34,979 nt of DNA from Clostridiales bacterium. Lineage in GTDB: Bacteria > Bacillota_A > Clostridia > Christensenellales > Aristaeellaceae. The notes beneath the pieces are model-generated. The model was not told the DNA's origin, did no database searches, and was given only the letters and a program-made list of their open reading frames with translations. Every line of letters begins with the position of its first letter. The stretch's first letter is position 1. The stretch is from positions 1 through 34,979 of the forward strand of contig JAAYZL010000124.1 in NCBI GenBank assembly GCA_012514855.1, written 5' to 3'. Below are positions 1 to 34,979 of this stretch, in pieces. The position numbers and the translations under genes were made by a program.

Positions 1-2
1 GG

Positions 3-323
3 ATCTTCCACGTCCACGCCAAGGACGGCGAGATCGTCGAGCACAACCTCCAGCGCGGGGGCATCCTGATGCAGGGCGACTGGCAGCGGCTCGACCGCGC
101 GTTCCGCTTCCGCATCCCCGGCTGGGGGAGCGTCCCGTGGAAGAAGGTCATCACCGAGCTCGCGCTGGTCGGCTACGACTATGTGTTGAGCTACGAGCAC
201 GAGGACGTGACGATGTCCGTCGGCGACGGCGTGGAGAAGGTGGCCGAGTTCCTCAAGCCGCTGATCATCAAGGCTCCCTACGAGGGCCGCCGCGACAAGA
301 TCTTCAACAACCCCCGCGACTGA
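3..323 (+). CDS. Sugar phosphate isomerase/epimerase, C-terminal part (cut by window edge)
   Basis: The reading frame is open from the first bases and ends at TGA 321-323, so only the last 106 residues are present. The visible part has the C-terminal pattern of xylose-isomerase-like TIM-barrel proteins (AP endonuclease 2 superfamily): a HVHAKD strand near the edge, where His/Asp normally contribute to the metal site, then GWGSVPWKKVITEL, GYDYVLSYEHED with the usual acidic strand end, and a helical tail. These enzymes isomerise or epimerise sugars and sugar phosphates in the cytoplasm. A zinc dehydrogenase gene follows after 14 nt with its own AGGAGG site, so the two probably form an oxidation/isomerisation pair in one operon. 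The substrate cannot be told from this fragment. Confidence 0.82.
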   Translation: MFHVHAKDGEIVEHNLQRGGILMQGDWQRLDRAFRFRIPGWGSVPWKKVITELALVGYDYVLSYEHEDVTMSVGDGVEKVAEFLKPLIIKAPYEGRRDKIFNNPRD

Positions 324-337
324 CAGGAGGGAATCGC

Positions 338-1396
338 ATGGCTGAAATGATGAAGGCGCAGATCGTCCGCGCGCCGTTCCGGATGGAGTTTGCGGAGGTT
401 CCCGTCCCCGCGACCAATGACGACGAGGTGCTCGTCAAGGTCAAGGTCTGCGGCATCTGCGGCTCCGACTGGAGCATCTACACCGGCAACTACGCCGCGG
501 ACAAGCTGCCCATGATCACCGGACACGAGTTCTGGGGCGAGATCGCGCGCGTCGGCAAAAACGCCAGGGGGCTCAGGGTGGGGGATCGCGTCGCGGTCGA
601 CATCTGCCTGACCTGCGGAACCTGCTATTTCTGCCGCAGGGGGGACGGGCTGCTCTGCGAGACGTTCACGCAGCTGGGCATACACACCGACGGCGGCTTC
701 GCCGAGTACGTCAAGGCGCCGTGGCAAAACTGCTATCAACTGCCGGACGAACTCGACGACTACACCGCGGCGTTCGTCGAGCCGCTCACGGCCGTTCTGC
801 ACGCCGCGCAGCGCATGGACGCGCCGATCGGCTCCTCGGTGGCCGTCATCGGCTGTGGGCTGGGCATTTTGCACGCCGCGCTCGCGAAGGCCCGCGCCTG
901 CGCCCCGGTCATCGTCGTGGGAAGCAATCCGACCCGGCTCGAGGCCGCGCGCAAGATGGGCGCCGACTATACCGTCAATATCCATGAATGCCCCGACCCG
1001 GTCGCGGAGGTCCGGAAACTGACCGGCGGCGTCGGCGTGGACTTCGTCATCGAGGCGGTCGGTACCGCCAAAACCTACGAGCAGGCGTTCAAAATGCTGC
1101 GCCGCGGCGGAAAGATCGAGGCGTTCGGCATCGCGCCGCCGGGCACTACCGCCGCGCTCGAGCCGTATGAATTCGTGCTGGGCGAGAAGAAGGTCTCCGG
1201 CTCCTGCGCCGGCATCGGCAACAACTGGGGCGACGCGATCACGCTGCTCAAGTACGGCATCATCAAGCCGCAGCCGATGTTCTCCGTGGCCGTCCCGCTC
1301 GCGGAATTGGAGACCGCGCTCAGGGAGATCCGCGAGAACAAGCGCCTCATCAAGGTGTTCGTCTGCCCCGAGCTGAAGGAGAGGGTGTACTTTTAA
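338..1396 (+). CDS. Zinc-dependent medium-chain alcohol/polyol dehydrogenase
   Basis: A 352-residue MDR-family dehydrogenase, probably oxidising a polyol or sugar alcohol with NAD(P). The catalytic-zinc ligands are visible as Cys41 (ICGSD), His63-Glu64 (GHEFWGEI) and Glu149 (EPLTAVLHA). The structural-zinc lobe is intact, with Cys93, 96, 99 and 107. A Rossmann glycine motif (GCGLG, about 172-176) follows. The length and both zinc sites fit the sorbitol/threonine dehydrogenase branch. The frame is open upstream to 137, but ATG 338 is preferred because AGGAGG lies at 325-330 and the extension would overlap the upstream isomerase with Arg-rich, non-conserved sequence. A hairpin at 1416-1438 probably ends the operon. 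Substrate unknown. Confidence 0.93.
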   Translation: MAEMMKAQIVRAPFRMEFAEVPVPATNDDEVLVKVKVCGICGSDWSIYTGNYAADKLPMITGHEFWGEIARVGKNARGLRVGDRVAVDICLTCGTCYFCRRGDGLLCETFTQLGIHTDGGFAEYVKAPWQNCYQLPDELDDYTAAFVEPLTAVLHAAQRMDAPIGSSVAVIGCGLGILHAALAKARACAPVIVVGSNPTRLEAARKMGADYTVNIHECPDPVAEVRKLTGGVGVDFVIEAVGTAKTYEQAFKMLRRGGKIEAFGIAPPGTTAALEPYEFVLGEKKVSGSCAGIGNNWGDAITLLKYGIIKPQPMFSVAVPLAELETALREIRENKRLIKVFVCPELKERVYF

Positions 1397-1415
1397 TATT
1401 CTTCCTTGGTATGAG

Positions 1416-1444
1416 CGCGCCGCTGGCCAAGCGGCGCGATTTGT
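1416..1444 (+). terminator. Rho-independent terminator after the isomerase/dehydrogenase operon
   Basis: A perfect 9-bp stem (1416-1424 with 1430-1438) with a 5-nt loop is followed by ATTTGTGTT. The T-rich tail is interrupted by G, so termination may be partial. It lies 20 nt after the dehydrogenase stop. Confidence 0.6.
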
Positions 1445-1477
1445 GTTACACTGGTAAAAACCGTCGGAGGGGAAAGC

Positions 1478-2056
1478 GTGGAGCAAAAGGCGGAGCTGCG
1501 GGCGCGGATCGCCGGCCTGCGCGCGGGCTGGGAGGCCGGATACCTCGCGGAGTCGGACCGCGCGATCGAGCGGAGGCTGCTGAACCTCCCGGAGTGGAGG
1601 GCGGCGCGGACCGTGTTTTCCTATGTCGGCGTGCGCGATGAGCCGTCGACCCGGGGGATTCTGGTATCGGCGCTCGGCGGGGGCAAGCGGCTGTGCGTGC
1701 CGCGGTGCGAGGGGCGCGGGATCATGCGCGCGCGGGAGATTTTTTCGCCCGACGAGCTCCGCCCCGCGCCGTTCGGGTTGCTCGAGCCGGAGGAAAGCGC
1801 GCCTACCGTGCCCGCGGAGGAGATCGAGCTCGCGATCGTGCCCTGCATGGCCGCCGACCGCCGGGGCTATCGGCTCGGCCACGGCGCCGGCTATTACGAC
1901 CGCTACCTCGCGAATCTCCGCTGCCCGACAATCTGCCTCTGCCGGGGGAGGGCGCTTCTTCCGGCGCTTCCGGTCGAAGAACACGACGTGCGCGTGGAGA
2001 TGGTGCTGACCGAGGCGGAGCTTCTGCGAACCGCGGGGCAGGCTCCGGCGGAGTGA
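1478..2056 (+). CDS. 5-formyltetrahydrofolate cyclo-ligase
   Basis: A 192-residue protein of the 5-FTHF cyclo-ligase family (MTHFS), which uses ATP to convert 5-formyl-THF to 5,10-methenyl-THF in the cytoplasm. The family signature GYRLGHGAGYYDRYL is at residues 130-144, preceded by the IVPCMAAD strand. The N-terminal helix with basic residues and the VFSYVGVRDEPST segment also match the family. The start is GTG 1478, with GGAGGGGA about 5 nt upstream. It is a housekeeping one-carbon gene standing alone between two catabolic operons and is convergent with the liv operon that ends at 2116. Confidence 0.94.
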   Translation: MEQKAELRARIAGLRAGWEAGYLAESDRAIERRLLNLPEWRAARTVFSYVGVRDEPSTRGILVSALGGGKRLCVPRCEGRGIMRAREIFSPDELRPAPFGLLEPEESAPTVPAEEIELAIVPCMAADRRGYRLGHGAGYYDRYLANLRCPTICLCRGRALLPALPVEEHDVRVEMVLTEAELLRTAGQAPAE

Positions 2057-2115
2057 AGAGCCCGAGGCACAGCGGCCATTATGCGGGATATCCTATATCC
2101 GCAAGCATGTGAGCG

Positions 2116-2844
2116 TCAACCCTTCCCGCCCCCCGCCTTGCCCAGATACGCCTCGGCGATGCGGGGGTCCTTGCGCAGTTCCGCGGACGGGCCGTGCATC
2201 TTGATCCTGCCCTGCTCGATCACATAGGTATTGTCCGAGATCAGCATCGCCAGCCGCGCGTTCTGTTCGTTCAGGAACACCGTCAGCCCGAGCCTGTTGA
2301 TCTCGACGATCTTTTCGAACATCTCGGTCACGAGCACCGGCGCGAGCCCCATCGACGGCTCGTCGAGCATCAGGAGCTTCGGCCGGGCCATCAGCCCGCG
2401 TCCGATCGCGAGCATCTGCTGTTCGCCCCCGGACAGGCTCCACGCGAGCTGTTTTCTGCGCTCCCGGAGCCGCGGGAACAGCTCGTAGACCATCTCGAGC
2501 TCCTTCGCAAACGGCTGCCGCCCGAAGTACCCGTGCCACGCGACGGTTCCGGTCTCGAGGTTTTCCTCGACGGTGAGCCCCGGAAACACGTGCCGCCCCT
2601 CCGGAACCTGCACGATGCCCATGCGCGCGATCTGGCGGGAGTTTCTGTGTCCGATCTCCTCGCCGCCGAACATAACGGAGCCCGTGTGGTGGATCATGCC
2701 GGAGATCGCGTTGAACAGCGTCGACTTGCCCGCGCCGTTCGAGCCGATCAGACAGGTCATCCTGCCGCTCTCGACGTCGATGTCCACGCCGTTGAGCGCC
2801 CTGACCGGCCCGTAGAACGCGCACAGGTTCCTAATTTTCAGCAT
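2116..2844 (-). CDS. livF: HAAT-family ABC transporter ATPase, LivF type
   Basis: A 242-residue nucleotide-binding subunit of a branched-chain-amino-acid-type (HAAT) importer. It carries Walker A GSNGAGKS (34-41), a Q-loop region with VPEGRHVFPGLTVEENL typical of LivF, signature SLSGGEQQ, Walker B LLMLDEPSMGL, and Gln in place of the switch His (NEQNARLA), which is normal for LivF. It is the last gene of the operon, and its start overlaps the end of the LivG-type gene by 14 nt. The 'liv' label describes family only. The operon partner is a zinc dehydrogenase and the regulator is LacI-type, so the cargo may be a polyol or sugar-like compound rather than an amino acid. Confidence 0.93.
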   Translation of the reverse strand: MLKIRNLCAFYGPVRALNGVDIDVESGRMTCLIGSNGAGKSTLFNAISGMIHHTGSVMFGGEEIGHRNSRQIARMGIVQVPEGRHVFPGLTVEENLETGTVAWHGYFGRQPFAKELEMVYELFPRLRERRKQLAWSLSGGEQQMLAIGRGLMARPKLLMLDEPSMGLAPVLVTEMFEKIVEINRLGLTVFLNEQNARLAMLISDNTYVIEQGRIKMHGPSAELRKDPRIAEAYLGKAGGGKG

Positions 2845-3601
2845 CGTAATCCCTCCCCAGATACGCCTCCAGCACGAGCGGGTTGCACGCGATCTCCTCC
2901 GGGACGCCGGAGGCGATGATCTCGCCGAACACCAGCACGTCGATGTGCTCGCAGGTGCTCATCACGAGGTCCATCTGGTGCTCGATCAGGAGGATGCCGA
3001 TGTTGCGCTGCTTCGCGGCGAAGAGCAGCAGCTCGCGCGCGTTCGCGATCTCCTGCGTCGTCAGCCCCGCGGCGGGCTCGTCGACGAGCATGACCTTCGG
3101 ATAGGTCAGCATCGCGCGCACGATCTCGAGCAGCTTTCGCTGGCCGAACGGGATCGAGGAGATGTCGTCGTCCCAGTCGAACCGGAATCCGGCGTGGCGC
3201 ATGATCTCCTCGAGGTCGCGCTGAAAGTCCGTCCTGCGGACGCCCCAGAAGCTCCTCCAGTAGCCGATCTTGTCGTTGAGGTCGGTGCCTAAGAGCAGGT
3301 TGTCGCGGATGCTCGAGCGGTGCAGGAACCGGGGCGTCTGGAACGTGCGCCCGATGCCCATGCGCGCGCGGAGGTGCGAGGGCGTGCGCGAGATGTCCCC
3401 GCCCGCGTAGAAGATCGACCCGCGGTCCGTCTCGAAGATGCCGCTGATCAGGTTCATGATCGTCGTCTTTCCCGCGCCGTTCGGGCCGATCAGCCCGTGC
3501 ACCTCGCCCGGGTGCACCGAGAAATTCACGTCCTTTGCGGTGACGACGCCGCCGAAGCTCTTGCAGACGCCCTTGAGCTCGAGGATCGGATGCTCGTTCA
3601 T
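2831..3601 (-). CDS. livG: HAAT-family ABC transporter ATPase, LivG type
   Basis: A 256-residue ATPase starting at ATG 3601, which overlaps the permease stop as ATGA. The frame is open further upstream but only across the permease gene. Walker A is GPNGAGKTT, followed by the LivG marker GIGRTFQTPRLF-like segment (RTFQTPRFLHRSS), Walker B VMLVDEPAAGL and switch His in IEHQ. The ABC signature is atypical: SSIPFGQRKLLEI keeps G-Q but replaces the usual LS[YG]GQQ, similar to other LivG proteins. It pairs with the LivF-type subunit to drive import through the two permeases upstream. Confidence 0.93.
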   Translation of the reverse strand: MNEHPILELKGVCKSFGGVVTAKDVNFSVHPGEVHGLIGPNGAGKTTIMNLISGIFETDRGSIFYAGGDISRTPSHLRARMGIGRTFQTPRFLHRSSIRDNLLLGTDLNDKIGYWRSFWGVRRTDFQRDLEEIMRHAGFRFDWDDDISSIPFGQRKLLEIVRAMLTYPKVMLVDEPAAGLTTQEIANARELLLFAAKQRNIGILLIEHQMDLVMSTCEHIDVLVFGEIIASGVPEEIACNPLVLEAYLGRDYDAEN

Positions 3602-4584
3602 GCGTTTTTCCCTCCCCCGAGCCGCCTGCGCCTGCGGAGCTTCCGCGCGTAGTCGGAGACCAGCCCGCCGATGCCCATGGGCATGAAGATCATCATGAAG
3701 ATCACGACGAAGCCGTACAGGAACATCAGGTAGTTGTCGAGCCCGCGCATGACCTCCGGAAGGAAGGTCACGATGAGCGCGCCGACGGCGATCCCCAGCG
3801 TGCTGTTGATGCCGCCGAGCATCGACATGATGACGAGCGTCGAGCTCTTCTTGAACGTGAACAGGTCCGCGGAGATGAAGCCGTTCTGGAACGCCAGCAG
3901 CGAGCCCGCGAGCCCCGCGAACAGCCCGGCGACCACGAACGCGATCACGCGCGTCCAGTAGATGTTGACGCCCATCACCTGCGCGGCGATCTCGTTGTCG
4001 CGGATGGACGCCAGCGAGCGCCCGAGCCGCGAGCGGCGGATGCCCTCGACGACCAGCGCGACCAGCACCACCGCGAACAGGAACACATAGAACCACTGCT
4101 TGTAGCCGGTCACGGGATGGCCGAACAGCTTGAGCGTCGAGATGTTCGGGATGCCCTTCGTGCCGCCGAACGCGGGCTCGTGGTTCTGGAACAGCGAGTA
4201 GAGCACCTGCACGAAGCCGAGCGTCGCGAACGTGCAGAACGAGCTCTTGAGCCGGAGGAACAGCATGCCGGTCAAAAATGCGACGAGCCCCGCGCCCGCG
4301 ACCGATATGAGAAGCGCGACGGGCGTCGCGGCCGAGAACCCGAGCCGCCCCGAGCACAGGTTCGCCGTGATGTAGGCGCCGATCCCCATGAAGGCCGTCC
4401 CGGAGAACACGAGCTGGCCGCCCATGCCGAGCATGACCGACAGCCCGTAGGCGACGATCGCGTACATCAGGGACGTATTGATCACGAGCACCGTGTAGTT
4501 GCTCTGTATGAGGCCCACGCCCGCCGCGAACAGCGCGACGGCGAGAATCGCGAGGACGCGCGAAATTCCGAATTTCTGTTTCAT
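3598..4584 (-). CDS. livM: HAAT-family ABC transporter permease, LivM type
   Basis: A 328-residue polytopic membrane protein with about eight to ten hydrophobic segments. The BPD_transp_2 hallmarks are visible: MLGMGGQLVFSGTAFMGIGAYITA near the N-terminus, the cytoplasmic coupling-loop region RLGRSLASIRDNEIAAQVMGVN, and GLAGSLLAFQNGFISADLFT. The tail RKLRRRRRLGGG is strongly basic and presumably cytoplasmic. ATG 4584 has GGAGGGACGGCGG upstream. Its stop overlaps the LivG start by 4 nt, so translation is probably coupled. It forms the channel with the LivH-type protein. Confidence 0.93.
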   Translation of the reverse strand: MKQKFGISRVLAILAVALFAAGVGLIQSNYTVLVINTSLMYAIVAYGLSVMLGMGGQLVFSGTAFMGIGAYITANLCSGRLGFSAATPVALLISVAGAGLVAFLTGMLFLRLKSSFCTFATLGFVQVLYSLFQNHEPAFGGTKGIPNISTLKLFGHPVTGYKQWFYVFLFAVVLVALVVEGIRRSRLGRSLASIRDNEIAAQVMGVNIYWTRVIAFVVAGLFAGLAGSLLAFQNGFISADLFTFKKSSTLVIMSMLGGINSTLGIAVGALIVTFLPEVMRGLDNYLMFLYGFVVIFMMIFMPMGIGGLVSDYARKLRRRRRLGGGKNA

Positions 4585-4596
4585 CCGCCGTCCCTC

Positions 4597-5490
4597 CTAT
4601 GCCTTGTCGCCGACGCGGCTCTTGACGATGCCCTGCGGGCGGAGCAGCAGGAAGAGTATCAGCACCGTGAACACCACCGCGTCCTTGTAGCTGGAGAAGC
4701 TGACGGTCGCGAACGCCTCGGTCAGCCCCACGAGCAGGCAGCCGAGGATCGCGCCCTTGATGCTCCCGAAGCCGCCGATGACCGTGCCCGCGAACGCGCG
4801 CAACTGCAAAGACGACAGCGACGGCGTGACCGTGTAGATCGGCGCGACCATATAGCCCGCGAAGCCGATCAGCACGACCACGAGCATGTACGTCGCCCCG
4901 GTCGTGAACAGCGTCGAGATGCCGATCAATTCCGCCGCGGGCTTGTCCTGCGCCGCGGCCTGCATCATGCGCCCGACGTAGGAGCGCTCAAACAGCATGT
5001 ACACCAGGTACATGGCCAGACAGGCGGCGAGTATGATCAAAATGTACTGGTACTGTATCTTCGTGCCGAACAGGTTGAACGTCGCGACCTTGCCGGCGGC
5101 GTTCTTGACGAGGTTCGGCATCGTCCTCGGCCACGAGCCGAACAGTATCACCGCGCCCTCGGAGAGCACCAGCGAGGCGCCCATCGTCGCGATGATCGGC
5201 GCGACCGGATAGGACGCCTTGCGAAGCGGCCAGTACGTTCCCAGCATGAACGCGACCCCCAAGAGCGCAAAGCTCACGAACGCCGTCGGAAGCATCGCGT
5301 ACAGCGGCATCGACAGGTCCGTCGCAAACGCGCAGGTGATGTACGCGCCGATCATCAACAGGTCGCCCTGCGCGAAGTTCAACACGCCCACGGCCTTGAT
5401 GAGCAAAATCAGCCCCATCGCGATCATCGCGTAGATCATGCCCATCGTGACGCCGTTTACAAACAGCGACGCAAACAATCGTATCGTCAA
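4597..5490 (-). CDS. livH: HAAT-family ABC transporter permease, LivH type
   Basis: A 297-residue inner-membrane permease. The family segments NGVTMGMIYAMIAMGLILLIKAVGVLNFAQGDLLMIGAYI near the N-terminus, RSYVGRMMQAAAQDKPAAELIGI (coupling loop) and RAFAGTVIGGFGSIKGAILGCLLVGLTEAF are all present, ending in FLLLRPQGI. The start appears to be TTG 5490, preceded at 5 nt by GGAGGTG; no ATG is as well placed. It lies 12 nt upstream of the LivM-type gene and 97 nt downstream of the binding-protein gene, with a large hairpin in that gap. Confidence 0.93.
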   Translation of the reverse strand: MTIRLFASLFVNGVTMGMIYAMIAMGLILLIKAVGVLNFAQGDLLMIGAYITCAFATDLSMPLYAMLPTAFVSFALLGVAFMLGTYWPLRKASYPVAPIIATMGASLVLSEGAVILFGSWPRTMPNLVKNAAGKVATFNLFGTKIQYQYILIILAACLAMYLVYMLFERSYVGRMMQAAAQDKPAAELIGISTLFTTGATYMLVVVLIGFAGYMVAPIYTVTPSLSSLQLRAFAGTVIGGFGSIKGAILGCLLVGLTEAFATVSFSSYKDAVVFTVLILFLLLRPQGIVKSRVGDKA

Positions 5491-5531
5491 ATCGACACCT
5501 CCAACCGCCGGCGGCCGCGGAAATAGTTTGA

Positions 5532-5567
5532 GCGAAGACCGGGGTAATGGCCCGCCCCGATCTTCGC
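5532..5567 (-). promoter_or_regulatory. Stem-loop between binding-protein gene and permease gene (HAAT operon)
   Basis: A 13-bp stem pairs 5532-5544 with 5555-5567 (12 Watson-Crick pairs and one G-U on the transcript) around a 10-nt loop. It starts 20 nt after the binding-protein stop on the minus strand and is followed by TCAAACTATTT, not a U-tract. It is therefore more likely an mRNA-stabilising or partial attenuating element that raises binding-protein output over permease output than a full terminator. Confidence 0.6.
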
Positions 5568-5587
5568 CCGAAGCCTCATGTATCGGA

Positions 5588-6736
5588 TCAGCGGAACGTC
5601 ACCTTCGCGAACGGGCTCGCGATGCCGCCGAGGTTCTGGTTCGCGAGCGTGTAGGTGGACATCACGTGCCAGGTGTCGTCGTAGATCTTGTAGTAGTTGC
5701 CCGCGCCCTGCATGTCGGTCTGGGCCATCGCGGCGTTGATCGCCTCGCGGTCGAACGAGCCGGCGCGCTCCGCGGCCTCCTTGAACAGGTACACGCAGTC
5801 GTAGCCCCACGCGGCCTGGGAGACCGACGGGATGCCGTAGAGCTCCTCGTACTTTTTCTCAAACTCGATCGCGCGCTCGGCGATCTCGAAGTCGAGTTCG
5901 CCCAGGATGTCGGCCGACCACTCGGCGACGGTGATCCACTCCTCGGCGGCGGAGCCGGCGACCGAGATGTAGGCGACGGAGGAGAAGCTCAGCGAGCCGA
6001 CCTTCGGCAGGTCGAAGCCCGCGGACTCGAGCTGCTGCGAGAACGCGACGTTCCACGCCTCGGAGACGCCCATGCACATCAGCCCGTCGACGTCGGAGGC
6101 CATGATCTGCGCGATGATCGCGTTGAAGTTCGTCTCCTCTTCGGGCGCGCCGTAGACGTTCGCCGGGTCGACGGGGTAGCCCATCTCCTCCATCTTCAGC
6201 ATCACGCGCTCGGCGAGCAGCGTCGTGGAGGCGGCGGTCGTGTAGAGGATCGCCGGGTTCGTGATCTTCGCGGTGTCGACGGCGACGCTCGCCATGATCG
6301 GGCCGGTGAAGTTGTCGGTCACGCGGATCTGCCAGACATAGGGGTTCTGCTGCGCGGAGATGTCCGGGTTCGAGCCGTTGGCGTAGTAGACGACGCCGCT
6401 GTCCTTGACGTTTCCGAGCACGGCCATGCAGTTCGTCGAAAAGTACGAGCCGATGATCGCGGGCACGCCCTCCTCGATCAGCTTGACGGTCGCGTTGAGC
6501 GCGGTCGTCTGGTCGGCGCCCTCGTCCTCGACCTTAAGCGCGAGCTCGCGCCCGAGGATGCCGCCTGCGGCGTTGATCTCGTCGACGGCCATCTTCATGC
6601 CGTTGACATAGTACCCACCGGTCATCTGGTTCGAGCCGGTCAGCGGGGCGGTCGCGCCGAGCGTCACCGTCTCCGCGAGGGCGGCGGATGTGAGCAGCAT
6701 CATCAGCGCGAGGACCAGAGCAAGCACCTTTTTCAT
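5588..6736 (-). CDS. HAAT-family ABC transporter substrate-binding protein
   Basis: A 382-residue extracellular binding protein of the LivJ/LivK (type I periplasmic-binding, Peripla_BP_6) family. The N-terminus is a signal peptide, MKKVLALVLALMMLLTSAALA, with an AxA site before ETVTLGATAPLTG, and there is no lipobox cysteine. Family blocks include GGYYVNGMKMAVDEINAAGGILGRELAL, DEGADQTTALNATVKLIEEGVPAIIGSYFSTN and a C-terminal AWGYDCVYLFKEAAERAG segment. A TTG at 6742 is in frame, but ATG 6736 is better spaced from AGGAGG (9 nt against 3). It lies between a zinc dehydrogenase (48 nt upstream) and the permeases. Ligand unknown. Confidence 0.94.
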   Translation of the reverse strand: MKKVLALVLALMMLLTSAALAETVTLGATAPLTGSNQMTGGYYVNGMKMAVDEINAAGGILGRELALKVEDEGADQTTALNATVKLIEEGVPAIIGSYFSTNCMAVLGNVKDSGVVYYANGSNPDISAQQNPYVWQIRVTDNFTGPIMASVAVDTAKITNPAILYTTAASTTLLAERVMLKMEEMGYPVDPANVYGAPEEETNFNAIIAQIMASDVDGLMCMGVSEAWNVAFSQQLESAGFDLPKVGSLSFSSVAYISVAGSAAEEWITVAEWSADILGELDFEIAERAIEFEKKYEELYGIPSVSQAAWGYDCVYLFKEAAERAGSFDREAINAAMAQTDMQGAGNYYKIYDDTWHVMSTYTLANQNLGGIASPFAKVTFR

Positions 6737-6763
6737 TTTCAATTTCCTCCTGTCGTTTATTTG

Positions 6764-6779
6764 ATCCGCGTTCGCGGAT
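6764..6779 (-). repeat. Small inverted repeat between dehydrogenase and binding-protein gene
   Basis: A 6-bp GC-rich stem (6764-6769 with 6774-6779) with a GTTC-type tetraloop lies between the dehydrogenase stop and the binding-protein ribosome-binding site. It has no T-run. A role in mRNA processing is possible but unproven. Confidence 0.35.
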
Positions 6780-6784
6780 ACGGG

Positions 6785-7804
6785 TCAGGTGTGCGAGCGG
6801 AGCATGACCTTGCAGGCGGTCGGGTCGTTGATCGCGCAGTCGAACGCCTCCTTGGCCTTGGAGAGCGGGAACTCGTGCGTCATCAGCGACTTGATGTCGA
6901 CCTTTCCGTTGACGACGTTCGAGAGCGCCTTCAATTGGTACCACTCCATGTCGTGCCTGATGCGGTGCATGACGGCGAGCGTGCGGATGTCGAGGCCGTC
7001 GTTGTGCCAGCGGTCGATGACGAGGTTGACCGGGTGGAGCACCCAGCTGTACAGGCCCATGATGCCGCCGTGCTTGACGGCGTCCGTGCAGGTCTGGACC
7101 GCCTCCTGCGTGCCCGCGACCTCGATGACGACGTCCGCGCCCTTGCCGTGCGTCTCGTCGAGCACGACGCCCACGACGTCGGTGTCGAGCGCGTTGACGG
7201 TGAGGTCCGCGCCGAGCTTTTTCGCGAGCGCGAGCTTTCCCGGCACGATGTCCGAGACGATCACCTTCGCCGCGCCCAAGTGCCTTACGACCTGCGCGAT
7301 CGCCTGCCCGGCGAAGCCCGCGCCGGCGACGAGCACGGTGTCGCCGAGCATCACGCCCGACTCCATGCCCGCGTAGACCGCGCACGCGGTCGGCTCGCCC
7401 AGCGACGCCTCGTCCATCGAGAGCCCCTCGGGAACCTTCAAAACAGAGTGGCCGCGCGGCTCGATCGGCGCGACGAAATAGTCCGACATCGTGATGTAGC
7501 CGCCGAACGACATGACCCGGTCGCCGACCTTGAACCTGTCGGCCGCGGAGCCCACCTCGACGATCGTGCCCGCGCCCTCGTGGCCGACCGGGCGCGGATA
7601 GGGCGCCTCGGTCGAATAGCAGTCCCTGTGGTAGGCGTCCACGCGCGTCGCGTTCGGCAAAAAGCCCAGCAGATGGTTTTTGTCGGTGCCGCAGATCGAC
7701 GACATGTGCGTCTTTACGAGCACCTCGTTCGGCCGGATTTTCAGGTCGGCCTCGCGGAGCGATACCACGTTTTTGTCCTCAAAATACACCTGTCTCGTCC
7801 TCAT
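6785..7804 (-). CDS. Zinc-binding dehydrogenase (MDR family), no structural-zinc lobe
   Basis: A 339-residue MDR dehydrogenase and the first gene of the LacI-controlled HAAT operon. The catalytic-zinc Cys (SSICGTD), the GHEGAGTIVEVG motif and a GEPTAC glutamate are present, as is a VAGAGFAGQA Rossmann motif. The four-cysteine structural-zinc lobe is absent: the segment after GDRVMSFGG runs straight to YITMSDYF. This is known for some polyol and sugar-acid dehydrogenases. ATG 7804 has AGGAGG at 7811-7816. Being co-transcribed with an importer, it probably performs the first oxidation of the imported compound. The dehydrogenase at 338-1396 has both zinc sites and belongs to a different branch. 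Confidence 0.92.
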   Translation of the reverse strand: MRTRQVYFEDKNVVSLREADLKIRPNEVLVKTHMSSICGTDKNHLLGFLPNATRVDAYHRDCYSTEAPYPRPVGHEGAGTIVEVGSAADRFKVGDRVMSFGGYITMSDYFVAPIEPRGHSVLKVPEGLSMDEASLGEPTACAVYAGMESGVMLGDTVLVAGAGFAGQAIAQVVRHLGAAKVIVSDIVPGKLALAKKLGADLTVNALDTDVVGVVLDETHGKGADVVIEVAGTQEAVQTCTDAVKHGGIMGLYSWVLHPVNLVIDRWHNDGLDIRTLAVMHRIRHDMEWYQLKALSNVVNGKVDIKSLMTHEFPLSKAKEAFDCAINDPTACKVMLRSHT

Positions 7805-7854
7805 GCCTCATCCTCCTGACGATTGCCCGACGCCGTGGAAAGCGGCGGGCTTGT

Positions 7855-7866
7855 GTAAGCGATTAC
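7855..7866. promoter_or_regulatory. Putative LacI-family operator of the HAAT operon
   Basis: GTAAGCGATTAC is a near-perfect dyad around a central CG, with one mismatched pair. This matches the general LacI-family operator layout (AAnCGnTT core). It lies about 5-16 nt downstream of the expected start of the promoter at 7877-7905, where a bound repressor would block transcription. The divergent LacI-type gene at 8183 is the obvious candidate regulator. Confidence 0.62.
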
Positions 7867-7876
7867 TTGCATACAC

Positions 7877-7905
7877 ATTGTACACCGCGCGGCGCGCGTT
7901 GTCAA
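7877..7905 (-). promoter_or_regulatory. Promoter of the dehydrogenase-HAAT operon
   Basis: Read on the minus strand, TTGACA (7905-7900), a 17-nt spacer and TACAAT (7882-7877) form an almost consensus sigma-A promoter. The predicted start is near 7870, giving a leader of about 66 nt to ATG 7804. It belongs to the 378-nt divergent region 7805-8182. The rest of that region is an AT-richer stretch (about 7920-8010) with a short direct repeat of ATGGAAT and no open gene that I can recognise. Confidence 0.8.
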
Positions 7906-8102
7906 CCTGGCGCGCGAAAAAATGTGCATATTCCACCGCCTGCACAACATTTCATGGAATACATGGAATTATTCGACAATATTTCCGGAAAACGCGCGAA
8001 ATTTCGATGTGTTTCCGCCGCTCCGGAAACGGGCTTTGGCGAATCCAGCGGGCGTCCGTGTTATCGTTTACACGGTTTTGGGCCCGTTTCGCCGCCTTTC
8101 GC

Positions 8103-8131
8103 TTGACAACCGTTTGCGCGCATGGTATGCT
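8103..8131 (+). promoter_or_regulatory. Promoter of the lacI-type gene with internal operator-like dyad
   Basis: TTGACA (8103-8108), a 17-nt spacer and TATGCT (8126-8131) lie about 52 nt before the TTG start. The sequence CAACCGTTTG at 8107-8116, overlapping the -35 element, has the same AAnCGnTT arrangement as the operator at 7855-7866 (one mismatched pair), which suggests autoregulation. Confidence 0.68.
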
Positions 8132-8182
8132 GAAATCGCAGAATAATCCCCGGGCGGAGGTCGCCGGGAGCGGAGGCGCACA

Positions 8183-9196
8183 TTGGCTACGATCAAGGAC
8201 ATCGCGGATAAGGCGGGGGTCTCCACCGCCACCGTCTCCAGGGTCATCAACGGGAACGACCGCGTCAATCCGGCGCTTCGCGCGTCGATTTTGAGCGCGA
8301 TGGAGCAGATGAGCTACTTCCCCAACACGGTCGCCCGCAGCCTCAAGACCGAGTCCACGATGAGCATCGGCGTCGTCATACAGGACCTGTCGAACCACCA
8401 CATCGCGGCGTTCTGCAACAGCCTCGAGAGCGTCGTCTCGCCCGCGGGCTATCTGCCGGTGATCGCCTCGACGAACAACAACCCGCAGCTCGAGGAGAAG
8501 TTTTTGCGCCACATGCTCGAGCGGCGCGTCGACGCGCTGGTCGTGCACAGCGGCGGCTACAACAACAAGCTGATCGCGGACATCAGCAAGCGCATCCCGA
8601 CGGTGTCGCTCTACCGGCGCGTGTCGGACCCGCGCTACCGCGGCGACCACGTCGACAACGAGAACTACACCAGCGTGTACCGGATCACAAGGCATCTGCT
8701 CGAGTGCGGCCACCGGCGCATCTTCATCATCAACGGCCCGCAGAACATCAGCACCGGCACCGAGCGCTTCGAGGGATTCCGGTGCGCGATGCGCGAATTC
8801 GGCATCGAGGTCGACGAGCGCTACCCCTACCGCTTCGACTCGAACTTCATGACGTCCGGCGGCTTCGAGGGCTGCGAGCGGCTGCTCGGGCTTGCGGAGC
8901 GCCCGACGGCGCTGGTCGCGACGAACCCGGAGATACTCGTCGGCGCGCTCTCGTGCCTGAACCTGCGCGGCGTGCGCGTGCCGGACGACCTCTCCGTCGT
9001 CAGCTTCTCGCGGCCGATGAACATGGCGCTCTTCTACATCGACATCACCTCGAGCACCGAGGACCCGCAGCTGCTCGGCCTCCGCGCGGGCAGCCTTTTG
9101 CTGGAGAGGCTCCGCGCGCCCGACCTCCCGAACCGGGAGATCATCTTTCCCTCGCCGGTCGGGTTCGGCAACAGCGTGAAGCGATTGTGCGAATAG
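8183..9196 (+). CDS. LacI-family transcriptional regulator
   Basis: A 337-residue DNA-binding repressor. The N-terminal helix-turn-helix, ATIKDIADKAGVSTATVSRV, occupies residues 2-21, followed by the hinge region YFPNTVARSLKTEST. A type-I periplasmic-binding-like effector domain begins at MSIGVVIQDLSN. The start is TTG 8183, with GGAGG at 8172-8176; no ATG fits the conserved N-terminus. It is divergent from the dehydrogenase-HAAT operon, and LacI-type dyads are found at that operon's promoter and its own. It most likely represses both until an inducer derived from the imported compound binds. The gene ends at a strong terminator. Confidence 0.95.
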   Translation: MATIKDIADKAGVSTATVSRVINGNDRVNPALRASILSAMEQMSYFPNTVARSLKTESTMSIGVVIQDLSNHHIAAFCNSLESVVSPAGYLPVIASTNNNPQLEEKFLRHMLERRVDALVVHSGGYNNKLIADISKRIPTVSLYRRVSDPRYRGDHVDNENYTSVYRITRHLLECGHRRIFIINGPQNISTGTERFEGFRCAMREFGIEVDERYPYRFDSNFMTSGGFEGCERLLGLAERPTALVATNPEILVGALSCLNLRGVRVPDDLSVVSFSRPMNMALFYIDITSSTEDPQLLGLRAGSLLLERLRAPDLPNREIIFPSPVGFGNSVKRLCE

Positions 9197-9247
9197 CGCG
9201 CCGCGCGCCCCGTTCCGGCGGCCCCTCGTTAACAGGACATTAAATGC

Positions 9248-9276
9248 GGCGAAACCCCTGCCGTTTCGCCTTTTTT
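9248..9276 (+). terminator. Rho-independent terminator of the lacI-type gene
   Basis: GGCGAAAC (9248-9255) pairs with GTTTCGCC (9263-9270) around a 7-nt loop and is followed by six T residues (9271-9276). This is a textbook intrinsic terminator 51 nt after the stop codon. Confidence 0.9.
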
Positions 9277-9289
9277 CGACGATGCCGGG

Positions 9290-9318
9290 TTGAGATTACG
9301 GCAAAACAGTGCTAAAAT
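9290..9318 (+). promoter_or_regulatory. Promoter of the glycosyltransferase gene
   Basis: TTGAGA (9290-9295), a 17-nt spacer and TAAAAT (9313-9318) lie directly after the lacI terminator and about 45 nt before ATG 9364. Each hexamer has 5 of 6 consensus bases. Confidence 0.78.
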
Positions 9319-9363
9319 AAAAAACGGTGTACTTTTGTAATTATATTGTCGGAGAGCATCGAT

Positions 9364-10386
9364 ATGGTCGTAGTGATCCCGGCGTACAAGCCGGACGGGA
9401 AGATGATTGCGCTGATTCGCGGGCTGATCGACCAGACGGAATACAAGGTCGTCGTCGTGAACGACGGTAGCGGCGAGGACTTCGATCCGATTTTCGCCCA
9501 GGTGCCCCCAGAGGCGACGCTCCTGCGCCACGAGGTCAACCGCGGCAAGGGCGCCGGCATGAAGACCGCCATGCGATATATACTGGAGCACATGCCCGGC
9601 GAAGCGGGCGTGGTGTTCGCCGACGCGGACGGGCAGCACCTGATCAGGGACATCATCGCCGTTTCGGACGAGATGCTCGCCCACCCCGATTCGCTGGTGC
9701 TGGGCTCCCGCGCCTTCACGGGCAAGGTGCCGCTGCGCAGCCGCATGGGGAACAGGCTCACGCAGGGCGTGTTCGCGCTGGCCACCGGCTCGCGGGTTCA
9801 CGACACGCAGACGGGCCTGCGCGCCTTCTCGCTGGAAACGGCGCGGAAGCTTTCGGAGCTGGACGGCGACCGGTACGAGTACGAGATGAACATGCTGATG
9901 TACGCGTCGAAAATCCGGATTCCCTTCCGGGAGGTGGCGATCGAAACCGTGTATCTGGAGGAGAATCGCTCCTCGCATTTCAACGTGCTGTTCGATTCGC
10001 TGCGCATATACGGCATCATCTTCAAGTTCATCGGCTCTTCGCTGGTCGGCTTCGCGGTGGATTTCCTGCTGCTGTGGCTTTTGACGGGCCTGACCGCCTC
10101 CATGGGCGCGTGGTCGCTGAGCGCCTCCATCGTGCTGGCGCGCGTGGGCAGCGCCTTCGTCAACTACACCGTCAACCGCAGGCTGGTGTTCGAGCACGAC
10201 GGCAAGGCGTCCTATTCGCTGATGCAATACGCCATGCTCGCGGTGGGCATTCTGCTGGCGAACATGGCGCTGATGAATTTGTTGATCCACATTTGCGGCT
10301 GGCCGCTGCTGCCCGCGAAGCTCGTCGTCGAGAGCTCGCTGTACATCGCCAGCTTCTGCGTGCAGCGGCTGCTCATATTCAAGTAG
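9364..10386 (+). CDS. GT2 family glycosyltransferase fused to a GtrA-type membrane domain
   Basis: A 340-residue two-domain protein. Residues 1 to about 215 are a GT-A glycosyltransferase family 2 domain, with VVVIPAYKPDG at the N-terminus, VVVVNDGSG, NRGKGAGMKTA, the metal-binding DADGQH (DxD-like) motif and TQTGLRAF. From about 218 onward there are four hydrophobic segments with GtrA features (FKFIGSSLVGFAVDFLLLWL, FVNYTVNRRLVF). Such fusions resemble polyprenyl-phosphate glycosyltransferases plus a flippase-like helper, used for lipid-linked sugars in cell-envelope decoration. A TTG at 9346 is in frame, but ATG 9364 has GGAGAG 8 nt upstream and starts exactly at the conserved strand. The stop overlaps the convergent membrane-protein stop by 8 nt. 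Confidence 0.93.
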   Translation: MVVVIPAYKPDGKMIALIRGLIDQTEYKVVVVNDGSGEDFDPIFAQVPPEATLLRHEVNRGKGAGMKTAMRYILEHMPGEAGVVFADADGQHLIRDIIAVSDEMLAHPDSLVLGSRAFTGKVPLRSRMGNRLTQGVFALATGSRVHDTQTGLRAFSLETARKLSELDGDRYEYEMNMLMYASKIRIPFREVAIETVYLEENRSSHFNVLFDSLRIYGIIFKFIGSSLVGFAVDFLLLWLLTGLTASMGAWSLSASIVLARVGSAFVNYTVNRRLVFEHDGKASYSLMQYAMLAVGILLANMALMNLLIHICGWPLLPAKLVVESSLYIASFCVQRLLIFK

Positions 10387-12106
10387 GGAGCCTGTACGCG
10401 AATAGGATCGGCGTGCCGCCCCGATATTCCGCGATGAACGAATTGAGCGCCGCCTCGAATTCCGCGTCCTCGTCGACGACGATGAGCGCGTCGAATTCGC
10501 CGATGTGGCCGCGGATGTAGTCGATCGGGTCGTCGCCGTACTCCCGCCCGACCGCGTGGCCGGCGGACGGGTCGTTGTCGGCCTTCGCGCTTTCGACCTT
10601 CAGGTATTCGAACGCGCCCGCCTCGTCCGGCTCCCGCCGCCGCATGATGCCCGAGATCCTCGGGGTGTCGAATTCATACTTCACATGGTAATACATGCTG
10701 TAATCCAGATGGTTGCCCGTCCCCTCGTTCCAATAGATCATGTACTTGCCGCCCGCGTCGGCCTGCAGCGCTTCGCGCGCGGCGATCAGGCGCGTGCGAA
10801 GCCTGTTGTAGCCGACGGTGGTTCTCCTGAATTGCCCCGACACGGCGGCGGGGCGAACCACCGCCGCCGCGAGGAGCAGCGCCAGCGCGCCCCAATACAG
10901 CGCGCGGAACGGCTTCGGGAGCGGGCCCCTTCCGAGGAAATCCACGAGCGCGACCGCCGCCATGCCGATCATGCAGATGAGGCCCGTGTCGTTGTATCGG
11001 CTGAAGGACGCCAGCGCGAGCGCCTCGTCGGTCGGCATCGAGAACACATACATGAAGAACACCATCACGAGCCACACCGCGTGGACGCCCACGCCGGACA
11101 ATATGCCCTTCAGCGCGCGCGGAAGCTCCCGGCGAAGCCCGGGATTGGCCTTCGCGACGATCAGGCACGCCGCGGCGCAGCCGAGCACGAAGAGCGCGCC
11201 GACGATCTGCGTGATCGAGGGGCGCAGCAGCATGGACGCCATCTTCCTTGCGATCAGCAGCATGAAGTCCACGCCCCTTGAGGACGCGCGCTCCGCGTAG
11301 GCGCTGATGGAGACCGCGTGCTTGCTGTCCAATCCCGCCGGGAAGGTGAGCCTGACGTTGAGCGTCCAGAGCAGATACGCGCCGAGGAAGCAGGCGGCGC
11401 CCAGGAGCAGAACCCTCCACACCGCGGCCCGCGGCCGCTCCCCCCGCGCCGCGATCGTGGCGAGGCAGAGCACGGTCAGCGCGGCGAAGAACAGGCCGCT
11501 GCTCTTGAAAAATACGACGGCGATCATCGCGGGAACGCCGACGAACAGCGCCCGCTTCAAATCCTCCCGGTACCAGGACAGCGCCGACGTCACGCCCACG
11601 CAGAAGAAGCCCAATTGCCAGTCGACGCGCAGGGTTTCGACGGGGTTTATCACGCCGAACAGCGCGAGGAACACAGCGGCGACGAACGTCCCCGACAGGG
11701 CGCGGTTCGAGCGGATATGCGAAAGCACCGGCAAAAAGAAAATACCCATCAGGAAGTTGTTGGCGATCATCCAGATTCCCTCATGATGGGACAGCGTGCG
11801 CGATATGTAGTAGATGAACGAGGCGGAGCCCGGCGGATAGGAAGAGAAGCGAAGCGTATCCATGGCCGCGTCCGGGAAGGCGTTTGCGCGCAGCATGTGG
11901 CGGGCGACCAGTCCCCAGTGGGAAATATCGTCGCTGTACGACAGCGTGCAGGGGTACAGCCGCCATGTCAGCAGCGCCGCGAAGGCGGCGAGCAGGCCGA
12001 TCAGCGCGAAATCGGGCCTCGCGCGCTTGATGATATACGTATACGCAAGCCCCGCGAAGCCCGCCAGATATATCGCCCAGAAGCCGTATTGCAGCAGGCG
12101 CAGCAT
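10379..12106 (-). CDS. Polytopic membrane protein, GT-C-like; main part of a frameshifted gene
   Basis: 575 residues from ATG 12106, with about eleven or twelve hydrophobic segments and a soluble C-terminal domain of about 150 residues. After the second membrane segment comes YPCTLSYSDDISHWGLVARHMLRANAFPD. An acidic pair in the first outer loop of this kind recalls the catalytic loop of GT-C glycosyltransferases, but I cannot name a family. ATG 12106 has only a weak upstream AGG. A good start with a strong ribosome-binding site is found at 12261 in another frame, so the real protein probably begins there (see the 12107-12261 entry). It is convergent with the GT2-GtrA gene, and together they suggest a surface-glycan or glycolipid function unrelated to the flanking catabolic operons. 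Confidence 0.75.
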   Translation of the reverse strand: MLRLLQYGFWAIYLAGFAGLAYTYIIKRARPDFALIGLLAAFAALLTWRLYPCTLSYSDDISHWGLVARHMLRANAFPDAAMDTLRFSSYPPGSASFIYYISRTLSHHEGIWMIANNFLMGIFFLPVLSHIRSNRALSGTFVAAVFLALFGVINPVETLRVDWQLGFFCVGVTSALSWYREDLKRALFVGVPAMIAVVFFKSSGLFFAALTVLCLATIAARGERPRAAVWRVLLLGAACFLGAYLLWTLNVRLTFPAGLDSKHAVSISAYAERASSRGVDFMLLIARKMASMLLRPSITQIVGALFVLGCAAACLIVAKANPGLRRELPRALKGILSGVGVHAVWLVMVFFMYVFSMPTDEALALASFSRYNDTGLICMIGMAAVALVDFLGRGPLPKPFRALYWGALALLLAAAVVRPAAVSGQFRRTTVGYNRLRTRLIAAREALQADAGGKYMIYWNEGTGNHLDYSMYYHVKYEFDTPRISGIMRRREPDEAGAFEYLKVESAKADNDPSAGHAVGREYGDDPIDYIRGHIGEFDALIVVDEDAEFEAALNSFIAEYRGGTPILFAYRLPT

Positions 12107-12261
12107 GCCTGCGACATCAGCGCCGCGATCACGCCGCACGCGACGGCGAACGGCGCGACAAAGCGGTCGATCTTCAGCGAGTTTCTCGCGGTCGCGCACA
12201 GGCCGCAGAACGACGCCCCGAGCAGCACGGCCCGCAGCGCCAGCCACAGTGTCTCCGCCAT
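12107..12261 (-). pseudogene. Out-of-frame N-terminal segment of the membrane protein gene
   Basis: From ATG 12261 (GGAGG 7 nt upstream, promoter at 12300-12328) a frame encodes about 52 residues: MAETLWLALRAVLLGAS, then NSLKIDRFVAPFAVACGVI, i.e. one membrane helix and the start of another. Beyond about 12106 this frame turns into Cys/Arg-rich nonsense. The other frame, which is Arg-rich nonsense upstream, becomes hydrophobic with MLRLLQYGFWAIYLAGF at the same point. The two halves join naturally if one base is missing near 12105-12115. This is either a true frameshift mutation, a phase-variable site or an assembly error; I see no classical slippery heptamer or homopolymer at the junction. 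Confidence 0.7.
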
Positions 12262-12299
12262 ATCCACCCCTCCGCCCGTTCCGGTTGTTTATCCGATTC

Positions 12300-12328
12300 A
12301 TTATACATCCAATCGCAGGAAAACACAA
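12300..12328 (-). promoter_or_regulatory. Promoter of the membrane-protein gene
   Basis: On the minus strand a perfect -10 TATAAT (12305-12300) is preceded, after 17 nt, by a weak -35 TTGTGT (12328-12323). It lies between the iclR terminator and the ATG at 12261, which supports 12261 as the true gene start. Confidence 0.65.
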
Positions 12329-12330
12329 TC

Positions 12331-12366
12331 GGAAACAAAGCAGCCGCCATGTTCGCGGCGGCTGCC
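12331..12366 (-). terminator. Terminator of the iclR-type gene
   Basis: A 9-bp stem (12340-12348 with 12357-12365) with an 8-nt loop is followed on the minus strand by TTTGTTTCC. It lies 22 nt after the regulator's stop codon. The T-tract is imperfect, so it is a moderate terminator. Confidence 0.68.
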
Positions 12367-12387
12367 CTGGAAATCCCCGCCCCGCGC

Positions 12388-13212
12388 TCACTCGGGCGCG
12401 ACGCGCGGCCCGCCGTCCGGGATCAAGAGGCCGAACGACGCGAAATTCATGCCCAGAAGCGCGGAAATCTCCGAGGCCGCGTGCTGCACGAGCCGGACGA
12501 ACTCCTGCTGATGCCTGTCCGACACGCGCACGCTCGGCGCGGAGATGCTGATCGCGTACCGCGGGCGGCCGGAATAGTCGAGGATCGGCGCGGCGATGCA
12601 GAACACGCCCCGCTCGTGCTCCTCGCTGTCGACGGCATAGCCGCGCCTGCGGGTCTTCTCGAGCTCCTCCATCATCCCGTCGAAGTCGGTGATCGTGTTC
12701 TCGGTGAAGCGGCGCACGTTGGAGGTCTCCCAGACCTCCCGGATCTCCTTCTCGGGCAGCGACGCGAGGATCGCCTTGCCGACGCCCGTGCAGTACATCG
12801 GGGAGCAGTTGCCGATGCCCGAGGCCATGTGCACGGTCGTCGAGGCGGGGTTGTACTTGTAGAGATAGACGACCTTGCTTCCATCCTGCGCGACGAGGTG
12901 CACGGTTTCCGCCGTGGCCTCGGCGATGTGCTCGAGGTACGGCCGCGCGATCTCCAGGATACCCAGCGCGTGAACCGCCTTGCTGCCGACCTCAAACATG
13001 CGCAGCGTCAGCCTGTACCGCCCGGTGCTCTCCTCCTTCGCGATGTACCCGATCTCGCCGAGCGACACGAGGAAGCGGTGGACGGTGCTCTTGGAGAGCT
13101 TCACCTCGGCGGCGAGGTCGGTCAGGGCGACGCCGCGCGGATGCGCGGACAGCGCCTCGAGTATGCCGAACGCGCGCCGGAGGGACTGGATGGAGTTGGC
13201 GGCCTGCTGCAT
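12388..13212 (-). CDS. IclR-family transcriptional regulator
   Basis: A 274-residue regulator. The N-terminal winged helix-turn-helix is SIQSLRRAFGILEALSAHPRGV, LTDLAAEVKLSKSTVHRFL and ETGRYRLTLRMFEVG-like sequence (residues about 7-80). The C-terminal effector domain includes PYLEHIAEATAETVHLVAQDGSKVVYLYK, the conserved MYCTGVGKAILA block and GVFCIAAPILDYSGRPRYAISISAP. IclR proteins of the KdgR branch commonly respond to 2-keto-3-deoxygluconate-type metabolites. Here the gene is divergent from a KDPG aldolase/KDG kinase operon, with a palindromic site at that operon's leader and a related site in its own promoter. Repression of both is the likely role. Confidence 0.94.
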   Translation of the reverse strand: MQQAANSIQSLRRAFGILEALSAHPRGVALTDLAAEVKLSKSTVHRFLVSLGEIGYIAKEESTGRYRLTLRMFEVGSKAVHALGILEIARPYLEHIAEATAETVHLVAQDGSKVVYLYKYNPASTTVHMASGIGNCSPMYCTGVGKAILASLPEKEIREVWETSNVRRFTENTITDFDGMMEELEKTRRRGYAVDSEEHERGVFCIAAPILDYSGRPRYAISISAPSVRVSDRHQQEFVRLVQHAASEISALLGMNFASFGLLIPDGGPRVAPE

Positions 13213-13256
13213 GGTAACAATCCCTTTCGAAAAGGTTATAACCCCGGATGCAAAAC

Positions 13257-13285
13257 ACTATATCACAATGCGGAACATATTGCAA
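13257..13285 (-). promoter_or_regulatory. Promoter of the iclR-type gene
   Basis: On the minus strand TTGCAA (13285-13280), a 17-nt spacer and TATAGT (13262-13257) form a plausible promoter about 40 nt from the start codon. The 17-bp element at 13260-13276, related to the operator at 13481-13497, covers its spacer and part of the -10. Confidence 0.65.
13260..13276 (-). promoter_or_regulatory. Putative IclR-binding site in the iclR promoter
   Basis: On the minus strand this 17-mer begins GTTCC and contains ATTGTG at the same offset as the palindrome at 13481-13497; 12 of 17 positions agree. It lacks the right-hand arm of the palindrome, so it would be a weaker site. Its position over the -10 suits negative autoregulation. 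Confidence 0.5.
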
Positions 13286-13425
13286 TGACACCGCACATAA
13301 ATTAATGTGTGGCCATCCGTTCCGGGTTTGCCGCCGGAAACGCCGCAAAACGGCCTACTTGGATTTGGGGGATTTGTTCAAACCGCTGAAAAAAAGAAAA
13401 ATTCACGGGGAACCCTGCCGAGCTA

Positions 13426-13454
13426 TTGACAACGGAAACATAATGATGTACCAT
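13426..13454 (+). promoter_or_regulatory. Promoter of the KDPG aldolase/CUT2 operon
   Basis: A consensus TTGACA (13426-13431) and 17-nt spacer precede TACCAT (13449-13454, 4 of 6). The start is expected near 13461, giving a leader of about 113 nt. The 361-nt divergent region 13213-13573 also holds the iclR promoter, two related operator-like sites and a further TTCCGG/CCGGAA inverted repeat (13320-13325 and 13334-13339). I see no gene in it. Confidence 0.72.
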
Positions 13455-13480
13455 GATGGTATTCTATGATAAGGAATCTA

Positions 13481-13497
13481 GTTCCATATTGTGGAAC
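13481..13497. promoter_or_regulatory. Palindromic IclR-type operator in the KDPG aldolase leader
   Basis: GTTCCA (13481-13486) and TGGAAC (13492-13497) form a perfect 6-bp inverted repeat with a 5-nt centre. IclR-family proteins typically bind short palindromes of this size near their divergent targets. It lies about 20 nt downstream of the expected transcription start, so it would act as a roadblock. Confidence 0.65.
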
Positions 13498-13573
13498 AAA
13501 CGGAGCCCCGTCCGGTTCCGCGGCAGCCCGAAGGGGCGTTCCATGATCCTCCAAAAGAAAGGGCTTGTTGAGT

Positions 13574-14239
13574 ATGCGAAATCAGATCGTCGAGCGCATT
13601 GCGGCCAGTCGAATCATCGTGATCGTCCGCGGGCTGGCGGGCGAAAAAATCGTCGCGCTGGCGGAGGCGCTGTGCGAGGGCGGCATCGAGCTGATGGAGG
13701 TCACGTTCGACCAGAGCCGGCCGGAATCGCGCCAGGACACCGTCGACGTGATCCGCGCGCTGGCGGCGAATATGGGGGACAGGATGTCCGTCGGCGCGGG
13801 CACGGTGACGAGCGTCGAGCTCGTCGAAACGGCGCACCGGGCGGGCGCGAAGTACATCGTGTCGCCGGATTTCCGGCCCGAGGTCGTCTTCCGCACGCGC
13901 GAGCTCGATATGGTCTCGCTGCCCGGCGCGCTGACGCCGACCGAGATCGGCCGCGCGTACGACCAGGGGGCGGACTTTGTGAAGGTCTTCCCGGCGGCCG
14001 AGCTCGGCCCGGGATACATCCGCGCGATCCGCGCCCCGCTCAACCACATTCCGCTGCTGGCGGTGGGCGGCGTCGACGAGAGGAACGCGCGGGACTTCAT
14101 CGAGGCGGGCTGCGCGGGCATAGGCGTCGGCGGAAACCTCGTCAACCGCGCGTGGATTCAGGCGGGGGAATGGGGAAAGATCACGGGCCTCGCGCGCCGG
14201 TTCGTCGAGGCGGTCCGCCAGGGGGGAGCGGCGCGATGA
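13574..14239 (+). CDS. eda: Bifunctional 4-hydroxy-2-oxoglutarate/2-keto-3-deoxy-6-phosphogluconate aldolase
   Basis: A 221-residue class I aldolase of the KDPG/KHG family, which splits KDPG to pyruvate and glyceraldehyde 3-phosphate. The Schiff-base lysine is in DFVKVFPAAE (Lys137). The general-acid glutamate sits in ELMEVTF (Glu42), and GAGTVTS and SPDF are the usual substrate-loop blocks. In-frame TTG codons lie at 13565 and 13568, but ATG 13574 has AAAGGG at better spacing. The stop overlaps the kinase start as ATGA. The kinase plus aldolase pair converts KDG via KDPG, the lower part of an Entner-Doudoroff-like hexuronate or aldonate pathway. Related enzymes also act on KDPGal, so the symbol indicates family. 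Confidence 0.93.
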   Translation: MRNQIVERIAASRIIVIVRGLAGEKIVALAEALCEGGIELMEVTFDQSRPESRQDTVDVIRALAANMGDRMSVGAGTVTSVELVETAHRAGAKYIVSPDFRPEVVFRTRELDMVSLPGALTPTEIGRAYDQGADFVKVFPAAELGPGYIRAIRAPLNHIPLLAVGGVDERNARDFIEAGCAGIGVGGNLVNRAWIQAGEWGKITGLARRFVEAVRQGGAAR

Positions 14240-15261
14240 GGTGCGTGACCTTCGGCGAGATCATGATGCGGCTGAACCCGGAGGGCTACTATCGGCTCGT
14301 CCAGGCGGACAGGCTCGAGGTCAGCTACGCCGGCGGCGAGGCGAACGTCGCGGTTTCGCTGTCGTATTTGGGCGTCGGGGCGGCGTTCGTGACGAAGCTC
14401 CCCGACAACGAGCTCGGGCAGTCGGCGGTCAACGAGCTGCGCCGCCACGGCGTCGACACGAGCCGCATCAAGAGGGGCGGGCCGCGGCTGGGCGTGTACT
14501 TCGTCGAGCGCGGCGCGTCGCAGCGCGCGTCGAAGGTCATCTACGACCGCGCGGGCTCGTCGATCGCGCTGGCCGAGCCCAACGACTTCGACTGGGACGC
14601 CATATTCGAGGGCGCCGACTGGTTCCACTTCACCGGCATCACGCCGGCGCTGGGCGAGCACCTGCCCGGAATCTGCCGGGAGGCTTGCGAGGCCGCGAAG
14701 GCGCGCGGGGTCCGGGTCAGCTGCGACCTGAACTACCGCAGGAAGCTGTGGAGCGGGGAGCGCGCGGGCCTCGTGATGGCGGAACTGATGCCGTATGTGG
14801 ACGTGCTGATCGGAAACGAGGAGGATTCCTTCGACGTGTTCGGCATCCGCGCGGAGGACAGCGACATTGGCGCCGGCAGGCTCGCGCACGAGGGCTATCA
14901 AAGCGTCGCGAGGCAGCTCGTCCGGCGGTTCGGCTTCAAGAAGGTGGCGATCACGCTGCGCGAGAGCATCTCGGCCAGCGAGAACGACTGGTCCGGCATG
15001 CTCTACGACGCCGCGAGCGACAGGGCGTACCTGTCGCCCAGCTACAGCATCAGGGTCGTCGACCGCGTCGGCGGCGGGGACTCGTTCGGCGGCGGGCTGA
15101 TCTACGCGCTTTTGAACGGGTACGCGGATCAGGACGCGCTGAACTTCGCGGTCGCGGCCTCCTGTCTCAAGCACTCGATCGAGCACGACTTCAATCTGTG
15201 CGGCGTGGAGGAAGTCCGGGCGCTCGCGGCGGGCAACGCGTCGGGGCGCATCCAGCGATAA
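14236..15261 (+). CDS. kdgK: PfkB-family sugar kinase, probable 2-keto-3-deoxygluconate kinase
   Basis: A 341-residue ribokinase-fold enzyme. The N-terminal GEIMMRLNPEGYYRLVQADRLEVSYAGGEANVAVSLSYLG-type block fits KDG kinases rather than ribokinase; RLNP and the YAGGEANVA segment are typical. The catalytic aspartate is Asp282 in the DRVGGGDSFGGG motif. It would phosphorylate KDG at O6, giving the substrate of the aldolase encoded just upstream (4-nt overlap, so coupled translation). No KDG-forming dehydratase or dehydrogenase is obvious in the window except possibly the aldo/keto reductase at 19053. KDG is therefore either made elsewhere or derived from the compound imported by the CUT2 transporter in the same operon. 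Confidence 0.88.
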   Translation: MRCVTFGEIMMRLNPEGYYRLVQADRLEVSYAGGEANVAVSLSYLGVGAAFVTKLPDNELGQSAVNELRRHGVDTSRIKRGGPRLGVYFVERGASQRASKVIYDRAGSSIALAEPNDFDWDAIFEGADWFHFTGITPALGEHLPGICREACEAAKARGVRVSCDLNYRRKLWSGERAGLVMAELMPYVDVLIGNEEDSFDVFGIRAEDSDIGAGRLAHEGYQSVARQLVRRFGFKKVAITLRESISASENDWSGMLYDAASDRAYLSPSYSIRVVDRVGGGDSFGGGLIYALLNGYADQDALNFAVAASCLKHSIEHDFNLCGVEEVRALAAGNASGRIQR

Positions 15262-15281
15262 TTGTCGGGAGGGGGCGGACC

Positions 15282-16295
15282 ATGGACGGCACGACCGGGA
15301 AGCGGAATCGGCTCAAGAGCCTGTGGGGCAAGCAGGAGGTCGGGATCTTCGTGATCTTCATCATACTGTGCGTCCTGATCGGCATCGTCACGCCGAGGTT
15401 TCTGAAGCCGCAGAACATCATCAACATTCTCCGGCAGATCTCCAACGTCGGCATCATGGCCGTCGGGCAGGCGATGGTCATCATCATCGCCGGCATCGAC
15501 CTGTCGGTGGGGAGCGTGCTGTCCCTGAGCGCGTGCATTCTTTCGGTGCTCTCGCAGCGCATCGACCCGTGGATCGCGATGTTCGTCGCGCTGCTCGCGG
15601 GCGCGGGCGTGGGCTCGATCAACGGCTTTCTCAGCGTGAAGATCGGCATCGCGCCGTTCATCGCGACGCTCGGCATACAGATGATGGCGCGCGGCTTTTC
15701 GTTCATCATCACAAACGGCATCCCCGTCAAGTTCAGCCATCCGGCCTCCGTCGGGTTTCTCGGCGGCGGCACGTTCAAGATCGGGGACGTGTCGGTGCCG
15801 ATGTCGATCGCGATCATGCTCGTCGTCTACGTCATCGGCATCGTCGTGCTCAGCAAGACCGTGTTCGGGCGCGAGATCTACGCGGTCGGCGACAACGAGC
15901 GCTCGGCGAAGCTCTCCGGGATCAACGCCGAGCGGATCAAGATCTCCGCGTACGTGATCTCAGGGGGTCTCGCGGCGCTCGCGGGAGTCCTGAACGCCGG
16001 AACCCTGACCACGGCGACGGCCGACGCGGGCGACGGCATCGAGTCCAACGTCATCGCGGCGGTCGTCATCGGCGGCGTCAGCATGTCGGGCGGCGAGGGC
16101 TCGGTCGTGGGAATCCTGATCGGCGCGGCGATCATGGGCGTCATCAAGAACGCGTTCATCCTGCTCAACTTCAAGGCGAACTGGCAGACGATCACCATCG
16201 GCTTTTTGATCATCCTCGCGACGGGCATCGACTGCATCACGAAGAAGTACAAGGCGACGAAGGCCTCCGTCACGGTGAGCCCCGAGCAGAAGTAG
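15282..16295 (+). CDS. CUT2-family sugar ABC transporter permease (RbsC-like)
   Basis: A 337-residue membrane permease with about nine or ten hydrophobic segments. RbsC/XylH family blocks are clear: NIINILRQISNVGIMAVGQAMVIIIAGIDLSVGSVLSLSA, FGREIYAVGDNERSAKLSGIN (coupling loop) and GGVSMSGGEGSVVGILIGAAIMGVIKNAFILL. ATG 15282 has GGGAGGGGGCGG upstream; the frame is open earlier only across the kinase gene. It forms a homodimeric channel with the RbsA-like ATPase 20 nt downstream and the binding protein at 17934. It imports a monosaccharide or sugar acid whose catabolism presumably joins KDG. Confidence 0.94.
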   Translation: MDGTTGKRNRLKSLWGKQEVGIFVIFIILCVLIGIVTPRFLKPQNIINILRQISNVGIMAVGQAMVIIIAGIDLSVGSVLSLSACILSVLSQRIDPWIAMFVALLAGAGVGSINGFLSVKIGIAPFIATLGIQMMARGFSFIITNGIPVKFSHPASVGFLGGGTFKIGDVSVPMSIAIMLVVYVIGIVVLSKTVFGREIYAVGDNERSAKLSGINAERIKISAYVISGGLAALAGVLNAGTLTTATADAGDGIESNVIAAVVIGGVSMSGGEGSVVGILIGAAIMGVIKNAFILLNFKANWQTITIGFLIILATGIDCITKKYKATKASVTVSPEQK

Positions 16296-16315
16296 CCGAA
16301 GGGAGGCGAGCGCCG

Positions 16316-17839
16316 GTGAAGCAGGTGATCCTCGAGACCAGGAACGTGACGAAGACGTTTCCGGGCGTCGTCGCGCTGAAGAACATCAACATGGCGTTTC
16401 GGGCGGGCGAGGTGCACGCGCTGATCGGGGAAAACGGCGCGGGCAAGTCGACGCTGATGAACGTCATCTCGGGCGTGTACCCGGCGGACAGGGGCTCCGA
16501 GGTGCGCTACAAGGGCGAAAAGGTCGAGTTTGCGAGCACCGCGGATTCGGCCGCGCGCGGCATCGCGATGATCCACCAGGAGAACTCGCTGGTGCAGCAC
16601 CTGACGGTGTACGAGAACATCTTCCTCGGCCACTTCGACCGCAAGGGGCTGTTCGTCGACAAGAAGCGCATGATGCAGAAGTCGCGGGAGCTGCTCGACC
16701 GGCTCAACATCGCCCACATCGGCGTCACGACCTACATAAAGGACCTGAGCGCGTCGGAGAAGCAGCTCATCGAGATCGCGAAGGCGCTGAGCGAGAACAC
16801 GGAGCTCATCATCATGGACGAGCCGACCGCCGCGCTGACGGTGAAGGAGACGGGCATTCTGATGGACATCGTCCGCGACCTCAGGAAGCGGGACGTGGCG
16901 GTCGTGTTCATCTCGCACCACCTCGAGGAGCTGTTCGAGATCGCGGACGTGTGCTCGGTCCTGCGCGACGGCGAGTACGTCGGGACGTTTGAAATCGGCG
17001 AGGTCGACGTCCCGAAGCTGATCACGCTGATGGTCGGGCGCGAGCTCGACAGCAAGGTGCCGAAGAAGACCGCCGAGGAGATCCGGCGCCGCGCCGGGAC
17101 GAAGGACAACCGCGTCGTGCTCGAGGCGAAGGGCGTCTTCCGCGCCGGCAGGGTCGCGGACGCGAGTTTCAGCGTGCACGAGGGCGAGATTCTGGGCTTC
17201 GCCGGGCTCGTCGGCTCCGGCCGCACCGAGCTCATGGAGTGCGTCTACGGCTACGCGAAGATGCAGTCCGGCGAGGTGAAAATCGACGGAAAGCCGGTCA
17301 GGGTCCGAACCTCGAAGCGCGCGGTGGCGATGGGCATGGGCATGGTCTCCGAGGACCGGAAGCTCAACGGCATCCTCGCGAAGCACTCGGTCCGCGACAA
17401 CATCAACGCCGCGAGCTGGAGGAAGCTCACGGGGGGCGTGTTACTCCGGCGCGACCGGGAAAAGGCGAACGCGCTGCGCCTCGTCAGGGAACTCAACGTC
17501 AAGACCGCGTCGCTCGACACCCGGATCAGCGCGCTCTCCGGCGGCAACCAGCAAAAGACGCTGCTCGGCAGGATGCTGTCGATTCGGCCCCGGATACTGA
17601 TCCTCGACGAGCCGACCCACGGCATCGACGTCGGCGCGAAGGCCGAGTTCTACCGGATCATCAACGAATTGGCGGAGCAGGGGATCAGCATCATTTTGAT
17701 CTCGTCGGAGCTCCCGGAATTGATCAGCCTCAGCCACCGGATGGTCGTGATGTACGAGGGGCGGATACAGGGCTTCCTCGAGTTCGAGGATTTCGACCAG
17801 GAGAGAATCATGAACCTGGCCTCCGGCATGGAGGCGTAG
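16316..17839 (+). CDS. CUT2-family sugar ABC transporter ATPase, two fused nucleotide-binding domains (RbsA-like)
   Basis: 507 residues, start GTG 16316 behind GGGAGGCG. Domain 1 has Walker A GENGAGKST, a signature LSASEKQ in which the usual glycine is Glu, Walker B LIIMDEPTAAL and switch His in ISHH. Domain 2 has the degenerate Walker A (GLVGSGRTE) normal for RbsA, a canonical LSGGNQQK signature and Walker B ILILDEPTHGID. That last motif has His where the family almost always has Arg (TRGID). The asymmetry between an active and a degenerate site is characteristic of the CUT2 family. It is co-transcribed with the permease and binding protein. Confidence 0.94.
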   Translation: MKQVILETRNVTKTFPGVVALKNINMAFRAGEVHALIGENGAGKSTLMNVISGVYPADRGSEVRYKGEKVEFASTADSAARGIAMIHQENSLVQHLTVYENIFLGHFDRKGLFVDKKRMMQKSRELLDRLNIAHIGVTTYIKDLSASEKQLIEIAKALSENTELIIMDEPTAALTVKETGILMDIVRDLRKRDVAVVFISHHLEELFEIADVCSVLRDGEYVGTFEIGEVDVPKLITLMVGRELDSKVPKKTAEEIRRRAGTKDNRVVLEAKGVFRAGRVADASFSVHEGEILGFAGLVGSGRTELMECVYGYAKMQSGEVKIDGKPVRVRTSKRAVAMGMGMVSEDRKLNGILAKHSVRDNINAASWRKLTGGVLLRRDREKANALRLVRELNVKTASLDTRISALSGGNQQKTLLGRMLSIRPRILILDEPTHGIDVGAKAEFYRIINELAEQGISIILISSELPELISLSHRMVVMYEGRIQGFLEFEDFDQERIMNLASGMEA

Positions 17840-17933
17840 CGGGGTTTGCGCGCGGCCGCCGGTCGCGGCGCGGGGCGACTGCTTCCGGGCGGCGCGTTCA
17901 AAATAGGGATCAAATAAAAAGGAGGAGACCCAA

Positions 17934-18929
17934 ATGAAGAGAGTCCTTGCCATGCTCATGGCGCTCGCAATGATGTTTGCATGCGCCGCAGTCGCCGAGG
18001 AGATTCCGCTTCCCCCGCAGGGCGACATCCCTGCCGTCGCGGCATCCGAAGAGCCGATCGTGATCTACTTCCTGTCCTACTCGAACAACCCGTTCTGGGA
18101 TCAGATCAACGAGGGGCTGTTCGCCGCGATGGACTACTTCGGCCAGTTCAACGCCACCATCACGCAGGTGGACATGGGCGCCGAGGCGGACGGAAAGACC
18201 ATGTCCGACTACATTGAGACGCTGATGCTCGACGAGCCGGCCGGCATCGTCGTCTGCCCGATGTCCGACGGCACCGAGGTGTACGTCGACAAGGCGGTCG
18301 AGGCCGGCATCACGGTCGTCACCTACCTGAGCGAGTCCACGAACCAGGGCGACACCCGGATCGCCTTCTCCGGCTCCGACGCGATCGCCGGCGGCCAGAC
18401 CGCCGCGCAGGCGATTGCCGACTTCACCGGCGGCGAGGGAACCGTCGCGATCATCACCGGCTACCTGACGATGAACCAGCACGAGGAGCGCCGCCTGTCG
18501 ATGACGGAGAAGCTCCAGGAGCTCTGCCCGGACATCACGATCCTCGAGCCCGTCGAGGCGCATGACTCCACGACCGAGACCTACGACGCGGCCGTCAACC
18601 TGATCACCGGCTACGAGGACCTCAAGGCCATCTACTGCACGGCGGGCGGCCCGTTCGGCGCGGCGCAGGCCGTCAAGGACATGGGCGCGACCGGCGAGGT
18701 CGGCGTCGTGTGCTTCGACTGGGTCCCGGACAACGTGATCTACGTCGCCTCCGGCGAGATCGTCGCGGCGGTTTCGCAGGACCCGCAGGCGATGGCGTTC
18801 AACGCGATCGCGGCGTGCTTCAACAACATCGTCGCGGACGTCGTGCCGGAGAACAGGACCATTTTGACGCAGTCCGACACCTTGACGCCCCAGAACCTCG
18901 CGGAGAAGCTGCCCAACTTCGCGGGCTGA
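17934..18929 (+). CDS. Sugar ABC transporter substrate-binding protein (CUT2, type I)
   Basis: A 331-residue extracellular sugar-binding protein (Peripla_BP_4). The signal peptide MKRVLAMLMALAMMFACAAVA is cut after AVA; a cysteine is present in it but not in a good lipobox. Features are IYFLSYSNNPFWDQINEGLFAAMDYFG, a DEPAGIVVCPMSDG strand, IAGGQTAAQAIADF and CTAGGPFGAAQAVKDMG. AAGGAGGAG is 7-9 nt before ATG. The gene follows the ATPase after a 94-nt GC-rich gap. Two hairpins lie immediately behind it, probably stabilising its mRNA against lower expression of the genes beyond. Its ligand is presumably the substrate of the KDG-type pathway encoded by the same operon. Confidence 0.94.
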   Translation: MKRVLAMLMALAMMFACAAVAEEIPLPPQGDIPAVAASEEPIVIYFLSYSNNPFWDQINEGLFAAMDYFGQFNATITQVDMGAEADGKTMSDYIETLMLDEPAGIVVCPMSDGTEVYVDKAVEAGITVVTYLSESTNQGDTRIAFSGSDAIAGGQTAAQAIADFTGGEGTVAIITGYLTMNQHEERRLSMTEKLQELCPDITILEPVEAHDSTTETYDAAVNLITGYEDLKAIYCTAGGPFGAAQAVKDMGATGEVGVVCFDWVPDNVIYVASGEIVAAVSQDPQAMAFNAIAACFNNIVADVVPENRTILTQSDTLTPQNLAEKLPNFAG

Positions 18930-18941
18930 TAAAACCGACCG

Positions 18942-19010
18942 ACGGCGGCGGTTCGCACGAATTCGCCGCCGTGCATCCCGTGAGCGGAGCGCCTTCTGCT
19001 CCGCTCACGG
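18942..19010 (+). promoter_or_regulatory. Tandem stem-loops after the CUT2 binding-protein gene
   Basis: Stem 1 pairs 18942-18950 with 18964-18972 (9 bp, GC only apart from the closing pair). Stem 2 pairs 18978-18990 with 18998-19010 (13 bp, perfect, 7-nt loop). Neither is followed by a T-run. They begin 12 nt after the binding-protein stop and precede the aldo/keto reductase gene. Partial termination or 3'-end protection of the upstream mRNA is the likely effect. Confidence 0.65.
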
Positions 19011-19052
19011 CTTCGATTGCGAAACGACACCTTTTTGGAACGGAGGAGCGGC

Positions 19053-20033
19053 ATGGTTTACAAGAAAGTTGCCCGGATTGAGGAAAGGATTTCCGCCGTC
19101 GGCGTCGGCTGCTGGAACTTCGGCGGCGACTGGGACACCTCCGACGATGAAAACGCGATCAAGATCGTGCACGCGGCGATCGACCAGGGCATCAACCTCT
19201 TCGACGTCGCTCCCGTGTACGGCTGGTTTCACGCGGAGCGCGTGCTCGGCCGCGCGCTCCGGGGCGGGCGCAGGGAGAAGGTGCTCATCTGCTCGAAGTG
19301 CGGCCTCGTCTGGGACGAGAGGCACTTAAGCGTCAACGACCTGTCCAGGAAGAACATACTGCGCGAGATCGACGGAAGCCTCGAAAGGCTTCAGACCGAT
19401 TACATAGACATCTACCAGCTTCACTGGCCGGACCCGAAGACGCCCATCGAGGAGACCGCCGAGGCGCTCATCGAGATCAAGAAGGCCGGGAAGATCCGCC
19501 ACGCCGGGCTCTCGAACTTCTCGCAGGCGGACGTCGAGCGGTTCATGGAGATCGTTGACATCGACGAGCAGCAGGGGCTCTACAACATGTTCGAGCGAAA
19601 CACCGGCAGCTACCACGGCATTCCGCTCGCCTACCGCACCGAAAAGGAGATGCTCCCGACCGTGCGCAAGTACGGGCAGGCGTTTTTGCCGTACAGCCCG
19701 CTGTTCCAGGGGCTGCTCGCCGGCAAGTTCCGGGACGGCCTGAGCTTTTCCGCGCGCGACATACGCAGCGAGAACCCGAAGTTCGCCGAGGGCAGGTTCG
19801 AGGTCTACTACGAGCGGTACAAGAGGATTCAGACGATCGCGGACGAGATGGAACGACCGATCGCGCAGGTCGCGCTCAACTGGCTCCGGCAGAAGCCGGA
19901 GGTGACCTCGATCATCAACGGCGTGTCCTCGCTCTCGCAGCTTCGGAAGAACGTCGCCTCGACCGAGTGGGACATCCCGGACGACTATATGGCGAAGATC
20001 AACCAGGCGATCGCGCCGTTTGAGAATCTCTGA
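19053..20033 (+). CDS. Aldo/keto reductase
   Basis: A 326-residue (alpha/beta)8 NAD(P)H-dependent oxidoreductase with the full catalytic tetrad: Asp51, Tyr56, Lys82 and His124 (FDVAPVYG, CSKCG, QLHW). The NADP-binding C-terminal region INGVSSLSQLRKNV is also present. It starts at ATG 19053 behind GGAGGAG. The frame extends 12 codons upstream without a ribosome-binding site. In this operon it could interconvert a sugar aldehyde or lactone with its alcohol, perhaps feeding the KDG kinase/aldolase route. The family is too broad for a substrate call. The VOC gene follows 13 nt later. Confidence 0.93.
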   Translation: MVYKKVARIEERISAVGVGCWNFGGDWDTSDDENAIKIVHAAIDQGINLFDVAPVYGWFHAERVLGRALRGGRREKVLICSKCGLVWDERHLSVNDLSRKNILREIDGSLERLQTDYIDIYQLHWPDPKTPIEETAEALIEIKKAGKIRHAGLSNFSQADVERFMEIVDIDEQQGLYNMFERNTGSYHGIPLAYRTEKEMLPTVRKYGQAFLPYSPLFQGLLAGKFRDGLSFSARDIRSENPKFAEGRFEVYYERYKRIQTIADEMERPIAQVALNWLRQKPEVTSIINGVSSLSQLRKNVASTEWDIPDDYMAKINQAIAPFENL

Positions 20034-20046
20034 GGAGGGCGGAAAC

Positions 20047-20445
20047 ATGAAGATCGCTGCGAAGCTTCACCACATCGGCTTTCCGACGACGGACATGGAA
20101 GCCACCGTCGGGTTCTACGAATCGCTCGGCGGCAAGGTGGTCTTTGAGAAGGCCGACGTCGACGAGGGGCGGCCGATTCAGGTCAAAATCATCGACTTCC
20201 ACGGCGCGCTGATCGAGTGCTACGAGCGCCGCGAGAGCCCCATGCGCGCCGGCGCGATCGACCACCTGGCGTTTTCGGTCGGCGACGTCGACGGGCTGTA
20301 CAAAATCTGCAAGGAGAGGGGCTACCGGTTCATGGACGAGTGCGCCGGGGACGTCGGGAACTCGACCTACTGGCCGAAGCCGCTCAAGTGGTTCATCGTC
20401 TGCGGGCCGAACGAGGAGAAGATCGAGTTCTGCCGGGAGAGCTGA
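20047..20445 (+). CDS. VOC-superfamily (glyoxalase-like) protein
   Basis: A 132-residue protein with the two beta-alpha-beta-beta-beta repeats of the vicinal oxygen chelate fold. Likely metal ligands are His9 (LHHIGF), Glu57 (LIECYE), His73 (IDHLAF) and Glu127 (KIEFCRE), the positions used by glyoxalase I and methylmalonyl-CoA epimerase relatives. AGGAGG at 20033-20038 fixes ATG 20047. In sugar operons such proteins can act as epimerases or lyases, so it may act on an oxidised sugar intermediate here. Function not otherwise determinable. Confidence 0.88.
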   Translation: MKIAAKLHHIGFPTTDMEATVGFYESLGGKVVFEKADVDEGRPIQVKIIDFHGALIECYERRESPMRAGAIDHLAFSVGDVDGLYKICKERGYRFMDECAGDVGNSTYWPKPLKWFIVCGPNEEKIEFCRES

Positions 20446-20462
20446 AACGGTCGGGGCGATGT

Positions 20463-21176
20463 ATGAGCCGAGTGCCTTCCTATAAAATCGTATACCGGGC
20501 AATCAAGCAGCGGATCAAGGAGCGCCGCTATAAGACGGGTTCGCTCCTGCCGACCGAAACCGAGCTTGAGGGCGAATTCGGCGTCAGCCGGACGACGATC
20601 CGCCGCGCGACCGCGATGCTCGCCTCCGAGGGGTACATACGCGTCGTGCAGGGGCGGGGCAGCGAGGTGCTCGACGCGTTCGCGGCGCAGCGCCTGAATT
20701 CGCTCTCCTCGATCACCGAGACGCTGACGGCGAAGGGATTCCGGGTGAGCACGCAGGGGATGTGCATCGACCGCGTGCCCGCGCCCAGGAAGGTCGCCGC
20801 GGCGCTCGGCATTCCGGAGGGAAAGGCGGTGTACCTGATCCAGCGCGTGCAGTGCGCGGACGGAACGCCCATCGCGATCATGAACAACTACATCAAGGAA
20901 AGCGTCGCGCCCGGCATCGAACAGTATGCCGGCAAGTTCGTCAGCCTCTACCAGTTCCTCGAGGACCGCTATCTCGTCGTGTTCAAGGACGCGTGGGAGG
21001 ACCTGTCGGCCTCCGCGGCGGAATTCATGGAGGCGCAGGTGCTGCACGTCCCGGTGGGCGCGCCGCTCCTGCTGAGCCGCCGCATAAGCAACAGCGAGCA
21101 GGGCCCCATCGAGTACAGCGTCACAAAGCTCGTCGCCGACAGATACGAGTACAGCGTCTACCTCAGCGGCCGGTAG
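20463..21176 (+). CDS. GntR-family regulator, HutC/UTRA type
   Basis: A 237-residue regulator. The winged helix domain occupies residues about 5-75 (YKIVYRAIKQRIKERRYKTG, LPTETELEGEFGVSRTTIRRA, GYIRVVQGRGSEV). A UTRA ligand domain follows (about 95-235: YLIQRVQCADGTPIAIMNNYI, ending in PIEYSVTKLVADRYEYSVYL). ATG 20463 has only a weak GGGGCGAT upstream, so it may rely on read-through from the VOC gene 17 nt before. It is the last gene of the operon whose first promoter appears IclR-controlled, so this operon probably has two regulators, or the GntR protein controls a distant target. Confidence 0.93.
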   Translation: MSRVPSYKIVYRAIKQRIKERRYKTGSLLPTETELEGEFGVSRTTIRRATAMLASEGYIRVVQGRGSEVLDAFAAQRLNSLSSITETLTAKGFRVSTQGMCIDRVPAPRKVAAALGIPEGKAVYLIQRVQCADGTPIAIMNNYIKESVAPGIEQYAGKFVSLYQFLEDRYLVVFKDAWEDLSASAAEFMEAQVLHVPVGAPLLLSRRISNSEQGPIEYSVTKLVADRYEYSVYLSGR

Positions 21177-21177
21177 G

Positions 21178-21198
21178 GGGGGCGACCGGCGAGCCCCC
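21178..21198 (+). terminator. Weak hairpin after the gntR-type gene
   Basis: GGGGGC (21178-21183) pairs with GCCCCC (21193-21198) just behind the stop codon, followed by only TT. It may contribute to termination of the long plus-strand operon. Confidence 0.4.
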
Positions 21199-21254
21199 TT
21201 CGCGCGCCGGGAATGGGATTTTCCGTCGGATCGGCATGCTGCCAACCATCCCTT

Positions 21255-21314
21255 GGGCAATACCGCACAGATCGTGCAGCCGCCGGCGCGCGCCCTCTTT
21301 ATGCGGTATTGCCC
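21255..21314. repeat. 13-bp perfect inverted repeat between convergent operons
   Basis: GGGCAATACCGCA (21255-21267) is exactly inverted at 21302-21314, enclosing 34 nt of GC-rich sequence. It lies between the convergent gntR-type gene and the CUT2 permease gene. There is no T-run on either strand. It could be a bidirectional termination structure or a small repetitive palindrome; no second copy was noticed in the window. Confidence 0.6.
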
Positions 21315-21335
21315 TTGTACTTTGCTCCGACTATA

Positions 21336-22325
21336 TTATTTCCTGCGCAGGTTGTTCAGATTGCTGATCACGATCGCCGCGACGATGATGACTCCCTTGA
21401 TCACGGTCTGCGTATAGGTCTGTACGGCCAGCACGTCCATCGCGTTGCTCAGCACGCCCATGAACAGCGCGCCGAGAAACGCGCCGGTGATCGAGCCCTT
21501 GCCGCCGGTGAAGGTCACGCCGCCGATGATCGCGCCCGTCAGCGCGGAGGTCTCGTAGCCGCTTCCCGAGCCCGCGCTCATCGAATCCAGCCGACTTGAG
21601 TAGATGATCGCGCCGATGCCGCAATAGAGGCCGGTGATCGCAAACGTGAGAATCTTGTCGAGGTCGACGTCGATGCCGCACAGGCGCGCGTTCTCCGCGT
21701 TGCCGCCGATGGCCACGACGCGGCGGCCGAACTTCGTGCGGTTGACGATGAAGTACATGAGCACGACCAACACCAGGAAGATCACAAGCGTCAGCGGGAC
21801 GACGCCGAAGAAGCGCATGTCGTTGATGTTGTCAAACGCGCGCTTGAACGACATCACGCGGCCGTTCGTGAGGATCAGCGAGACGCCGTAGTACACGCCG
21901 CTGAGGCCCAGCGTGATGATCAAGGACGGGCACTTCGACTTGGCCGTGATGATGCCGTTGATCACGCCGCACAGAAGCCCCATGCCCAGCCCGATCACGA
22001 CGGCCAGCCAAGGGGCCATCCCGCCTTCGATCCCCTTGCCGTTGCCTACGATCAGCACGGCCATCGTGCAGCCGGACAGCACCATGATGCTGCCCACGGA
22101 CAAATCCACCTCGCCGCCAAGCATCAGCAGCGACATGCACATTGTAATCGTGCCCACGACCGAGATCTGCTGAAAGATCAAAATGATGTTGTTGAGCTTG
22201 ATGAAGCGGCTGTTGAGCATCGTCACCACGAAGCCCATTGACACCAGCACTGCGAACAGTATGACGCGCTGGTCGGCGGCGATTTCCCTGAACGATTTTC
22301 TCTCGCTTTCAAATGGCTGCGTCAT
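21336..22325 (-). CDS. CUT2-family sugar ABC transporter permease (RbsC-like)
   Basis: A 329-residue membrane protein with about nine hydrophobic segments. Diagnostic blocks are NIILIFQQISVVGTITMCMSLLMLGGEVDLSVGSIMVLSG, the coupling loop TKFGRRVVAIGGNAENARLCGIDVD, and GAIIGGVTFTGGKGSITGAFLGALFMGVLSNAMDVL. The start overlaps the ATPase stop as ATGA. It is the last gene of the minus-strand operon read from 26119-26147. It is only distantly similar to the permease at 15282, so the two CUT2 systems are not a recent duplication. Confidence 0.94.
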   Translation of the reverse strand: MTQPFESERKSFREIAADQRVILFAVLVSMGFVVTMLNSRFIKLNNIILIFQQISVVGTITMCMSLLMLGGEVDLSVGSIMVLSGCTMAVLIVGNGKGIEGGMAPWLAVVIGLGMGLLCGVINGIITAKSKCPSLIITLGLSGVYYGVSLILTNGRVMSFKRAFDNINDMRFFGVVPLTLVIFLVLVVLMYFIVNRTKFGRRVVAIGGNAENARLCGIDVDLDKILTFAITGLYCGIGAIIYSSRLDSMSAGSGSGYETSALTGAIIGGVTFTGGKGSITGAFLGALFMGVLSNAMDVLAVQTYTQTVIKGVIIVAAIVISNLNNLRRK

Positions 22326-23824
22326 GCCGTATGAACCTCCAATGCGTATCGGATGATCGAGTTTTCGCTGATCTCGCCCTCTTCGAGGATTTTGACGATC
22401 CTGCCCTTCGCGATCACCATGACCCTATCCGAGATCGAGATGAGCTCGGGCATGTCCGAGGAGATCATGATGATGGTCTTTCCCTGCTTCGCGAGCCCGG
22501 TCATGATGCGGTAGAACTCGGCCTTCGAGTTCACGTCGATGCCGCGCGTCGGCTCGTCAAAGATGAAGACGTCGCTGTTGGAGAACAGCCACTTGCCGAG
22601 CACGACCTTTTGCTGATTGCCTCCGGACAGGTTCCGGGCAGCCATCATCGGGCTCGTCATCTTGATCTTCAGGCCGTCGATGATTCCCCGGACGAGCGGG
22701 ATCAGGTTCCGGACGCGGATGAAAAAGCCCGGGATCGTCGTCTGCATGCCCACCTCGGTCAGGTTTTCGACGATCGGCGCGTTCAGATTGAGCCCCAGCC
22801 GCTGGCGGTCCTCGGTGATGTAGGCGATTCGGTGCCGGACGCTGTCCCGCGGGCTCTTGATCTGCAATTCCTGGCCCTCGTAGAGTATGCGGCCGCCATA
22901 TTTGCGCCGGACGCCGAAGATTGCGTTGGCAATCTCGGTGCGCCCCGCGCCGACCATGCCCGCGACGCCCAATATCTCCCCCCTGCGCACGTCGAATGAG
23001 ATCGGCTCGCCGTCCGGCGTGACGCGCAAGTCCTTAACCTCAAGCGCCGTGCCGCCGATCCCGTATTCTTCCTTTTGGTAGAACATCGTGGCGCTGCGGC
23101 CGACCATGTCGCTGACGACTTGATCCAGATCGACCTTGCCGCCGCCGCTGTCATAGGTGCGGATCGATTTGCCGTCGCGGATGACGGTGATCCGGTCGGC
23201 GATCTGCTTCACTTCCTTCAGGAAGTGCGATATGTAGATGACGCCGACACCCTGCCGGGAGATGCGGCGGACGAGGTCGAGCACCTTGCCCGCGTCCGCG
23301 GCGTTGAACATCGAGGTCGGCTCGTCCATGATCAAAATGCGCGGCTCCATGCTGATCGCCTTGATGATCTTCAGAAACTGCTGGTCAGACACCGACATGT
23401 TCGCGACCATCTGGTTGAGCTTCATCCTGAGCCCCAGCTTTTCCAGGAGTTCCTGCGCGCGCCGGACCTCGTCCCTGTGCCGCATGACGCCGAAGCGGCT
23501 CATTTCCTGCCCGACGAATATGTTCTCTACGACGTTCATCCACGGAACCAGCAGATTTTCCTGATAGACGACGCCGATGCCGAGCCTCTTCGAAAGCGCC
23601 GCCGTCATATGCAGGTACTCGACGCCGTCGACCAGAATGGTGCCGCGGTTGGGCAGGTGCGCGCCGGTCAGCACCTTGATCAGCGTCGATTTGCCCGCGC
23701 CGTTCTCGCCGACCAGGCAGTGCACCTCGCCGGGGTACAGATCCATCGAGAGGCCGTTCAGCGCCTTGACGCCGGGGAACGACTTCTCGATGTCCCGCAT
23801 CTCGACGATCGGGGTTTTCGGCAT
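22322..23824 (-). CDS. CUT2-family sugar ABC transporter ATPase, two fused nucleotide-binding domains (RbsA-like)
   Basis: 500 residues from ATG 23824 (GTG 23833 is an alternative, with AAAGAG close upstream). Domain 1 has Walker A GENGAGKST, a degenerate signature MSVSDQQ, Walker B ILIMDEPTSMF (Met-Phe where Ala-Leu is usual) and ISHF at the switch. Domain 2 has the degenerate Walker A GMVGAGRTE, canonical LSGGNQQK and FIFDEPTRGIDV. This is the usual functional asymmetry of RbsA. It energises import together with the permease (4-nt overlap) and the binding protein upstream. Confidence 0.93.
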   Translation of the reverse strand: MPKTPIVEMRDIEKSFPGVKALNGLSMDLYPGEVHCLVGENGAGKSTLIKVLTGAHLPNRGTILVDGVEYLHMTAALSKRLGIGVVYQENLLVPWMNVVENIFVGQEMSRFGVMRHRDEVRRAQELLEKLGLRMKLNQMVANMSVSDQQFLKIIKAISMEPRILIMDEPTSMFNAADAGKVLDLVRRISRQGVGVIYISHFLKEVKQIADRITVIRDGKSIRTYDSGGGKVDLDQVVSDMVGRSATMFYQKEEYGIGGTALEVKDLRVTPDGEPISFDVRRGEILGVAGMVGAGRTEIANAIFGVRRKYGGRILYEGQELQIKSPRDSVRHRIAYITEDRQRLGLNLNAPIVENLTEVGMQTTIPGFFIRVRNLIPLVRGIIDGLKIKMTSPMMAARNLSGGNQQKVVLGKWLFSNSDVFIFDEPTRGIDVNSKAEFYRIMTGLAKQGKTIIMISSDMPELISISDRVMVIAKGRIVKILEEGEISENSIIRYALEVHTA

Positions 23825-23865
23825 GCACTTCACCGCTCTTTCCGTTCGGAAGGTTGCTTACAGGA

Positions 23866-23897
23866 TTTCCGGGAGGCACAAACGCGCCTCCCGGAAA
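23866..23897 (-). promoter_or_regulatory. Stem-loop between CUT2 binding-protein gene and ATPase gene
   Basis: A perfect 12-bp stem (23866-23877 with 23886-23897) with an 8-nt loop starts 18 nt after the binding-protein stop on the minus strand. TCCTGTAAG follows, not a T-run. It has the same position and likely role as the hairpins at 5532-5567 and 18942-19010. Confidence 0.65.
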
Positions 23898-23915
23898 CTG
23901 CTGAATACACTCGGG

Positions 23916-24899
23916 TCAGATGGCGGGCACGTAGGGGCCGATGTTTGCGACGACCCACTGATAGCCGCCGTCGAGGTCGTCCCAGAACAGCCACTCGTCG
24001 AAGTTCGCCATGTCGATCGGGATGACCGGCAGCGCGATCTTGTCGCCGCCCCACGTCTCGCCGTTCAGCTCCGCCCACGCCATGCCGAACGCGATCAAGC
24101 CCTGCAGGTCCGCGGGCGCGGTCATATTCGCGATCATCTCTCCGTTCTCCATCGCGATATGGCTGTCCTCGGAGCCGCCGGTCGAGATGACGCCGATGTC
24201 GAGCCCGGCCTCCTTGAGCGCCTGATAGGCGCCCTTCGCGACGACGTCGTCCTGCGCGAACACGATGTTGAAGTCATATCCGCCGTTGATGTAGGAGGAC
24301 ATCACGTTGTAGGCGCCCTCGATCGTCCAGTCGTCGTCCGTCAGCTGCGCGGCGAGGGTCACCTTGTCCGCGAAATCCGCGAGCGCCTGGTTGACGCCGT
24401 CCTCGTAGATCTCGGTGACGCCGATGCCGTAGTAGCCGCTGACGTACACGAGCTTCGCGTTTTCGATGTTCTCGGCGGCCCACTTCACGGCCGCGTAGCC
24501 GATGTCGTTGTACTGGCAGGCGACCTGGCCCGCGGTCTCGCCGGCGCTCTCGTCATAGAACGAGTTTTCCGCGATGATCGGAATGCCCGCGTCATTGCAC
24601 ATCTTGATGATGGTCTCCCCCGCGGTCGTCGGGAACATCACGATGATGTCCACTTCCTGATTGATCAACTGCTGCGCCTGGTCGACCTGCACGGCGGCGT
24701 CCTGCTTGCAGTCCAGCTCGATGATCTTGCAGCCGGCCTTGTCCGCGCCGTACTTCAGGCCGCTGTACGTCGCGATGTTCCAGGACAGGCCGAGGTCCCA
24801 CGCCAGATAGCCGATGGTAAAGTTGTCTTTTTCCGCCAAACAGGGTGCGAAAGCGAGCGTCGTGGCCAATGCGAGCAACAGACAGACGAGTTTCTTCAT
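23916..24899 (-). CDS. Sugar ABC transporter substrate-binding protein (ribose-type)
   Basis: A 327-residue Peripla_BP_4 protein. The signal peptide MKKLVCLLLALATTLAFAPCLA has an AxA-like CLA end before EKDNFTIGYLAWDLGLSWN, and no lipobox. Conserved points include QQLINQEVDIIVMFPTTAG, GIPIIAENSFYD, GYYGIGVTEIYEDGVNQAL and FAQDDVVAKGAYQALKEAG, i.e. the classic ribose-binding layout. ATG 24899 is preceded by GGGAGGGG. The MocA-type dehydrogenase is upstream in the same operon, so the ligand is probably a sugar or polyol that is oxidised after import. Confidence 0.94.
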   Translation of the reverse strand: MKKLVCLLLALATTLAFAPCLAEKDNFTIGYLAWDLGLSWNIATYSGLKYGADKAGCKIIELDCKQDAAVQVDQAQQLINQEVDIIVMFPTTAGETIIKMCNDAGIPIIAENSFYDESAGETAGQVACQYNDIGYAAVKWAAENIENAKLVYVSGYYGIGVTEIYEDGVNQALADFADKVTLAAQLTDDDWTIEGAYNVMSSYINGGYDFNIVFAQDDVVAKGAYQALKEAGLDIGVISTGGSEDSHIAMENGEMIANMTAPADLQGLIAFGMAWAELNGETWGGDKIALPVIPIDMANFDEWLFWDDLDGGYQWVVANIGPYVPAI

Positions 24900-25021
24900 A
24901 GAAGTCCCCTCCCACGCGATTTATTTGTCGGGGCGGCCCCGATCAAATTTCACATACCAAGGAAGAACATGAATACCTCCAAAGGGCCGGCGCGACGGGG
25001 AATGAATATTCCGGATTGGTA

Positions 25022-26053
25022 TCAGTACGCGAACTCCCGCAGGTCGGCCATGCGATTCTCGCGCTCGGCGCCGTACATCGCCCAAATGGCTTTCTGGTCC
25101 TTCAGGGCCTCGACGCCGCTCGGCATGGGCTTGACGCCTTCGATCACGCAGTCGGCGAAATATTCGAGCTCGTATTTCGGCAGGTGGCTGGACGGCTCGC
25201 ACGCGAAGATCAGCTCCTCGACGTCGCTCTTCTCCGCGTAGTTGCCGGGATCGGTCGACCGGTGCAGATACATCTTCCCCTCGTTCAGCGCGCACTCGAC
25301 CATGCCGTCGCGGAAGAACGCGTGCACGGCGTAGCTGTGCCTGGTGCCCTTCGCGCCCCAGGTGCCGAAGTGGTAGCCCAGTTTCCCGCCCTCGAACTCG
25401 AAGATCGCGTTGCTCGTGCCCTCCATCTCCATCCACGGGGTGCAGAGGTTCGTGCCCAGGTGCGCGCCCCGGACGGGCTTTCCCATCATCCAGAACAGGA
25501 GGTCCACATAGTGGCACCCGTGGCTGAACAGTTGCCCGCCGCCGAGCTTTTTCGCGCTGCGCATCCAGGAGCCCTCGGGAAGATAGGTATATTGCTCCGT
25601 CCAGATGGACATCTGGAAGCACTCGCCGTAGCGACCGTCGTCGATGATCTTCTTGAGCTCGCGAATCTGCGGGTGGAAGCGCATGATGTAGCCGACCATC
25701 AGCTTCGCCCCGCTCTCCTTCGACGCGCGGATCAGGTCGAGGCACTCGCGCTCGTCGAGCGCCAGCGGCTTTTCCATCAGCACGTGGATGCCGCGATGGA
25801 GACAGTCGATGCCGATCGGGTGGTGCAGGTGGTGCGGCAAAGCCAATAGCGCCGAGTCCGCCGCGCCAAGCACCTCGCGGTAGTCGGCGGAGGCGGTCGA
25901 AGCGCCCAGCAGCTCGGCCATCGACCGTGCCTTCTGGAGGTCGACGTCGACGGTCGCGATGACCTCGATCTTGTCCTTCAGTTCGTCAAACGCGCGCTTG
26001 TGTATGTCCGACATGAAGCCACAGCCCACGATGGCCAGCCTGATCTTTTTCAT
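25022..26053 (-). CDS. Gfo/Idh/MocA-family oxidoreductase
   Basis: A 343-residue NAD(P)-dependent sugar or cyclitol dehydrogenase. The Rossmann motif IVGCGFMSDIHKRAF is at 8-22, the family Lys is in EKPLAL (94-96), and a conserved SHGCHYVDLLFWMMG block follows. ATG 26053 has GGGAGG about 6 nt upstream; the open frame extends 22 codons further but is Cys/Arg-rich and unlikely. It is the first gene of the operon with the CUT2 binding protein, ATPase and permease. A 122-nt gap to the binding-protein gene contains a perfect 15-nt palindrome (24928-24942) and no T-run. Substrate unknown, but the divergent DhaK/L kinase genes hint at a short-chain polyol or ketose pathway. Confidence 0.92.
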   Translation of the reverse strand: MKKIRLAIVGCGFMSDIHKRAFDELKDKIEVIATVDVDLQKARSMAELLGASTASADYREVLGAADSALLALPHHLHHPIGIDCLHRGIHVLMEKPLALDERECLDLIRASKESGAKLMVGYIMRFHPQIRELKKIIDDGRYGECFQMSIWTEQYTYLPEGSWMRSAKKLGGGQLFSHGCHYVDLLFWMMGKPVRGAHLGTNLCTPWMEMEGTSNAIFEFEGGKLGYHFGTWGAKGTRHSYAVHAFFRDGMVECALNEGKMYLHRSTDPGNYAEKSDVEELIFACEPSSHLPKYELEYFADCVIEGVKPMPSGVEALKDQKAIWAMYGAERENRMADLREFAY

Positions 26054-26118
26054 GGCACGCCTCCCGCACAAACAACATTTTCGGCAAACCCGACAAACGG
26101 GGAACTCATCTTTTCCCA

Positions 26119-26147
26119 ATTATACAGCGGCGAAAATCCGATGTCAA
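26119..26147 (-). promoter_or_regulatory. Consensus promoter of the MocA/CUT2 operon
   Basis: On the minus strand TTGACA (26147-26142), exactly 17 nt, then TATAAT (26124-26119): a perfect sigma-A consensus. It begins 4 nt after the stop codon of the DeoR remnant. The leader (about 26111-26054) carries three direct repeats of the form GTTTGYCG/GTTTGTGCG, which could be regulator-binding repeats. Such a strong promoter normally needs a repressor. Confidence 0.88.
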
Positions 26148-26151
26148 CCGG

Positions 26152-26374
26152 CTATGCGATGATGACCTCGACGCCTTTTTTTTCGATCTGGCGCAGGATC
26201 TCCTCGTTCGCCGGGCAGTAGTTCGTCACGAGCTTGTCAAACGCGGTGATGTCCGTGACGCGCACGAACGACGAGCGGCCGATCTTCGAATCGTCCACGA
26301 CGAGTATCTTCTCCTTCGACTGTTCGATCATCTTTCACCGCAAAGTCATAGGATTCGGGACCGCCTGTGAGCAG
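26152..26374 (-). pseudogene. DeoR-family regulator remnant (C-terminal end only)
   Basis: The minus strand encodes the end of a DeoR-type sensor domain: MIEQSKEKILVVDDSK, then FVRVTDITAFDKLVTN and a tail ending KKGVEVIIA at TAG 26152. It matches the family pattern in which lysine-rich 'DSSKFG'-like and 'ITD' segments precede the C-terminus. Directly upstream an in-frame TGA (26335-26337) interrupts it, and the preceding motif (LLTGGPESYDFAVK, about 26333-26374) is found in another frame, so there is a frameshift at about 26332. Beyond 26374 no DeoR sequence is recognisable; the helix-turn-helix and most of the sensor domain, roughly 180 codons, are gone. A 59-residue ORF from ATG 26331 remains open but lacks a clear ribosome-binding site. 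Confidence 0.75.
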
Positions 26375-26543
26375 TATCGGACTACCATCGGCCATTCCTT
26401 CGGCTCTGCGCCTTGCCCTGCGCAAAAATCTCCCGACGCTTTGGCGCAACGTATAGTTGGCGGCGCAATAGTAATGAGCCGCCAACAAAATCCATATGCG
26501 CCGGCAGGGTTTTCGCCGATAGAAACAATTGGCTCCTCCCCGG
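26375..26543. other. Unassigned stretch between DeoR remnant and dhaK promoter
   Basis: This segment is visibly richer in A and T than its surroundings and contains no convincing gene on either strand. Short minus-strand frames run through it without recognisable motifs. It replaces what should be the 5' part of the DeoR gene, so it may be a deletion or insertion junction. Confidence 0.5.
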
Positions 26544-26572
26544 TTGACAGCGGATTTCGAACCTGCTATGAT
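26544..26572 (+). promoter_or_regulatory. Promoter of the dhaK/dhaL-type operon
   Basis: TTGACA (26544-26549), a 17-nt spacer and TATGAT (26567-26572) form a near-perfect promoter. Its -35 surroundings (GGTTGACA, one variable base, CGGATTT) repeat those of the divergent promoter at 26119-26147. The expected start near 26579 gives a long leader of about 177 nt before the dhaK-type start. Confidence 0.82.
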
Positions 26573-26709
26573 TATTTCGGAAGCCATCCCGTGGCGCGCG
26601 CCGCGCCAATGCTTTGCCCGCAAATTCGCAAAAGGGTTCCGGGTCGATTTCGCGGATGTTCGGCGCGATCGTCGCCATGGCCCCGGCGCTTCCCTCAGAA
26701 CCGGTGACC

Positions 26710-26732
26710 AGCGGCCCCCCGGCCGCTTTATA
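26710..26732 (+). promoter_or_regulatory. Attenuator-like hairpin in the dhaK-type leader
   Basis: AGCGGCC (26710-26716) pairs with GGCCGCT (26721-26727) around a CCCC loop and is followed by TTATA. It lies 17 nt before the GAGGAG ribosome-binding site. It could reduce read-through or hide the initiation region; the T-tract is short. Confidence 0.45.
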
Positions 26733-26755
26733 GCGACAGAAAGTGAGGAGATTTG

Positions 26756-27742
26756 ATGAACAAGATATTGAACACAGCCGAGCGCTACACGGACGACATG
26801 CTCCGCGGCATCTACGCCGCGCATCCCGACATGGTAAAATACGTATCGGAGGACATGCGCTGCTACTGCGCCGCAAAAAAGACGCCGGGCAAGGTGGCCA
26901 TCGTAACCGGGGGCGGGACGGGGCATCTGCCGCTGTTTCTCGGCTACGTCGGCGACGGTCTGCTCGACGGATGCGGCGTCGGCGGCGTGTTCCAATCCCC
27001 GTCGTCGGAGCAGATCTTCGAGATTTCGAAGGCCGTCGAAGCCGGCGCGGGCATACTGTACCTGTACGGCAACTACACGGGCGACATCATGAACTTCGAC
27101 ATGGCCGCGGAGCTGTGCGAGATGGAGGGCATCGAGACGAAGTCGATCGTCGGCGCGGACGACGTGCTCTCCGGAGCGCCCGAGGTGCGCCGCGGCGTGG
27201 CCGGAATCTTCTTCATGTACAAGGCCGCCGGCGCAAAGGCCAAGCAGATGGGCGACCTCGAGGCCGTCTACGAGGCGGCGAAGAAGGCGGGCGAGCGCGT
27301 GCGCACGGTCGGCTTCGCGCTGACGCCGTGCATCATCCCCGAGGTCGGCAAGCCGAACTTCACGCTTAACGACGGCGAGATGGCGATGGGCATGGGCATA
27401 CACGGCGAGCCCGGCATATGGAACGGGCCGGTCAAGACCGCGCGCGAGATCGCCGAGGAGTCGCTCGACGCGCTGCTCAACGACATGCCCCTCGCTGAGG
27501 GCGAGGAGGTCGCGGTGCTGATCAACGGCCTGGGCGCGACGTCGGTCGAGGAGCTGTATATCCTGAGCGGCGACGTGCACGCGATTCTTGCCGGGCGCGG
27601 CGTCCGCGTGTACCGCACGTTCGTCGGCGAGTACGCGACGTCCATGGAGATGGCCGGCGCTTCGATCTCGCTGTGCAAGCTGGACGGCGAGATGAAGGAA
27701 TGGCTGGATACCCCCGTCCGCACCCCCTTCATCCGCCTGTAG
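26756..27742 (+). CDS. DhaK-family ketose kinase, substrate-binding subunit (dihydroxyacetone kinase-like)
   Basis: 328 residues of the DhaK fold. The substrate-binding covalent histidine is conserved (GIHGEPG, His216). The general acid/base pair appears as His57 (GGGTGHLP, 52-59) and Asp110 (GNYTGDIMNFDMA). In classical dihydroxyacetone kinases the first loop reads GGGSGHEPAHAGYVG; here it is GGGTGHLPLFLGYVG, a difference that lines the substrate pocket. I therefore infer a kinase for another ketose, such as a tetrulose or branched keto sugar. ATG 26756 follows GAGGAG at 5 nt. The partner subunit is encoded 15 nt downstream. No DhaM-type phosphotransferase is present here, so the phosphoryl donor (ATP or PTS) is open. 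Confidence 0.9.
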   Translation: MNKILNTAERYTDDMLRGIYAAHPDMVKYVSEDMRCYCAAKKTPGKVAIVTGGGTGHLPLFLGYVGDGLLDGCGVGGVFQSPSSEQIFEISKAVEAGAGILYLYGNYTGDIMNFDMAAELCEMEGIETKSIVGADDVLSGAPEVRRGVAGIFFMYKAAGAKAKQMGDLEAVYEAAKKAGERVRTVGFALTPCIIPEVGKPNFTLNDGEMAMGMGIHGEPGIWNGPVKTAREIAEESLDALLNDMPLAEGEEVAVLINGLGATSVEELYILSGDVHAILAGRGVRVYRTFVGEYATSMEMAGASISLCKLDGEMKEWLDTPVRTPFIRL

Positions 27743-27757
27743 CGGGAGGCGAGTGCC

Positions 27758-28399
27758 ATGACAACGATCCGCATGGGAGACCTGCCCGGCCTGTTCGCGG
27801 CGGTCGGCGCGGAGATGGAAAAGCGCGCCGCCGAACTGTGCGAAATGGACGCCAGGATGGGCGACGGCGACCTCGGCCTGACGATGAAGAAGGGTTTCGC
27901 CGCGATGCCGTCCATCTTGGAGGCGATCGACGAACCCGATCTCGGAAAGCGGCTGATGAAGGCCGGCATGAAGATGGCGGCGCTGGTCCCCTCGACGATG
28001 GGCACGCTGATGGCCTCCGGCGTGATGGGCGGCGGCAAGGCGCTGACGGGCCGCGACCTGATCGATGCCGCCGGCTATCGGGACTACCTCGTCGGCTTCG
28101 CGGAAGGCATCGCCAGGCGCGGCAAGTGCTCGCGCGGCGACCGCACGGTGCTCGACGCCATCGGCCGGGCGGCGGACAAGCTCGCCGCGGCGATTGCGGA
28201 GCGGCCGGGCCTGTCGCTTGCGGAAGCGGCGGAGATCGCACTGCTCGGCGCGCGGGAGGGCGTCGAGGCCACGCGCGCGATGGAGCCGAAGTTCGGCAAG
28301 GCCGCCGTGCACCGCCTGGCCGCCGTCGGACAGGCCGACCAGGGCGCGTGCGCCGGCATGTACATGATCGCCGGCTACCGGGACTTCCTCGTTCGGTAG
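27758..28399 (+). CDS. DhaL-family kinase subunit, nucleotide-binding
   Basis: 213 residues of the all-helical DhaL fold. The magnesium-binding aspartates are visible in MDARMGDGDLG (Asp31, Asp36, Asp38). The segment GKCSRGDRTVLDAIGRA corresponds to the usual GxKPGDRTMLDAL block, and GQADQGACAGMYMIAGY to the GxxDPGA block near the C-terminus. It provides the ADP/ATP site that phosphorylates the ketose held covalently by the DhaK-type subunit. It is the last gene of the operon, ending 31 nt before a strong bidirectional hairpin. Confidence 0.92.
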   Translation: MTTIRMGDLPGLFAAVGAEMEKRAAELCEMDARMGDGDLGLTMKKGFAAMPSILEAIDEPDLGKRLMKAGMKMAALVPSTMGTLMASGVMGGGKALTGRDLIDAAGYRDYLVGFAEGIARRGKCSRGDRTVLDAIGRAADKLAAAIAERPGLSLAEAAEIALLGAREGVEATRAMEPKFGKAAVHRLAAVGQADQGACAGMYMIAGYRDFLVR

Positions 28400-28430
28400 T
28401 TACCCCAAAAGATACCCAGTGCTCATGGCA

Positions 28431-28461
28431 AAGCCCCGCAATCGCGAGAATTGCGGGGCTT
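28431..28461. terminator. Bidirectional terminator between dhaL-type and cupin genes
   Basis: A perfect 12-bp stem (28431-28442 with 28450-28461) with a 7-nt loop lies between convergent operons. The stem ends in AA/TT on both sides, so each strand reads a short T-tract (CTTCGACTT on plus, CTTTGCC on minus). It probably ends both transcripts. Confidence 0.78.
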
Positions 28462-28477
28462 CGACTTACCTATATTG

Positions 28478-28906
28478 TCACTTCTCTTCCGTTTCTTCCT
28501 CGGCCAGCACATCGTAGCCGATGCGGTTGTAGAGGTCGAGCTGCGGCGGGGTGGCGACGCCGATGGTCACGAACCTGCCCTCGCTGTCCTTGGGCTTTCG
28601 GGTGCCGTGGTAGACGCCCGGCGGCGCGTAGAGCAAATCGCCCGCCTTCACGGGAATCCAGCGGTCGTAGAGGTAGAACTCCCCCTCGCCCTCAAAGCAG
28701 AACACCAATTCCTCCGAGAGCGGATGGACGTGCGGCTCGAACTCCATGCCCGGCTCATGCACGCCGCTGGTGATGCCCACGTTGCGGGAGCCGAGCCGGG
28801 GCGTGAGCACCAGATGTACGTCCAATCCCGTGGACTTGGCCCAATTGTAGCCCTCGTGGATGTTGAAAATCCCGCCCTGCTTGCGCACCTGTTCCTTGCT
28901 ATGCAT
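28478..28906 (-). CDS. Cupin-domain protein
   Basis: A 142-residue single-domain cupin. Motif 1 is GMEFEPHVHPLSEELVFCFEGEG, giving metal ligands His59, His61 and Glu65 or Glu66. Motif 2 is PPGVYHGTRKP, giving His100. Such proteins are metal-dependent isomerases, epimerases, dioxygenases or ligand sensors. It is the last gene of the HAAT-MocA-isomerase-PreA operon, 3 nt after the flavoprotein gene, with AAGGAGG inside that gene's end. A sugar or keto-acid isomerase role is plausible but unproven. Confidence 0.88.
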   Translation of the reverse strand: MHSKEQVRKQGGIFNIHEGYNWAKSTGLDVHLVLTPRLGSRNVGITSGVHEPGMEFEPHVHPLSEELVFCFEGEGEFYLYDRWIPVKAGDLLYAPPGVYHGTRKPKDSEGRFVTIGVATPPQLDLYNRIGYDVLAEEETEEK

Positions 28907-28909
28907 CTC

Positions 28910-30067
28910 CTATACCTCCTTGGGATGAATTTGGATCGCGCCGAAGCGGCAGACGCTCGGGCAGAGCCCGCAGCCGTCGCACCTCTCCGGATCAATTTCG
29001 CACTTGCCGGTCTCGAGGGAGATCGCGTCGTAGATGCAGACCTTTTCGCATTTTCTGCAGCCCGTGCACTTCGCCTGGTTGCACTCGGAGACATAGCGCG
29101 TCGCGCGGTCGTACTGCTCGATGGTGAGCATGTTCTTACCCGCGACGCCTACGATGTCCGAGAGATTTTCAAGCGCATGGCGCTCCATGTATTTTTCGAT
29201 CTGCCCGAGCATGACTTGAACGTACTCATAGCCCTTGAGGTAGACCGCCGCCGCGATCTGCGCGGTCTCGGCGCCCGCGAGCAGGCACTTGACCACGTCC
29301 TCGCCGGTCATGATGCCGCCGGTGGCGGAGATCACGGCCCTGACGTTGGGCGCGGTGGAGATGATCCAGCGCAGCACGGAATTGAGCGCCCAGCTTCCGC
29401 CGTGCCCGGCAAAGCCGCCGTGGAGGATGGGCCGCATCTGATCGATGTCGATCTCGATGCCGGTGGCGCGGTTCACCATGGTCAGCCCGTCCGCGCCCGC
29501 CCGGTCGAGCGCCACGGCGGTGTGGATCACATTGGCCACCTGGCCGGACATCTTGGGGATCACCGGGATTTTGACCGCGGCCTTGCAGTCCCTGAGCGCG
29601 CCGACGGCGATGGCGTGTCCGTCGTTGGAGGGGTCGCGCATCAGAAGCCCCGAGGGGCAGCTCGGCACGATCTCGATGGCGTCCGCGCCCGCGTCCTCGC
29701 AGGCGACGGCGTACTCGGCCCAGGTCTCGGGCGCGATGCAGTTGATGCTGGCGATGATCGGTATCGAGGTGCGCTCCTTGGACTTCAACACGGTCTCGGC
29801 ATATTCCTCGATGCCGCCGTAATAGGCCTGCTCGTAGCTGTAGAAGGTGCAGCTCTCGTAGCCCGGCATGCCGCTTCGCAGGACCTTGAAGCGCGGGAAG
29901 GGGTTGTAGCGCATCAGCACCTCCTCCTGCACGGACTTGAGCACCACCGCGCTGAAGCCCGCGTCCTCGCACTTGACGGCCTCCCGGTAGTCCATGGTCG
30001 TTCCGGCGGAAGCGGCGATGATCGGATGCGCAAGCTCCAGGCCCGCGTATCGAACCCTCATATTCAT
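28910..30067 (-). CDS. PreA-like dihydropyrimidine/dihydroorotate dehydrogenase-family flavoprotein with 2[4Fe-4S] ferredoxin domain
   Basis: 385 residues. An FMN-binding TIM barrel of the dihydroorotate/dihydropyrimidine dehydrogenase family (1 to about 310) carries the active-site cysteine in PSCPSG (Cys137) and the FMN-phosphate motif SATGGIMTGEDVV. A C-terminal ferredoxin domain has two CxxCxxCxxxC clusters (Cys334/337/340/344 and Cys363/366/369/373). This is the architecture of PreA (NAD-dependent dihydropyrimidine dehydrogenase subunit). No PreT-like NADH subunit is present in the window, so electrons probably come from ferredoxin or an unlinked partner. Its place in an operon with a sugar-type dehydrogenase, isomerase and cupin makes a classical pyrimidine role uncertain. 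Confidence 0.9.
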   Translation of the reverse strand: MNMRVRYAGLELAHPIIAASAGTTMDYREAVKCEDAGFSAVVLKSVQEEVLMRYNPFPRFKVLRSGMPGYESCTFYSYEQAYYGGIEEYAETVLKSKERTSIPIIASINCIAPETWAEYAVACEDAGADAIEIVPSCPSGLLMRDPSNDGHAIAVGALRDCKAAVKIPVIPKMSGQVANVIHTAVALDRAGADGLTMVNRATGIEIDIDQMRPILHGGFAGHGGSWALNSVLRWIISTAPNVRAVISATGGIMTGEDVVKCLLAGAETAQIAAAVYLKGYEYVQVMLGQIEKYMERHALENLSDIVGVAGKNMLTIEQYDRATRYVSECNQAKCTGCRKCEKVCIYDAISLETGKCEIDPERCDGCGLCPSVCRFGAIQIHPKEV

Positions 30068-30079
30068 GGCGATTTCCTC

Positions 30080-30976
30080 CTACAGAGCATTGAGAATCCC
30101 CCGGATGTAGTTCGCGCCCTTGGGCATGCCCTCGCTCGCGTCCGGCAGATCGACCCTCTGCCAGCGCCGCTCATATTCCAGCGAGATCCAGCCGTCGTAG
30201 CCGATCTCCCTGAGCGATCTGAGGATGCCGGGCCAGTTGAGAACGCCGTCCCCCGGGATGCGCGAATGGACGGTGCGGTCCTCCTCGTCGATGTGGGAAA
30301 CCATGTTGAATTTGGGCTTCCGGGGCGCGCCGCCGCGATAGACCAGATCCTTGCAGTGGACGAAGAAGATCTTGTCCTTTTGCAACCGAATGGCCTCCTC
30401 GAATTCCTCGGCCGGGAAAAAGGCGAGGTTGGCCTGATCGTAGAGCACGCCGACCGCTTCGTGGTTGGCGGCGTCGACGACGCGCATGGTCTCGCGCGCG
30501 GAGGTGGTCATGGTGCCGAAGTGGTTTTCCAGACACAGCTTCACGCCGCTTTCCCGGGCGTAGTCGCCGCATTCGCGCATGGACTTGACCAGCGCCTCCA
30601 ATTTCTTTCCGTCCGGGTCGGTCTCGCCGTCCACGAACTTGCCGCCGTAGATGCGGATGAAATGCGCGTCCAGGAGCTTCGCCATGTCGATCACGCGCTT
30701 GAGAGCCCGGCACTCCCTTTGGCGCTCCATTTCGTCGAGGCTGTTGAAGAGGTTGAGATACGGCGTGAGGGCCGCGACCTCGAGGCCCGCCGCGCGCACC
30801 TTCCCGAAGACTTTTATTACCTCCTCGTCGCTCGCCCGAAGCGGGATCGCGCAGGGATATCCGTCCGTCTGGACGATGATCTCAATGCCGTCCAGGCCGA
30901 TCTTCGAAAAGAGCTCGATGGCTTCGTTAAGCGTATACTCGGGAGTTCCCATCGTATGTCCGGAAATTCGCATCAT
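30080..30976 (-). CDS. Sugar phosphate isomerase/epimerase (xylose-isomerase-like TIM barrel)
   Basis: A 298-residue protein starting at ATG 30976, overlapping the MocA-type stop as ATGA. Metal-site residues typical of the family appear in order: IEIIVQTDG, HFIRIYGG, LCLENHFG (Glu-Asn-His), YDQANLAFF, FVHCKDLVYRG (His-x-Lys-Asp) and the final WISLEYE. Hydroxypyruvate isomerase, inosose isomerase/dehydratase and tagatose epimerase all share this pattern. With a Gfo/Idh/MocA dehydrogenase upstream the pair resembles inositol-like or keto-sugar catabolism. Exact reaction unknown. Confidence 0.9.
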   Translation of the reverse strand: MMRISGHTMGTPEYTLNEAIELFSKIGLDGIEIIVQTDGYPCAIPLRASDEEVIKVFGKVRAAGLEVAALTPYLNLFNSLDEMERQRECRALKRVIDMAKLLDAHFIRIYGGKFVDGETDPDGKKLEALVKSMRECGDYARESGVKLCLENHFGTMTTSARETMRVVDAANHEAVGVLYDQANLAFFPAEEFEEAIRLQKDKIFFVHCKDLVYRGGAPRKPKFNMVSHIDEEDRTVHSRIPGDGVLNWPGILRSLREIGYDGWISLEYERRWQRVDLPDASEGMPKGANYIRGILNAL

Positions 30977-31941
30977 TTCGCACTCCAATCCTTTGAGAGA
31001 TCCGGCAGGCCCGCCGCCCGGAGAATTCTGTCCATCAGCAAATGCGTCTTGTAGGCGTCCTCGGCGCTGGTCAGCGGCTGACGGCGGGTCTTGACGCACT
31101 CGAAGAAGTGCCTGACGCAGCCCTCGAAGCCCAGGCGGTCCACGACCGTGCACCAGCCCTTGTTAAGCGGGGTCATGGTCTGACCCTCCTCGTGGTCGGG
31201 ATAGATCACGCGGTAGCTGTCGAGATTGTCGCTGATGGCGGTGATGCCGCCGCCGTACATCTCGATCTGTTCGCGCCACTGGCCCGCCTCGCGCGAGGCG
31301 GCGAGCAGGCCCACGCCGCCCGATTCAAAGCCCAGCATGGCCGTGCACAGGTCCTCGTAAAAGGGATCGGTGAATTTGCTCCTGGCCTCCACCGTCTCGC
31401 ACTCCCCGAGTATGTGGCGCAGAAGATCCACCATGTGGATGGCGTTTTCCAACGTCCCCCGGAATTCCCTGAACTCGCGGCTCTTGTTGGCGATCACCAT
31501 GTGCGGCCGCCTGTCCCCAAACGCCGCCAGCGCGCGCGCGTTGGCCGGGGCGAAGCGACGGTTGAACGCCACCATGACCAATTGCCCGGATTTTGCCGAG
31601 GCGTCGGCCAGAACCTCGCACTCCCCGAGCGTCATCGAAAGCGGCTTTTCGCAGAGGATGTCGAGCTTTTTTTCCATCAGCGGGATCAGGTACTCGCGGC
31701 GGACGGTCTTGGGGGTCAGGAGCACGCAGCAATCGATGTCCGTGTCCAGGAACTCCCCGAAGGTCTCGCAGGCCTTCTTCGCCCCGTACCGGGCGGCGCT
31801 CTCCTGCGCGTGGGCGTACGTTCGGCTGTAGACGGCGGAGATCTCCACCTCCGGCATGGCGGCCAGGATCGGAAAGTGCGCGATCTGCGCGATTGCTCCC
31901 GTGCCGATCACGCCGACCTTGAATTTTCTCCCCTCGCTCAT
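30973..31941 (-). CDS. Gfo/Idh/MocA-family oxidoreductase
   Basis: A 322-residue NAD(P)-dependent dehydrogenase. The Rossmann motif is GVIGTGAIAQIAHFP at the N-terminus, with the conserved CEKPLSMTLGE and MVAFNRRFAPANARAL blocks. A histidine in ENAIHMVDLLRHILGE is in the usual catalytic position. Its start overlaps the LivF-type stop as ATGA, and its stop overlaps the isomerase start in the same way. Expression is thus coupled to the importer on one side and to the isomerase on the other. Its sequence differs clearly from the MocA-type protein at 25022, so they act in different pathways. Confidence 0.92.
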   Translation of the reverse strand: MSEGRKFKVGVIGTGAIAQIAHFPILAAMPEVEISAVYSRTYAHAQESAARYGAKKACETFGEFLDTDIDCCVLLTPKTVRREYLIPLMEKKLDILCEKPLSMTLGECEVLADASAKSGQLVMVAFNRRFAPANARALAAFGDRRPHMVIANKSREFREFRGTLENAIHMVDLLRHILGECETVEARSKFTDPFYEDLCTAMLGFESGGVGLLAASREAGQWREQIEMYGGGITAISDNLDSYRVIYPDHEEGQTMTPLNKGWCTVVDRLGFEGCVRHFFECVKTRRQPLTSAEDAYKTHLLMDRILRAAGLPDLSKDWSAK

Positions 31942-32657
31942 CGACAGACGTCCTCCCTTGTCTCGCCCAGATAGGCGCTTTGAATTTGCGGGTCATTGCG
32001 AAGCTCCCGGGACGCCCCCTCGCGCACGACCTTGCCGTTTTCGAGCACATACGTGTAATCGGAAATCGCCATCGCCTTGCTGGCGTTCTGCTCCACGAGG
32101 AGAACCGTGATCCCCGAATCGTTGATCCTGCGGATGATCTTGAACACCTGATTGACGATGATCGGGGCCAGGCCCAGGCTCGGTTCGTCCAGCAGGAGGA
32201 TCTCCGGCTCGGCCATCAGGCCCCTTGCGATGGCCAGCATCTGCTGTTCGCCGCCGGAGAGCGTGCCCGCCATCTGTTTTTTGCGCTCCCCGAGAATCGG
32301 GAACAGCTGATACATCTCCGGAATCTTGCGGGCCGCGTCCTTGGCGCTGCGGCGCGCGCCGCCCATGACGAGGTTCTCGGCGACGGTCAGGTTGGGGAAA
32401 ACGTGGCGTCCCTCCGGCACCTGCACCACGCCCTCGCGCACGACTTTGTGCGCCGCCGCGGGAAGCGGCCTGCCGTCCAGGAGGATTTCCCCGCTCTTTC
32501 TGCGCACGACGCCGGAGATGGTGTTGATGAGCGTGGACTTGCCCGCGCCGTTGGAGCCGATGATGGAGACGATCGAGCCCTTTTCCACGAAGAAGGAGAC
32601 GTCCTCCAGCGCCACGATGTGATCGTAATTCACCGAGAGGTTCGAAATCCTCAGCAT
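31938..32657 (-). CDS. livF: HAAT-family ABC transporter ATPase, LivF type
   Basis: A 239-residue ATPase with Walker A GSNGAGKST, the LivF segment VPEGRHVFPNLTVAENL, signature LSGGEQQM, Walker B ILLLDEPSLGL and Gln at the switch position (VEQNASKAM), as usual for LivF. Its start overlaps the LivG-type gene by 7 nt and its stop overlaps the MocA-type gene by 4 nt. Compared with the LivF-type protein at 2116 it shares the family blocks but differs throughout, so the second HAAT system is a distinct lineage. Confidence 0.94.
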   Translation of the reverse strand: MLRISNLSVNYDHIVALEDVSFFVEKGSIVSIIGSNGAGKSTLINTISGVVRRKSGEILLDGRPLPAAAHKVVREGVVQVPEGRHVFPNLTVAENLVMGGARRSAKDAARKIPEMYQLFPILGERKKQMAGTLSGGEQQMLAIARGLMAEPEILLLDEPSLGLAPIIVNQVFKIIRRINDSGITVLLVEQNASKAMAISDYTYVLENGKVVREGASRELRNDPQIQSAYLGETREDVCR

Positions 32658-33421
32658 TCGGCCTCCTCCTCTCCGATGTAGGCAAGGATGACCTCGGGAT
32701 TTTTCTGGATTTCGGCGGGCGTGCCGCTGGCCAGCAGGCTTCCGAAGTTGACGACATAGATGCGCTCGGACAGCTCGTTGACCACCTGCATGCGGTGCTC
32801 GATGATGAGAATGCCGAAGTGAAATTTCTCCTTGAGCATGACGACGCGGTCGATGAAGTCCTTGACCTCGCTGGGATTGAGTCCCGCCGCCGGCTCGTCC
32901 AGCATCAGGAGCTTTGGAGCCGTGACGATCGCGCGCGCCAGCTCCACCCGGCGCTGCAGGCCGTAGGGCAGGTTGGAGGGCTGCTCGTCCCCGTACTCCA
33001 GGAGGTTGACCAGCTTCAGCGCCTCCAGGGCCTTTTCGCGGTTTTCCCTGTCGATTTTGCGCTTGTTGGGCAGCGTCATCATGGCGCTCAAAATGTTGTA
33101 GCGGCTGATGGAGTCCAGCGCGGTCATCACGTTCTCCAGGACCGTCAGGCCGCGGAAAAGGCGGATGTTCTGGAAGGTGCGGGCGATGCCCAGCCGCGCG
33201 ATTTCGTGCTGCGGCCGTCCCACCAGATTTTTGCCCTCAAACAGGATCTCACCCGCGTCCACGCGGTACACGCCGGACACGAGATTGAAAAGCGTCGTCT
33301 TGCCCGCGCCGTTGGGGCCGATGATGGAGAAGATCTGATCCTTGTCCACATGCAAGGAGACGTCCTTGACCGCCGCTACGCCGCCGAAGTTCTTGGCCAG
33401 GCCGCGGATTTCCAGCAGCAT
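32651..33421 (-). CDS. livG: HAAT-family ABC transporter ATPase, LivG type
   Basis: A 256-residue ATPase. Walker A is GPNGAGKTT, the family block GIARTFQNIRLFRGLTVLENV follows, the signature is LPYGLQRRVELARA, Walker B is LLMLDEPAAGL, and the switch His is in IIEHRM. It is separated from the LivM-type gene by a single nucleotide. It pairs with the LivF-type ATPase. Confidence 0.94.
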   Translation of the reverse strand: MLLEIRGLAKNFGGVAAVKDVSLHVDKDQIFSIIGPNGAGKTTLFNLVSGVYRVDAGEILFEGKNLVGRPQHEIARLGIARTFQNIRLFRGLTVLENVMTALDSISRYNILSAMMTLPNKRKIDRENREKALEALKLVNLLEYGDEQPSNLPYGLQRRVELARAIVTAPKLLMLDEPAAGLNPSEVKDFIDRVVMLKEKFHFGILIIEHRMQVVNELSERIYVVNFGSLLASGTPAEIQKNPEVILAYIGEEEAEC

Positions 33422-33422
33422 T

Positions 33423-34316
33423 TCACCGACCTCCCTTTTCTGCGGCCTTCCGGGAGCGCCCGGTGAGGAAGCGGCCTATTTTTTTCCAGGTCCTGAAGTC
33501 CAGCTCGGTCTCCCCGAACAGGCCCTGCGGCCGGAAGTTGACGATGAAGAGCACCACCAGGCAGTAGATGACCACGCGCAATTCGTTGGAGAAGCGGAAA
33601 AGCTCCGGCAACAGCTCCAGCAGCACGCCCGCGAAAATCGCGCCGGTCAGGCTGTTGACGCCGCCGAAGAACACGATGATGATCCACATCGAGGACTGCG
33701 CCCAGCCGAACGAGGAGGAATCGAGGTAGCCCAGCGTGTGCACGTACACAAACCCGCCCAGCGCCGAGATCACGCCCGCCAGCACGAACATCAGAAGTTT
33801 CACCCGGGAGACGTTGATGCCCATGGCGGCGGCGGCGAGCTCGTCCGACTTGATGGCGATGCATTCGTGCCCGAAGCGCGATTTTTTGAGGTTCCAGATG
33901 GCGGCGATCACCAAAATCAGAATCGCGACGATCATCCAATTGTCGATGTACTTGGGGATCGCCGTCAGCCCCAGCGCTCCGCCGGTCATGCTCGAGGAGT
34001 TGTCCAGGAACGCGACCAGCGCCTCTCCGAATCCCAGCGAGACGATCGCCACATAGTCCCGCCGGAGCTTCACCGCCGGGAGCCCGATCAACAGCCCGAA
34101 CAGGGCGCCCACCAGAAGCGCCGCGGGAAGGGTCACATAAAACGGCAGCCCGTAATACTTCGAGAGCATGGCCGTGGTGTAGCCGCCGACCGCCATGAAC
34201 GCCGCCTGGCCCATCGAGAACATGCCGGTCAGCCCCGTGAGCACGTAGACGCCCAGCATGCCGATCAAAATCACCAGCACGTTGCGTATGAGGAAGTTGA
34301 GCATGAACGCAAGCAT
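33423..34316 (-). CDS. livM: HAAT-family ABC transporter permease, LivM type
   Basis: A 297-residue polytopic permease with about nine hydrophobic segments. Hallmarks are VYVLTGLTGMFSMGQAAFMAVGGYTTAML, the coupling loop SRFGHECIAIKSDELAAAAMGINVSRVKL and GWAQSSMWIIIVFFGGVNSLTGAIFAGVLLELLPELF. The C-terminus is a basic tail. ATG 34316 is preceded by GGGGGGGAAG in the 13-nt gap to the LivH-type gene. Confidence 0.94.
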   Translation of the reverse strand: MLAFMLNFLIRNVLVILIGMLGVYVLTGLTGMFSMGQAAFMAVGGYTTAMLSKYYGLPFYVTLPAALLVGALFGLLIGLPAVKLRRDYVAIVSLGFGEALVAFLDNSSSMTGGALGLTAIPKYIDNWMIVAILILVIAAIWNLKKSRFGHECIAIKSDELAAAAMGINVSRVKLLMFVLAGVISALGGFVYVHTLGYLDSSSFGWAQSSMWIIIVFFGGVNSLTGAIFAGVLLELLPELFRFSNELRVVIYCLVVLFIVNFRPQGLFGETELDFRTWKKIGRFLTGRSRKAAEKGGR

Positions 34317-34329
34317 CTTTCTTCCCCCC

Positions 34330-34979
34330 CTACGCCTTCTCGGTCGCGAAGTTGCCGGCCAGGCCCTGCGGCCGGAGGAACAGGAACAGCAGCATGAAGA
34401 TGAACGTTCCCACCGGCGCGAGGCCGGTTCCCAGGATGACGCCGCAGGCGGTCTCGACGATGCCGAGGATCAGCGCCGCGAACAGCGCGCCGTTCATGCT
34501 GCCCAGGCCGCCGATCACGCAGACCATGAAGCCCTTGACCGTATAGAGGCTGCCGATCTGCGGGGTAAGGCTCGTGCGGATGCCCACAAACACCCCCGCG
34601 ATGCCGGCCAGCGCGCCGGCCACAAAGAAGGTCCAGAGCACGACGCGGTTGACGTTGACGCCCATGAGGCTGGTCGTGCGCGGGTCCATCGAGAGCGCGC
34701 GGATGGAGACGCCGAGCCGGGTGCGCTTGAGCACGATCACCAGAAGCAGTATCGCCGCCGCCGACACGCCCAGCATCACCAGGTTCGCCATGTCGAAGCT
34801 CAAATTGCCGATCTTTTGGAAGCGCTTGGTGAAAAAGCTGGGATAGGCGTAATAGGTTCCGCTGAACCGGAGCGCGATGATATTCTGAAGCAGCATGCCC
34901 ATCGTGATCGAGGAGACGAAGAACAAAGTCATGTTCTTCGACTTCTGCCGGAGGCGATGGAAGCTGATGAATTCCACGA
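34330..34979 (-). CDS. livH: HAAT-family ABC transporter permease, LivH type (N-terminus outside window)
   Basis: 216 codons up to the window edge, with the frame still open at 34979, so the N-terminal third is missing. The family features that remain are the coupling loop TRLGVSIRALSMDPRTTSLMGVNVNRV, GSLYTVKGFMVCVIGGLGSMNGALFAALILGIVETA and the terminal FLFLRPQGLAG. A GTG at 34977 is not a real start because the LivH N-terminal block (VLNFAQGD-type) is absent. No binding-protein gene is inside the window; it probably lies just upstream. Confidence 0.92.
   Translation of the reverse strand, partial: VEFISFHRLRQKSKNMTLFFVSSITMGMLLQNIIALRFSGTYYAYPSFFTKRFQKIGNLSFDMANLVMLGVSAAAILLLVIVLKRTRLGVSIRALSMDPRTTSLMGVNVNRVVLWTFFVAGALAGIAGVFVGIRTSLTPQIGSLYTVKGFMVCVIGGLGSMNGALFAALILGIVETACGVILGTGLAPVGTFIFMLLFLFLRPQGLAGNFATEKA

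What the first reader, a model, noticed from the sequence alone, without database searches (positions are those of the whole stretch)
28478..34979. HAAT importer welded to a MocA dehydrogenase, TIM-barrel isomerase, PreA-like Fe-S flavoprotein and cupin: no known pathway fits
Eight genes in one direction have gaps of at most 13 nt and three ATGA or longer overlaps, so the transporter and enzymes are one expression unit. HAAT (Liv) systems normally carry amino acids, urea or short amides, but the enzymes next to it look like sugar or cyclitol oxidation and isomerisation plus a PreA-type reductase that lacks its PreT partner. A compound that is oxidised (MocA), isomerised (TIM barrel), reduced by ferredoxin (PreA-like) and handled by a cupin would be new to me. 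The combination, not the single families, is the unusual part.
Basis: partly seen in the sequence, partly recalled or inferred. Interest (0 to 1): 0.72.

Follow-up and report, generated by a model that had tools for sequence, protein, structure and literature searches.

The report
Acid-uptake operon with PreA-like reductase
This looks like part of an undescribed bacterial route for eating a sugar-acid-like compound, in which a relative of the enzyme that reduces uracil appears to have been re-tooled for a different substrate.

Summary
The gene layout is real: eight same-strand genes (livH cut by the window end), gaps of at most 13 nt, overlaps of 7, 4 and 4 nt, and a hairpin after the last gene. 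MocA, TIM-barrel and PreA-like genes lie together in 9 of 9 other genomes where I found this PreA-like clade, in Bacillota and Chloroflexota. The HAAT importer is not the fixed part: a NMT1/TauBC importer replaces it in 5 of those 9, and two relatives of the MocA-TIM pair with no PreA in the 19.9 kb read sit with TTT or TRAP importers. A DapA-family aldolase gene lies near the pair in 10 of 12 loci. The PreA-like protein keeps the DPD-type fold, catalytic Cys and two [4Fe-4S] motifs, but three of five pyrimidine-contacting side chains are changed and no PreT relative is encoded in the ten loci read. Best reading: a catabolic module for a carboxylated carbohydrate with a PreA-like redox step of unknown substrate. 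The module is conserved; the chemistry is inferred. Ten literature searches, several with capped lists, showed no description.

The parts
34330..34977 (-). livH-like permease, incomplete at the window end
   Evidence: PF02653; best NCBIfam UrtB 111 and LivH 95 bits, below cut-offs; 94% identical to the complete L001 copy
33423..34316 (-). livM-like permease
   Evidence: PF02653; LivM 162 bits, cut-off 366
32651..33421 (-). livG-like ATPase
   Evidence: PF00005 + PF12399; LivG 292 bits, cut-off 362
31938..32657 (-). livF-like ATPase, 7 nt overlap with livG
   Evidence: PF00005; LivF 252 bits, cut-off 441
30973..31941 (-). Gfo/Idh/MocA oxidoreductase, ATGA overlap with livF
   Evidence: PF01408; best NCBIfam IolG 92.5 bits, cut-off 355; EKP lysine and the His of NAIHMVD (NSIHMVD in L003, NAIHVID in L007) invariant in 10 rows
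30080..30976 (-). xylose-isomerase-like TIM barrel (AP_endonuc_2)
28910..30067 (-). PreA-like FMN / 2x[4Fe-4S] flavoprotein
28478..28906 (-). small Cupin_2 protein
   Evidence: PF07883; relatives in 4 of 11 other MocA-TIM loci: L001, L002, L022, L063
28429..28463 (-). terminator-like hairpin after the cupin gene
   Evidence: 15-pair stem, z -3.28; not listed by the simple scan

Best explanation
The operon is one form of an exchangeable catabolic module for a small carboxylated carbohydrate (a sugar acid, or a cyclitol-like acid). The Liv-type ABC importer brings the acid in. MocA oxidises one hydroxyl to a ketone with NAD(P). The metal-dependent TIM barrel then epimerises or dehydrates the keto compound. 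The PreA-like enzyme does a ferredoxin-linked redox step on the product, most likely reducing a C=C conjugated to a carbonyl as PreA does with uracil, with Cys137 as proton donor. A DapA-family class I aldolase, encoded nearby in most relatives, would finally release pyruvate. Shown here: gene set, conservation, predicted fold, conserved catalytic residues, changed pyrimidine pocket, exchange of importers. Inferred: every substrate, the order of steps, the electron donor, and the direction of the PreA-like reaction.
For: MocA, TIM and PreA-like genes together in 9 of 9 clade genomes found by PreA searches; of 6 relatives at 36-42% identity with enough contig, none carries that orthologous pair, although L053-L055 have a distant MocA and L025 a distant TIM. 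Importer type over 12 MocA-TIM loci: HAAT 5, NMT1/TauBC 5, TTT 1, TRAP 1. DapA-family gene within about 10 kb in 10 of 12 loci, and in G001 on another contig beside LacI and TIM2 genes; GxK[FY]S and GT[TN]GE motifs in 7 of 7 aligned rows, YNIP in 6 and YGIP in 1. L062 adds KduD above its curated cut-off (342.7 against 338.85 bits), a PfkB kinase and a 2-hydroxyacid dehydrogenase. The window's own PfkB gene has a 54-57% relative beside DapA in G680. PreA-like: Cys137 and eight cluster Cys in 35 of 35 rows; pig DPD N609, N668, T737 align with S77, V134, R200 (R in 35 of 35), while N736 and S670 are kept. HAAT and NMT1 types separate in the PreA, MocA and TIM trees, and each mixes Bacillota and Chloroflexota, which suggests transfer as a set.
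Against: No substrate, activity or growth data. No DapA relative was found in the window's 35 kb. The enzyme hits except KduD lie far below curated cut-offs, so functions rest on superfamily chemistry. KduD was seen in L062 only and no KduD relative is in the ten PreA loci. MocA and TIM also occur near PTS, SIS and UroD genes that fit sugar or glycoside routes. That the four importer types share acids as cargo is general knowledge, not a test; HAAT also carries amides and NMT1 also pyrimidines. L062 and L063 hold the pair with no PreA in the 19.9 kb read (those genomes were not searched for PreA), and 39 of 55 TIM homologue rows on contigs of 8 kb or more share no contig length with a listed PreA row, so the TIM step does not seem to need PreA. 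The family tree puts L004 outside both importer groups.
Confidence: 0.5

Rival explanations
1. Oxidation-elimination cleavage of a glycoside or anhydrosugar, as for levoglucosan (LgdA, B1, B2, C) or C-glycosides (DgpA, B, C). MocA makes a 3-keto sugar, the TIM barrels eliminate and hydrate, a second MocA reduces, and the PreA-like enzyme reduces the released ring or the glycal.
For: L002 and L022 carry second MocA and TIM genes, in L022 in one run with cupin and PreA; MocAx has levoglucosan dehydrogenase as best but sub-threshold match (84.8 of 650 bits); the TIM model matches 2-hydroxy-3-keto-glucal hydratase best by Foldseek; the levoglucosan locus has LacI and an ABC importer.
Against: MocAx and TIMx orthologues are seen in L002 and L022, and at 28-29% in L063, of 12 loci (L001 ends 0.4 kb after the cupin); TRAP and TTT importers are not typical for glycosides (general knowledge); the DapA aldolase has no place in that route. 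No search for a DgpB-like subunit was made.
Confidence: 0.17
2. Cyclitol catabolism: an inositol- or quinate-like ring is oxidised by MocA, dehydrated by the IolE-like TIM barrel, and the enone is reduced by the PreA-like enzyme in place of IolD-type ring opening.
For: Best NCBIfam matches are IolG for MocA and IolE/IolO for TIM; in L054 a PreA relative lies with MocA, LacI and an ADH that matches scyllo-inosose 3-dehydrogenase, though threonine dehydrogenase and HpnZ score higher.
Against: Scores are far below cut-offs (92.5 of 355; 71.9 of 290 bits); no IolD, IolB or IolJ was recognised among the genes scanned, but they were not searched for by name; acid importers would require quinate-like rather than inositol-like substrates.
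Confidence: 0.18
3. A pyrimidine or nucleoside route in which the PreA-like protein is an ordinary dihydropyrimidine dehydrogenase.
For: Closest solved fold is DPD; NMT1 proteins can carry pyrimidines (general knowledge); a 41% PreA relative in L054 lies next to a RihC-like nucleoside hydrolase gene.
Against: Three of five pyrimidine-contacting side chains changed in the clade; G001 also holds a PreA 56% identical to E. coli PreA, with a PF14691 match next to it; no PreT relative in ten clade loci. Hydantoinase and ureidopropionase genes were not searched for.
Confidence: 0.07
4. The importer carries branched-chain amino acids and merely lies upstream of an unrelated enzyme operon.
For: LivHMGF and Peripla_BP_6 families.
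Against: ATGA overlap between livF and MocA; HAAT genes lie directly upstream of MocA-TIM-PreA in 5 of 12 loci; the four module binding proteins lack the LivK/LivJ Glu of the GPEG motif at the aligned site (a weak alignment).
Confidence: 0.06

Closest known systems
E. coli PreTA and mammalian DPD (FMN-domain part)
   Different: About 29% identity to E. coli PreA; pyrimidine contacts N609, N668, T737 replaced; no PreT relative in the loci read; separate clade, support 100/99
Levoglucosan pathway LgdA/B1/B2/C (PMC7676230, abstract and passages seen)
   Same: MocA-family enzyme plus sugar-isomerase-annotated proteins, LacI and ABC importer
   Different: No PreA-like, DapA or cupin in the passages seen; sugar-type ABC importer
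C-glycoside cleavage DgpA/B/C (PMC8563793, passages seen)
   Same: MocA oxidation followed by a TIM-barrel enzyme in gut bacteria
   Different: TIM acts with a beta subunit; no PreA-like, DapA or acid importer in the passages seen
IolG/IolE inositol route, and the L-glucose route through 5-keto-L-gluconate and D-tagaturonate (PMC12632266, abstract seen)
   Same: Ketone formation, then a later aldolase; MocA and TIM matches to IolG, IolE and IolO
   Different: Scores far below curated cut-offs; extra Fe-S flavoprotein
KDG-type sugar-acid routes (KduD, KDG kinase, KDG aldolase; recalled)
   Same: DapA-family aldolase, PfkB kinase and KduD in relative L062
   Different: No KduD relative in the ten PreA-containing loci read

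Membership tests
PreA / dihydropyrimidine dehydrogenase | DHOD-type FMN domain plus two C-terminal [4Fe-4S] motifs | tested here: met
PreA / dihydropyrimidine dehydrogenase | Catalytic Cys (C671 in DPD) | tested here: met
   Cys137 in 35 of 35 rows, aligned to C671
PreA / dihydropyrimidine dehydrogenase | Pyrimidine-contacting N609, N668, S670, N736, T737 | tested here: not met
   S77, V134, S136, N199, R200: two of five kept in the window protein
PreA / dihydropyrimidine dehydrogenase | Encoded with PreT | tested here: not met
   No blastp relative of E. coli PreT (E 1e-5) among frames of 70 aa or more in the window, L001-L008 and L022; L001 ends 0.8 kb after PreA. GltD-like genes (PF14691) exist elsewhere in 9 of 9 genomes
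PreA / dihydropyrimidine dehydrogenase | NCBIfam NF006183 cut-off | tested here: not met
   169.6 of 335 bits
HAAT importer (Liv type) | Two PF02653 permeases, two ATPases, Peripla_BP_6 binding protein | tested here: met
   Permeases and ATPases in the window; the binding protein lies outside it and was seen in L001 and L002
HAAT importer (Liv type) | Amino-acid binding site in the binding protein | tested here: inconclusive
   Alignment with LivK/LivJ lacks the GPEG Glu at the aligned site, but the alignment is weak there
Xylose-isomerase-like sugar enzymes (IolE, epimerases) | Metal ligands Glu, Asp, His, Glu | tested here: met
   E147, D177, H204, E264 invariant in 18 rows; ligand roles recalled from the family
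Inositol route | IolG and IolE curated cut-offs | tested here: not met
   92.5 of 355 and 71.9 of 290 bits
Sugar-acid catabolism with KDG-type aldolase | Aldolase encoded with MocA-TIM | tested here: inconclusive
   Linked in 10 of 12 loci, not found in the window, on another contig in G001
Sugar-acid catabolism with KDG-type aldolase | Growth on or turnover of a sugar acid | not testable with these tools
   Needs experiment

The most novel reading that the evidence does not exclude
The clade is a new enzyme class: a ferredoxin-linked, DHOD-fold reductase (or desaturase) for an unsaturated keto sugar acid, with Arg200 binding the carboxylate where DPD has Thr737, working in a so far undescribed anaerobic sugar-acid pathway that spreads between Bacillota and Chloroflexota and swaps importers among transporter families.
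Probability: 0.33. Interest if true: 0.75.

Novelty: new variant of a known kind. Interest (0 to 1): 0.52.

Why it matters
DHOD-fold Fe-S enzymes with known jobs act on pyrimidines (general knowledge). A conserved branch that has lost most pyrimidine contacts and travels with carbohydrate enzymes would extend that fold to carbohydrate catabolism and correct labels such as 'dihydroorotate dehydrogenase (fumarate)', which sources give to several clade members. The exchange of importers around a fixed enzyme core also gives a practical rule: the enzymes, not the Liv label, tell what is being eaten.

Tried and rejected
Pyrimidine role for the PreA-like enzyme: rejected as main reading because of the changed pocket and a separate PreA in G001. 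Amino-acid importer as the fixed part: rejected because the importer changes. Cupin as a partner of PreA: weakened, since a 58% cupin relative sits with distant MocAx and TIMx and a SIS gene in L063 and the L002 cupin lies 6 kb from PreA. KdgF-like role for the cupin: considered from memory, not tested. Viral contigs: 82 stretches matched a pattern, none confirmed. Plasmids: no match at E 1e-40.

Contig-length matching of PreA and TIM homologues: with all 93 clade rows entered, 21 of 74 rows on contigs of 3 kb or more share an exact contig length with a listed TIM row; with the first 52 rows it was 21 of 42. The reverse is against strict linkage: 16 of 55 TIM rows on contigs of 8 kb or more match a PreA row.

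Prevalence: PreA clade or relatives in 1 of 295, 1 of 297 and 6 of 298 genomes at E 1e-90 and 5 of 391 at 1e-85, each including the centre genome; 2 of 2 and 1 of 7 in the genera of G002 and G001. TIM: 1 of 291, 1 of 7 and 3 of 375, each including the centre. In the large searches only the first few candidates per genome were scored. The promoter scan gave nothing usable, because the operon start lies outside the window. Structure searches list no C-deglycosidase among the rows shown, which excludes nothing. Several neighbouring genes had no family match.

Literature: looked around this gene set and for DPD residues. In the listings shown no paper describes the set. Lists were capped (15 of 23,106; 15 of 53; 12 of 676; 10 of 11), and the library holds open-licence papers only.
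Full report
Observation. The minus strand of 28478-34977 holds, in order, livH (cut by the window end), livM, livG, livF, a Gfo/Idh/MocA oxidoreductase, a xylose-isomerase-like TIM barrel, a PreA-like protein and a small cupin. Gaps are 13, 1, 12 and 3 nt; livG/livF overlap by 7 nt, livF/MocA and MocA/TIM by 4 nt, taking the TIM start at 30976 by analogy with L001. A 15-pair hairpin follows the cupin. On the other strand dhaK and dhaL genes (26753-28399) converge on the operon. No whole genome is held for the window.

Relatives of the PreA-like gene. The protein search (best 120 of 5845 rows shown; 8000 candidates scored) gave 93 rows at 48-100% identity, one of them a 251-residue fragment, then a drop to 45% or less. 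One scan of genome contigs returned eight loci, and a search of 298 genomes of the class of G002 added one more clade member, G680, which shares a genus with G002. In these nine loci the MocA and TIM orthologues lie beside PreA, or one DapA gene away from it, in 9 of 9. Six relatives at 36-42% identity with enough contig (L023, L025, L053-L056) lack that orthologous pair in 6 of 6, though L053-L055 have a distant MocA gene and L025 a distant TIM gene; L024 and L026 are contigs of 3.3-3.5 kb and were left out. In a tree of 27 proteins the window gene and the nine others form one group with support 100/99.

The importer is exchangeable. The window, L001, L002, L003 and L022 have LivHMGF, with a Peripla_BP_6-type binding protein in the four complete cases (Pfam for L001 and L002; blastp for L003 and L022; livF of L001). 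L004-L008 have instead a LacI gene, a TauC-like permease, a NMT1 binding protein and a TauB-like ATPase, with PreA directly downstream, then a DapA-family gene, MocA and TIM (Pfam/NCBIfam for L005; blastp for the rest). Searching with the TIM alignment found the pair in two more genomes of the order of G004 (3 of 375 matched, one being G004 itself): L062 with a TTT importer and L063 with a TRAP importer, neither with a PreA relative in the 19.9 kb read. Those two genomes were not searched for PreA elsewhere. Over these 12 loci the importer is HAAT in 5, NMT1/TauBC in 5, TTT in 1 and TRAP in 1. The loci were chosen by PreA or TIM hits, so the counts describe this sample only. From general knowledge, what these families most often share is small organic acids; HAAT carries amino acids, amides and aromatic acids too.

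Downstream enzymes. A DapA-family gene lies within about 10 kb of the pair in 10 of 12 loci. None was found in the window. In G001, the genome of the closest relative L001, it is on another contig beside a LacI gene and the second TIM barrel TIM2. The alignment of seven rows shows YNIP (YGIP in L003), a GxK[FY]S lysine and GTTGE or GTNGE, as expected for a class I pyruvate aldolase or a related dehydratase (roles recalled). L062 also has KduD above its curated cut-off (342.7 against 338.85 bits), a PfkB kinase and a 2-hydroxyacid dehydrogenase. The window's own PfkB gene (13453-15261) has a 54-57% relative next to DapA in G680. These genes point to sugar-acid catabolism with a 2-keto-3-deoxy acid intermediate. 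Against that, KduD was seen in one locus only, and no KduD relative is in the ten PreA loci.

MocA and TIM. Both score far below every curated family; best are IolG (92.5 of 355 bits) and IolE (71.9 of 290). The four metal-ligand positions of the TIM barrel are invariant in 18 rows. Its model (pLDDT 90.3) matches 2-hydroxy-3-keto-glucal hydratase best by Foldseek, and Art22 and ketose 3-epimerases by Z (28-31, partly tied). This allows epimerisation, dehydration or hydration and does not decide between them. TIM homologues are more widespread than PreA: of 55 listed rows on contigs of 8 kb or more, 16 share a contig length with a clade PreA row and 39 do not (a proxy).

History. In the PreA, MocA and TIM trees of the module the HAAT loci form one group (support 100/99 or better) and the NMT1 loci another (ultrafast bootstrap 88 to 100). 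In the larger family tree L004 falls outside both groups instead (94/86). Chloroflexota and Bacillota are mixed in both groups. That fits transfer of the enzymes as a set.

Cupin. Relatives are in L001, L002, L022 and L063 only, of 11 other loci. In L002 and L063 it lies with a second MocA and a second TIM rather than next to PreA, so it may belong to that side module.

Verdict. The set is a real, rare, conserved module of unknown substrate. I put 0.5 on a carboxylated-carbohydrate route with a PreA-like redox step, 0.17 on glycoside cleavage, 0.18 on a cyclitol route, 0.07 on pyrimidines and 0.06 on an unrelated amino-acid importer. Ten searches of an open-licence library, with capped lists, showed no description (nine around the gene set, on DPD), which is weak evidence of novelty.

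Noticed in passing
window 2-9196: A second HAAT-type importer (2116-6742, binding protein PF13458) lies between two zinc alcohol dehydrogenase genes and near a LacI gene (8183-9196), again an importer of this family in a carbohydrate-like setting.
   Followed up: no
window 21336-26119: Ribose-type ABC importer genes with a second MocA gene (25022-26119) on the same strand just upstream.
   Followed up: no
window 13453-15261: A PfkB kinase gene whose 54-57% relative lies beside DapA and TIM2 near the module in G680 (L022, L066); it may serve the same pathway.
   Followed up: partly
window 26753-28399: DhaK and DhaL genes converge on the operon; both are below DhaK/DhaL equivalog cut-offs.
   Followed up: partly
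L053 9269-14386, L054 5347-10458, L055 5121-10261: A 41-42% PreA relative is followed by a gene of about 600 aa (fumarate-reductase-like in L054), a LacI gene and a zinc ADH; in L054 a RihC-like nucleoside hydrolase gene is divergent.
   Followed up: partly
L025 3850-12717: LacI, DapA-like, PreA relative, DctM, TIM and UbiD genes lie together in one genome of the class of G002.
   Followed up: no
L002 11219-17530 and L022 3204-9468: PTS ascorbate-type EIIBC, SIS, UroD (MtaA/CmuA-like), a second TIM, a second MocA and the cupin form a side module in two related Chloroflexota genomes.
   Followed up: partly
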